In this document: positions 1 to 40,852 of the stretch, one piece after another
Layout: every line of letters begins with the position of its first letter
How positions within the stretch are numbered: position 1 is the first letter of the stretch
Source: a virus
Strand: one strand, 5' to 3'
DNA length: 40,852 bases
Virus record (IMG/VR): IMGVR_UViG_3300007363_000006
Span: 1 to 40,852 of that record
Position numbers and translations under genes: made by a program
Notes under the pieces: generated by a model
Database searches by the model: none
Told to the model about the DNA's origin: nothing
The model's input: only the letters and a program-made list of their open reading frames with translations

Positions 1-109
1 CCATTGCCAGAGCCATCGCCAGAGCCAAAATTTACGCTTTCCACGTTAATTACCCATTCCCAGTTCCACCGCCATCGTCAGAGCCATAGCCAGAGCCATC
101 GCCAGAGCC
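1..109. repeat. 109-bp direct terminal repeat, left copy
   Basis: Bases 1-109 are identical to bases 40744-40852. The repeat carries the 3' end of one Gly-X gene, the short gap between the two Gly-X genes and the first codons of the second. Exact end identity is the usual sign of a closed (circular or circularly permuted) phage assembly. It could instead be a true short terminal redundancy, and the sequence alone cannot separate the two. Unique length is therefore about 40,743 bp. Confidence 0.95.
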
Positions 110-319
110 AAAGCCAGAGCCATAGCCATCGCCATAGCCGGAGCCAGAGCCATAGCCAGAGCCATGGCCAAAACCATAGCCATCGCCAGAGCCATCGCCA
201 TAGCCGGAGCCAGAGCCATAGCCAGAGCCATGGCCATAGCCAGAGCCATAGCTATAGCCAGAGCCATGGCCAGAGCCATCGCCATAGCCGGAGCCAGAGC
301 CAAAGTCTACACTTTCCAC
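50..319 (-). CDS. Gly-X dipeptide-repeat protein 1, 89 aa
   Basis: The GTG start at 319 gives a protein beginning MESVDFGSGSGYGDG, in which almost every second residue is Gly and the alternate residue is Ser, Tyr, Asp, His or Phe. The pattern breaks only near YSYG and in the SDDGGGTGNG tail. There is no signal peptide or membrane helix. Alternating Gly-X resembles silk-type sequences, so flexible, self-associating or surface roles are possible, but none is proven. The start lies within the end of the upstream DUF6948-type gene, and the stop is followed five bases later by the start of a paralogue. An AL/AM-repeat frame overlaps it; the conserved starts and ends of the two paralogues favour the Gly-X frame. 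Confidence 0.65.
   Translation of the reverse strand: MESVDFGSGSGYGDGSGHGSGYSYGSGYGHGSGYGSGSGYGDGSGDGYGFGHGSGYGSGSGYGDGYGSGFGSGDGSGYGSDDGGGTGNG
66..305. repeat. hexanucleotide low-complexity array (left)
   Basis: The plus strand is a run of 6-base units of the form GCC-A-T/G-A/C (GCCATA, GCCAGA, GCCATC, GCCGGA). The minus strand therefore reads GGC followed by TCT, TAT, GAT or CAT. Because the period is a multiple of three, several frames are open over the whole array. The minus frame starting at 319 gives the Gly-X protein. Strand composition is very skewed, with few G on the plus strand apart from the fixed positions. Replication slippage can change the unit number. Confidence 0.9.
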
Positions 320-642
320 ACTGGCACGCTTTCAATCGACGCTTTTGCTTTGTCGGTCACATCTAAAATCTCGATTGCTTCTAGCAGCTCAACTTGTGGC
401 ACCGCCACTGGAAACTTGCACTTGTCAGGCTTCGATGTGCCGTCCACCGCAAGCTGAGAAAGAGATGCTGCTCCTTCCCAGTACCAAATACGGCGAGCGT
501 CGCTTAACACTACTTCACGGTCTTTGCGCGACTCCAAAAATCCTGCAAAAACTCCGGCACTGTGTGTACGCACAATGACGTATCGCTTTCCTTCGTTTGA
601 TTGTTTAAGGTAAATTTGTCCGTTGATTGTTATTGTTTCCAT
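307..642 (-). CDS. DUF6948-type phage protein, 111 aa
   Basis: The protein resembles a small conserved phage family that I know as DUF6948. Recognisable segments are YVIVRTHSAGVFAGFLESR, the RRIWYWEGAASLSQLA core and a Lys/Cys segment DGTSKPDKCKF, ending in a helical ELLEAIEIL tail. Molecular function is unknown. A GGAGATAT element precedes the ATG. The stop codon (309-307) lies inside the first codons of the Gly-X gene that starts at 319, so the two reading frames overlap by 13 bases in a -1 relation. The close link suggests that the Gly-X product is made with, or after, this protein. Confidence 0.75.
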   Translation of the reverse strand: METITINGQIYLKQSNEGKRYVIVRTHSAGVFAGFLESRKDREVVLSDARRIWYWEGAASLSQLAVDGTSKPDKCKFPVAVPQVELLEAIEILDVTDKAKASIESVPVWKV

Positions 643-664
643 ATATCTCCTGTCACTCTTCCAC

Positions 665-901
665 TCACTCTTCTACTCGCACTTCGCGAAGCAGTAGGAT
701 GGTTCCCTTCTGATACATACGATCCTTGTACTCACGAGCCTTGAAAATGTTGTTGAAATATGCGCGATCAATCCACGCCTCGTCCATCACAACATACGCC
801 TCCACTGGCTCAACGCCATCAGCAAGATTGCAAAGCTGCTCATAAGACATATTCACATCTTGTAGCCAACGAGAAAAGACTTCCTTACTTATCTGTTTCA
901 C
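665..901 (-). CDS. hypothetical protein, 78 aa
   Basis: This gene is not recognised. The protein starts MKQISKEVFSRWLQDV and is acidic and aromatic-rich (AYVVMDEAWIDRAYF), without membrane segments or a cysteine motif. It overlaps the preceding gene by 17 bp and is followed 22 bp later by the DUF6948-type gene, so the three are probably co-transcribed. Size and position fit a small phage accessory protein; no function can be assigned. Confidence 0.65.
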   Translation of the reverse strand: MKQISKEVFSRWLQDVNMSYEQLCNLADGVEPVEAYVVMDEAWIDRAYFNNIFKAREYKDRMYQKGTILLLREVRVEE

Positions 902-1088
902 TTAACAACCTCTCCATCTCTTCTTTCTCTTCAGGCGTGGCAAACGAATAAGCGTAATTCAACACCTTCTCAAGACGAAGCAAATTAGCTTCAGCTACCT
1001 CAAGACGTGTCAACGTATTCTGAGCCAAGGTGCGGGCCTCTAGCTGAGTCAATGGGGGACGAGTGAGTTGGTCTTTGTAAGATTTCAT
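885..1088 (-). CDS. hypothetical protein, 67 aa, first gene of the minus-strand unit
   Basis: I do not recognise this gene. The 67-residue product begins MKSYKDQLTRPP. It is mostly helical and charged, with a leucine-rich stretch (residues 25-45) and an EEKEEMERLL tail, so a short coiled coil is plausible. An upstream in-frame ATG at 1169 would add 27 residues read through a G-tract and a Lys-rich segment; I prefer 1088 because the family-like part begins there. No strong Shine-Dalgarno is visible. Its end overlaps the next gene's start by 17 bp, which suggests translational coupling. It sits nearest the divergent control region and is probably expressed first in this unit. Confidence 0.6.
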   Translation of the reverse strand: MKSYKDQLTRPPLTQLEARTLAQNTLTRLEVAEANLLRLEKVLNYAYSFATPEEKEEMERLLSETDK

Positions 1089-1330
1089 TTTTATTTTTTT
1101 TAGCTTTTTTAAATTTCGGAGGCAAGGGAATATATAAACAAAAATACCTAAGACCCCCACCCCCCCCATGAGCGGGCGAGCTCAGGGGCCGACAAGGGCG
1201 CGGGCCTTGAGATTCGAGCGTTTAGATGGGCGCGTGGGGCGTGTATGCGTGATACAGAGGCGTGTATATATAGATGCGTTTAGGTTTTCTGGAATCTCAT
1301 TTTAGAAAAACTAGAAAATCATTGGGGTTT

Positions 1331-1351
1331 TTCGTTTTTGTCAAAAACGAA
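1331..1351. promoter_or_regulatory. palindromic operator candidate overlapping divergent -35 elements
   Basis: The arms TTCGTTTTT and AAAAACGAA are perfect 9-mers around a GTC centre. On the plus strand the centre provides TTGTCA (1338-1343), followed after 16 bases by AAAAAT (1360-1365) preceded by TG at -1 spacing (an extended -10). On the minus strand it provides a perfect TTGACA (1344-1339), but no good -10 is seen downstream. The layout fits a shared operator for the two divergent units; this is inference. Confidence 0.45.
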
Positions 1352-1550
1352 TACAGTGTAAAAATTTCAGGCGAAAATTAAAATAAACGATCCATTTTAG
1401 TAATTTATATCTAATAATCAAGTGTTTTTGTCTACAAGTTCGACGCTGCGTGAATTCACAACCCACTGTTTTTGTTAGTTGGCATAGGCAATGCAGTTTA
1501 AAAAAACATGATCCGAAAAATCCAACAAACCACACCATTACTATTTATCT

Positions 1551-1591
1551 GCGCCGTTGTGGCGCTTGAGTTCGCAGCGCTTTTTAGCGCC
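1551..1591 (+). promoter_or_regulatory. GC-rich hairpins in the 5' leader of the plus-strand unit
   Basis: GCGCC (1551-1555) can pair with GGCGC (1561-1565) across a GTTGT loop. Alternatively GGCGCT (1561-1566) can pair with AGCGCC (1586-1591). The two pairings exclude each other. They lie 20-60 bases before the ATG at 1611, whose Shine-Dalgarno is AGGGGG. Alternative leader structures could tune expression; no ligand class is recognised. Confidence 0.35.
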
Positions 1592-1610
1592 TTAAATTAA
1601 AGGGGGAAAC

Positions 1611-1970
1611 ATGAAAAAAAGAATTATTTATCAAAAAAACAATTACAGAATCATTGAATTATTAGACGAACTAATTTCAATCGATGACCTCAAGGGAGAT
1701 TCCTTTGATCCTGAACTCGTAACGCATTTAAGCAAAGAAGAACTCCTTCAACAAGAGCGCGAATTCGAGAATCTTGTCGATCGTGAAGGGGTCTTTGGTT
1801 ACGCGTTAGAGGTTTGGAATCCAAGCGTTGACTGCGGCTGGACACACGTTGACTCTTGCTTCGGCTTTGTCGGGCAGTTCAAAAAAGAATCTGAGCAATT
1901 CAATCATTACATAGTTGATGAATTTATCAATCAAATTAACAAAGGGGGCTCAACATGGCCAAACAAGTAA
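1611..1970 (+). CDS. hypothetical protein, 119 aa
   Basis: This first gene of the plus-strand accessory unit is preceded by a strong AAAGGGGGAA ribosome site. The protein is acidic with a basic N-terminus (MKKRIIYQKNNYR), a helical ELLQQEREFENL segment and an aromatic/Cys-containing second half (NPSVDCGWTHVDSCFGF). Phages often carry small acidic proteins of this look near early promoters, where many act on host proteins; that role is inference. Its end overlaps the next gene's start by 16 bp. Confidence 0.7.
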   Translation: MKKRIIYQKNNYRIIELLDELISIDDLKGDSFDPELVTHLSKEELLQQEREFENLVDREGVFGYALEVWNPSVDCGWTHVDSCFGFVGQFKKESEQFNHYIVDEFINQINKGGSTWPNK

Positions 1971-2305
1971 ACGAAGACACCGAACTTCAAACAATTAAAT
2001 CAATAACATTGCCGCCTTGGATTGAGGATGATCTAACCGTGGGTCAAGTTGAGGCAATTAACCAAGGTGGTTGTGCATCCGGCGCTTATATGCCCGCTGT
2101 AATCTATCACACTGCTTTGCAAACCATGAGTGACCACGGTGACGATGCGCTTGAGTATATTGAGAATCAGCTAGGCGAACTTCCCGCGGTTCCAAAGCAA
2201 ACATCATGGTCAGGCATTGCTTGCTTTTATTTGAGTCTTGCAGTTGAGCTTTACGCATCAAGCATTGAGCAAGAACTTAAACAATTAACAAGAGGGGAAG
2301 AGTAA
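1955..2305 (+). CDS. hypothetical protein, 116 aa
   Basis: I do not recognise this protein. It begins MAKQVNEDTELQTIK and has a compact middle (GGCASGAYMPAVIYHTALQTMSDHGDDALEYI) that looks like a folded helical domain, then an acidic helical tail. The ribosome site AAAGGGGGC lies before the ATG inside the previous gene. The next gene begins one base after its stop, so translation is coupled. No catalytic motif or membrane helix is visible. Confidence 0.7.
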   Translation: MAKQVNEDTELQTIKSITLPPWIEDDLTVGQVEAINQGGCASGAYMPAVIYHTALQTMSDHGDDALEYIENQLGELPAVPKQTSWSGIACFYLSLAVELYASSIEQELKQLTRGEE

Positions 2306-2306
2306 A

Positions 2307-2990
2307 ATGAGAAAATCCAAACATGAATTTAACTTTAATCATTTAAGCGATTCAACAAAGGAAATTATCTCTGATTTATTGATTGACGCAGATAAATCTA
2401 AACGTGGCCCAGAAGGTTATAAAGACGGAAGTGAATCCATTGACGAGATAGAGTTCCTTTCAAGAGCCGGATTTATTGCGAATAGTGATAATTTTGGCGG
2501 CCTCACGCTAAGGAACTTCACCGATCTAATGGCTTACTTTGGAGGCGGTTATAGTTGTGCTCATAAAGGTGCTGCTAAAGAGCTAGAGCGACAAATAGAT
2601 CAAAGCTTTAACATGGCCATTGAAACATTCATTGAAAGACACCCTGAATTCAAAGGCAAGGAAGTTAGCTATCACTCGCTCGTTGATAGCAATCAAGAGA
2701 TTCTTGCCGAGGAACTTAGCGAATTAGAGAGTGAATCAATGAGTTGTGAAGATAGCTCTATCATGCACGAATTTCGCTTCCTCTACCATGGATATGATAA
2801 CGGAATTCACCGAGCATCAGTTTCAGCGGCGATCAATACCGAGGGGCCGTATCATCGGTCGAGAATTAGTTGGGCACCGAACATTTTTTGCGAGGGCTGC
2901 GAGGAAGTCGAGATCAGTTGGAAAACTGAAAAAGCCTTAAAAAAGAAACTTAAAAGGGCTTTGAAAGATGTTTCTGGAAAAGTTTTTTAA
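2307..2990 (+). CDS. hypothetical protein, 227 aa
   Basis: This is the largest gene of the accessory unit after none of the known families. The N-terminal half is helical (HLSDSTKEIISDLLIDA; ELERQIDQSFNMAIETFIERHPEF), the middle is acidic (EELSELESESMSCEDSS), and the C-terminal part carries RISWAPNIFCEGCEEVEISWKTEKALKKKLKRALKD. A CEGC pair could bind a metal, but it is isolated. It follows the previous gene after one base and is followed by a 19-base gap with a GGAGG ribosome site for the next gene. No function can be inferred. Confidence 0.7.
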   Translation: MRKSKHEFNFNHLSDSTKEIISDLLIDADKSKRGPEGYKDGSESIDEIEFLSRAGFIANSDNFGGLTLRNFTDLMAYFGGGYSCAHKGAAKELERQIDQSFNMAIETFIERHPEFKGKEVSYHSLVDSNQEILAEELSELESESMSCEDSSIMHEFRFLYHGYDNGIHRASVSAAINTEGPYHRSRISWAPNIFCEGCEEVEISWKTEKALKKKLKRALKDVSGKVF

Positions 2991-3008
2991 CCAAACAAAG
3001 GAGGCAAA

Positions 3009-3260
3009 ATGAAACGATTAATTAAAAGAATTCACGAACAAAATAAAAACGCATTATCTCTGGAATCAAAGTATTGGCGAGCCGCATGCTGGGCGGTTGA
3101 TAGGAGCAAAGACTTGCCGCCAAGTTACATGCATTTAATAAATGAACTTGGCAAGTTCAGAGCGCATTATTTAGTTCCAAAGTCAATTAAGAATCATCTA
3201 AAAATCTTAGTTGTTTATAAGCTTTTAAACAACGAAATCAAAGGAGCACAACATGACTAA
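3009..3260 (+). CDS. hypothetical basic protein, 83 aa
   Basis: The start is well marked by AAAGGAGGCAAA before the ATG. The product is small and basic, rich in Lys, Arg, Trp and Tyr (MKRLIKRIHEQNKN; YWRAACWAVDRSK), and probably helical. It could bind nucleic acid, but no known motif is present. It overlaps the next gene by 8 bp. Confidence 0.65.
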   Translation: MKRLIKRIHEQNKNALSLESKYWRAACWAVDRSKDLPPSYMHLINELGKFRAHYLVPKSIKNHLKILVVYKLLNNEIKGAQHD

Positions 3261-3546
3261 GCAAAAAACCAAACACACACCGGGGCCTTGGACTTTTGTT
3301 CAGAGGCATTCAAGCTTTATTTGTTCTGTAGTTCACGAGTCGGAGACTGATTTTATAAGCATCGTTGACGAATGTACAGAGTCAAACGCCCGCCTAATAG
3401 CCGCTGCTCCGGAGTTGCTTGAGGCGCTGTTAGACGCTGAAGCTTTACTAATTGACTGCCCCGCAATGGTTTCAAGATCAAGTCAAGCTCAAGACGCTTT
3501 AAACGCAATCCAATACGCAATACGCAAAGCAAGAGGTGAAAAATGA
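3253..3546 (+). CDS. HTPGPW/ANARLIAAAPELLEAL-type phage protein, 97 aa
   Basis: The sequence matches a small family very common in phages of Proteobacteria: an N-terminal HTPGPW box (residues 8-13), a short beta-rich section, then the SNARLIAAAPELLEALLDAEALL helix. The function of the family is unknown to me. The gene sits in a chain of overlapping small genes: its ATG lies in the end of the previous gene, and its stop overlaps the next start as ATGA. Confidence 0.85.
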   Translation: MTKQKTKHTPGPWTFVQRHSSFICSVVHESETDFISIVDECTESNARLIAAAPELLEALLDAEALLIDCPAMVSRSSQAQDALNAIQYAIRKARGEK

Positions 3547-3785
3547 AACTCAATAAACGCAAACAAATGAAAAAAAGAACCAAACAAGACATCGTTAGCT
3601 TAATCAAAGAGCATATATTATCTCAAAAAACAGCTTCCAAGCGGCGTAAAGCAGCGCTTGATGGGTTAACTTGTTTAGCCTACGTGATAACTGCGATTGA
3701 GGGTAAAGACGGTTCTGACGTCGTGAGAGAGCACATTGACGATGCTATTGCAGAGGCGCTGACAGATCGGAAGGTAAACAAATGA
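3543..3785 (+). CDS. hypothetical helical protein, 80 aa, paralogue of the next gene
   Basis: The product is a small basic helical protein. From the second Met (codon at 3567) it aligns along its length with the 69-residue protein that follows: MKK plus a basic lead, then an IV-x-x-I helix, a KAA/KSA-ALxxLxxL-AxITAIEG/ALITEIDG core and a DAIxxxxTxRK tail. The start at 3543 overlaps the previous stop as ATGA; the start at 3567 would fit the paralogue better. Tandem duplication is the simplest explanation. Function is unknown. Confidence 0.65.
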   Translation: MKLNKRKQMKKRTKQDIVSLIKEHILSQKTASKRRKAALDGLTCLAYVITAIEGKDGSDVVREHIDDAIAEALTDRKVNK

Positions 3786-3991
3786 AAAAACCAACCAAGC
3801 CAAAAAGAAAAACAATCGTTGACGTTATTGACGCCGCAATCAAAAAGGAACGAACGCCGATCAGAGCTCAAAAGTCGGCATTTATTGCGCTCCATTATTT
3901 GTCGGCGTTAATCACGGAGATAGATGGGCCTGAGCTTGTTATTGATTGCGTAAACGATGCAATTCAATGTGTGACAAAAAGGAGGAAATGA
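3782..3991 (+). CDS. hypothetical helical protein, 69 aa, paralogue of the previous gene
   Basis: This protein is the partner of the 80-residue gene upstream, sharing the basic lead MKKPTKPKRK, the ALITEIDG core and the CVTKRRK tail. It starts within the upstream stop (ATGA). The two products are of similar size and could form homo- or heterodimers; that is inference. Identity is moderate, so the duplication is not recent. Confidence 0.65.
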   Translation: MKKPTKPKRKTIVDVIDAAIKKERTPIRAQKSAFIALHYLSALITEIDGPELVIDCVNDAIQCVTKRRK

Positions 3992-3993
3992 GT

Positions 3994-4296
3994 ATGGGGT
4001 TAGACGAGTTAATTAAACAGATAGAAGAAGCGATTCGAGATGAGAGCACGATGCTTGGAGTTCGGTACACTGATGCAGCAACCAAGCTGGAAGTGGATAG
4101 GACGACCAAGCTCATTTTGCTTGAGATTTTAGAGGAGTTAAACAGATGTTCTCTTTTGCTGTCTCAACTGGATAAATTTTTAATAATTTGCGAAGAAAAT
4201 CAAAAAAGAACCAAACAAGTATCAAAAGAGCAATTTGTTAAATGGTATCACAATCACTTAGAGAATATGTGGTCTACTCTTGAGGATGAAAAATAG
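3994..4296 (+). CDS. hypothetical acidic helical protein, 100 aa
   Basis: GGAGG at 3981-3985 fits an ATG at 3994 (8-base spacing, product MGLDELIKQIEEAI) better than the ATG at 3988 or the in-frame start at 3946. The protein is acidic and heptad-like (LDELIKQIEEAI; LILLEILEELNRCSLLLSQLDKFL), so a helical bundle or coiled coil is likely. It is followed immediately by the recombinase gene, and could be an accessory or directionality factor for it by position only. Confidence 0.6.
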   Translation: MGLDELIKQIEEAIRDESTMLGVRYTDAATKLEVDRTTKLILLEILEELNRCSLLLSQLDKFLIICEENQKRTKQVSKEQFVKWYHNHLENMWSTLEDEK

Positions 4297-4297
4297 T

Positions 4298-4831
4298 ATG
4301 GCAACAATCATGAACGAAGAAGACTCAGCCAAACTGCTACCAGTATTGATGGGTAGCAGTGACCTACTTGTGTTTGAGCTTATTTATAGAACCGGATGTC
4401 GGACTCATGAGCTTAGAACCTTACAGCCGCAGGATGGCATGGTGTTAATTCGCGCAGCCAAGGGTGGGCGCAATCACCATGTTCCGGTGGATGCGGAGTT
4501 CTTGCTTAGACTTGAGTGTCATTGGGGTGAGATCAAGCATGAGATGGAGCGGGTTGGATGGGAGAGTTACAAGGCAATGCTACGTCAGAAGTGGGCAAGG
4601 TTAAGAGCGATGCACAAGTTTCTTAAACCTTACAGCCTTCACAGCCTTCGAGGTGGATTTGCCACCAAGGTTTATCGAGCCACCAAAGGTGACATTATGA
4701 TAACCAAACAACTGCTTGGACACGTCAATCTCAACTCAACCGCCCACTACATCCAAACCGTCAGCCTAGATGCCGTAAAAACTCAAATTTTAGACGCGGT
4801 GAGTGCTAACCCAATAAAAAAGGTAACTTAG
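4298..4831 (+). CDS. tyrosine recombinase, catalytic domain only, 177 aa
   Basis: The product cuts and rejoins DNA through a 3'-phosphotyrosine. The full catalytic set is present: R35 (TGCRTHELR), K55 (AAKGGRNH), H115 and R118 (HSLRGG), H142 (LLGHVNLNST) and Y151 (HYIQT). The N-terminal SAM-like core-binding domain of typical 300-400 residue integrases is absent. The length instead recalls FimB/FimE-type inversion enzymes (about 200 residues). I chose the ATG at 4298; in-frame TTG 4280 or ATG 4286 would add 4-6 residues. It may integrate the phage, resolve dimers or invert a segment; no attachment site was recognised. It is the last gene of the plus-strand unit, facing the origin-like region. 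Confidence 0.85.
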   Translation: MATIMNEEDSAKLLPVLMGSSDLLVFELIYRTGCRTHELRTLQPQDGMVLIRAAKGGRNHHVPVDAEFLLRLECHWGEIKHEMERVGWESYKAMLRQKWARLRAMHKFLKPYSLHSLRGGFATKVYRATKGDIMITKQLLGHVNLNSTAHYIQTVSLDAVKTQILDAVSANPIKKVT

Positions 4832-5084
4832 CGTGCACTTTTTTGCTCCTTTTTTTCAATTTCCTCAATGGTTCCCAGATGATAGGCACAAAAAAAACAC
4901 TCTAAAATATAATATATATATATATATATATATTAGAGTGTAAAAAAATATATATATATATAGAAAATAGGCGAGCAAACACATTTTCGGTGTAAGAGTA
5001 TGAGATTATTGAGAAAAAGGTCGACGAGCACCCCCACGAGCAAGAGGCGAGCACTCGTTTTTTGGGGCGAGCAGTAAGAGCAGT
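4832..5084. other. candidate replication origin: AT-rich palindrome plus five CGAGCA iterons
   Basis: The stretch lies between the convergent recombinase and primase genes. The arms ACACTCTAA (4897-4905) and TTAGAGTGT (4933-4941) flank a pure A/T core; a further A/T run extends to about 4969. Then CGAGCA occurs at 4972-4977, 5025-5030, 5037-5042, 5048-5053 and 5068-5073, three of these as GGCGAGCA. Repeat distances of 12, 11 and 20 bases are close to one or two helical turns. An A/T unwinding region beside iterons, next to a primase gene, is the classic origin layout. The call is inferred from layout. Confidence 0.5.
4897..4941 (-). terminator. possible terminator for the primase transcript (A/T-stem hairpin)
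   Basis: Read on the minus strand, the 9-bp-arm hairpin is followed by a run of T (complement of the A-run at 4890-4897), about 145 bases past the primase stop codon. The stem is almost entirely A/T, so it is weak for a rho-independent terminator, and the same element may serve as an unwinding region. Confidence 0.35.
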
Positions 5085-7388
5085 CTAAGACACAGTGCAG
5101 TGCCAATAGATTGACCTGTTATGTGTCTTTTTTGTCACCTCAAGAATGTTTTCCTCAAGGAACGTCTTCTCAATCATTGATAGGTCACGGTCTATCTGAT
5201 CCAAGCTGCGCCCCCTTGATAGCTTAATAAGCTGCCGCTTGAACTCTGACCTGCTGACAACCTTACGAGCTATGAACCACCTGCGAAGCGCACTGTAAAC
5301 CTGTTCGGCTGAGAATACTCGGTCAAACACACCATCCATGTGATAGGTCACATTCGCTAGCTGATAGTCAAAGACCCTTTCAGCCCACTCCAAGTGCTCC
5401 ACATCAATCACATCACGCTTGTTCTGGCTGACAGCGTAACAAAGACTAAGCCTTAACACCTGTTCCACCTTACGGGTCAGAATTGATGAGCGATAATCAG
5501 TCTCACCAATGTCAACACCCTCCTGATAAGCGTGTATTGCCTCTGTAGCACGCTTGACGACTAGATTGAGGTAATCGCGGGCACTGACCGTCAACTCTAA
5601 GCCATAAGGCACTAAACTAACCCTGTGGGCGTCTAAACACGCTTTTTCGTAGTCTGATGGCTCTTTCATCGAGTTCACACTGATAACAGTGCCACTTGAC
5701 TCTTCTCGCTCAGGCTGAATAGACCAGATGTCCCTTACTCGGTTGATAATCTCAGGATGGATAAGGATTTTTGACCTCATCGACAGCTCACGAGCATCAG
5801 TGGGCAGCAAATCATCACAAAAGTACATAAATCTAGTTCCAAGACCACTTTTTACGAAGTTTTTGTCGATATTGTCTTTGAACTCGTCAGGAGTAGTGAA
5901 TCCGAGCATCGTGATACATGGATTCTTGATCGTAAGAACACTGTTACGAGCAAGAGCACGACTTCCAGTCTCACTTGAAGACTCACTCCACATATTCATC
6001 ACAACTTCCTTGGCTTTCTTGAAATGCTTACCGTCTTTGATTTCTTTTAAGAACGATCCGAATTCGTCGTACAAGTCAATGCGACTTCGCTTAGGTCGAA
6101 GCGGCAAATCACTTAAAATACCCTCAGCAGAGCCATAAGACCTAACCCCAATAAGGCTCTCAGCCCCACGACCAGCTTGGTTTAAAATTTTAATAATCGC
6201 CTTCTGCGGGAAGCTCTTGCCACTTCCACTGAAAGCCACGGTCATCAAATAAAGATTAGACCAGTTGTTTAACACCGAATACACGTTGCCAGCCAAGACT
6301 GAGCATAAACCAAGAGCGCCGACAAACGGCATCACTGGGCTCTTGGAGTTGCTTGTCTCAAACGTGTAAGCCATCGTCCACTCGATAAGGCCATCTTTCG
6401 GAATAAGCTCAAACAGACGCTTTCGCTGAGATTCGATGAAGTGATAGTGATTAAGCTTACTCATCTCATCTATGGCCATTTCCTTCACACCGCTCTCCAC
6501 TGAAGACTCAATCACACTCTGCTCAACTCGCGGCTTAAAGTAGTTGGGGTAAATCGCATCCTTTTCAATTGCAGCCTTCAGGTGCCGCTGGAAGAACTGA
6601 CGAGCGTTAGCCACACGATCCGCTGAACCACGCCACTCGGAAGCATCGCCGAAGTAGTTGTCAGCACCCAAGTGAAGCGCGTCTTCTTCAAGAAGCTTCT
6701 CTACTATATCTTGGTCAGTAAGCGGCTTACTCTTGATCTCTCGATTGCAGATGAGATCCCACACGAACTGCGAGAAATAATTGTTGCGATTGCCACGAGC
6801 GCAGCCACCGTCGTGAGAGATGTGCCCACTCATCGCAGCTCGAACCGTGGCTGGCTTGAAGATGCCGTGCGCCTGAAATGCGTTCTTTAGATTCTCGATC
6901 ATCTCCTCTGTGATCTCTTCAAGCTCTTTAACGTGAGTCAGCACCGATCCGCTCTCCCACATATATTGTTGCTTGGTTTCAGGATGGATACTTGGAGGTA
7001 TCACTGTGTAACAACCCTGCGCCAGAATATCGAGCGCAAGAGTGCGAGAGTTGTGCTTCTTGATTCCTGTACCGCGATAGAAAAGAGAAAAACCTTTCTT
7101 TCCGATCTTAACCATCGGCGTTGGCGGCAAGAGTTCTTTGCACAAGGCACGAGCTTTTTTGGTTAGCTCTTTATCAAGCGTGTCAACATCAACCACTACA
7201 ACATCAATGCCAGTCATCACCGCGATGTTTGAATCAGGATACATTAGCGACCAACCATCAACGACTTCAACAGGTTGCTTGTTTGTAAGCCAGTATTTGA
7301 ACAGAACTGGCATCGGCTCTTTGCCACGGCACGGCAACACGTTGTATCCGAGCTCGTGTAGTTTTGTTGAATTTTCTGCGAAAATCAT
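5085..7388 (-). CDS. prim-pol / DUF3987 primase-helicase fusion, 767 aa
   Basis: Residues 1-180 look like a bifunctional primase-polymerase (archaeo-eukaryotic primase) domain, with the metal-binding DVD after a hydrophobic strand (VVVVDVD, 63-69) and SIHP (H135). A linker leads to a DUF3987-type ATPase with Walker A AFSGSGKS (385-392) and Walker B RIDLYDEFG (D441, E442); the C-terminal 120 residues are winged-helix-like. The protein probably primes and unwinds phage DNA at the replication fork. The ATG at 7388 has GGGAGA nine bases upstream; a GTG at 7406 would add six residues. It is transcribed against the rest of the replication genes, with its end beside the iteron region. Confidence 0.85.
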   Translation of the reverse strand: MIFAENSTKLHELGYNVLPCRGKEPMPVLFKYWLTNKQPVEVVDGWSLMYPDSNIAVMTGIDVVVVDVDTLDKELTKKARALCKELLPPTPMVKIGKKGFSLFYRGTGIKKHNSRTLALDILAQGCYTVIPPSIHPETKQQYMWESGSVLTHVKELEEITEEMIENLKNAFQAHGIFKPATVRAAMSGHISHDGGCARGNRNNYFSQFVWDLICNREIKSKPLTDQDIVEKLLEEDALHLGADNYFGDASEWRGSADRVANARQFFQRHLKAAIEKDAIYPNYFKPRVEQSVIESSVESGVKEMAIDEMSKLNHYHFIESQRKRLFELIPKDGLIEWTMAYTFETSNSKSPVMPFVGALGLCSVLAGNVYSVLNNWSNLYLMTVAFSGSGKSFPQKAIIKILNQAGRGAESLIGVRSYGSAEGILSDLPLRPKRSRIDLYDEFGSFLKEIKDGKHFKKAKEVVMNMWSESSSETGSRALARNSVLTIKNPCITMLGFTTPDEFKDNIDKNFVKSGLGTRFMYFCDDLLPTDARELSMRSKILIHPEIINRVRDIWSIQPEREESSGTVISVNSMKEPSDYEKACLDAHRVSLVPYGLELTVSARDYLNLVVKRATEAIHAYQEGVDIGETDYRSSILTRKVEQVLRLSLCYAVSQNKRDVIDVEHLEWAERVFDYQLANVTYHMDGVFDRVFSAEQVYSALRRWFIARKVVSRSEFKRQLIKLSRGRSLDQIDRDLSMIEKTFLEENILEVTKKTHNRSIYWHCTVS

Positions 7389-7445
7389 CTTGTGTTTCTC
7401 CCACACCTGCGGTTAGAGTTCAGTTTCGTTGAAAAGGAGCATATA

Positions 7446-7643
7446 ATGAAAAACAAAATTTTTGTAAAATACTATGAAGAAAAACTCGGCACACTGAAGC
7501 AAGCGTCATATTTTTTTCGCTACAGCAAAAGTTCAATCTGCCAATGGTTAAGCGGCAAGACGCTTCCAGGGCCGCGTGCTATTCGTTTGATCGCAAAGAA
7601 AACACAGAACTCAGTTCCCCCTGAAACTTGGTATCGCAAATGA
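7446..7643 (+). CDS. small HTH (Cro/YdaS-like) protein, 65 aa
   Basis: AAAAGGAG precedes the ATG. The protein reads MKNKIFVKYYEEKLGTLKQASYFF, then RYSKSSICQWLSGKTLPGPRAI, then RLIAKKTQN, which fits a helix-turn-helix of the Cro/YdaS type: a helix with KQAS, a recognition helix around SKSSICQWLSG and a third helix after the P-G-P-R-A turn. It is probably a DNA-binding regulator. Only 57 bases separate it from the divergent primase start, so it could control both genes. It is the only repressor-like protein I see. Its stop overlaps the next start as ATGA. Confidence 0.7.
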   Translation: MKNKIFVKYYEEKLGTLKQASYFFRYSKSSICQWLSGKTLPGPRAIRLIAKKTQNSVPPETWYRK

Positions 7644-8335
7644 AAATCAACAACACATCAACCATTCATTTCAAACCGTCATATATTTGTATCTATGGGC
7701 CAAGTGGAATCGGAAAAACGTCGCTCGTTAAATCACTTCCTCATGAGTCTGTACTCATCCTCGATGCAGAATCAGGAATCGCATCACTCCGCGATACGAA
7801 GATTGATAACATTTCTTTATCAAAGGATGATAGCGATGTTCTTATTCCTGAAGACAAACGATACGACAGACTCCTATCGTTCATGCAATTCATTCAAACG
7901 CCGGAAGCAAAAAAGAAATATAAGTATATCTTTATCGACTCGCTCACAGAGATCGCTCAGAACATTCAAAAAACAATGAATCAAAAGTTCACAGGGTTTC
8001 AAGCATGGGGTGAGTACACAAAAGCGATGCTTGATTTGTTTAAATTTTTTCGTGACGTTGGGCACTACACTGTAATCTTCACTGCTCTTGAAGGACGCAT
8101 CGAAGATGACACAGGTGCATCGTTTAGCTACCCAGATGTGGGCGGTAAGAAAGCGAAAGAATATCTATTGCCTCAGTTCGATGAAGTGTTTCGCATGATC
8201 GTCGACGCTGAAAGAAATAGATTCTTTGTAACCAAGACAACGGCTAAGACACAAGCCAAGGATCGAAGCGGAAAGCTCGAAGAACTTGAGCAACCGAATC
8301 TTATGGCAGTGCTTACCAAAATGAAGGGAGAATAA
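7640..8335 (+). CDS. Sak4-like RecA-fold ATPase (AAA_24 family), 231 aa
   Basis: This is a P-loop ATPase of the phage AAA_24/Sak4 type, with Walker A GPSGIGKT (20-27), an acidic strand VLILDAESG after it and Walker B YIFIDS (D100). Later segments (FTALEGRIEDDTG; GKKAKEYLLPQFDEVFRM) are typical of this family. Sak4 proteins act in single-strand annealing or strand exchange with a partner SSB-like protein; the following DUF669 gene is the usual neighbour. The ATG at 7640 overlaps the upstream stop. A second ATP site is absent, as expected for the family. Confidence 0.85.
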   Translation: MKINNTSTIHFKPSYICIYGPSGIGKTSLVKSLPHESVLILDAESGIASLRDTKIDNISLSKDDSDVLIPEDKRYDRLLSFMQFIQTPEAKKKYKYIFIDSLTEIAQNIQKTMNQKFTGFQAWGEYTKAMLDLFKFFRDVGHYTVIFTALEGRIEDDTGASFSYPDVGGKKAKEYLLPQFDEVFRMIVDAERNRFFVTKTTAKTQAKDRSGKLEELEQPNLMAVLTKMKGE

Positions 8336-8336
8336 A

Positions 8337-8777
8337 ATGGGATTTTTTAATGCAAACGAATTTAAAGATGAGGACTTGTATGCCAGCGGTGGTGCAGGCG
8401 GAGTAGTGCCTGAAGGCGACTACATGGGCAAGGTAACTAAGACTGAGGTCAAGACTGCGGCAAGCGGTAGTAAGTATGTATCGCTTCAAGTGAAGCTCGA
8501 TAACGGTCAGTCAATCTTCGAACGCCTTAACCTTGAGCACCCGACAGCAGGAGAGTTTGCTAAGAAAGCATTGGCAAGAATCATCAAGGGCGGCATCACA
8601 AACGCTGGGCAACTTCAACTTAACACAATCGAAGAAGTAGCAACTACTCTTCAGAATGTACCAGTTGCAGTAACCGTTAAGCATCGAGGCCCCAATGACA
8701 AAGGATATATGCAGTACAATCTCTACTTCCATCAATCCTCAAGTAAGGTCACAGTTGGAACCAAAGCAGCGTATTGA
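8337..8777 (+). CDS. DUF669-type protein, probable ssDNA-binding partner, 146 aa
   Basis: The N-terminus MGFFNANEFKDEDLYASGGAG, the beta-rich centre (YMGKVTKTEVKTAASGSKYVSLQVKL), the ERLNLEHPTA box and a final strand pair KGYMQYNLYF match DUF669 proteins, which sit beside Sak4-type ATPases in many phages and are thought to act like single-strand binding proteins. The gene begins one base after the ATPase stop, so they are co-translated. Its last 80 bases overlap the beginning of the helicase reading frame. Confidence 0.8.
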   Translation: MGFFNANEFKDEDLYASGGAGGVVPEGDYMGKVTKTEVKTAASGSKYVSLQVKLDNGQSIFERLNLEHPTAGEFAKKALARIIKGGITNAGQLQLNTIEEVATTLQNVPVAVTVKHRGPNDKGYMQYNLYFHQSSSKVTVGTKAAY

Positions 8778-10410
8778 ACTGCGTCCATATCAACAAGAAT
8801 GTATCGAGAAGGTAGGAGCCGCGATAGCCCAAGGTGGGAACGCGGCTCTTGTTGTTTTACCCTGCGGCACAGGTAAGACTGTAACATTCGCAGCCCTGGC
8901 AAGCAGATACAAGTCAGCACTTATTATTGTGCCGAAGGTATCGCTTGTTCTGCAAACACACGCGCAGCTTCTTTTGGCTGGCATTGATGCTGGCATCGTT
9001 TGCGGATCTCTTAATAAGAATGATGTCACATCTAATTTCGTGATTGCAACATTTCAGTCAGCAATGAAGATCGAAAGGCAGTTTGATATTGTTATTGCAG
9101 ATGAGTGTCACAAAGTAGACTACAATAACGATAAGTCTTTTTATTTTTTAATTTTAAAAAATCAATCAGGATTCAGAGTTGGGTTTACTGCAACTCCGTA
9201 TCGTGGCACTGAGCGAATTTACCCAACAGAGTTTTGGGAACCGCCAGTTTTTGAGAAGTCAATTAGATGGGCTCAGGCTATGGGATATGTTGTGCGAGCT
9301 AAGACATTCGAACCCGTAGACAAGATTGATCTTCAAGGAATTAAGACGATACTTGGCGATTGGGATATAAGTGAACTCAGTCAAAAGATTGAAGCTGACT
9401 TTGCTAAGCTGAAATCGCAAGTGGCAGATGTACTGCTGAGAGCAGCAAAGAGAAAGCACATCCTATGGGTTTGCATATCCACTCGCCACGCAGACATGGT
9501 GGCTGAATTGCTTGAGAAGACAGGCGAGTCGTTTAAGGTTATTCACTCTGACTCAGAAGATGACGTTGATAAGACTGCGCTACCACGGCACATCGTCAGC
9601 GTTATGATGTTTAGTGAAGGTGTAGATATTCCAGCCATTGATTGTGTGGCAATGCTCAGGCCAACGAAAAGTCCCACGTTAATGGTGCAAGTCTTTGGCC
9701 GAGCACTGCGTCCTTCAATCGGCAAGGAGGACGCTCTTATCTTAGACTTCGGACAAGTGATTCGCAACTGCGGCCCGATTGATAATCCGTTTGTTGGAGA
9801 ACCGATTGGCTTAAGAACCACAGGCGAGAAACTAGAAGACCGTGGCGAGAAGATGTTTCGCTGCGATGAGTGCGGGGCCATGAACGTCATTCCGATCAAG
9901 GATGATAAGGTATGCCTTGATTGTGGGTTTCATGTGAAACAACTCGTACAAGATAAATCGCTATGGACTAAGGCAGATGTCAAAGCAAGTCTCACATCAA
10001 CTGATAGACAACTCTTTCCATTAAAGAGCATCTTATACTGGACTAAAGGAGATCAGAAAGATCGCCACTTAGTTAAGCACGTTACACTAACTGTCATCGT
10101 TGATGGAGCGGAACGTGGCGTGTATTTTAGAATTGATAATCCTAATTTCATTCGTGACAACCACAAACGTAGATATGCTTGCGCCGCAAATGAAAGCAAG
10201 ATGGAGGCTCTCATACGAGATGTGAAGCGAGATCGTATGTGGTCAATCAAAACAACAGAAGGTTTTTTTGAAAAGGATATAGAAGACGTTTCAGTTGAAC
10301 TAACACTTGCTCCAAAGAGCGAGGCATTTTTTGAAAGCAAAAAAGGTTTTGATAAACTGCACGGACACGTTAGGACACCGCGTATCGAAAAACAAACGAG
10401 CTTGTTTTAA
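8695..10410 (+). CDS. SF2 DEAD/DEAH-type helicase with zinc ribbon, 571 aa
   Basis: All core superfamily 2 motifs are visible: a Q-like LRPYQQECIE, Walker A CGTGKT (K61), DECH (136-139), GFTATPYRG (motif III region) and QVFGRALRPS (motif VI). A four-cysteine ribbon CDEC...CLDC follows near residues 389-410, then a C-terminal beta-rich domain that may bind DNA. The enzyme is expected to unwind or remodel phage DNA during replication or recombination. The start is uncertain: ATG 8695 (GAGG upstream) overlaps the previous gene by 83 bp, while TTG 8755 with AAGG would cut the overlap and keep the whole helicase core. Confidence 0.9.
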   Translation: MTKDICSTISTSINPQVRSQLEPKQRIELRPYQQECIEKVGAAIAQGGNAALVVLPCGTGKTVTFAALASRYKSALIIVPKVSLVLQTHAQLLLAGIDAGIVCGSLNKNDVTSNFVIATFQSAMKIERQFDIVIADECHKVDYNNDKSFYFLILKNQSGFRVGFTATPYRGTERIYPTEFWEPPVFEKSIRWAQAMGYVVRAKTFEPVDKIDLQGIKTILGDWDISELSQKIEADFAKLKSQVADVLLRAAKRKHILWVCISTRHADMVAELLEKTGESFKVIHSDSEDDVDKTALPRHIVSVMMFSEGVDIPAIDCVAMLRPTKSPTLMVQVFGRALRPSIGKEDALILDFGQVIRNCGPIDNPFVGEPIGLRTTGEKLEDRGEKMFRCDECGAMNVIPIKDDKVCLDCGFHVKQLVQDKSLWTKADVKASLTSTDRQLFPLKSILYWTKGDQKDRHLVKHVTLTVIVDGAERGVYFRIDNPNFIRDNHKRRYACAANESKMEALIRDVKRDRMWSIKTTEGFFEKDIEDVSVELTLAPKSEAFFESKKGFDKLHGHVRTPRIEKQTSLF

Positions 10411-10421
10411 CCTCATGGTTC

Positions 10422-10772
10422 ATGAGGGAATTACAGGTAGAGCGCGACTGTTTGATGTGGCTAAACAAGAATGGGTGGTACGCGTGGAAGGTACAGAACG
10501 GAGCAATATATGACGCCAAAACAGGAAGCTATCGTAAACTGTCTCAGTTTCATGTTCGCGGGATCAGCGATGCTATTGCTGTTAGTGATAGTGGTGTTGT
10601 TGTTTTTATCGAATTTAAAAACGAAACAGGACGCCAATCGAAAGATCAAGAAAACTTTGAGAGACAGATTAAAAAACGTAAAGGAAATTATCTACTCGTA
10701 AGATCAATAGATGAATTAAAAGAGAAACTACATGAAACTTTGCAACACTCCCTACATCCACTGCAAGATTAG
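10422..10772 (+). CDS. VRR-NUC domain nuclease, 116 aa
   Basis: The protein matches stand-alone phage VRR-NUC enzymes of the PD-(D/E)xK class: an N-terminal helix with RELQVE, a GISD box (D50), a FIEFK strand (E64, K66) and an SKDQENF helix (Q76), ending with YLLVRSIDEL. Such enzymes cut branched or structured DNA and accompany helicases in phage replication modules. Length (about 110) is normal for the family. It starts 11 bases after the helicase stop and overlaps the next gene by 41 bp. Confidence 0.85.
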   Translation: MRELQVERDCLMWLNKNGWYAWKVQNGAIYDAKTGSYRKLSQFHVRGISDAIAVSDSGVVVFIEFKNETGRQSKDQENFERQIKKRKGNYLLVRSIDELKEKLHETLQHSLHPLQD

Positions 10773-11247
10773 AAATCAATTTCTAGGAATACCAGGAACA
10801 TTTACTGAGTGTTATATATTCATGCTGACAGCTCTGCCCAATCGCCCAATTTTATTTACAGCCCACACAGTGCATGGTGGAGTATTTTCAAGACTTCCGA
10901 TCTGGGCGTTTGCTCCAATTACAGCAAAGTTCAGCAATACGCCAACAAAGAAACTTCAACGCTGGAGTGTACTTGGTACAGAGTGTGAAGTGATCGCGCC
11001 ACTGTATCTTAAGGACTATAGAGTGAAAACTCATTTTGGTGAGGGGACGTACAAGTTCACTGTAGACTTCACTGATGGAATGTTTAGCGAAGATCCTGAG
11101 CAACACAAGTCACTTCATTTTATTGAGTTAAATGAAACATACGCATTGCTGCCAAATAACGAGTGCAGGTTTGTTGACTCGCACTTTGTTGAAGATACAG
11201 CAATTGAATACAAGAGAAACATAGAATACTTTACAACGGAGGAATAA
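10732..11247 (+). CDS. conserved-looking hypothetical protein, 171 aa
   Basis: This protein is not recognised. It is mixed alpha/beta and aromatic-rich, begins MKLCNTPYIHCKIRNQF, and has a HTVHGGVFSR segment and an acidic C-terminus. There is no membrane helix: the FTECYIFMLTAL stretch is short. It lies between a nuclease and an exonuclease gene and overlaps both (41 bp and 1 bp), so it is very likely part of the replication/recombination operon. Confidence 0.7.
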   Translation: MKLCNTPYIHCKIRNQFLGIPGTFTECYIFMLTALPNRPILFTAHTVHGGVFSRLPIWAFAPITAKFSNTPTKKLQRWSVLGTECEVIAPLYLKDYRVKTHFGEGTYKFTVDFTDGMFSEDPEQHKSLHFIELNETYALLPNNECRFVDSHFVEDTAIEYKRNIEYFTTEE

Positions 11248-12140
11248 TGAGCACATTTCAAAAGTCTGATTCATGGCACGCAGAACGAGCAAAAGGTATC
11301 GGTGGTTCAGAGATTGCAGCTATTCTTGGAATCTCACCATATACAACTGCTTATGAGTTATGGCTTGAGAAAACTGGCAAGAAGCCACGCATGGACATCT
11401 CACACTTGCCACACGTTCAGCGGGGTATTTTAGGAGAAGACGTTTGTAGAATGATGCTTGAACGCAGTCAGCTAAAGTCGTACAAGCCTAAAACGTGGCA
11501 GGGTCTTAAGCCGTGGCACCGTTGCTCTGATGACGGATGGAATCTTGATGACAATGTGATCTTGGAGATCAAGTGCATGGGATCTCAAAACCATCAGCTT
11601 GCAAGTGAAGGAATTGTGCCAGATTATTATGCGTGCCAAGTGCAATGGAACTTGTTTGTGTCAAAAGCTTCCAAGTGTTTGTTTATTTCATTTAAGCCTG
11701 AAGATGAATCAATGCACATTGTAGAAGTGTTGCCGAAGATTGATGAGCAAAAGAAAATCGAAGAGGCTGTTGATTTCTTTTGGTTATCCAATGTACAAGC
11801 AGATATTCCACCAGCGTTGAAGGAAAAGGATTATGTCAGGATCGCAGACAAAAAACTCGAAGAAACTCTCGCAGAATACGAAAGACTCCAAAAAGAATCA
11901 AAAGCTATTGAAGGACAGATTGAAGCTCTTAAAGAAAGTGTACGCGAGTATGTTAAAAACCACCCAGCGATCTCCACGCCATCTGGATATAGAATCAGCT
12001 TATCTTCTCGTAAAGGTGGTGTCGATTATGCAAAGTATTGCGGTGATAAAGGAATCACGCCTGAAGAACTCAAAGCTTACGAAAAAAAGCCTGTAGAAGT
12101 ATTTTCAATTAAAAAGTCAGCAAGCTTCTTTGCGCCATAA
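11247..12140 (+). CDS. YqaJ-type recombination exonuclease, 297 aa
   Basis: The N-terminal 190 residues carry the YqaJ/lambda-exonuclease motifs: GIGGSEIAAILG (17-28), RGILGE (E64), the metal-binding CSDDGW (D95, D96) and ILEIKC (E107, K109), and QVQWNL (131-136). The enzyme should resect double-strand ends to make single strands for the annealing ATPase encoded upstream. The C-terminal third (about 200-240) is a coiled coil rich in Lys/Glu. GGAGG lies before the ATG inside the previous gene. Key residues are intact. Confidence 0.88.
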   Translation: MSTFQKSDSWHAERAKGIGGSEIAAILGISPYTTAYELWLEKTGKKPRMDISHLPHVQRGILGEDVCRMMLERSQLKSYKPKTWQGLKPWHRCSDDGWNLDDNVILEIKCMGSQNHQLASEGIVPDYYACQVQWNLFVSKASKCLFISFKPEDESMHIVEVLPKIDEQKKIEEAVDFFWLSNVQADIPPALKEKDYVRIADKKLEETLAEYERLQKESKAIEGQIEALKESVREYVKNHPAISTPSGYRISLSSRKGGVDYAKYCGDKGITPEELKAYEKKPVEVFSIKKSASFFAP

Positions 12141-12142
12141 GT

Positions 12143-12185
12143 TTGACACTGTTGCAGCCTATGGGAATCATAGTACCATAATAAT
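12143..12185 (+). promoter_or_regulatory. promoter/operator candidate before the HNH operon
   Basis: TTGACA at 12143-12148 is followed after 17 bases by AATCAT (12166-12171; 4 of 6 to consensus). The inverted repeat CTATG/CATAG spans the -10. The 45-bp gap is one of the few in the plus-strand unit and the next gene lacks a clear ribosome site, which fits a fresh transcription start. The evidence is motif-level only. Confidence 0.4.
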
Positions 12186-12434
12186 ATGAGGCTGCGAGAA
12201 GCAATCTTAAGACTAGAGGGATGCCACAATATACCGACACTCTTTTCTGTATCGAGTGAACTTGCTGAAGTATTTGCTGGAAACAATGTAGTATTAGAAT
12301 ACCTGTCTGACATCGCGTGTGAAATCCTTGAAGGGTTTGAAGACGATATGCTCACAGATGAAGAGTTAGAGCGTGGTCGTAAACAGCTTTTCTCAAGAAG
12401 AGTATTCACTAATGGCTCGCTACCCGAAGCCTAG
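12186..12434 (+). CDS. hypothetical protein, 82 aa
   Basis: A small helical protein (MRLREAILRLEGCHNIPTLF; EVFAGNNVVLEYLSDIACEILEGFEDD) with an acidic middle and no known motif. No Shine-Dalgarno is seen before the ATG, so the start is uncertain and leaderless or weak translation is possible. It overlaps the following HNH gene by 23 bp. The regular amphipathic helices suggest a real but unassigned protein. Confidence 0.5.
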   Translation: MRLREAILRLEGCHNIPTLFSVSSELAEVFAGNNVVLEYLSDIACEILEGFEDDMLTDEELERGRKQLFSRRVFTNGSLPEA

Positions 12435-12882
12435 CGAAGAAGATTTTGTCTTCTTTAGAATATATAAAAAAAGAAAGAACGATGCCAAGTGGCGAAAGAT
12501 TAAATGGAATCTTTCGTTTAAAGATTTCCTATATCTGTCAAAAAAAAATTGTTTTTTTTGTAATGCAGAACCAAGTAACGAAATATCAAAATCAATAGAT
12601 GTTGCTAAAAGTAAAAGGCATATTAAATTTCAAGGCATTGATCGTATAGATTCTAAACTAGGTTATTCTAAAAATAACGTGCTCCCATGTTGCTGGGTTT
12701 GTAACAGAATTAAAAACAATACAAGTGCTATGGAGTTTTTATGCCACGTTCAAAAGATGCTCCCAAAGCTGACAACTTTAGTTATCAGAAATGTAGAAAC
12801 AAGAAGTGGGAAAAAAGATACGGAAACAGCGTTAGGGTTGGAAGAAGAGATTATTCGATTGTCTTCTGTGAAGTTATCATAG
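12412..12882 (+). CDS. HNH-type endonuclease, 156 aa
   Basis: The core is a phage HNH/zinc-knuckle type: CFFC near residue 45, then GIDRID, GYSKNNVLPCC and VCNRIKNNTS, which supply two cysteine pairs and the Asn/Asp-rich beta-beta-alpha region. The product probably nicks DNA and may be a free-standing homing or packaging-associated nuclease. The ATG at 12412 is chosen because the sequence before it is not family-like. The C-terminal 45 residues overlap the next gene by 142 bp and may be a read-on tail. Runs of nine A and eight T lie at the CFFC codons. Confidence 0.75.
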   Translation: MARYPKPSEEDFVFFRIYKKRKNDAKWRKIKWNLSFKDFLYLSKKNCFFCNAEPSNEISKSIDVAKSKRHIKFQGIDRIDSKLGYSKNNVLPCCWVCNRIKNNTSAMEFLCHVQKMLPKLTTLVIRNVETRSGKKDTETALGLEEEIIRLSSVKLS

Positions 12883-13112
12883 ATGATTCGAGAGATCGTA
12901 TTGCTGGTCTCTGTGATCCTAATAATCATGCTATTTACGTTGACGTAACAACAGAGGTTGAATCAACTCTGTTGCATGAAATATGTCATGCAGAAATATA
13001 TGAGGCAGGATTCCACCAGCGAGAAGATTGGGACTCAAATCTTGAAGAACAAATTGTTGAATGTATATCTCAAGGTATTGCTCACGCTTTCTCTTTGCGC
13101 AAGCGTTCATAA
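12741..13112 (+). CDS. putative HExxH zinc metallopeptidase (SprT/ImmA-like), 123 aa
   Basis: A metallopeptidase signature HEICH (79-83) follows the strand HAIYVDVT and the helix VESTLLHE. A downstream Glu (E103 or E107 in LEEQIVECIS) can supply the third zinc ligand, as in SprT- or ImmA-type minimal proteases. The substrate is unknown; similar small phage proteins are common but poorly studied. GGAG lies five bases before the ATG. The first 47 codons overlap the HNH gene, and the last 31 bases overlap the convergent minus-strand gene at 13082. Confidence 0.65.
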   Translation: MPRSKDAPKADNFSYQKCRNKKWEKRYGNSVRVGRRDYSIVFCEVIIDDSRDRIAGLCDPNNHAIYVDVTTEVESTLLHEICHAEIYEAGFHQREDWDSNLEEQIVECISQGIAHAFSLRKRS

Positions 13113-13246
13113 GCATTTGCCTTCTCAGGGAGCTTCTTCCCCTTTGATGCCTTATCATACTCTTTGATAGTCTTCTCACTAATGCCAGCTTTCTTTGCAC
13201 CAGCAGAATGAAAAAATCTACGTTGTGCGTCTGATTTGTATGGCAT
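13082..13246 (-). CDS. small basic protein (MPYKSDAQRRFF family), 54 aa, last gene of the late unit
   Basis: The product begins MPYKSDAQRRFFHSAGAKK and ends in a Lys-rich DKASKGKKLPEK tail. It resembles the small 'MPxKSxAQxRFxHA' proteins found near the virion genes of many podo- and siphoviruses; their role is unknown to me, though a virion or DNA-binding role fits the basic charge. The start overlaps the upstream stop as TAATG. Its 3' end overlaps the convergent metallopeptidase gene by 31 bp, leaving no room for a terminator between the two units. Confidence 0.75.
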   Translation of the reverse strand: MPYKSDAQRRFFHSAGAKKAGISEKTIKEYDKASKGKKLPEKANAYERLRKEKA

Positions 13247-14745
13247 TATTTTTGTTCTCCATATTGTTGTTGTAGCCATTGATAAACGTCTGGGCCATAT
13301 TTTTGAGCCATTACTTTACTTCCAGCGGCAGTTCCAGCACCAATTAAATTAGCTATTGCTTCATTTGAAAGCGCCTGTCCTACTCTAGTTCTTAATGCCC
13401 CTGATTTAAGGGCTTTCCCAGCAAACATTGCAGCACCAGCTTCAGGGCTTGCAGCAGTAACAGCAGCCTTTGTCTCACTTAATAAGGGACGAGTGGCTTC
13501 AGATGTAGCCATTTGATATGCTGGTTTTTGAACTGTCAAAAGATTGCCCATATCTTTATTATTTACTTTATAAATATCAGCGGTTTCTTTACCAAGAGAT
13601 TTTTCAATATAATCTTCAGCGCCTTCTTGGAAAATTTTTCTAACTTGTTTTCCAATTTTGTCACCAGATTTTGTTTTTGCCAAAGTATCCCATGCACTTT
13701 GTGGAATTGATTCGCTCCAATCTCTTTTGATCTGCGACAATTCTGATGAATTAAGTTTTACTTCTTTTGCAGGAATTTTAGTTACTTTTTGTTTTGTAAT
13801 TGGAGTACCGCTTTGGTCAAGCAATCCAGTAGGAACATTTTCTACAAGTTCTTGCGCTGGCTTTGATTCGATTCTAGCCAACTGGTCGTCTATAAGACTT
13901 TTAAGTTCTTGAGCAACTTTTGCCGCTGGCTCAGATTTACCTTCTTTAATTACTACTTCTAATTCGTTGCTTAACTGTCTTAATTCTTTATCTACGTTTG
14001 AAAGACCTTTACCAGCAAGGTCAGCGGCTTTCTCTATTTCTTTATTTTGAAATGCAAGCTTATCTAATACTTCTTCTGTCTTTGCAACACGAGCCTCTGC
14101 TCCACCAGCGATATTGTGACGAAGCATTGTATCAGTTAATGCTCCAGCTTCTTTTCCAGCACGTACTGCTGCTTGCTCTAACTTGCTTATACCAGATTTA
14201 AAAATTGTTTTACCAAGACCTTTAACGCCACCAGATAATAATTTAGCACCAGCTATTGCTGCTCCAGGATCAGCTAGGTCATATCCAGTTGCTTTTACAG
14301 CACTCCATAAAGGATTTTTCTCAATATCTTCCGGCTTATTGGTTCTTTCAACAATTTCAGCGCCCGTTGGAAATCCTTCAATAAGAGCTTTCGATAACTC
14401 TTCGCCTGAGTATCCAGCTCCAGATAATTGGCCAATAGCCATCCTTGTTGGCCCAGCACCAGTACCAACGTCTAGTGTTTGAACTAATCCCTTTTTAGCA
14501 ACATCTGCTTTTTGTTCATCAGTAAGTCCAGCAGTGACGTTTTGAAAAGCCGTCTCAAAAGGAGATACACCAACATTTTTCAAATTTCCCCAAAACGATC
14601 TATCTACTTCTGGAGGTTTATTGGCTTTTTCCTTAGCTTCTTCAACATCAAGTAATGAAGAAAACTTCGCACGTTGCTCATCTGTTAAATCAGTTCTTGC
14701 CTGCAATAGTTCTTTTATCTTTTGTATTTTCTCTAACCGTGTCAT
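13246..14745 (-). CDS. internal virion / ejection protein, 499 aa
   Basis: This is a long, Ala/Gly/Lys-rich helical protein with a central coiled region (EEVLDKLAFQNKEIEKAADLAGKGLSNVDKELRQL) and a hydrophobic Ala/Gly C-terminus (ANLIGAGTAAGSKVMAQ). This fits the ejection proteins that leave the capsid with podovirus DNA and form a channel. Position at the end of the head-tail block, after three similar proteins, supports it. There is no enzymatic motif (no transglycosylase residues). The start overlaps the upstream stop (ATGA). Confidence is in the class, not in a named homologue. Confidence 0.65.
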   Translation of the reverse strand: MTRLEKIQKIKELLQARTDLTDEQRAKFSSLLDVEEAKEKANKPPEVDRSFWGNLKNVGVSPFETAFQNVTAGLTDEQKADVAKKGLVQTLDVGTGAGPTRMAIGQLSGAGYSGEELSKALIEGFPTGAEIVERTNKPEDIEKNPLWSAVKATGYDLADPGAAIAGAKLLSGGVKGLGKTIFKSGISKLEQAAVRAGKEAGALTDTMLRHNIAGGAEARVAKTEEVLDKLAFQNKEIEKAADLAGKGLSNVDKELRQLSNELEVVIKEGKSEPAAKVAQELKSLIDDQLARIESKPAQELVENVPTGLLDQSGTPITKQKVTKIPAKEVKLNSSELSQIKRDWSESIPQSAWDTLAKTKSGDKIGKQVRKIFQEGAEDYIEKSLGKETADIYKVNNKDMGNLLTVQKPAYQMATSEATRPLLSETKAAVTAASPEAGAAMFAGKALKSGALRTRVGQALSNEAIANLIGAGTAAGSKVMAQKYGPDVYQWLQQQYGEQK

Positions 14746-15695
14746 TTAGATTTACCCTGAGGCTTAGATAATTCATTAAGCATTGCATCTAATGGATCTT
14801 TTTTCTCAACATTTTTTTCAGGTTGTTTTTTAGTTTCAGCTTTTGGAGCAATCAATCTCTTTGGTGCTCCTGCTCTTTCTAAGTTAACAAACGATTGGCT
14901 GAATACTTTTTCACCAAATGCTTCTGGTGTATTAAACAAATGCGAGTAATAAGGATTTGCTGCATATCCTTCTTTCATAAGTTTAAAGTTATTTCTAAGT
15001 CGATTTGTAGTTGAAGCCTTAGAAACTTGCATTTGCTCAATATATGGCCTTAATTTTTCGGCGGGAATTTTTCCATCCTTGCCAATTTTTATTTTACTCA
15101 TCTCAAACAATGTTGTTTCCAAATCTCTTAAATACATTGATCTATTAACATCACCCTCAGAAAGAGCACCCTTTTCTCCACCTACACTTCTTGCATAATT
15201 AGACAATGAACCAAGGACTTTCCTAAGATCATAGGTTCCGTCAGGATTAGGAGTAAACGCATTTTCGATTGTAGCGTAATCTTGCTCAATCTTTGATGCC
15301 TCACTATCAAGTTTTGATTTCTTATTTAAAATATCTTTTATAGCTGATCTATCTTGAGCTTCTGCAAATCGTCTATTGATAGCGTTTTGCTTTTCGGCGT
15401 CACGAGAACCACCGCCAGCAAGCTGAGCTGCTAATAATTCATCAATCTTTTTCTGAGACCCTTGAGTCTGGGCTAAGTTAGATTCAGCGGCAGTTTGTGC
15501 GAGCTTTCCACCAGCCAGAGCATCAAGCTGAGCTGCAAGTGGAGTCCAATCAATGGGTGGAATTTGTGCAGCTTTGATTCTTTCTGCTAACTGTTCACGA
15601 AGAAGTTTCTTTCTTTCGTCTTCATCTTCTTGTTGCTTTTGAAGAAGACTCTTTGAATCTTCCATTTGAAGTTGGTTAAGCAAATCTTCTTCCAT
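14742..15695 (-). CDS. internal virion protein, coiled-coil rich, 317 aa
   Basis: The N-terminal 60 residues are highly charged heptads (LLQKQQEDEDERKKLLREQLAERIKAAQ), followed by a Gln/Ala-rich middle and a Pro/Lys-rich tail (APKAETKKQPEKNVEKKDP). The composition and its place between two other internal-protein genes suggest an ejection or core protein. It starts seven bases after the previous stop. No catalytic motif is seen. Confidence 0.6.
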   Translation of the reverse strand: MEEDLLNQLQMEDSKSLLQKQQEDEDERKKLLREQLAERIKAAQIPPIDWTPLAAQLDALAGGKLAQTAAESNLAQTQGSQKKIDELLAAQLAGGGSRDAEKQNAINRRFAEAQDRSAIKDILNKKSKLDSEASKIEQDYATIENAFTPNPDGTYDLRKVLGSLSNYARSVGGEKGALSEGDVNRSMYLRDLETTLFEMSKIKIGKDGKIPAEKLRPYIEQMQVSKASTTNRLRNNFKLMKEGYAANPYYSHLFNTPEAFGEKVFSQSFVNLERAGAPKRLIAPKAETKKQPEKNVEKKDPLDAMLNELSKPQGKSK

Positions 15696-15702
15696 TAGAC
15701 AC

Positions 15703-16080
15703 CTATTGATTCATATAAAAATCGCGCATTGCTCTTAGCTGCGGATCTGTTGTGTACTCGCCACCTTGATATTGACCGCTAAGTTTATTTAACATTTCTT
15801 TATTCATACCTGCCTGCTGCATACCTTGATAGATATTCATTCCTTGCATCGCTCCGCTCATCCCCCCTTGGAGAGCAGATAACAATGGAGAAGGTTTATC
15901 CATCATTTCAGGCAATCGAGCTTTTTGCCCATAAGTACCTGCCCATGCTTGGTCAAGTACGTTACGTCGCATATTTGATTCTTCCATTTTTTCAATGGCT
16001 TTTTTCTTTGCACGAGCACTGAAATAATTAAGAAGACCACCACCACCAGCGCCTAGTAGTGCCATTGTAACTGGATCCAT
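15703..16080 (-). CDS. internal virion protein, 125 aa
   Basis: It begins MDPVTMALLGAGGGGLLNYFSARAKKKAIEKMEE, a Gly/Ala-rich hydrophobic segment followed by a charged helix, then a Met/Gln/Gly-rich part (SGAMQGMNIYQGMQQAGMNKEML). Small proteins of this make-up accompany larger ejection proteins in podoviruses. GGAGGG precedes the ATG. A role in lining the ejection channel is inference. Confidence 0.6.
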   Translation of the reverse strand: MDPVTMALLGAGGGGLLNYFSARAKKKAIEKMEESNMRRNVLDQAWAGTYGQKARLPEMMDKPSPLLSALQGGMSGAMQGMNIYQGMQQAGMNKEMLNKLSGQYQGGEYTTDPQLRAMRDFYMNQ

Positions 16081-16089
16081 AAACCCTCC

Positions 16090-16872
16090 TTAAAATCCTT
16101 TATCCATTCTTGAAAGCATAGCATCTTGTCTTGCTTTTGCTGTACCAGAAACGATATCAGCTTTCTTGCCATACTTCTGCATTTCATAAGCGTTGATACC
16201 TTCAATATCGCCGCCCTTCATTCTAAGATAATCCCCACGAAGACCACGCTGAGTTGCACCTTCAGCGGCAGTGATTCCAAGTTGCTGTTGAGCCGCTTGT
16301 GATCTTAAATCAGCAAGACCCCTTCCAGCTTGAAGTCTAGCTGCCTGCCTTTCAGCCATTGACTGACCACCAAGACCAGAAGCAATGCGTTCTCTTGCTC
16401 CACTCGATAAACCACCTTGTTGCGCTAATTGAGAATAAGCATTTGCTTGCGCTCCACCAGCTCCAATGGATTGAGTTTCAAGATTGCTTGCTAACTGTTC
16501 GCCCATTTGCCTTTCTTGCTGACCAGCAAGTTCTTTGGCTTGAGATCGTTGGGCTTCATATTCTTTCATTGGCCCGCCACCATAAGCCTCTTGCTGCAAA
16601 GCTTTAGCTTCTTCAGAACCAATAATAGATTGCCTACCTGGCATTTCTCCAAGAATTCCAAGTTGCTTTGCCTCAGTCTCGCCAATCATTCCTTGAAGCT
16701 GATCGTAAGCATTAATTTGTCTTTGGCGCTTATTGGCCTTGCTTTTTTTTACTGCTTTAACTGCAAGAGGGATAGCACCAAGAGTACCAACTGCTGCCCC
16801 AACTCCCAGACCTTTTTTTGCAACTTTACCAATACCCTTACCGATACCTTTAATAAATCCACCCAATCCCAT
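16090..16872 (-). CDS. internal virion / ejection protein, Ala/Gln/Gly-rich, 260 aa
   Basis: The N-terminus MGLGGFIKGIGKGIGKVAKKGLGVGAAVG is a glycine-zipper-like, positively charged amphipathic segment, as found in membrane-active ejection proteins. The rest is helical and Gln/Ala-rich (RQAARLQAGRGLADLRSQAAQQQLG), ending ARQDAMLSRMDKGF. The ATG at 16872 has GGAG 12 bases upstream; an upstream TTG (16890) would add six residues from the overlap with the adaptor gene. It is the first of four consecutive proteins of this style. Confidence 0.65.
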   Translation of the reverse strand: MGLGGFIKGIGKGIGKVAKKGLGVGAAVGTLGAIPLAVKAVKKSKANKRQRQINAYDQLQGMIGETEAKQLGILGEMPGRQSIIGSEEAKALQQEAYGGGPMKEYEAQRSQAKELAGQQERQMGEQLASNLETQSIGAGGAQANAYSQLAQQGGLSSGARERIASGLGGQSMAERQAARLQAGRGLADLRSQAAQQQLGITAAEGATQRGLRGDYLRMKGGDIEGINAYEMQKYGKKADIVSGTAKARQDAMLSRMDKGF

Positions 16873-16874
16873 AA

Positions 16875-17795
16875 TTAAATCATACTCCAATCTGCGAATG
16901 ATAAATCTTGTTCAATTTCGTCGTCTTGATCTGGAACCATGTTAGCCAATGTCTCAAGCATTTGATTCCTATAATCCTCAAGCTTTTGAGTTTCTGCTGC
17001 GATCCTTGGATTGCCAATCTCTTTATTAAGACAGTTTACAATAACGTGCTGAGCAACGAAATGCCAAAATTCAGGAAAATCTATATAGTCAGTTGCTACT
17101 GTCGGAATATCTACATTACGAATATACCAGAGCTGAACTCTTGGCTCAATTAAAGTAATAGAAGCCCCAGGAGATGAACCAAGACCATTGGTACTCATTG
17201 TAATATCAAATTCAGAATTAACAGACTGAACAAGAACTTGTTTTGGCATATTAGCATTTGTGCTCGATATAAACCAAGATGGAGCGATACCAACAGTCGT
17301 GCCCATATTTAACAACACATTAGAAGTTGAAATATCTGCATTTGTAGAAATTACGCCACTGCTTTCTGTAGGTGTTGGAAATAATCTTAACTTCGTTCCA
17401 GACCTAGTGTCATTATTAACCAACATATAACCATAGTTACCTTGTGTTGGGATTCCAAATTTTCTCGTATAGTCTGAGTCTTCAAATCTATTCTTATTTG
17501 TTATTCGTTTAATTGGCCTAGTGATTGATCCGTCCGAATAAACAACTCTAAGTATTTTGTTGCCGTAAATGTTGCTGGGTAAATCATAATCAAATTTTCC
17601 AGCAACAAGTGTTATCGGAGCATGAGCTACAAAATACTGATCTTGAATGTTAAGTTTATGAATCTCAGCTTCACAAAACTTTAAAGCTTCTTCTGTGTAT
17701 TTAAGAACTTCTTCATCTGTGATAAAATCTTCATCTCTAAGATCAAGCTTATCCTGCACAAATAAAAGCAAATCATTGTATGTTTTCTGACTCAT
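16875..17795 (-). CDS. head-tail adaptor protein (SU10-adaptor type), 306 aa
   Basis: The N-terminal helical half (TYNDLLLFVQDKLDLRDEDFITDEEVLKYTEEALKFCEAEIH) followed by a beta-rich centre (FDYDLPSNIYGNKILRVVYSDGS; KLRLFPTPTESSG) and a helical C-terminus is the pattern of the SU10/P22 gp4-like adaptor that binds below the portal. The FPT/LFPTPTE element and the final helix (EIGNPRIAAETQKLEDYRNQM) are typical. The GGGGGAAG ribosome site lies in the preceding gene, which it overlaps by 23 bp. Confidence 0.78.
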   Translation of the reverse strand: MSQKTYNDLLLFVQDKLDLRDEDFITDEEVLKYTEEALKFCEAEIHKLNIQDQYFVAHAPITLVAGKFDYDLPSNIYGNKILRVVYSDGSITRPIKRITNKNRFEDSDYTRKFGIPTQGNYGYMLVNNDTRSGTKLRLFPTPTESSGVISTNADISTSNVLLNMGTTVGIAPSWFISSTNANMPKQVLVQSVNSEFDITMSTNGLGSSPGASITLIEPRVQLWYIRNVDIPTVATDYIDFPEFWHFVAQHVIVNCLNKEIGNPRIAAETQKLEDYRNQMLETLANMVPDQDDEIEQDLSFADWSMI

Positions 17796-18108
17796 AACTT
17801 CCCCCGAAAAATCTAACGGTCATTGCCGCAGACGTGGTAAGCACAATATATTTTGGCGTAAATTGATTATAAAGAAAAGTGGCAGTGCCACCAATTTCAG
17901 ATGTTTTAATAATATCTTTTGGCTGAAATCCAAGATTATGCGGAATCTTTAATGCAGTAACAGCATTTTTAGTTGTAATGTTAAAGAATTGAAATTTACC
18001 ACGAAGAAGAGATTCTTGTTTCAAGTAATCGTAAAACCATTGAACAGCTTCTCTTACTCGCTCGTCTTCAATCTCTTCAAATACAGGTCTTCGCAAAACA
18101 GTCGTCAT
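17773..18108 (-). CDS. small virion-associated protein, 111 aa
   Basis: The protein has an N-terminal helix (EERVREAVQWFYDYLKQE-like) and a beta-rich second half containing IPHNLGFQPKDIIKTSEIGG and a VRFFGGSYE end. Proteins with this 'HNLGFxPKDII' sandwich occur near tail-tube and adaptor genes of podoviruses, probably as minor head-tail or tail components; the exact role is unknown. Its start overlaps the nozzle stop (ATGA) and its end overlaps the adaptor start. Confidence 0.6.
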   Translation of the reverse strand: MTTVLRRPVFEEIEDERVREAVQWFYDYLKQESLLRGKFQFFNITTKNAVTALKIPHNLGFQPKDIIKTSEIGGTATFLYNQFTPKYIVLTTSAAMTVRFFGGSYESENIQ

Positions 18109-20678
18109 GTAGCATTAGCTCCAGGCTCACCAAGATAATTTGTCTGCGTTGACCCGACAGTTTCAAAAATAAATGAGTATTCAATTAGGTTTATGTAATT
18201 GTTGACAGGATAGCTTTTAATAGTCCAAGCAGTTTGGCCAGGATTGTAAAGCGCATATCCAAGTACAATTATTTGATTTGCATTTGAAGATAAAATCTTA
18301 AAGCTTGTTGTTGATCCATCATAGCAAAACCACGAGTTATAAAGATCGCTGGGGAAATCTATTCCTATAGAAATAGTAGTTGTTTTGCTATTGTTATCAT
18401 AAACAGCTCCAGTTACTAAACCATAAGAGTCTGAATTGAATAATTTAACAAATCCACTTTTTAAATGAATTTGCTTGTATTCACATCTTAATTGATTTTT
18501 AGGAAATCTTCTTGATTCATCGACAATCTTTTGACGACGACGCCACAGCCTTGGATCTCCATAAGAAATACCAGGAGCGCCCCATTTATAAAATGCAGGT
18601 ACATAAATAATACGCATTTCTTGAAGAAGGTTGTTATCATCATTTTCGCTATAAGGCTGAACAGATAATCTCGCTGATACGTCAACTCTTGGCCTAGCTT
18701 TGATAATTGCTGTGTTTACCCATTTCCTTACTTCAGTCGTTCCGAAATCAATAATAGGCCCTGCATAATTGAATAGTATGCTACGCTTAACAGGACTAAC
18801 AGCAGAAGCACTGCTTGATGAGATATTCGTATCAATGACCACATCGTAAAGAGTGTCATTATCATACTTAAGCGTAAAACCTCTACCATCACCTTGCCAA
18901 ACAATTCCATTAGCATACAACAAACTTGAAGGCTGAAATTGACCATATAAGTCCACCTGATCTGGTTCATTTTTAAATACTTTAATTGTTACAGATGCGC
19001 CGACTAATGGTTGTGGAGCTGCATTTAAAATGATTTGCGTTGGCAGTACATTTTTTACATACAGACTTCTATTGTCATAACCATCAATTTGAATCCAATC
19101 ATTAACGGAAACTCCAGTTGTTGATGGAATAGAAATAGACGGATCTCCAAGATATGAACCAACAGTTCCAGGTGCAGTTAAGATTGGCCCCGAACTATTG
19201 TATCCAGAACTCCATCGAGTAAACTTATTGACCGGAACATACATTGAAAAGATACAATTATTTTCTGTATCAGTATCTAGCTCTGGGTCTCTGCATGACC
19301 AAAGAACTCGCTTATTTAAAGCATCGTATGTTCCGTAAATTCTTTTCTTTTGAGTCTGTGTTTGAATAAGTCTTGAATATGTTTCTTTGAAATCTTCGGC
19401 AGATAAAGAATAAATCTGATAGCCATCAGTATAATAGAATCCATCGCTACCAGCGAAATATAGACCTGTTAATGTAGGAACAACAGAAAGATTTCCTACA
19501 CAACCAACTTTATCTGAAATCTTTCTTGGGATCATTCCACCACGACCAAGGCTGTCGTAGTTGTTGTCAATTCGATAAACGCTGTTTTCTCCAAATACAA
19601 TTGGAACAGATTTGATTGATGAGATGGCTGTAATTGGTTCTTCTATGTCTGTAAAAAATGATGCAGGAACACTGTCAGGGTCTCCACGCTTTGATTGCCA
19701 AATCCTTTGAGTAAGAAAATCTCCATCTGCCCCAGTTGTTGATACTTCATAGCCATGCGCCCAATAAGTATAATCAGATGTAGAGTGAACATATTTACAT
19801 TTTGGTGGTCTATCATTTTCAATTACGCCACCAGTTGTATAAAGAGTAACATTCGCAGCCGTTAATGTTGCATCAGTTACGTTATCTGAAAATGTCGTAG
19901 TTCCATTAGTTATTTGACCAACATAATATAAAACTGAACCGCCACCAGTTGTTCTATAAATTTGTACAATAATGTTTGATGTGTCGTAATGCTCACCAGA
20001 GCTATTTGATAAAACAGGTATGTTTCCAATGGCATGAGGAGTCACTGATGGATCAGCAGAAAGAGATGTTACTTCTTTTAAATATGGCCTACTCAAATCT
20101 TCATAGGTTGTTGAACCTACTGTGTAGGTATATTTATAAACAAAAGCATAAATAAAAGATGTTCCAGTTCCACCGCTGATTGTAATGCTAGAACCAGAAA
20201 TGACAGGAAGCCCAGCAGTTCTTAGTCGCAAAACACCGCCGCTGTCTCTATAAACTTTAACAGCTAATTGAAACGGTGACTCGTGAGTAATAAATGTATG
20301 CTCGTTCCATTCTGAATATGAACACGCAATAGAATCATCCATATTAGTAATGTCAAATGCACTAGCCGAACTAGGCCCAACAAGCTCTGTTCTTGTTGTT
20401 CCATTATCATAAAATAGTTTTTTGTCTGATTGTTTTAAAAGTGTGAATGACTTTCCAGTGCCAGTATATTGAGACATTACGAGTCCAACACGTTTATTTG
20501 TCGAAAGTCTTGCCCTAATACCAGAAGTGGTAAAATCATAAAGCAACCCTGGACGACTTTCCAAATCGCGGTATTGGTTAATAACTAGGTTGTCTGCTTT
20601 TTCAAATTTATTTGTTTCAGCAGAAATTGGAAAGTCAGTCTGACCTCCATCAAAATCTTTAACACTTAAGATTGCCAT
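18105..20678 (-). CDS. tail tube / nozzle-like structural protein, 857 aa
   Basis: This is a large beta-rich protein with a DFDGGQTDFPIS opening and a repeated-strand architecture. It contains SKRGDPDSVPASFFTDIEEPITAISSI, LTGLYFAGSDGFYYTDG, a YDALNKRVLWSCRDPE strand pair and VPVNKFTRWSSG. These are hallmarks of podovirus tubular-tail-B/gp10-like nozzle proteins (beta-propeller type), which close the short tail until DNA release. Size and position, next to the adaptor, fit. It overlaps the preceding membrane protein gene by 13 bp. Assignment is from fold-like features, not a verified homologue. Confidence 0.72.
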   Translation of the reverse strand: MAILSVKDFDGGQTDFPISAETNKFEKADNLVINQYRDLESRPGLLYDFTTSGIRARLSTNKRVGLVMSQYTGTGKSFTLLKQSDKKLFYDNGTTRTELVGPSSASAFDITNMDDSIACSYSEWNEHTFITHESPFQLAVKVYRDSGGVLRLRTAGLPVISGSSITISGGTGTSFIYAFVYKYTYTVGSTTYEDLSRPYLKEVTSLSADPSVTPHAIGNIPVLSNSSGEHYDTSNIIVQIYRTTGGGSVLYYVGQITNGTTTFSDNVTDATLTAANVTLYTTGGVIENDRPPKCKYVHSTSDYTYWAHGYEVSTTGADGDFLTQRIWQSKRGDPDSVPASFFTDIEEPITAISSIKSVPIVFGENSVYRIDNNYDSLGRGGMIPRKISDKVGCVGNLSVVPTLTGLYFAGSDGFYYTDGYQIYSLSAEDFKETYSRLIQTQTQKKRIYGTYDALNKRVLWSCRDPELDTDTENNCIFSMYVPVNKFTRWSSGYNSSGPILTAPGTVGSYLGDPSISIPSTTGVSVNDWIQIDGYDNRSLYVKNVLPTQIILNAAPQPLVGASVTIKVFKNEPDQVDLYGQFQPSSLLYANGIVWQGDGRGFTLKYDNDTLYDVVIDTNISSSSASAVSPVKRSILFNYAGPIIDFGTTEVRKWVNTAIIKARPRVDVSARLSVQPYSENDDNNLLQEMRIIYVPAFYKWGAPGISYGDPRLWRRRQKIVDESRRFPKNQLRCEYKQIHLKSGFVKLFNSDSYGLVTGAVYDNNSKTTTISIGIDFPSDLYNSWFCYDGSTTSFKILSSNANQIIVLGYALYNPGQTAWTIKSYPVNNYINLIEYSFIFETVGSTQTNYLGEPGANAT

Positions 20679-20875
20679 GAATCAATTTTCTCCTCAATCC
20701 GTTCGATTCTAACTTCATGAGTTTCAATTTTAGAAATGATGTGTGTAATTTGTAAATTTAAACTTTCAACTGATTTTCTCATCTCTCTAAATTCAAGAAC
20801 AAACCACGCTGAAATTCCTGTTAATAGAAATCCACACACACTCAGCAATAAGTTAATAATTCCTTCACTTGGCAT
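20666..20875 (-). CDS. membrane protein with coiled coil, holin-like candidate, 69 aa
   Basis: From the ATG at 20875 (GGTGAGAG upstream) the product has one transmembrane helix (INLLLSVCGFLLTGISAWFVL, about residues 6-26) followed by a charged coiled coil (REMRKSVESLNLQITHIISKIETHEVRIERIEEKID). This topology suits a small holin, an XhlA-like protein or an inner-membrane spanin partner. A longer in-frame start at 20962 would overlap the upstream gene by 98 bp and is less likely. It lies between an unknown gene and the nozzle gene, away from the transglycosylase, so the lysis role is uncertain. Confidence 0.6.
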   Translation of the reverse strand: MPSEGIINLLLSVCGFLLTGISAWFVLEFREMRKSVESLNLQITHIISKIETHEVRIERIEEKIDSWQS

Positions 20876-21641
20876 AATATCTCTCACCATCCAAAACTTT
20901 CTCGAATAAATGAATAGGATGCTCTGGCTTAAAGTAGTTTCTATAATAATGATAAATCCCACCTTGAGAATTAACCAGTGATTTAAACAAAATACGCACT
21001 ATTTGATATGGTAAATATGTCCAGTGAGTAGTGGTGAATTTCTTTTTATACACTTCATCAAGAGCATCAATAACAAGCCAGTTAATGTTTACTGTTGATG
21101 CAACATTGCCCTTAAACCATTTATAAGTATATTTTTTGACACCAGCGTTTAAAATTCCAAGTAGCATCCAAATAAACTCAATAGGATATGGATTGTATCC
21201 AGCACATAATTTTATAAAGCAAATTGTTCCACCTTGAAGAGTGGTTCTAATTTCCTGCTTTTCAGGATCTTTTGAATGAAAGCTCCAGCCGTATTTATTA
21301 CCACGGTCGCACATTTCGCGGGCGTGTACTGATTCAATAAGAACACTAATTGCTGCAATGGCTACTAAATTATCATGAGCCTCAAGAAGCTGACTGTCTG
21401 GACTTCTCCAATGAAGACCACGTATTTTTTGACCATCTTTTATTACTACACAATTCTCAAGAGCAAAAAATGCGTTGTCAGTATCTCTCTTGTCTATAAT
21501 CTCAGCCTTTTTAAATCTGTAAAGCATTTGAGCAAGCCAAAGAATTGGATTGTCAGAAGGCTTGTTTGGCTCAAGCCTACCCATTCCATATTCAGTCGTA
21601 TAATCACGATAGAAAAGTTCTTTGGCCCAGATAGCGCTCAT
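20865..21641 (-). CDS. unknown virion-region protein, 258 aa
   Basis: Not recognised. It starts MSAIWAKELFYRDYTTEYGMGR and has the segment HWRSPDSQLLEAHDNLVAIAAIS, a Trp/Tyr-rich middle, and a C-terminus KSLVNSQGGIYHYYRNYFKPEHPIH. The RSP...HDN element and the all-helical, aromatic-rich make-up recall six-hairpin glycosidase-like proteins encoded beside phage tail genes, but I cannot show catalytic acids, so this is only a suggestion. The start overlaps the lipoprotein stop by four bases, and the end overlaps the membrane protein start. Confidence 0.6.
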   Translation of the reverse strand: MSAIWAKELFYRDYTTEYGMGRLEPNKPSDNPILWLAQMLYRFKKAEIIDKRDTDNAFFALENCVVIKDGQKIRGLHWRSPDSQLLEAHDNLVAIAAISVLIESVHAREMCDRGNKYGWSFHSKDPEKQEIRTTLQGGTICFIKLCAGYNPYPIEFIWMLLGILNAGVKKYTYKWFKGNVASTVNINWLVIDALDEVYKKKFTTTHWTYLPYQIVRILFKSLVNSQGGIYHYYRNYFKPEHPIHLFEKVLDGERYYAK

Positions 21642-21754
21642 AGCTTTTTACAAGCGTAAACATCCTTCATGTCAGGGATTTCTTTGCATTGTTTTGCAAG
21701 AAAAGGTTTGGAAGCACAGCCGCTAAGAAGTAAAAGTGCAATTAGGTATTTCAT
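21638..21754 (-). CDS. small lipoprotein, 38 aa
   Basis: This short gene reads MKYLIALLLLSGCASKPFLAK and ends VYACKKL. It has a perfect lipoprotein signal with a lipobox LSGC (Cys13), so the mature form would be about 26 residues anchored in the outer membrane. The ATG overlaps the fibre stop as TAATG, and the TGA overlaps the ATG of the next gene, a tight arrangement that argues for a real gene. It could be an outer-membrane spanin or a superinfection-exclusion lipoprotein; nothing decides between them. Confidence 0.7.
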   Translation of the reverse strand: MKYLIALLLLSGCASKPFLAKQCKEIPDMKDVYACKKL

Positions 21755-24537
21755 TAATATCCAATCCTTTCGATATTTAACCAAGTAAAGTTGTTATTGA
21801 GCATCGAGACGGCTGGAGCCCCTGAATCTCTGATAGTCGTAACATCTAAAGTGTCTCCGGCATTTAAATTTACGATGCAGCTTCCATTTCCAACGGCGCT
21901 TAATGCTGAAGCTACTTGATAAGAGAAAGTCGCCAAAACACATTTTACAACGCTGTTGATTCTTATCTGCAAATAAGCGTAAGTGTTAATTGACGCAGCA
22001 GTTCCCGATCCCGTGTTGAAGCTTGCGCTAATTCGGTACTTGCCACCGATAGGAATACTCGCGACCCCCGTGCTGGAATTGTAAAATCCGTGCGTATCAA
22101 AATCCCGAGTTCCAAAAATTGCAATTGCGTTGGTTGTTCCAAATGCCGTTGTGCAGTTAGTATACCTGCAAGCGACAAGTTCATTGGCCGCAATCGTTGC
22201 GGGGCCGGACAATTTTTTTACAGCAAATATATTGTAAACCCCCGAGCTAGAAATATCGTAGTTCAAATTTCCGCCCGAGTTTTGATAAGCTTGACATCTT
22301 ATTTTTTGCCCAGCATTTAAAAATGTCGTGTACGATACTAAAGGGGCTGTCGTATTAATTGTTGCAGAGGTAACAATGTCGCAAGATTGCTGTACAGCTA
22401 TTCCATCAATCAAAATTCTGGACGATCTCACCCCGACCGAACTAAATATCCATCCAGCTTGAAATTGAATTTCATAGATTCCGCTAACTGGAACGGTATA
22501 TTCGCCGCCGTTAGTTGCTGAATCAAAAGATCCATGTGTGTTTACAGTTGGGGTTCCCCAGAATCCTGCTGGCAAATTTTGAAAGCTACTACTTAGAGTG
22601 TGTGTGAATGTTCCAGTTCCAACGCTTTTAACTGAAAATGCCACTACACGAGTATCAGTGTCAGAACTCATGACCGTGTTTGATGACCAGCCAACAATCG
22701 GCACTCTGGTAATATGAACGTGAACTTCATCACCAGCCCCGAATGTCATCGGAGCAGCTTGAGTAGTGTTAGCCAAAACATCTGTGCTTGTTAAATATGG
22801 CAATTCAAATTGAGTTGCCGAAATATATCTAACTCTTCCAATGTAAGTCGCAACACCTGCATCAGTAATACTTACCTGTCCATTGACGTAGCTGTCTGTA
22901 TCGCTATCAAGTTTTGCCGTGTCGATTGAAAAACCAGTCGGCATGTTTACCGCTAAGGTCGCGGTGGTTGGAGCACCACTCGTCGCAATCTTGTACCAAA
23001 GCTCCATTGAGTCACCGACGCGTCTATAAGCTCCAGTGTAAGTTGTGTTTGCTGTCCATGTTCCTGTTGGAGTGAATGATTGCCAATCAGAAATGGCAGC
23101 GCCGCTCAAAATCTTCTGAGGCCCAAGAGCGAAATCATCAAACTCCATTGTGATAGATCCGCTTGCAGTATTAGCAGCGAACACAAACAAACGAAGCTGT
23201 GAGATTGATGCAGGCGTTTGGAATGTGAACGTGCAAAGACCTTGGCCGCTTGATTGAACCAAGTTGTAAACACCCGCAGGCTGAATCCATGCCGAGTTCG
23301 TTACGTCATAAATATAAACGCAAAGTGTGTTGCTTGAAGTTCCAGAGAAGTTAGCGTTTGTAGCTCCTGCCGTTACTTCATAGTAAAAAGAACCTTGCAG
23401 AACTTTAGCCTGATCTTCGCGATCAATCGTCAAAACATCCGTGCAAAAGCCTTGGCCCTGCGCGATTGTTCCAACCATTTGTAGCGAATAAGTTCCAGCA
23501 AGCGGAGTCGTGCTTGTAACTGAAAGCGCAATTGATGCCGCAGCCGTTGCACTAACTGTCGGAGCACCACTTGGAGCACCGCTTGTCCATGTGACGGAAG
23601 CTTCGTTCCAGCCAGTTAGCGCGTTGTTCTCGAAGTTGTTATAAGTGATGTAGTTTTTGGCACCTTGTTGTAGCGATGTCCACTTGAGCTTGTTGCCCAA
23701 GCTCGTATCGACAACAAGAACTTGTCCATCAGTTCCAATTCCTTGGCGCACGTTATCGGTTCCATTGTACACAATGAAATCGCCCGCTGTTGTAGTCGGA
23801 GCCAAGGCGTCAAAGGCGTCTGTTTTAGTTGTTGCCCCAGTGCCGCCGTTTGCAATTGGAAGTGTTCCAGTTACTTCACTTGCTAAATTGACGTTGCTAG
23901 ATGAAAGAGCAGTGCCGTTTGATTTTACAACGCCACTTGAAGGAACAACCGCTACAGTTCCGCTTGAAGGAAATGTTGCAGTCGAGTTTACACCTGTACC
24001 GCCACGAGATGTTGCAAGCTGCGCTTCAGATGACATAACGCCCGAGCCATCGTTAATTACAACGTGGTTTAGCGTGCCAGAAGCAAGTTTGTTTCTTGCA
24101 ATCGCAGCTCCGGATTTTATGTCAGCGTTTTCAATGTTTGTAATTGTGTTTGAATCAGCGTCGATTGTTTTATTAGTGAGAGATTGGCTCCCAGCCTCAG
24201 TTACAATAACCCCTGACGCTGGAAACGTAGCGGTAGAGCTAATCCCAGTACCACCGCGGGTCTTATCCAATTGAGCCTCAGAAGACATTGCTCCAGTGCC
24301 ACTGTTAATTACAACATGGTCGGCGGTTCCAGAGGCAAGCTTTGTTCTTGCAATAGCGGCAGCAGCATTGATGTCATCGTTATCAATAGAACCAGCGGCA
24401 AGTGCTCCGGCTGGAATGGCAACACCCTTACCTGGTGAATGGTCATGAGCATCCACAGAATCAAGAGAGTTTTTAATTTTATCAACATAATCTTCATCAT
24501 TAAGAACCGGAGGATTCACACCAATAATGTTAGCCAT
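21754..24537 (-). CDS. tail fibre / receptor-binding protein with two C1q-like domains, 927 aa
   Basis: The N-terminal 230 residues contain two copies of a phage fibre repeat (IAR-T/N-KLASGT...HVVIN...MSSEAQL...RGGTG...STATFP). A beta-rich middle has NFENNALTGWNEAS, a CBM-like opening. The C-terminus has two consecutive jelly-roll segments resembling C1q/TNF domains: one around HGSFDSATNGGEYTVPVSGIYEIQ, the other around HGFYNSSTGVASIPIGGKYRIS, each ending in a short FAVKKL or WLNIERI strand. It should bind the host surface, probably as a trimer. The start overlaps the upstream lipoprotein by 8 bp. Such domains move readily between phages. Confidence 0.8.
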   Translation of the reverse strand: MANIIGVNPPVLNDEDYVDKIKNSLDSVDAHDHSPGKGVAIPAGALAAGSIDNDDINAAAAIARTKLASGTADHVVINSGTGAMSSEAQLDKTRGGTGISSTATFPASGVIVTEAGSQSLTNKTIDADSNTITNIENADIKSGAAIARNKLASGTLNHVVINDGSGVMSSEAQLATSRGGTGVNSTATFPSSGTVAVVPSSGVVKSNGTALSSSNVNLASEVTGTLPIANGGTGATTKTDAFDALAPTTTAGDFIVYNGTDNVRQGIGTDGQVLVVDTSLGNKLKWTSLQQGAKNYITYNNFENNALTGWNEASVTWTSGAPSGAPTVSATAAASIALSVTSTTPLAGTYSLQMVGTIAQGQGFCTDVLTIDREDQAKVLQGSFYYEVTAGATNANFSGTSSNTLCVYIYDVTNSAWIQPAGVYNLVQSSGQGLCTFTFQTPASISQLRLFVFAANTASGSITMEFDDFALGPQKILSGAAISDWQSFTPTGTWTANTTYTGAYRRVGDSMELWYKIATSGAPTTATLAVNMPTGFSIDTAKLDSDTDSYVNGQVSITDAGVATYIGRVRYISATQFELPYLTSTDVLANTTQAAPMTFGAGDEVHVHITRVPIVGWSSNTVMSSDTDTRVVAFSVKSVGTGTFTHTLSSSFQNLPAGFWGTPTVNTHGSFDSATNGGEYTVPVSGIYEIQFQAGWIFSSVGVRSSRILIDGIAVQQSCDIVTSATINTTAPLVSYTTFLNAGQKIRCQAYQNSGGNLNYDISSSGVYNIFAVKKLSGPATIAANELVACRYTNCTTAFGTTNAIAIFGTRDFDTHGFYNSSTGVASIPIGGKYRISASFNTGSGTAASINTYAYLQIRINSVVKCVLATFSYQVASALSAVGNGSCIVNLNAGDTLDVTTIRDSGAPAVSMLNNNFTWLNIERIGY

Positions 24538-24811
24538 TTTCTTTGCACCTTCTTAAAGCTTGTTCAATTAGCTTATTCATGTCTTCTTTTGTCATACAAC
24601 GAAATGAATCAAAAGATGGATGTGATGCCGGAAGAAACTCTTCGCAATTTAAAGATCCATCTTCACATCGAACATCACGGATGATGCCGATGTCTTTTGA
24701 GGAACCTTTCCAAAGTTTAGCTTCAATATCAGCTCTTGTTACGCACGATGCTGCCAGGAATACCAGAAGGCCCGCGAGCGTCAGAGTTGCCAAGCTTTTC
24801 TTCAACAACAC
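24530..24811 (-). CDS. lipoprotein, 93 aa, nested start inside the upstream gene
   Basis: AAGGAG lies six bases before a GTG at 24811, which begins a clean lipoprotein signal (LLKKSLATLTLAGLLVFLAASC, lipobox AASC at about residue 22). The mature part is acidic with several Cys (VRCEDGSLNCEEF; FRCMTKED; LRRCKE). An ATG at 24850 in the same frame would add 13 basic residues. The gene starts inside the 76-residue gene upstream in a different frame, like Rz1 inside Rz, so it may be the outer-membrane spanin of the lysis set; the large Cys-rich mature domain is unusual for one. Confidence 0.65.
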   Translation of the reverse strand: MLLKKSLATLTLAGLLVFLAASCVTRADIEAKLWKGSSKDIGIIRDVRCEDGSLNCEEFLPASHPSFDSFRCMTKEDMNKLIEQALRRCKENG

Positions 24812-24959
24812 CAGTCTCTCCTTGATTGTTTGCTTTTTTAGCATCAGCAATGCGTTGTTTGTTTCGCATTTCCAATACTGAATTCCAAATAGATTTAATT
24901 AACTCAGCTATCTTAGGAACGGATCTTAATACTTCAATAATTAAAGTAATGTAGTTCAT
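24729..24959 (-). CDS. small amphipathic protein, candidate holin or inner-membrane spanin, 76 aa
   Basis: The first 30 residues (MNYITLIIEVLRSVPKIAELIKSIWNSVLE) form an amphipathic or membrane-prone helix. The rest is polar and charged (MRNKQRIADAKKANNQG), ending in a Gly/Ser/Pro tail. It overlaps the upstream gene as ATGA and encloses the start of the lipoprotein gene. The place just after the transglycosylase and the Rz/Rz1-like overlap suggest a lysis role, but the hydrophobic segment is short for a spanin. Confidence 0.55.
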   Translation of the reverse strand: MNYITLIIEVLRSVPKIAELIKSIWNSVLEMRNKQRIADAKKANNQGETGVVEEKLGNSDARGPSGIPGSIVRNKS

Positions 24960-25252
24960 GCTTTTTGTTTTTTGAGAGCATCAAGCAATTCAGGCAATTC
25001 TTTTACAACAACCATTACAAGGTCAACTAATTCTACTAACTGAATATCTTTAACCTCTTCAGGAACAGCTTGAATGTTTTTAAGTGCAGCTTCAATTTCA
25101 GCTTTTTTAACAGGATCACCAGCAAGCTTAACGTATCCATCAACAACATCTTGAAGTTGTGCCCCATCTTTAAGGACTTCGGCAGATACTTTAACAAGTT
25201 CAAGTATAGCTTTTAATACTTCTTTTGTTTCTTCAATTCCTTTTTGTTCCAT
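24956..25252 (-). CDS. helical hypothetical protein, 98 aa, in the lysis cluster
   Basis: GGAGGG five bases before the ATG at 25252 fixes the start; an in-frame TTG at 25264 is part of that site. The product is a run of amphipathic helices rich in Val, Leu, Lys and Glu (EVLKAILELVKVSAEVLKDG; LVELVDLVMVVVKELPELLDALKKQ). The C-terminal half is hydrophobic on one face and could lie on a membrane. It sits between the transglycosylase and the amphipathic small protein, so a lysis-accessory role is possible. Confidence 0.6.
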   Translation of the reverse strand: MEQKGIEETKEVLKAILELVKVSAEVLKDGAQLQDVVDGYVKLAGDPVKKAEIEAALKNIQAVPEEVKDIQLVELVDLVMVVVKELPELLDALKKQKA

Positions 25253-25253
25253 T

Positions 25254-25706
25254 TTACCCTCCAAGGTTTTCCATTACTTTATCAACATATTGCTGATTTC
25301 TAAATTCTTGTGTGCCTGTTTTATACAATGCACTACCGCCATTGTAAGCTGCTGCGACCTTTTCGTAAACTTTATACCTGTCTAAAAGATTCTTTAAAAA
25401 TATACAGCTATAGTTAAGTGCTATTTCTGGAGAAATAAGCTCTGTAAGCATATCATCAAAGCCAAGCTCACGAGCTTTTCCACCCATAATCTGAGTAAGA
25501 CCCCATGAGAACTTTTGCAGCTCTGTCTCTGTTTTTTCTGTGATATGATTTTTTTCAGCGAATTTTTTAGGATTAACAAAGTATTTCCAATTAGGCTCAT
25601 ATCTTACTACAGATGGATTCCAGTTACTTTCTACCTTTACTATTGCGCAAACAAAATCCTCATCAAGGCCATGATCTTTAGCAATAGAAATTACTAAATC
25701 CTTCAT
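25254..25706 (-). CDS. lytic transglycosylase-type endolysin, 150 aa
   Basis: The protein has the SLT/goose-lysozyme pattern: catalytic Glu26 in VKVESNWNP, the FSWGLTQIMGGKARELGF motif (66-83) and AAYNGG (119-124). It should cleave the glycan strand of peptidoglycan. It has no signal peptide, so as an endolysin it would need a holin; as a virion enzyme it would act at entry. Its position after tail genes and before small membrane-type genes favours lysis. It overlaps the preceding gene as ATGA. The length is normal for a single-domain enzyme. Confidence 0.8.
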   Translation of the reverse strand: MKDLVISIAKDHGLDEDFVCAIVKVESNWNPSVVRYEPNWKYFVNPKKFAEKNHITEKTETELQKFSWGLTQIMGGKARELGFDDMLTELISPEIALNYSCIFLKNLLDRYKVYEKVAAAYNGGSALYKTGTQEFRNQQYVDKVMENLGG

Positions 25707-26092
25707 TTAAGTTTAAACTTTTTAATTCGAGCCTTGTATTTATCAATTTTTTGTTGAGCTGCTTTATCTTCTTCGGTCATCAATTCAGGTTTAACTTTAT
25801 CTTCTTCTTCGCCGTCCATTTCACCTTCAGCAGCATCTTCTTTAGCATCAGACATAGACTCTTCATCTTCCATTTCGCCTTCTGGCACTTCGTCTTTTTC
25901 TGCTATTTTTTTTGCTGCAACAGATTTTAGCTCTTTAATAGATTTAATAGCATCAGAACCTTTTTCAAGTTCACCTTTAACAAGTGCCAAAAGCTTTTGA
26001 TCTTTTTTAATATCTTCTGCTTTTAGCAATGTTTCAGCGGCATTTTTGACAGCCCAAGGGCCATATTTTGCATCTTCAATTTTGATTTCCAT
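25703..26092 (-). CDS. acidic, low-complexity protein, 129 aa
   Basis: A helical first half (AAETLLKAEDIKKDQKLLALVKGEL) leads to a strongly acidic, Glu/Asp/Met-rich middle (EGEMEDEESMSDAKEDAAEGEM) and a basic end (KARIKKFKLK). The middle is probably disordered. GGAGC precedes the ATG. It lies between a tail-region gene and the transglycosylase; a chaperone- or linker-like role is conceivable but nothing is recognised. Confidence 0.6.
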   Translation of the reverse strand: MEIKIEDAKYGPWAVKNAAETLLKAEDIKKDQKLLALVKGELEKGSDAIKSIKELKSVAAKKIAEKDEVPEGEMEDEESMSDAKEDAAEGEMDGEEEDKVKPELMTEEDKAAQQKIDKYKARIKKFKLK

Positions 26093-26106
26093 TTTATTTG
26101 CTCCTA

Positions 26107-26526
26107 TTAGATATTATCGACTAAAACTACACCATCAGCAATAAGCTGTTCTTCTAGTTTTTTTGCCAATTCCCAGAGAGAAATGGTTCCAGCCAGTTCA
26201 TGTCTATCAGCAAATCCCGACACTTTTTTAGCCCCACCTGTTAAAGGTCTTGGGCCAAAAACTTTCACTGGGTTTGGGTTATTCTTTTTATACAAATTAA
26301 CAGATATCGTGCTGTTAACGTCATTAAACTCCATGACAACCGATGCCGTATATTCAGTGTTGTCCTGAATCCACCGCGCAATGTTGCAATAGTCGCGGCC
26401 TGCAAAATCAAGTTTTTTACCAGTGTACCAGCCACGAGGGGCATCACATCCCATAACGGGGCTTTTCCCATTTGTATGTTTTTTCAAAAGGTCATCGTCA
26501 GTTATTTTGTTAGGATCAAATGGCAT
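26107..26526 (-). CDS. hypothetical protein, 139 aa
   Basis: Not recognised. A mixed alpha/beta protein with ITDDDLLKKHTNGKSPVMGC near the start, a strand-rich middle (ASVVMEFNDVNSTISVNLYKKN) and a final helix (WELAKKLEEQLIADG). It begins directly after the stop of the 845-residue tail protein. There are no membrane helices, so a small virion or tail-assembly protein is the best guess from context. Confidence 0.6.
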   Translation of the reverse strand: MPFDPNKITDDDLLKKHTNGKSPVMGCDAPRGWYTGKKLDFAGRDYCNIARWIQDNTEYTASVVMEFNDVNSTISVNLYKKNNPNPVKVFGPRPLTGGAKKVSGFADRHELAGTISLWELAKKLEEQLIADGVVLVDNI

Positions 26527-29064
26527 CTATAGAACCTCCACAATTTTATAAAAGCAAGTCATCGTCGAAGCCGCACTATATTGAGCGGTTACATTTAACA
26601 CCTGATCTGCCGCAGTGTTCACGGTGCTGTTGGCATAAATTAAAATGCTATCAGAGTTTCCGTTTGAAACTTGTTGACGAAGTTTCCAATCAAGAATTGT
26701 TTTTTGCGACGATTCACTGGCATTTGGAGCAATAATTATTGTCATATTCCAATGATTCGTTGTTGTATCAGCAAGAACCTCGGCAATACTTTGACAAATT
26801 GTTGTTGGCCCAAGTTTTACTCGAAGAGTAAGTGTTTTTGCGGCGTTTGCGCCAGAGCAAGTACCATACATCGTTACTCTTATCGGTCTATTTGTGAACA
26901 TTGTTGAAGCTCTGATTTTTGGAGCAGCAGCAAATAAGCTAACCTCGGCAGTTTGACCTGAAGGCCCCGCTGAAGTTGCTTCCGTATAAAGTGTGTGGTG
27001 CAGACTGTATCCATCACTATTGTCTGTTGGTGCTGGAAATTGATCGTGTAACTTGATATCCCAATTTCCTGCCGAAATCGTGGCGCTAATTGTAGGTGTT
27101 GGTGTAACAGTCATTGTCAGACTTGACTTCAAGGCCACTTGCAACGGAACTTGAACGCCTGCGGAAGAATCAATATGAATCCAAGATCCCGATGATATGC
27201 TACCATTATTTCCAGTGTTAGTTGACAAAGTAACTGTAGGGCTTCCGGCTGTTAAAGTAAGAGTACCACTACCAGGAATATAACTAGGAGTGTTGAATCG
27301 CAACAAATCTCCACACGTATTATATAAACAACTTGTTGGATCAGCGTTTCCATAAACTGCGTGATTGCCGTAGGGACTTTCAAAATAAATTTTTGTCGGG
27401 CCGTAATTTGTTTCTAATTTATATCCTGCTCCAGTCCCCCCAGTTGCCACACCGATATTTGCGTGTACTGTTAATGCCGTGTTGGATGCAATTGCTACAA
27501 CAACATATCTTTCCGTCGATCCACTTCTAAAAATTGTGTCCCCAACCGCAAGTTGAGTTGTAAATGTACTGCCAACACCTGTCACAGAAGTTGTGCCAGT
27601 GTTAAAGGTGATCGAGTTGCCGCCAGTTGAAGTTAATAATGTGGAAGATCCTTCGTTAGCTTTGCCGCCACCGAGAATTCTAAATTCCTTATCATAACCT
27701 AACGCTTTATTTCCATAGTTCAAAGTGTCACGTCGTACCGTGAACATATCTTTGTTGCTTTTGTCAAAGAATCGAAGATAGTAACCAGTAAAGTTTGACA
27801 AATCTTTTGGAGCTGCGACCGAGATCAGAGACCCTGCTCTACAGTTTGCGCCTTCAATAAGCATCACAGGCTCGTTTCCAAATGATTCAGACTTAACCCA
27901 CATGGCAATTCCTGAGTCCTTATTCCAGACTCGCATCAATCCGCCGTTATACGTATTCCCTGAATCAGTTATGTAATTTCCTACAAAATCGTAGCCAAAG
28001 ATTGAGTTAAATTGATTTCCACCATAGGTAGCGTAAGGCATACGTTCTGAAAATTGAAATTGATGAGTAGCGTTTACGTTGCCGTCAGTATATCTAACCC
28101 AAGGATTTTGACTAAGACTTGTTGTTGGTGCGAGAACGTGTTTTCCAGCCACACGAGAGCTTGTCGATGCGTGTGCCGTTCCAGACCAAGAATGACCTGC
28201 TCCCAATGATCCATCACAGTATGTTGTCGGCCAACCATAAGCAGAATATGCAGAGCTGATACTTTTTTGCTCAAGTTGAAATGCGTCCATGTACCATGTA
28301 ACAGCTATTGCTGACGCAGTTAAAACTTGCAAAATAACAGACGTATCGGATGGACCAGAAGTCCATTCCGCCCAGCCTCTAGTCCAGTCACCATAAGGAA
28401 TTATATATTGACCAAAACCTAATAACCCACTCACGTTTCCGTTGAAGTTAATGTTTAAACTTTCGCGGTTAGTTGCCGGATTATAGTCGGGCACTGGGGC
28501 TGAAGTTGATTTCAAGTAAAAGCTAAAAATGTAGGTAGTGTTTGGCGATACAGCGATAGATGCAAGTTGAACGCCTCTTCCAGTTAACGCGGTTGTCGTT
28601 ACTCTTAACGAGTTTGATCCAATCCATGCAAAAGCATTTGATTGAGCAATTGCCGTTCCAGTACCTACAGCCGAATATCCAGTGATGTTAGTCTCACAGC
28701 TTGGGTTTGTAACTAAGTTAGTGGTTGCTTCGTCATGAACTTCGGCAATCCTAGTATTGCCGCTTGTTGATACTGGCTGAAATGTCGCCTGTCCTCCGGC
28801 AACCTTAAGTTGATTTGTTGTATCGTCCCAGCTTAAATTTGTAACATCTTGAGCTATAGTGGCACTGGGGTTAACAAATAAAATTGAGTTTTGAGTCCCG
28901 CCTGTAATGCCGCCACCAATAGATGGATTACTTGCTCCGATTTGAATATCATTTCCAGTCTGCGTGATTGATACGTTTGTTCCAGTGGAAAAAGTAACAT
29001 CCCCGCGAAGCTTTGGTGATCCTGTTTTTGAAATTGAAGTTATTAGTCGTCTGAATAAACTCAT
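26527..29064 (-). CDS. tail/fibre protein with carbohydrate-binding-like domain, 845 aa
   Basis: The N-terminus has short Gly/Thr-rich strands. Residues about 113-307 resemble a CBM-type jelly roll common in phage tail proteins: TTNLVTNPSCETNITGY opening, NTTYIFSFYLKST, WYMDAFQLEQ, and the closing YCDGSLGAGHSWSGT. Later parts are beta-rich with TGTTSVTGVGSTFTTQLAVGD-type strands, and the C-terminus ends TMTCFYKIVEVL. It is probably a spike or fibre that touches surface sugars. Its start overlaps the 803-residue gene as TAATG. Confidence 0.7.
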   Translation of the reverse strand: MSLFRRLITSISKTGSPKLRGDVTFSTGTNVSITQTGNDIQIGASNPSIGGGITGGTQNSILFVNPSATIAQDVTNLSWDDTTNQLKVAGGQATFQPVSTSGNTRIAEVHDEATTNLVTNPSCETNITGYSAVGTGTAIAQSNAFAWIGSNSLRVTTTALTGRGVQLASIAVSPNTTYIFSFYLKSTSAPVPDYNPATNRESLNINFNGNVSGLLGFGQYIIPYGDWTRGWAEWTSGPSDTSVILQVLTASAIAVTWYMDAFQLEQKSISSAYSAYGWPTTYCDGSLGAGHSWSGTAHASTSSRVAGKHVLAPTTSLSQNPWVRYTDGNVNATHQFQFSERMPYATYGGNQFNSIFGYDFVGNYITDSGNTYNGGLMRVWNKDSGIAMWVKSESFGNEPVMLIEGANCRAGSLISVAAPKDLSNFTGYYLRFFDKSNKDMFTVRRDTLNYGNKALGYDKEFRILGGGKANEGSSTLLTSTGGNSITFNTGTTSVTGVGSTFTTQLAVGDTIFRSGSTERYVVVAIASNTALTVHANIGVATGGTGAGYKLETNYGPTKIYFESPYGNHAVYGNADPTSCLYNTCGDLLRFNTPSYIPGSGTLTLTAGSPTVTLSTNTGNNGSISSGSWIHIDSSAGVQVPLQVALKSSLTMTVTPTPTISATISAGNWDIKLHDQFPAPTDNSDGYSLHHTLYTEATSAGPSGQTAEVSLFAAAPKIRASTMFTNRPIRVTMYGTCSGANAAKTLTLRVKLGPTTICQSIAEVLADTTTNHWNMTIIIAPNASESSQKTILDWKLRQQVSNGNSDSILIYANSTVNTAADQVLNVTAQYSAASTMTCFYKIVEVL

Positions 29065-31475
29065 TACGTCAACTCCGTCACTCTAGCTGCGCCAGTGGCA
29101 GAATCCCATACGCCAGTTATGATTCCAGTGTAAATATATTGTGCCGGAAGTTCATAATAGTCGTCTTGGTTTAATTTCACAGTAAAACTTGTTGTCGATG
29201 CAGTTGATCCAAGCTTCAAATACAAGATTGCAGTTGAATCATTAAAAATTGTAGCTCCAAGTCTTGATGCGTTTGATGCAACAAGAGTCACACTTGCAAC
29301 ACTTCCAGCAACGGAACTTGTGGTGCTTGTCGATGATTTCGGAAGTGTGGAAATTGTTACCGCACCTGTATTGCACGCGGTAACTTTAGTGTTTAAAGCA
29401 CTAAGCGTTGTTTCGGTCGCTGCGCCTGTAGGCAAAGGCAACGACGCTGCACTAATTGCAAATGTACCTGTGCCAGCGTTAGCAGTAACAGTTCCATCTA
29501 CTGTTAAACTTCCGCCGTTATCAGTTACGGGAAACGCAGCTCCAGTTCCAGGTTGCACTGGAAGCGCTTTTGCTAAAGTAACAGCTCTTTGTGTGCCTGA
29601 TTCGTTCCAGTTAATTTGATTACCAGTTGGAGTAGCAGCCGCAGTTCCATCAGCATATTGAGTACCGCCACCAAATGACGTGATCTGGTTTCCAGAGCCA
29701 TCAATGATTGCAACATCAATACCGCGTGATGTTCCAGCCAAATGTGAAGTTAGTGAGTTACCAGAACCGTCAAGATTCCTGACAGACCAGTTTCCTGACT
29801 GAGTAGCTGCTACAGTTCCAGATACTGGCTGAGTAACACCGCTGCCATCAACAAGTAACCGAGTTGAAGTTACTGTCAGGTTAGCAGGAATTTTTCCGTT
29901 TAGAGTTGAAAGAGTTGTCTCAGTAGCCGCTCCAGTGGGAAGCGGGAGTGATGCTGCGCTGATAGCAAATGTTCCAGTTCCGGCGTTAGCTGTTACCGTT
30001 CCACTAACTGGCTGAGTAGTTGCAGACCCGTCTACTCTGACGGCTCCAGCAGTTGTGAGCGACAAGGGATTTGATTGACCAGTCGTATAAGTAGGAGCCG
30101 CAGTCGTTGTTGCTCCTAAAATCAAATTGCCCTTTTGACCGCTAGTTGTTGAACCGATCGAAAGCGATAAGTTATCTGTATTCGTTTTAACGGACGCTAG
30201 GTTGCCACCACTTTCAAGTGCGAGAGCTGACGTGTTTAAGTTAGTTCCTGCATTGGCGGTAACAGACCATGCGCCTGATTGAGTGGCAGCTATCGTTCCG
30301 TCTACAGTAATTGATCCGGCATTATCCGAAATCGGAATCGCCGAAGTAAACGGATTAACTTGCGATGCAAGTGTTACGTTAGGAAGCGTTAAAACATCAA
30401 CGTCACCGATGTTATTTGTTCCAGCCGGAAGTGCCGTGCTGATTGTAACCGCTCCTGTATTGCAGGCAGTAACTTTACCGTTCAAAGAACTAAGAGTTGT
30501 TTCAGTCGCGGCACCCGTTGGAAGCGGAAGCGATGCGGCTGAAACGGGCTGAGTAACACCTGAACCGTCAACAAGTAATCTTGTTGAACTAACAGTCATT
30601 CCAATTGGAATTCTTGCAGTATTGTTTTTAACGTCAGTTAAAGTTGTATCGGTAGCGACGTTCGTTCTTGCCCCAGTTGAATCAAGAACGGCAACGTCAA
30701 GACCTCTCGACGAACTCACTAAATGAGACGTGATGCCGTTTCCTAATGTGTCTTGAGTTCGTACTTGATAAATTCCGCTTTGAGTAGCGGCAACTGTTCC
30801 ATCAACTGTCAGGCTTCCGCCATTATCGGTAACTGGAATTGCTGATTGATCGGAACTTATTGCAACGGGCAACGAATTGGCCATTGTATTTTGGCCAACT
30901 ACTCCCGTTATATCGCCTAAAGCTACAGTGAGACTTCCGCTTGGTGTGACTTTAACGTCAACGTATGAACTTCCGCCAGCGGTTGTCTTGCCCTGGATTA
31001 CTGACTTAGTTAATTCGGCAAAAAAGTAATCGGTTGGATTTTGGTTAAGTCTTAAAAGTGAGCTTTGAACTCGCGTTGGTTTAAGAATTGTTTGAAGTCT
31101 AAAAGCAGTCTGAGCCGATCCACTATTTGTATATACAACGCGAGCGTATTTATATTCGACATTAAATACATATCCAACACCAGTGGGGCTTGTGTATGTA
31201 GTTGAGTGCGAGTGATCCCAATTTGTTCCATCGGGAGAAAATTGTACTGTTACGCCATTTGTTGCTGACGCTACATCGGAATAGACGTTGACGTTAATTA
31301 CGGCAAAATCCGTAACGTCCATTGCTGATCCAGTAAATACAGCATTGGCACCTAGAGGCGTAGTAGAAGAGTTACCAGCATTAACATAACCTTTGATGTA
31401 ATCTACAGTTACGTTACTTGCGCCACCGCCACCGCCACTACTTTTTGGAGAACCGCCAATTCCAATATGGCCCAC
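29064..31475 (-). CDS. repeat-rich tail/fibre protein, 803 aa
   Basis: A GTG start (31475) with GGAGG upstream gives MGHIGIGGSPKSSGGGGG, then a beta-sandwich-like domain (VTDFAVINVNVYSDV...TVQFSPDGTNWDH) and about 600 residues of short repeats: SLTVDGTVAATQSG, STRLLVDGSGVTQPVS (twice) and ASLPLPTGAATETTLSxLN (three times). The C-terminal domain ends in strands (FTVKLNQDDYYELPAQYIYTG). This is a likely fibrous virion protein with a repeated beta shaft. The three copies of one segment are identical in residues but use different codons. Confidence 0.7.
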   Translation of the reverse strand: MGHIGIGGSPKSSGGGGGASNVTVDYIKGYVNAGNSSTTPLGANAVFTGSAMDVTDFAVINVNVYSDVASATNGVTVQFSPDGTNWDHSHSTTYTSPTGVGYVFNVEYKYARVVYTNSGSAQTAFRLQTILKPTRVQSSLLRLNQNPTDYFFAELTKSVIQGKTTAGGSSYVDVKVTPSGSLTVALGDITGVVGQNTMANSLPVAISSDQSAIPVTDNGGSLTVDGTVAATQSGIYQVRTQDTLGNGITSHLVSSSRGLDVAVLDSTGARTNVATDTTLTDVKNNTARIPIGMTVSSTRLLVDGSGVTQPVSAASLPLPTGAATETTLSSLNGKVTACNTGAVTISTALPAGTNNIGDVDVLTLPNVTLASQVNPFTSAIPISDNAGSITVDGTIAATQSGAWSVTANAGTNLNTSALALESGGNLASVKTNTDNLSLSIGSTTSGQKGNLILGATTTAAPTYTTGQSNPLSLTTAGAVRVDGSATTQPVSGTVTANAGTGTFAISAASLPLPTGAATETTLSTLNGKIPANLTVTSTRLLVDGSGVTQPVSGTVAATQSGNWSVRNLDGSGNSLTSHLAGTSRGIDVAIIDGSGNQITSFGGGTQYADGTAAATPTGNQINWNESGTQRAVTLAKALPVQPGTGAAFPVTDNGGSLTVDGTVTANAGTGTFAISAASLPLPTGAATETTLSALNTKVTACNTGAVTISTLPKSSTSTTSSVAGSVASVTLVASNASRLGATIFNDSTAILYLKLGSTASTTSFTVKLNQDDYYELPAQYIYTGIITGVWDSATGAARVTELT
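29390..30550 (-). repeat. protein-level internal repeats in the 803-residue tail gene
   Basis: The segment ASLPLPTGAATETTL is encoded three times (about 29393-29455, 29900-29960 and 30485-30545), within longer units that also contain a TACNTGAVTIST or TSTRLLVDGSG part. Codons differ at many synonymous positions between copies, so the repeats are old and kept by selection on the protein, not by recent DNA duplication. Confidence 0.75.
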
Positions 31476-31781
31476 TTACTCCTCCGTTTCATATTCTATG
31501 CGAACAGCATCACCAGAAGTTCCAACTAGATAAATTTTGGAAAGATCGTATGTGGTATTATATCCACGAGCCAAAGCACGAGCGTATTTTTCGTTTGTTT
31601 CACCAGGCTGCAAAAACATTCCAGAATTTATTGTTACTGTTGAATCACCGACATAAATATCGGCTGCATTTGTCAATTCAGCACGAATTGCAAATCCTTG
31701 AGTCATGATTCGACTAGAAGATATTTTCTCAGCCGATCCTGACCCAAGGACTTTGCGAAAAGTTTTAATCACTGTTGCCAT
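31476..31781 (-). CDS. small virion protein, 101 aa, paralogue of the gene before it
   Basis: The protein is beta-rich with the motif DIYVGDSTV, then G-x-F-L-Q-P-G, a YDLSKIYL strand and GDAVRIEYE at the end. The upstream 100-residue protein has the same order (HIYLGDSNV, LQLKVG, FNLKNMWV, EKVSILYF). Small proteins of this type follow the capsid gene in several phages and may decorate capsid or fibre bases. The start overlaps the upstream stop as TAATG; the next gene begins one base after its stop. Confidence 0.65.
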   Translation of the reverse strand: MATVIKTFRKVLGSGSAEKISSSRIMTQGFAIRAELTNAADIYVGDSTVTINSGMFLQPGETNEKYARALARGYNTTYDLSKIYLVGTSGDAVRIEYETEE

Positions 31782-32083
31782 TATTGGAAATAAAGTATCG
31801 AAACTTTCTCACCACTAACAGAAGCGTCAACCCACATATTTTTCAGATTAAAATAATCATCTCTACCAGCAATTTCTAAATCACCAATAACTAGGGGAGG
31901 TGCTCCAACTTTTAATTGAAGACCAACTGTTGAAGATACGTTTGAATCTCCAAGATAGATGTGACCAGTATTTGCAGCATGACCTGCAACAATAATTTTT
32001 TTAACCATCAAATCAGTAGCAGAAACTTGTACACGAGTACCAGCGGTAGTAACCGTTTTATTAAGCGTGGCAAATTGTGCCAT
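31781..32083 (-). CDS. small virion protein, 100 aa, paralogue of the gene after it
   Basis: AGGAGG lies before the ATG. The protein is small, neutral and beta-rich, with VKKIIVAGHAANTGHIYLGDSN and a final strand KVSILYF. The shared I-Y-x-G-D-S motif with the following gene points to duplication of a single beta-sandwich domain. It is the second gene after the capsid gene; a decoration or attachment role is inference. Confidence 0.65.
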   Translation of the reverse strand: MAQFATLNKTVTTAGTRVQVSATDLMVKKIIVAGHAANTGHIYLGDSNVSSTVGLQLKVGAPPLVIGDLEIAGRDDYFNLKNMWVDASVSGEKVSILYFQ

Positions 32084-32101
32084 TTTAACCTCCTAAAAAA
32101 G

Positions 32102-32428
32102 TTACTGAGCAGCTTTAAGAACAAGAACTCGAATAACTGCACCAGCGCCAGGGTCGCCCGTCCAAGCAACTGCAAGTTGGTTTGCGGTTCGCGAGGTGTC
32201 CGTCCATTGAACAAGTGCAGTTCCGTTAGCACCTTTAGTTTTTTGTGAAACAGCAAGAATTTGATCGGCGGCAGCAAGACCTGTTACGGTCAGGGTTGCG
32301 GTAGCAGCGCCACCAGCGGAAGCTGCTGAATCATAAACTTGAATGTTAACGAGATCGCCAAGATTGCACTTACGAGCAGTGCCATTCATGCGGTTTAAAA
32401 GAAATACATCACCTACAGATGCGGCCAT
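32102..32428 (-). CDS. small Ala/Gly-rich virion protein, 108 aa
   Basis: It lies just downstream of the capsid gene, behind a 146-bp gap with a strong AAAAGGAG ribosome site. The protein (MAASVGDVFLLNRMNGTARKCNLGD, then Ala/Thr/Val-rich strands ending IRVLVLKAAQ) is beta-rich with no enzymatic motif. Position suggests a capsid-decoration or head-completion protein, but I know no exact family. Confidence 0.6.
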   Translation of the reverse strand: MAASVGDVFLLNRMNGTARKCNLGDLVNIQVYDSAASAGGAATATLTVTGLAAADQILAVSQKTKGANGTALVQWTDTSRTANQLAVAWTGDPGAGAVIRVLVLKAAQ

Positions 32429-32574
32429 TTTATTTTCTCCTTTTTTTTAACAGGTTGCCCACCTCAAGCGGTGAGCTATTCCTGATTTCAATATGTTAAA
32501 CATTGACGTAAAATCTTTTTATTGACTCTACGTCAATGTTTTTTTATAATCGTTTTATATCTTAGAAATCGAGC
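32429..32574. promoter_or_regulatory. capsid 3' intergenic region with 13-bp inverted repeat and a plus-strand promoter
   Basis: Arms AAACATTGACGTA (32498-32510) and TACGTCAATGTTT (32529-32541) pair perfectly over an 18-base loop. On the minus strand this hairpin follows the capsid gene and could stabilise or partly terminate its transcript, although no T-run follows on that strand. On the plus strand the right arm runs into T7, and TTGACT (32522-32527), 17 bases, then TATAAT (32545-32550) form a near-perfect sigma-70 promoter pointing into the antisense strand of the capsid gene. Activity is unproven. Confidence 0.5.
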
Positions 32575-33837
32575 TTAGTAGCTGATTCCATAGATAATTC
32601 CGCAATGTCCTGGGGCTTTTACCACGAGGTCGCCTCGAAGGCTTACGTCAACGATATATTTATACCCAGAAACTCCCCTGACAACATAGTATTCGTTTCC
32701 GTCGGGTGATTTTTCACGATGGAACATACGATCCGTCGCAAATACACACGCCTTGGGATCAAGGAATACAATATAGCTATCTGACGCCTCTTGCACTCCA
32801 ACCAACTTAAGTGCTCCGTTGACCGAAGTAATTTCGATCTCAGTCCAACCAAATTCAGATGCTTTAGTTGCAGTAGGAGTAACTTTGTAGCCACCCTTCT
32901 GAGTCTCAATTAACTTCATAATCGAACCCAAGTGCTTGTAGCTCATAAGAATCGTATTCGCGTTACCTTTAGCGCGTGTACGAACTTCAGTATAAGCGTC
33001 AAAGAGACGTTCAAGAAGATTAGTAGCGGTGATCGCCGATCCGTCTACGTTTACAGCTTGCAAATAAGGATATGCAAGTTTGGAAACACCGTGCAAGTTA
33101 GCTGCACCACCGTTAGCTGCGCTCAAAAGAGCATCATACAACGATTGGAAACCAGCAGACTGAGCACCAGGGTGGTAGCATTTTGCCGCTTGTGCAACGG
33201 TATATGCAGAAATTGAAAATGCACTACCACCGCGAGTATCCGACACAGTTACAACTTTAGTGTTTACGTTTACAGCCGTAACATAAAGTGTTTGAGGCGA
33301 AGAGTTACCATCGTCGAGCGAAAATTTCTGACCAAGAACAAAACGATCAATGCGGTCTACAGTCATAAGACCAGTACCACCAGTGTCGCCGTCAGCGGTC
33401 AAAGTTGCAAAGTGCGGGCCACCAAGAAGGTTGATCGACACAACTTCTTTGAAGTATTGCATCATCGCTTCGATGCGGTCAGGGAGAATCTTAAGGAAAG
33501 ATTTCTCGTTAGGGCCGCCGTCGTGTTCTTGCAAATCGCGGGAATGGAATTGCATGGTCGCGTTCACGTGCTTTTGTGAATTGATTCGTCCACGGACGAA
33601 TTGGTCTTCAGCAATATCTGACTCACCTGCCAAGCTACCAAATTCGATTGATGAAGCACCTGCTCCCACAAAAGGCACAATATAAGCCGCTTCTCCTGAC
33701 ACAGAACTTGCGCCGCGCCAACCTTCGTCGATTTCGACGTTGTTGAGCATCCAATCGCGTTTAATCATTTCTTCTTTGAGTAGTTCTAGCGGCATATAGT
33801 CTTTCAACATTGCCGAGAACGATCTTGTTACTGACAT
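32575..33837 (-). CDS. major capsid protein, HK97-like fold, 420 aa
   Basis: Length and sequence style fit a podovirus/SU10-type major capsid protein. There is an N-terminal helix (SFSAMLKDYMPLELLKEEMIKRDWML), an extended E-loop-like segment with GASSIEFGSLAGESDIAEDQFV, a spine helix (IEAMMQYFKEVVSINLLGG), a P-domain region (ANTILMSYKHLGSIMKLI) and a C-terminal sheet with KACVFATDRMFHREKS. AAGGAG precedes the ATG; scaffold gene upstream and small virion genes downstream complete the usual order. It assembles the icosahedral shell. Confidence 0.85.
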   Translation of the reverse strand: MSVTRSFSAMLKDYMPLELLKEEMIKRDWMLNNVEIDEGWRGASSVSGEAAYIVPFVGAGASSIEFGSLAGESDIAEDQFVRGRINSQKHVNATMQFHSRDLQEHDGGPNEKSFLKILPDRIEAMMQYFKEVVSINLLGGPHFATLTADGDTGGTGLMTVDRIDRFVLGQKFSLDDGNSSPQTLYVTAVNVNTKVVTVSDTRGGSAFSISAYTVAQAAKCYHPGAQSAGFQSLYDALLSAANGGAANLHGVSKLAYPYLQAVNVDGSAITATNLLERLFDAYTEVRTRAKGNANTILMSYKHLGSIMKLIETQKGGYKVTPTATKASEFGWTEIEITSVNGALKLVGVQEASDSYIVFLDPKACVFATDRMFHREKSPDGNEYYVVRGVSGYKYIVDVSLRGDLVVKAPGHCGIIYGISY

Positions 33838-33848
33838 TTATTTTCTCC

Positions 33849-34757
33849 TTAATCTAATTGTTTGGCACGCTTCTTAAGATCATCAAGTGATCTAATAGCT
33901 TGCCGTGTTGGTGATCCTGATCCTTTTCCGACGTTAGGAATCACACGTTTTCCTGTTGTTGCTATTTGTTGTGGTGCCATTGTTGCTTGTTCTTGAGTTG
34001 CGCCCAAGAACGGCGAAAATTCTCTTGATACAAGAGAGAGCAACTGGCTTGGGCGAACATGAGTACCTTGCTGGGCCACCATGTAGGCTCCTCGATCAAT
34101 GACAAGAGACTTGAAAGCACCTTCTCCGTAAGCCTTGTCATAGGCTGACTTCAACGAAGAATACTCGGGCTTGGCTAGCTCCATATCAAGCTCGATGTCA
34201 GTTACGCGGGCCAACTCTTGCGAAGCTTGCTCGCGATACATCATATTCTCTTCCATGATTCGCTCTTTTTCAAGCTCCATCATTTTTTTTGCTTCAATAG
34301 CTTCTTGTTGTTCTTGTGGAAGCTGTGCTCGATCAAGCTTAGCCTTCACAATCTTAAACAACATATCATCGGTGTAACCAAGCTCTTGAAACACTCGATC
34401 ATGATCTTCCTTACCATAATGATATTGCAGCTTGTTTACGCGATCTACAATTGGCTTCCATTCTGATTCATAGGTGCCAATTTTCTCGCGATACTTAGAC
34501 GCAGCATCAGCACGCTGAATATAATCGCGAACCTTTTTCAACGAATCATCGTCCTTAATCAATCCACGAAAAAACGGATCAATCTCACGCTTCTTACCGT
34601 CAAATTCATAAGTGTAATCAGGAGTCCACGCGGACGCTTGCGCATCAGGGGTAGATGCTTGCTGAGTCTGCGTAGATGGAGCTGATTGAGTTACTTGCGT
34701 TTGCTGTGTTGTTAGTTCTGTTGACGTGTCTGTGCCTGTTGTTTCTTCTGTTGCCAT
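33849..34757 (-). CDS. scaffold protein, 302 aa
   Basis: It lies between portal and capsid, the standard scaffold position. The N-terminus is Thr/Gln-rich and disordered (TTQQTQVTQSAPSTQTQQA), the middle is a long charged helix (QEQQEAIEAKKMMELEKERIMEENMMYREQASQELARV), and the C-terminus has a basic tail (RSLDDLKKRAKQLD) like the capsid-binding tail of P22-type scaffolds. It guides procapsid assembly and is then removed. No protease motif is present. Confidence 0.75.
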   Translation of the reverse strand: MATEETTGTDTSTELTTQQTQVTQSAPSTQTQQASTPDAQASAWTPDYTYEFDGKKREIDPFFRGLIKDDDSLKKVRDYIQRADAASKYREKIGTYESEWKPIVDRVNKLQYHYGKEDHDRVFQELGYTDDMLFKIVKAKLDRAQLPQEQQEAIEAKKMMELEKERIMEENMMYREQASQELARVTDIELDMELAKPEYSSLKSAYDKAYGEGAFKSLVIDRGAYMVAQQGTHVRPSQLLSLVSREFSPFLGATQEQATMAPQQIATTGKRVIPNVGKGSGSPTRQAIRSLDDLKKRAKQLD

Positions 34758-34805
34758 AATAATCTCCGCGCCGCAATCCCTCGCGAGGCGCTCTGCTATC
34801 AGAAA

Positions 34806-36917
34806 CTAGAGTGTTTCTGTTGAGGGTGGAATAACTTCGGCTTGGAGTCCTTGCGCAGTAGGCTGACTATTAGCAGCCACTTCAGGCGAAGCCTGTCCAA
34901 GCATCGCAATAGCACTTTCTGGCATTGTTTCCATTTGTCTCTTAAATGTTCCTTGATCTTGAAGCTTTTCAATGAGCCAGTTGAGAGCATCATACGGTAC
35001 ACGCGCTCTGCGCGTTCTCTCAGGATTGACAGGATCTTGAATGAAGAAGTCCACACCAACCATCGCTCCACCATCAGGAATAAACCCAGATTGCGCACGA
35101 AGTGCAGCATCTCGTTGAGAACTTACAATATCAAGGTGCGCTGCGATATAGTCCTGATACATCTGTTGCATTTCAGGGGCCATGAATTGAAAGTCTGCTT
35201 GATTCATTCGCATGGTAGCCTTGTTGACAAGAAAGTCATGAGGCTGTGATTCAGTTACAATCGGCATCATCCCGCGATCAAGAGAAAGTAAATCGTTTGT
35301 TGCCATTGTTTCATTCATCGTTAAATCAGAAAATAAATCATCAACATTGGCGTAAGGAAGGCCCTTAATAAGCTTACCAATCATATTCTGATCCAAACTT
35401 GAACCAACATACTGTAAAGCGTGTTGAATAGTAAGAGTACGACCAAGCTTGGTTTCAACATCTTCTGATTGAGCTTCAATCACAATCTCAAGAGACTGAT
35501 CGTTTGCACTCTTAAATTCAGGAATGTTGACCATCTCACTTCGACCAACAGAAAATACAACCATATCATCTGGAATGTAGTATTTCGCCATTCTCAAATA
35601 TGTCATGCAAACGCGTTTCAAGAATCCTTCAAACGGCTTGATGTAACGTAAAAATTTCTTCTTCTGAGATGCAGCCCTAAAAAGCAACGTGTGCGGATCA
35701 AGATTGGCTTCAACATCTTCTTCTTCAATGTCAGCCAAATCATACATCTCACTTACAGTGCTCTGTGCATAACCAACATATTGATCTCCTGATCTACCAG
35801 GAAGGACTGTGGGAGCTGGGCCAGAGACAGTAACAGCTCGAATTCCAGGAAGTGTAGCTCCAGCAGAAACCTTAGCTCCATTCTGCAAAATAAGCTTATC
35901 ATCGCCCAGCGTGACTTGCGTTTCGGCAATCTTACTAATAGCCCTGTTGACCTCAAGCTGAGAATGTCTAAGAGGTTCAACAGCACTAATGCCACGACAC
36001 TTAGTCTGAATGTACTCATATCGTTCGCAAACAATCGGGAAAATTCCTTCAGGAAGCTCTCCTTCATCTAAGATAACTCCGGCTGAATGAATGTAGTAAT
36101 AGCCTTTCGGATATTCAGGGCTAGGCTTAAAGTACCACTCCTTAACAAGCACTTCATCTTTCTTGTTTCGTCTATACCCTTGGTTAATATCGAAAACCAT
36201 AAATGGTTGCTCATAAGAACCGCCACCAATTTGATCTGCTTTATCAGGGAATAGTTGCTTTAAGTTATCAGTCTTAACTGACTTGCGAAGACAATAATAA
36301 GTGGAATCTTTTAACGCTTGAGCCGATGGATCTCGAAGCACGTTGAAAGCAAAAATCTCTTCAAACTTAAGCTGCCCTTGATGAACTGGCTTAGTTTCAT
36401 CAGCCACAGGCTGGCCCATTTCATCAACTGCGGGCTGACCATCTGGAGTCATCAATGGCTCATGGCCAACAATCGGGCCAGCAGTTTCATCCCAATAAAT
36501 CTTAGCCCACACTTCACCAATGCCAACAAAATCATCAGACCATTGACGAACTAGATTGGAAAAATCATTTCTCTCTTTGCCATCAACCCAAATAGCTTGA
36601 TGTAATTCTGCTGATTTCTGATCTTGAAGTTCTTGCCTATGTTTCGGGCCTACAGTGACAGATGGAGATGTGGCAACAATCATGTTGCTGATACGACGAA
36701 TGATGCGACCAAGGTGGTTCTTCGTTAGCCTAATTCGCACGTTTTCTTGCAAGTCAATCGACTGCCTAATGCGCTGAAACTGAGATCCGCGCTTGTAGTA
36801 GTGATCTCCAGAAATCATGAGGAGTCCACTCCTCATTTTAGCGAAATCCTGCTTATCGCACTCTTCTGATTCGGTGTAGAGTCTATCTAAATCCTTGGCT
36901 GAGTTAATCTTAATCAC
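34806..36917 (-). CDS. portal protein, 703 aa
   Basis: This large portal resembles P22/SU10-type portals: an N-terminal helical wing (CDKQDFAKMRSGLLMISGDHYYKRGSQFQRI), NHLGRIIRRISNMIVATSPSVTVGP, a central region with YKVKEWYFKP-like strands (KDEVLVKEWYFKPSPEYPKGYYYIHS), CRGISAVEPLRHSQLEVNRAISKIAETQ (stem/crown helix) and a Met/Gln-rich C-terminus. It forms the dodecameric DNA gate at one vertex. The GTG start overlaps the stop of the 90-residue gene upstream. Length is at the large end, as in P22 (725). Confidence 0.85.
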   Translation of the reverse strand: MIKINSAKDLDRLYTESEECDKQDFAKMRSGLLMISGDHYYKRGSQFQRIRQSIDLQENVRIRLTKNHLGRIIRRISNMIVATSPSVTVGPKHRQELQDQKSAELHQAIWVDGKERNDFSNLVRQWSDDFVGIGEVWAKIYWDETAGPIVGHEPLMTPDGQPAVDEMGQPVADETKPVHQGQLKFEEIFAFNVLRDPSAQALKDSTYYCLRKSVKTDNLKQLFPDKADQIGGGSYEQPFMVFDINQGYRRNKKDEVLVKEWYFKPSPEYPKGYYYIHSAGVILDEGELPEGIFPIVCERYEYIQTKCRGISAVEPLRHSQLEVNRAISKIAETQVTLGDDKLILQNGAKVSAGATLPGIRAVTVSGPAPTVLPGRSGDQYVGYAQSTVSEMYDLADIEEEDVEANLDPHTLLFRAASQKKKFLRYIKPFEGFLKRVCMTYLRMAKYYIPDDMVVFSVGRSEMVNIPEFKSANDQSLEIVIEAQSEDVETKLGRTLTIQHALQYVGSSLDQNMIGKLIKGLPYANVDDLFSDLTMNETMATNDLLSLDRGMMPIVTESQPHDFLVNKATMRMNQADFQFMAPEMQQMYQDYIAAHLDIVSSQRDAALRAQSGFIPDGGAMVGVDFFIQDPVNPERTRRARVPYDALNWLIEKLQDQGTFKRQMETMPESAIAMLGQASPEVAANSQPTAQGLQAEVIPPSTETL

Positions 36918-37186
36918 TCTTCATCCCCCATTGCATTGTTTTCAAATGCAAGAGGATCAGAGATAAGAAGTTCATCCTTAATCATTTCTTCGACCATCAT
37001 TTCATCTTCCTTAGAAACAGGTCTATAGATGATTTCTTGTTGCTGAATCGTAGGCTCTTGCACCACGTCCATTGTATCCTTTTTTTCAGGAAACGTAATC
37101 TCAAGAGAGTCGAGCTTGAATCTCAAAACCCCTTCGGTAGAGCAAGTCTTAATAACCTGAACTAATCCCCTAGCATCCCATTCCAA
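36914..37186 (-). CDS. hypothetical acidic protein, 90 aa, between terminase and portal
   Basis: The apparent start is a TTG at 37186 within the end of the TerL gene, preceded by GGGAGAG; no ATG occurs before Met39, so the start is uncertain. The product is acidic (EDEMMVEEMIKDELLISDP; FENNAMGDEE) with one short beta section near the start. No family is recognised. Overlaps with both neighbours (25 and 4 bp) keep it in the packaging operon. Confidence 0.55.
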   Translation of the reverse strand: MEWDARGLVQVIKTCSTEGVLRFKLDSLEITFPEKKDTMDVVQEPTIQQQEIIYRPVSKEDEMMVEEMIKDELLISDPLAFENNAMGDEE

Positions 37187-38778
37187 AATTCAAACTCTCC
37201 CTCTATTTCGTCTAATGAATCATTATTTTTCCACATTTTCAACGCGTCCCTGTTAGTTCTTGCCTCAAATGCAGAATAATATGTCGCGGCTTTCTTGGCT
37301 TGGTCTGCAGAGACAATCAAATAATCACCGTTATTTCCTGATCTCATATTAAAAGGTATCTTAATGCACGCATATCGTAGCGCATCAATCAAATCATCGG
37401 GGCAATATGCAGATGACGTAGACTTGACAGCGTTAAAAGATAAACTCTCAAACTCTTGAGCGATCTTATACCCCTCCAAGAACTGATCCGGCACACCATC
37501 CTTCTCAGATAACTCACTTGGAACATAGAATTTCAAGATTCCTGTCTTTAAAAGTGAAGAAACAATCGAATTTCCAGCATCTCTTGACTTATCTGCACGC
37601 AAAAACGGCAATCCACGACGTGCAGCCAAAGTACCTAAATCTGTCGCAGAAAAGTCATAATATGTAGCAGTAATGTCGTTTACCACCGTATTTTTCATCT
37701 CAACCCACTTATCAATGACATCTTCTGCTGTTGTTACGCGCTTATCACCACGCCACATCCTAATGGCACGCGCTTGAGTGTAGTCTGGGTTGACCGCAAC
37801 AAACACAATCGTTGATGGATGGCCCTTATCACCACCACTTCCAAAATCTATCCCAGAATATACTTCCCAGTTGCGCGGAATGTGATGATAACCAGCCAAA
37901 TGCTTGTCTCGATCAAATTGAGGAAAGCGTAAACCGTCATCCTTCACAAACTTTCCATAAATACGACGCTGTACTTCAGCATTAGTCGTACACTGATCTA
38001 TACGTTCCTTAATTCTCTCCTTACTCCACATCGTAGTTGTACCATCTGTGTACTTCATACAGTCAAAAAGAGAAATCTGCCTGACCCAAGCGTTAGGCCA
38101 TACAGTGCGATCCTCAACAATCTTCTTCCAAAAGAGTTGCCCAGTTGTAGCTGTGAAGCCAAAAATCATATACCCTTGAGTTGCCGACACACGACTCTGA
38201 AGTTCTGGCACAAGTGCCTCATCAATTTCTTCATCACACGCAACAACAGCACAAGATCCAGCCTGAAGAAGCTCAGCTCCCTGTGCATACGTCTTAAAAT
38301 AAATCGTAACTCCCTTGTGAATAAAATGAAGACTAGGCGGGAGCTTGTCTCTCTTACTATATTCCCAACCATATTCAGGATCATCTTGAGGAGGCAGAAT
38401 CGGACGCCACTTATCGTGGAATTCCGAAATAGACATATCCCTTGTCGGATACAAGTACCACATCGTCGTTGGCTTGCGATTATTCTTATGCAACTCAGGC
38501 CAGAGTTCTGGCCAAAGCTCCTCGTTTGTAGCCCACTCAATCACCTTACGGGCCATCGTAAGACTCTTGCCAATCTGGTTAGCAGCAGTCACACACTGAA
38601 CACGCGCTCGACAATCAAACCATTCCTTCTGCCACGGAAAAAACTTCATTCCATAACGATGCGGAAGTCGCTCACGCAGCGCAATCTCACGCTCAAGAGC
38701 CTCAAGCTTAGCAAGCTTCAGCTTCACAATCTCCTCATGAAGCCTACGCTTTTCTAATTCGTCATCAATGCTGCTCAA
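37162..38778 (-). CDS. terminase large subunit, 538 aa
   Basis: The ATPase domain has Walker A AANQIGKS (65-72, K71), Walker B AVVACDEE (D182, E183) and a coupling-like GFTATTG (207-213). The RNase-H-like nuclease carries D311 in SGIDFGSG, D375 in ATYYDFS and D461/D462/D466 in PDDLIDALRYA. The motor pumps DNA into the prohead and cuts it. Length is typical. The start is TTG 38778 (GAGGAG ten bases upstream); a GTG at 38724 with a closer GAGGAG would remove 18 residues. Confidence 0.9.
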   Translation of the reverse strand: MSSIDDELEKRRLHEEIVKLKLAKLEALEREIALRERLPHRYGMKFFPWQKEWFDCRARVQCVTAANQIGKSLTMARKVIEWATNEELWPELWPELHKNNRKPTTMWYLYPTRDMSISEFHDKWRPILPPQDDPEYGWEYSKRDKLPPSLHFIHKGVTIYFKTYAQGAELLQAGSCAVVACDEEIDEALVPELQSRVSATQGYMIFGFTATTGQLFWKKIVEDRTVWPNAWVRQISLFDCMKYTDGTTTMWSKERIKERIDQCTTNAEVQRRIYGKFVKDDGLRFPQFDRDKHLAGYHHIPRNWEVYSGIDFGSGGDKGHPSTIVFVAVNPDYTQARAIRMWRGDKRVTTAEDVIDKWVEMKNTVVNDITATYYDFSATDLGTLAARRGLPFLRADKSRDAGNSIVSSLLKTGILKFYVPSELSEKDGVPDQFLEGYKIAQEFESLSFNAVKSTSSAYCPDDLIDALRYACIKIPFNMRSGNNGDYLIVSADQAKKAATYYSAFEARTNRDALKMWKNNDSLDEIEGEFEFWNGMLGD

Positions 38779-39433
38779 GACGCAGCCGCTCCTCTAACTC
38801 TTTCAACTTCAAATCAATCTCAGATGACTTCGCGTGAAGCCCAAGTGCCTTTACATCTTTCGATGTTAAGTTCACAGACATCTGCTTAATTTCCTGCACA
38901 GTCCTCTGCGTCGGCATACCGTTCTTACGAATATCAAGAAACGCCACTGCTTTCATAATAAGCTCAATTGCCTTATGGTCTATTCTGCCATCATCTGATT
39001 GCATCGGCAGATCAATGATCTGCTGAAGACGACGCAAGCCCCGAGCAAGAGCCTCGTCAACAAGCGAATCGTAGTGCGTTGGCGGTATTAAAACCCAAGC
39101 AAGCGAGTTCGGCATTGTCAGATGCTCGCGGAGCAAAATAGAAGGACTCCCTTTACCAATAAACCCTTGAATACCTCGAAACGTCATATTGGTTAAACTG
39201 TTCTGAGCTGCATCGTACTCCTGCCAAAAAGCAGTTCTTACTTGATTCAAAAATGGTGTAGGACGCACAATCGGCTCAAGGTGCGTTTCATCCATCGTAA
39301 GAAGCGATAATGGCATATCATCAAATGTCTCACGGCACTCGCGAGGCATGATGTTGTAAAGTGACCTCTTATCACTCTTGCTGTATGGGCCGCCCTCATG
39401 AAATAGTCTTAGTTCTTTTTCATCCAATTCCAT
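38765..39433 (-). CDS. putative terminase small subunit, 222 aa
   Basis: The gene lies directly before TerL, overlapping it by 14 bp, the usual place for the DNA-recognition subunit. It is helical with a middle segment IIDLPMQSDDGRIDHKAIELIMKAVAFLDIRK and a C-terminal coiled coil (SSEIDLKLKELEERLRLEQ) that could drive ring assembly. I do not see a clear N-terminal HTH, so the call is based on synteny. It overlaps the kinase gene by 25 bp. Confidence 0.6.
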   Translation of the reverse strand: MELDEKELRLFHEGGPYSKSDKRSLYNIMPRECRETFDDMPLSLLTMDETHLEPIVRPTPFLNQVRTAFWQEYDAAQNSLTNMTFRGIQGFIGKGSPSILLREHLTMPNSLAWVLIPPTHYDSLVDEALARGLRRLQQIIDLPMQSDDGRIDHKAIELIMKAVAFLDIRKNGMPTQRTVQEIKQMSVNLTSKDVKALGLHAKSSEIDLKLKELEERLRLEQH

Positions 39434-39966
39434 ATCTTAACTGCAACATCCTCTAGGTGAGCGTTGGTTGTATCATAAATAAGATGAAATCGCGTTTCTT
39501 GATCCAGAGTTGTTTCAGATTCATGCGAATCGTTGGCCCACTTCTCAGCACGATTACGCCTAGCCTCTTTTGATGCGTTAAGCCTGACTCGACACACTTC
39601 AAGAGATATGGGCATAAAAAGCTCGTTGTGAAATCGCACGTCATCTACAATGACAATCGTATCCTTAATATCAAGAGCTAAATCAATACGGGGACGCATG
39701 ATGTTGACCCAAAAGTCCTCTGACATCGCCTTCCTACCCCATTGCGTTCCAAGAAGCTGCAAAAGAACTCGATCTGGCTTTTCAGGCGTGCGAACTCCGT
39801 ACTCTTGCAGCTTATGATAGATGGCATGGTGCAAGTCGTACAAAGGATCTGCAAACTTCATCAATACTGGAATGTATTTCTCATCCTTGGCTAAGTGAGC
39901 AACTCGACGAGCTACTGTTGACTTACCAGCTCCTTGCGGGCCACTGATAAATAAAACTCTCTTCAT
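39409..39966 (-). CDS. deoxynucleoside monophosphate kinase, 185 aa
   Basis: This is a P-loop kinase with Walker A GPQGAGKST (9-17), a KFADPLYDL substrate segment, a LLGTQWGR loop (typical of phage dNMP kinases of the T4 gp1 kind), a DDVRF strand and an Arg-rich lid (RLNASKEARRNRAEKW). It should convert dNMPs to dNDPs for phage DNA synthesis, with nucleotides from host DNA breakdown. It overlaps the phosphoesterase stop (ATGA). The placement upstream of the terminase pair is unusual for a metabolic gene. Confidence 0.85.
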   Translation of the reverse strand: MKRVLFISGPQGAGKSTVARRVAHLAKDEKYIPVLMKFADPLYDLHHAIYHKLQEYGVRTPEKPDRVLLQLLGTQWGRKAMSEDFWVNIMRPRIDLALDIKDTIVIVDDVRFHNELFMPISLEVCRVRLNASKEARRNRAEKWANDSHESETTLDQETRFHLIYDTTNAHLEDVAVKIWNWMKKN

Positions 39967-40556
39967 AGCTCGATAGTAATGTCGTTTACCCCGCGTGGCA
40001 AGATGACCCCACGCACTTCAGAATGTTTAAACTCAATAATCTTCTCAGGATGCGAATGACCCATAATAACAATCCTAAGAGTCGGAAGCTCTCGCTTTCG
40101 CTCATCAATCCACTCAAGCAAGTTCTTATTGGGACGCACTTGGAAATATCTTCTTAAGCCATCAATTGCTGGTGAAATCACATTTCTCTTAAGCCATCCT
40201 GCACCCTGCTTACCTGACCTGTAAGTTGTCGCACGCTCAATACCCCACATTGGAATATCACCGTGAGTGAGTAACACTGACTCCCAAAGCAAAAACTCAT
40301 CGTGCGTCTTCAAAGCATTGCGCTCGTGATTACCCATAATGTACTGCCCTCCATTGCGTTTCACATTATCTGAAAGAAGCATAGTCGCTTGCCTTGCTCG
40401 TTGCAAGTCAGCGGGGTGACAGTTGGCAATGTCAACAACATCACCAAGCAAATACACTGGCCAAGGGGAAGATTGAATCGCAAACGAAATATCATCAAGC
40501 GTGTGCGTTGGATTAACGCCATAAAGATGAATGTCGTTGATGATTCTTAGTTTCAT
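39963..40556 (-). CDS. calcineurin-like metallophosphoesterase, 197 aa
   Basis: All five metal-binding boxes are present: NDIHL (D8, H10), LLGDVVD (D39), MGNHE (N76, H77), LTHGD (H98) and MGHSH (H167, H169). The enzyme could remove phosphates from nucleotides, proteins or DNA ends. The small single-domain size resembles phage phosphoesterases near packaging or nucleotide genes. The ATG lies three bases after the Gly-X gene stop, so it probably depends on translation of that repeat gene, and it overlaps the kinase as ATGA. Confidence 0.85.
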   Translation of the reverse strand: MKLRIINDIHLYGVNPTHTLDDISFAIQSSPWPVYLLGDVVDIANCHPADLQRARQATMLLSDNVKRNGGQYIMGNHERNALKTHDEFLLWESVLLTHGDIPMWGIERATTYRSGKQGAGWLKRNVISPAIDGLRRYFQVRPNKNLLEWIDERKRELPTLRIVIMGHSHPEKIIEFKHSEVRGVILPRGVNDITIEL

Positions 40557-40559
40557 ATT

Positions 40560-40787
40560 TCACCCATCTCCAGTTCCATCGCAATCGCCATAGCCATCGC
40601 CATCGCCATAGCCATAGCCAGAGCTATTGCCAGAGCCATAGCCAGAGCCATAGCCGGAGCCAGAGCCATAGCCATCGCCATAGCCGGAGCCAGAGCCATA
40701 GCCAGAGCCATAGCCATAGCCAGAGCTATTGCCAGAGCCATCGCCATTGCCAGAGCCATCGCCAGAGCCAAAATTTACGCTTTCCAC
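40560..40787 (-). CDS. Gly-X dipeptide-repeat protein 2, 75 aa
   Basis: This is a paralogue of the 89-residue protein at 50-319. It begins MESVNFGSGDGSG and ends DCDGTGDG, against MESVDFG and GGGTGNG in the partner, so both ends are conserved while the repeat interior differs. The GTG start lies five bases after the partner's TAA once the circle is closed, which favours reinitiation. The bases around the start also preserve a TWKA-stop frame like the VWKV-stop that ends the DUF6948-type gene, so the duplication included that gene's last codons. The metallophosphoesterase follows after three bases. Function is unknown. Confidence 0.65.
   Translation of the reverse strand: MESVNFGSGDGSGNGDGSGNSSGYGYGSGYGSGSGYGDGYGSGSGYGSGYGSGNSSGYGYGDGDGYGDCDGTGDG
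40575..40770. repeat. hexanucleotide low-complexity array (right)
   Basis: This array has the same 6-base units as the array at 66-305, here coding the second Gly-X protein on the minus strand. Unit order differs between the two arrays, but the sequences just before and just after them are alike. That indicates duplication of a whole module followed by independent expansion or shuffling. Confidence 0.9.
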
Positions 40788-40852
40788 GTTAATTACCCAT
40801 TCCCAGTTCCACCGCCATCGTCAGAGCCATAGCCAGAGCCATCGCCAGAGCC
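40744..40852. repeat. 109-bp direct terminal repeat, right copy
   Basis: This is the identical partner of bases 1-109. It contains the GTG start (40787-40785) of the second Gly-X gene and the last codons of the first. The break falls inside a hexamer-repeat array, the kind of place where an assembler would stop. Confidence 0.95.

Follow-up and report, generated by a model that had tools for sequence, protein, structure and literature searches.

A probable replication origin of short repeats and A/T-rich DNA lies 3' of a PrimPol-DUF3987 primase-helicase gene in a tailed phage

Introduction

Where does a tailed phage that encodes a PrimPol-DUF3987 primase-helicase start to replicate its DNA, and which protein would read the site? 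The question is raised by a short noncoding region in the IMG/VR virus record IMGVR_UViG_3300007363_000006, the whole 40,852 nucleotides of which were analysed here and are called the window. A preliminary description of this DNA had proposed an iteron-type origin beside the primase-helicase gene and, with no obvious initiator in sight, had supposed that the initiator would be new. We ask what the region contains, whether its layout recurs behind related primase genes, and which of several readings accounts for it best.

Results

The window carries a 109-bp terminal repeat, and a separate contig, L003, spans the junction (34168-40852, then 1-1073), which implies either a circular or a circularly permuted genome. 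Matches to a P22-like portal, a terminase and an internal virion protein point to a tailed, podovirus-like phage. The early side encodes a tyrosine recombinase, the PrimPol-DUF3987 primase, a Sak4-like protein, a DUF669/SSB-like protein, a ResIII helicase and a YqaJ exonuclease; a PHROGs search with 40 window proteins gave, apart from the primase itself, no match to a DNA polymerase family. Some features elsewhere in the genome were also seen. Degenerate hexamer repeats (GCCAGA/GCCATA) run across the contig junction (40560-40852 and 1-366), and the nearest relative found, contig L087, has a similar low-complexity stretch (758-1014) at a like distance from its recombinase. A large late gene on the minus strand (29064-31475), beside a tail-fibre-like gene, has internal repeats at the protein level and repeated matches to L004 at 34-62% identity, and the product of 10732-11247 on the plus strand matches phrog_3704, annotated as ferredoxin (E 7e-19).

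The candidate region is a 253-bp gap between two convergent genes, 3' of both, bounded by the tyrosine-recombinase end at 4831 and the primase stop at 5085; both the convergent arrangement and the recombinase neighbour had been missed in the preliminary description. By nearest-neighbour stability, the 80 bp at 4890-4969 (91% A/T), which we propose as a DNA-unwinding element, are the least stable of the window (z 5.3, next 2.8), and the least stable 50-bp stretch stands out similarly (z 5.2, next 3.1). These stretches end at 4969 and 4962, and the first CGAGCA repeat begins at 4972. At 4897-4941 lies a near-perfect 45-bp palindrome whose arms, ACACTCTAA at 4897 and its complement at 4933, form its outer ends; the A/T stretch with this palindrome, and the repeats after it, are where they had first been placed. 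The palindrome is followed by T8 on the minus strand, its RNA fold has z -8.5 on the plus and z -5.4 on the minus strand, and together with T8 it may double as a terminator for the primase transcript. An Rfam search over the region gave no match at the gathering score; sub-threshold matches to the (TA)n palindrome, mostly microRNA models, were attributed to composition and discarded.

Five copies of CGAGCA, the proposed iterons, occur within 102 bp (4972-5073), all on the plus strand, at 4972-4977, 5025-5030, 5037-5042, 5048-5053 and 5068-5073, and the array reaches to 12 bp from the primase-helicase stop, which confirms the array and its place beside that gene. Five copies of a non-simple 6-mer in 102 bp arose in 0/200 dinucleotide shuffles of the window (in the real sequence, besides CGAGCA, only the contig-end hexamer repeats reached that density), and five copies of a 6-mer arose in 0/500 shuffles of the 253-bp intergenic region. 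A test of 7-mers on both strands of the window's 400-bp primase flank was ordinary (30/200 shuffles), so the claim that the copies exceed chance stands by 6-mers and fails by 7-mers. The suggestion that the spacing follows helical turns fared less well: the copies lie on one helix face with p = 0.03, a modest and uncorrected value on which we do not rely, and phasing gave p below 0.05 in 3/11 repeat sets. Further copies within the primase gene, at 5791, 5903 and 5947, are too few to judge.

The gene that ends beside the array (5085-7406, minus strand) encodes a 773-residue primase-helicase from a GTG at 7406, with matches to PF09250 (E 2e-19), PF13148 (E 1.2e-9) and phrog_3022, DNA primase (E 1e-49). 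Its AlphaFold model, for which the window and viral contigs supplied 28 sequences, has pLDDT 81.4; Prim-Pol was found in 28/28 members and DUF3987 in 22/28. Residues 336-689 (5340-6401, minus strand) align by VIA-align with MCM chains (Z 20, rmsd 3.3, 273-275 aligned residues), and residues 700-769 (5100-5309, minus strand) are modelled as a C-terminal winged helix of the order H-E-H-H-E-E, the proposed iteron reader. When the C-terminal 95 residues were modelled alone (pLDDT 70), they matched winged helices of ORC2, ORC and MCM at a middling Z of about 7. The DUF3987 region is thus predicted to be an MCM-like AAA+ domain with a winged helix after it, an order also found in MCM. The pRN1 primase was among the Foldseek matches (E 9e-6), and phmmer against the PDB gave no match for the primase. 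Neither D5_N nor DUF927 matched the window primase-helicase, an absence that does not exclude kinship, and the P4 alpha domain was not among the matches listed for the C-terminal domain, which is no argument against likeness. In the available part of PMC5862659, a helicase role is predicted for DUF3987, and origin recognition for the winged helix that related primases carry. The protein is therefore predicted to combine PrimPol, an MCM-like AAA+ domain and a C-terminal winged helix. As these are the parts expected of an initiator, and are found in the precedents, the supposition of a new initiator is not borne out: the initiator need not be new, and the modelled primase-helicase next door would be a concrete candidate. 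Divergent from its gene is that of a small HTH protein (7392-7643, plus strand; phrog_35, E 3.6e-5; no Pfam match), a possible repressor.

In L087 the intergenic region is syntenic, between the same two genes; identity to the window is 72% for Sak4, 45% for the recombinase and about 27% for the primase. No 50-mer in all 41 kb of that contig is less stable than the one in the A/T element at this site (z 6.1, next 3.6), and the region holds neither a CGAGCA cluster nor any other repeat family above chance. The A/T element has been kept in place and the repeats have not. Apart from (TA)n, the two regions have no common stretch beyond chance, and 8-mers common to window and L087 were dismissed as at chance level (153/300 shuffles). 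The searches gave no nearer strain in which the region is covered. The preliminary description had expected the repeats to persist in close relatives and the GC-skew minimum to fall at the site. The one close relative found lacks the CGAGCA cluster, and the cumulative skew of the window has its minimum at 40846 and its maximum at 13080. Neither result was counted as decisive, the first because iteron words vary between phages while the layout stays, the second because skew here changes sign with gene orientation.

To place the region among its kind, the best 80 of 350 matches to the primase were taken and joined by the window, L087, L050 and three isolates, giving 86 loci; six, in which the primase runs off the contig, were dropped, and the remaining 80 formed 31 clusters at 50% identity. 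The least stable 50-mer of the locus lies within 300 bp 3' of the primase stop in the representatives of 19/31 clusters from this best-80-of-350 set, against 6/232 control ORFs (Fisher 5e-16). Because noncoding DNA is A/T-rich anyway, the primase gap was also compared with the other noncoding gaps of the same loci, and was the least stable in 16 of 26 (expected 8.65, P 0.001), the other five of the 31, L087 among them, having no such gap by that gene calling. Seven longer contigs were examined over their full length, and in all of them the least stable 50-mer anywhere is 3' of the primase; these were all prior positives and show only that the local extreme is the global one. In the remaining 12/31 clusters of the best-80-of-350 set the least stable 50-mer lies elsewhere than 3' of the primase; part of the largest cluster has it 5' instead. 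In L083, L188 and part of the L084/L117-L167 cluster the least stable DNA was seen on the 5' side, about 170-350 bp from the primase gene. For loci with a 5' A/T extreme, repeats in the 5' flank were considered and rejected, as only 1/9 flanks had them at <=2/200 shuffles (L143, CCAACAC, six copies).

Repeats recur behind these genes as well. Clusters of 7-mers (p <=0.01) are found 3' of the primase in 12/31 clusters of the same best-80-of-350 set and in 1/88 control flanks, the latter a random 35%, and 6-mer clusters in 10/22 primase gaps against 5/86 other gaps (P 3e-5). The word differs from phage to phage: CGAGCA in the window, TTAGCA in L089, TTTCATC in L107, TTGGGAA in L108, TGTAGAC in L112, TGTTGAC in L145 and TGTGTCA in L152. 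Across 16 phages, with words taken from the repeat tests except one chosen by eye (L142), 67/98 copies fall after the primase stop and before the least stable stretch; in the window this is true of 5/5. In the recurring layout, the primase stop is followed by a repeated word peculiar to the phage and, after it, by the least stable DNA; copies in related phages are often on both strands, those of the window on one. Two further loci, L114 (GAACAGA, seven copies) and L115 (CCCCACC, four copies), have significant repeats 3' of primases whose C-termini look unlike the winged helix of the others, and the repeat layout may extend beyond the window's protein type.

Fourteen isolated phages were picked from two listings before their sequences were seen. 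Their least stable 50-mer is 3' of the primase in 3/14 and 5' in 2/14, and 4/14 have repeat clusters at 0/200 shuffles, all behind the primase: CGAAAAC in phiAxp-1 (nine copies), AGGGGAA in Vibrio 1.117.O (seven), CCTTATA, equal to TATAAGG, in Halfdan, a phage on E. coli MG1655 (six), and ATACAAC, equal to GTTGTAT, in Lucius (six). At least 200 bp of noncoding DNA follows the primase in 5/14 isolates, namely the four repeat-bearers and PmaS-R3, which has no repeat cluster at 0/200 shuffles. In the other 9/14 the next gene is at most 119 bp behind the primase, so any origin of this kind must there sit elsewhere.

Discussion

We suggest that positions 4890-5073 are probably the replication origin of this phage, placed directly 3' of the gene of its own initiator. 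The proposal of an iteron-type origin gains support from the comparison of primase loci; the position of the skew minimum, the missing repeats of L087 and the many relatives in which the layout is not found speak against it.

The neighbouring recombinase made a phage attachment site, with an A/T-rich core and arm-type repeats, the first rival to be considered. Attachment sites are often A/T-rich and adjoin the integrase gene; here the recombinase gene (4280-4831, plus strand; PF00589, E 3.4e-11; phrog_216) ends 58 bp from the A/T stretch, and L087 likewise has a recombinase and an A/T element between the same genes. The 183-residue protein is a catalytic domain only, and without an N-terminal DNA-binding part the arm repeats would have no reader; we judge its gene to lie outside the origin. 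No tRNA-like piece was detected in 4600-5300 at E up to 10. The lack of a common stretch between window and L087 other than (TA)n tells against an attachment site. No prophage carrying this integrase was found; L087 holds the only close recombinase relative found in the viral contigs, and none was found in the genome contigs, where three candidate stretches encode no relative. It was the wider comparison that moved the site to the primase: a search for PF00589 in the 18 records, most of them incomplete, that have the A/T extreme 3' of the primase (the positives minus the window) gave no match in 16, indicating that the A/T element goes with the primase. It is because of the comparison among primase loci that we favour an origin and regard an attachment site as quite unlikely.

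The convergence of the two genes, and a hairpin followed by T8 on the primase strand, would also suit a terminator or regulatory region between convergent transcripts, with the repeats as operators bound by a repressor, for instance the HTH protein, whose gene directly precedes the primase gene in other phages. A terminator, however, can do without five repeats and without DNA of the lowest stability in the genome, and operators would be looked for upstream of genes, not downstream. Strong folding (z <= -2.5) was found in 3/19 A/T extremes vs 3/57 control stretches, and a hairpin was accordingly rejected as the shared feature. As the whole explanation this reading is unlikely, although a terminator role could coexist with an origin. 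That the stretch and its repeats are incidental intergenic DNA accords with the general A/T-richness of such DNA and with the absence of the CGAGCA cluster from L087; the shuffle tests and the recurrence of the layout, which also stands out from the other noncoding gaps in those loci, make it very improbable.

Computation shows that the word is repeated, that the DNA beside it is of low stability, that the protein has the predicted domains in its model and that the layout recurs where related primase genes end; with the origin reading preferred, a course of events can be proposed. The C-terminal winged helix of the primase-helicase would bind the CGAGCA iterons, the MCM-like AAA+ domain would assemble as a ring and melt the adjoining A/T-rich element, and the PrimPol domain would lay the first primers on the exposed strands. 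The host replicase would then take over, as suggested by the lack of a polymerase family other than the primase among the 40 proteins searched.

Several known systems come close to this arrangement. In the available text of PMC7581432, SaPI Rep proteins have their origins immediately after the gene, in the form of short repeats that the C-terminal domain recognises, SCCmec Cch2 binds 5-nt repeats (AAGTG) behind its own gene, and SaPI5 Rep also has a primase domain. The likeness is in a short-repeat origin directly downstream of a helicase gene, here proposed from comparison, and in a C-terminal DNA-binding domain on the helicase, here the predicted winged helix of residues 700-769. Those systems are staphylococcal islands with DUF927 or D5-type helicases, whereas the window represents a tailed phage, complete, whose protein is of the PrimPol-DUF3987 (MCM-like) type and would bind a 6-bp word. 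According to the portions of PMC4234260 at hand, plasmid pRN1 requires a stem-loop 3' of its PrimPol-helicase gene (ORF904), and phage BIP-1 has a stem-loop there and, per the authors, no iteron-type origin. An origin in noncoding DNA 3' of a gene for PrimPol, helicase and winged helix, which those authors extend to BIP-1, would be common to both; as far as that text goes, pRN1 differs in its SF3 helicase and 100-bp stem-loop, per its authors not of iteron type, where the window has repeats and an A/T element. The 45-bp palindrome of the window may recall a pRN1-type stem-loop, but relatives of the phage are without a common hairpin. The same portions describe P4 alpha as a single protein that unites primase, helicase and winged helix and binds origin repeats; its primase is of Toprim type, that of the window PrimPol. 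Finally, in the parts of PMC7102993 and PMC8718748 available, the NrS-1 PrimPol recognises a short template word, and this phage PrimPol-helicase is supposed to initiate replication at a short site of defined sequence; its 8-nt template word occurs twice in the NrS-1 genome, the helicase is SF3 and those parts describe no iteron array. In the literature covered, mostly at title and abstract level, we found no published description of repeat origins behind PrimPol-DUF3987 genes of tailed phages, and the arrangement would be a new variant of the self-adjacent origin of SaPI, P4 and pRN1.

That the origin lies 3' of the gene in a large part of the PrimPol-DUF3987 tailed phages, with a varying word repeated beside or around an A/T element and a single protein of primase, MCM-like AAA+ and winged-helix domains as its reader, seems to us about an even proposition. 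If true, these phages would possess a one-protein counterpart of ORC, MCM and primase, in which word and reader change together, and the cases of the staphylococcal islands, P4 and pRN1 would be joined into one wider plan. The predicted structure links the uncharacterised DUF3987 to the MCM fold, with a bearing on how phage and cellular replication helicases are related. There would also be a simple rule for locating origins in uncultured phages, and the start of replication in PrimPol phages can be put to the test, now that sites, words and a protein domain have been named, the TATAAGG repeats of the E. coli MG1655 phage Halfdan among them.

Follow-up and report, generated by a model that had tools for sequence, protein, structure and literature searches.

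Proteins in which every second residue is glycine and the residues between are Tyr, Ser, or Asp (here called strict Gly-X) were found here almost exclusively in phage DNA, and nearly always beside genes of the DUF6948 family. The two genes form a cassette that recurs in many unrelated phages. The start of the Gly-X gene overlaps the stop of the DUF6948 gene, the Gly-X frame is under selection at the protein level, the array is reshuffled in 6-bp units without a reverse transcriptase, and in most relatives the cassette lies close to a gene for an annealing protein. We tentatively read the cassette as a nucleic-acid-binding barrel coupled to a hypervariable, sticky, and disordered partner, a function that is quite possible given the predicted fold and the neighborhood.

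The starting point was a viral record of 40,852 nucleotides (IMGVR_UViG_3300007363_000006), analyzed over its whole length and referred to below as the window. Its first 109 bp (1-109) are identical to its last (40744-40852), which closes the sequence to a circle of 40,743 bp, be it a circular genome or a circular assembly. Since it encodes a P22-like portal, an internal virion protein, a Prim-Pol primase, a Sak4-type annealing protein (7628-8335, plus strand; phrog_124, E 2e-44; PF13479), a YqaJ nuclease, and a ResIII helicase, the genome is that of a tailed phage, probably a podovirus as judged by gene content. A DNA search of positions 36000-40000 against INPHARED returned no match. The minus strand carries, in this order, two small genes, the DUF6948 gene (307-642; 111 aa), Gly-X gene 1 (50-319; 89 aa), Gly-X gene 2 (40560-40787; 75 aa), a calcineurin-like phosphoesterase (39963-40556; PF00149, E 8e-6), a deoxynucleoside monophosphate kinase (39409-39966; phrog_139, E 3e-27), terL, and the portal gene. 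The DUF6948 gene is the first gene of the cassette, and its 3' end overlaps the GTG start of Gly-X gene 1 by 13 nt (307-319).

Pairing of Gly-X genes with DUF6948

The upstream gene in the window is a clear member of Pfam family PF22253 (DUF6948; E 1.2e-30, 105.9 bits vs a cut-off of 27), for which the Pfam entry gives neither a function nor a partner. Homology to this gene alone retrieved 44 loci from IMG/VR, and all 44 have a Gly-X frame at the DUF6948 gene (43 were clear at first pass, and L029 has a short Gly-X frame). The position of Gly-X gene 1 is thus conserved, and the Gly-X frame of the window is not a product of chance. The earlier note on this DNA had suggested looking for such frames behind DUF6948 genes in related phages, and none of the relatives found by homology lacks one. 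A Gly-X frame also lies beside the DUF6948 gene in 15 of 15 DUF6948 phage records examined, covering Pectobacterium, Dickeya, Iodobacter phiPLPE, Vibrio, Chlorobiaceae, gut, and spring phages; ct8d5349 has a more irregular array, and in ctRVW222 the array precedes the DUF6948 gene. In the latter (L054:1429-2077) the upstream Gly-X frame overlaps the annotated DUF6948 start in another frame, and this annotated start may be wrong.

The pairing was also approached from the other side by a blind scan of IMG/VR DNA with a degenerate GYGDGYGSGYG pattern, which matched at least 120 stretches. Among the matches listed, 99 arrays were assessable, and 98 were left after one (L146) had been dropped as an opposite-strand artefact. 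DUF6948 lies within 900 bp upstream in 89 of these 98 listed arrays and is absent there in nine. Four of the nine (L064, L068, L123, and L138) follow a gene from a divergent branch (ITINGVEY...VVVVDRGWIFAGDV...FKWESIGFA), which can be aligned to DUF6948 with an hhalign E value of 5e-7; two (L083 and L149) carry DUF6948 at another place in the locus, and L101, L103, and L160 have no recognizable partner. Bacterial and archaeal genomes totaling 257 Gb contained only 10 matches to the same pattern, 8 of them with DUF6948 directly upstream. Among sampled bacterial genomes, DUF6948 itself turned up in 1 of 392 and in 2 of 395, and a Gly-X gene accompanied it in every case. The pairing in the blind scan and the scarcity in cellular genomes together indicate that strict Gly-X proteins belong essentially to phages and are all but inseparable from DUF6948.

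The junction of the two genes is conserved as well. A typical Gly-X start, (A/G)TG-GAA-A, overlaps the DUF6948 stop; the overlap is exactly 13 nt, as in the window, in 62 of 128 distinct loci, and the start falls between -40 and +5 nt of the stop in 118 of them. This arrangement suggests that translation of the two genes is coupled.

Gly-X proteins gave no match in a PHROGs search, and their Pfam matches to 'TrAA12' and 'KRTAP' were rejected as compositional and below cut-off. In the literature searched, no paper names DUF6948 or PF22253 or describes the pair; searches with Gly-X peptide strings returned a wool keratin paper as the sole match, and a 2024 paper on the Ymer genus does not mention glycine.

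Tandem copies and what was duplicated

Across the joined ends of the window, the two Gly-X genes stand in tandem with a spacer of 5 nt (TAA-TTAAC-GTG). The tandem arrangement holds even without the joined ends, because an independent contig (IMGVR_UViG_3300006863_000549, L001) carries both genes side by side, with identical arrays and flanks of 98-100% identity. The gene order proposed in the earlier note, i.e., DUF6948, Gly-X 1, five bases, and Gly-X 2, is thereby established, and its description of the gene ends was accurate too: both genes start with GTG-GAA-AGY-GTA (M-E-S-V) and end with G-T-G-N/D-G. The arrays have TRF scores of 201-261. Gene 1 encodes 41 Gly, 18 Ser, 11 Tyr, and 8 Asp; both products have a pI of 4.05 and contain neither Lys nor Arg.

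That note had further proposed that the duplicated unit included the tail of the DUF6948 gene. A gene-sized copy is borne out by the first 27 nt of both genes, which match (GTGGAAAGYGTARAYTTTGGCTCTGGC), as do their last codons. The inclusion of the DUF6948 tail is not, as the 60 bp 5' of the two starts are dissimilar (local score 8 vs a shuffled mean of 11.8). The TWKA-stop frame that had been taken as a remnant of DUF6948 belongs instead to the normal 13-nt start overlap seen in other loci: TGGAAAGYGTAR is present in both Gly-X starts and reads W-K-A/V-stop in another frame. At gene 1 this frame is the true end of DUF6948, and before gene 2 it is a by-product of the copied start. Because the upstream 60 bp are dissimilar and the W-K-stop frame is inherent to the start, the copied unit in the window was the Gly-X gene only. 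Duplication of the whole module (DUF6948 and Gly-X) was ruled out for the window by the lack of similarity upstream of the two starts.

Both modes of duplication occur in other loci. Gly-X genes alone are present five times in L059, up to six times per run in L105, five to six times in L138, and four times in L083, and tandem copies of the whole module exist in L007, L042, and L089. In L007 (3331-4949) three tandem DUF6948 copies have Gly-X genes between them, the third copy being cut by the contig end.

Turnover, neighborhood, and selection of the array

The Ymer group of Pectobacterium phages provides a natural set in which the order of a low-complexity chain varies and the flanks stay the same, which comes near to a ready-made experiment. 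The flanks adjoining the array are mostly 90-100% identical (lower downstream in Sabo and Setonix), and the arrays encode 53 to 89 residues with differing X order. Ymer and Amona do not differ at all in the 400 bp upstream and the 600 bp downstream of the array, yet their arrays differ; these share a 40-nt prefix and a 49-nt suffix and have a replaced middle, a pattern that points to block exchange. Array length differences between near relatives are divisible by 6 bp in every comparison. Divergence in repeat steps, as the earlier note had assumed, is thus what the relatives display, and no indel ignoring the 3- or 6-base period was seen. Many viral contigs (L002, L005, L014, L019, L023, L031, and L039) end inside or just after arrays, probably because the repeat interrupts short-read assembly; array lengths taken from metagenomic data may not be reliable.

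A local hypervariable array with NNY codons resembles diversity-generating retroelements. The cassette differs from them in that X is limited to Tyr, Ser, and Asp and length changes in 6-bp steps, and as no reverse transcriptase (RVT_1) was found in 15 genomes, the window included, it is not such an element. The X order is nearly random in the unbiased subset of arrays. A rule for Tyr spacing was considered and rejected, as the avoidance of YY in the full set (z -10.5) stems mostly from the scan pattern and is weak in the unbiased set (z -2.2).

Such turnover bears on the possibility that Gly-X is a variable decoy or counter-defence factor which binds a host defence or regulatory protein, with DUF6948 as its partner and conflict driving the reshuffling. 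The extreme difference between arrays with 100% identical flanks would fit this explanation, as would a small gene pair in the early region and an acidic composition free of Lys and Arg. However, near-random X order combined with conserved composition is more in keeping with a bulk physical property than with specific recognition, and we consider a decoy unlikely.

A RecT, ERF, or Sak4 annealing gene is present in 22 of 31 cassette phages. Once near-duplicates were removed, 16 of 20 phages had the cassette no more than 3 kb from the annealing gene and in the same orientation (3.0 expected; binomial p 2e-10). The result is alike for the three families and speaks for an early role connected with nucleic acids. 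Among the four exceptions is the window, whose Sak4-like gene lies 7 kb away on the opposite strand.

A structural role of Gly-X, as a virion decoration, fiber linker, or adhesive, might be suggested by the fact that Gly-rich repeats are common among fibrous proteins and that the cassette of the window sits on a strand running on to terL, portal, and tail genes. This is rather improbable, since the cassette of most relatives lies in the recombination region and was within 3 kb of a terminase in 0 of 17 cases.

Whether the array acts as protein or as DNA was addressed by grouping 208 distinct arrays by their dominant glycine codon. The X residues comprise about 39% Tyr, 32% Ser, and 24% Asp in GGC-dominant arrays, 45, 34, and 16% in GGG-dominant arrays, 40, 25, and 24% in GGT-dominant arrays, and 28, 37, and 32% in GGA-dominant arrays (three arrays). 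The other two frames shift with the codon, from Ala/Thr/Pro to Gly/Thr/Pro, Val/Thr/Pro, or Met/Asp/Leu. Because X stays Tyr, Ser, or Asp under any glycine codon while the other frames change, the Gly-X frame is selected as protein. Codon choice within the window arrays is narrow: GGC accounts for 65 of 73 Gly codons (89%) vs 22% in the phage's other genes, Tyr is encoded by TAT in 21 of 21 cases, and the serine codons TCA and TCG do not occur. Since this choice is unlike the phage's own, some constraint at the nucleic acid level or concerted evolution also acts; the narrow set would fit a 6-bp unit spread by recombination, well-translated codons, or avoidance of Shine-Dalgarno-like AGG/GGG.

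A role of the array as a GC-rich attachment, recombination, or packaging site has a published precedent. Table 3 and the accompanying text of Comeau et al. 2012 (PMC3391216) give a DNA repeat, (KMGCCG)35, at 46,046-46,255 of phiPLPE as a possible novel attachment site; what the paper says there reads the array as a DNA repeat and does not describe a coding frame, the pairing, or a wider family. This repeat is of the same type as the window arrays and falls within an unannotated, open Gly-X frame directly after the phiPLPE DUF6948 gene (L050:1173-1409; about 46,045-46,281 of the record). The distinctive codon choice and the many contigs that end inside arrays could also be counted in favor of a DNA role. 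Nevertheless, such contig ends are expected of short-read assembly, and many other arrays are internal to contigs. Furthermore, the conserved 13-nt overlap joins the frame to the upstream gene, and arrays rich in GGT, GGG, or GGA differ as DNA repeats while keeping Tyr, Ser, and Asp in the Gly frame only; an attachment or packaging repeat conserved regardless of frame was rejected for this reason. A role as DNA is hence very unlikely, and a coding explanation replaces the printed attachment-site suggestion for phiPLPE. Neutral slippage of a selfish simple repeat in a dispensable gene tail, to which the free variation in array length, order, and Gly-X copy number might be attributed, is the least credible explanation of all in view of the near-universal pairing with DUF6948 across diverse phages, an X composition held under different codons, the conserved start overlap, and the lack of any frame loss.

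Predicted structures and a possible division of labor

The AF2 model of DUF6948 is a small beta barrel with two helices (mean pLDDT 94.5). In a Foldseek search, the best 50 PDB neighbors listed were all Sm/Lsm-fold chains or complexes, with probabilities of 0.99-1.00 and E values of 1.6e-3 to 2.4e-2; the best match (E 1.6e-3) has a TM score of 0.53 normalized to the query and 0.62 to the target. Among the viral models in BFVD, DUF6948 proteins are followed by others, two of which are named Sm-like. Sequence comparison was less telling: hhalign against approximate Sm sequences placed the Sm1 region in register but without significance (P 0.049, probability 1%), and a PDB sequence search with the DUF6948 profile gave no match. 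DUF6948 is thus predicted to be an Sm/Lsm-like barrel by structure, a link for which sequence profiles give no proof of homology.

The Gly-X chain was modeled within one natural fusion, where Gly-X residues 13-92 have a pLDDT below 50 and the other domain about 93. Gly-X is probably disordered, although AF2 on low-complexity sequence is no proof of this. Two kinds of fused form were noted. In L043 (4270-5010), L110, L125, L136, L154, L163, L168, L173, L174, and L187, Gly-X is followed by a conserved C-terminal domain of ~150 aa with the motif YxIDG..T.I.SV.GN.AKG ... FAHGDTL ... LTGSCE.GR, which has no Pfam, PHROG, or PDB fold match and may help to explain what Gly-X does. A second C-terminal domain of ~115 aa (AYWRSD..G.P.NGG ... 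ALHAT..P.KWKGER.W.VAL.GEV ... DDK.GAL.REII.E) follows Gly-X in L071, L077, L126, L134, L143, L148, L161, L166, and L172, often with a (L/V)IRGxxP or LRGxxP motif preceding the array.

The reading of the cassette as a barrel with a disordered partner narrows the earlier statement that the function of such proteins in a phage is unknown. The DUF6948 gene would deliver a small Sm/Lsm-like barrel protein, and the Gly-X gene, started within the last codons of the DUF6948 gene, a short, acidic, disordered chain rich in Tyr, Ser, and Asp with Gly at every second residue. In early infection, the most likely target of the barrel would be a nucleic acid (RNA or single-stranded DNA) or a host nucleic-acid protein; the role of the barrel may alternatively be phrased as Rho/Hfq-like regulation. 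The Gly-X chain would be its flexible, Tyr-sticky partner and would promote weak, multivalent association, as a condensate or a tether. If only the composition of the chain counts and not its order, arrays may be reordered without restriction in steps of 6 bp, and entire Gly-X genes may occasionally be copied. A plausible agent of the reshuffling is the annealing protein that the phage itself encodes, and extra Gly-X copies, as in the window, may raise the dose or length of the chain. We infer nucleic-acid binding, the physical partnership of the two proteins, condensation, and annealing-driven reshuffling. In a more specific version, the cassette would be a split ribonucleoprotein- or SSB-like condensate present in many unrelated phages, in which a separate Gly-(Tyr/Ser/Asp) chain evolving by composition only concentrates the Sm-fold binder on phage mRNA or on phage DNA undergoing replication or recombination; we regard this as improbable in such detail. 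In any case, the orphan DUF6948 family can now be assigned a constant partner, a fold predicted to be Sm-like, and an annealing-gene neighborhood, which together make its function testable.

SSB proteins bear Gly-rich, disordered, acidic tails, and the prion-like domains of the [G/S]Y[G/S] type in FUS are rich in Tyr and Gly. The Gly-X chains are similar to both in being Gly-rich, acidic, and predicted to be disordered with Tyr as stickers, and are unlike them in their strict Gly alternation, the rapid change in residue order, and the lack of fusion to the barrel. The DUF6948 protein, in turn, is predicted to share the fold of Sm, Lsm, and Hfq proteins (e.g., archaeal SmAP and Lsm rings, and also Rof), but it differs from them in that the sequence similarity is not significant and its disordered partner is encoded by a separate gene. 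By analogy, the cassette may resemble an Sm/Hfq or SSB core with its Gly-rich disordered tail in the division of labor, here distributed over two genes.
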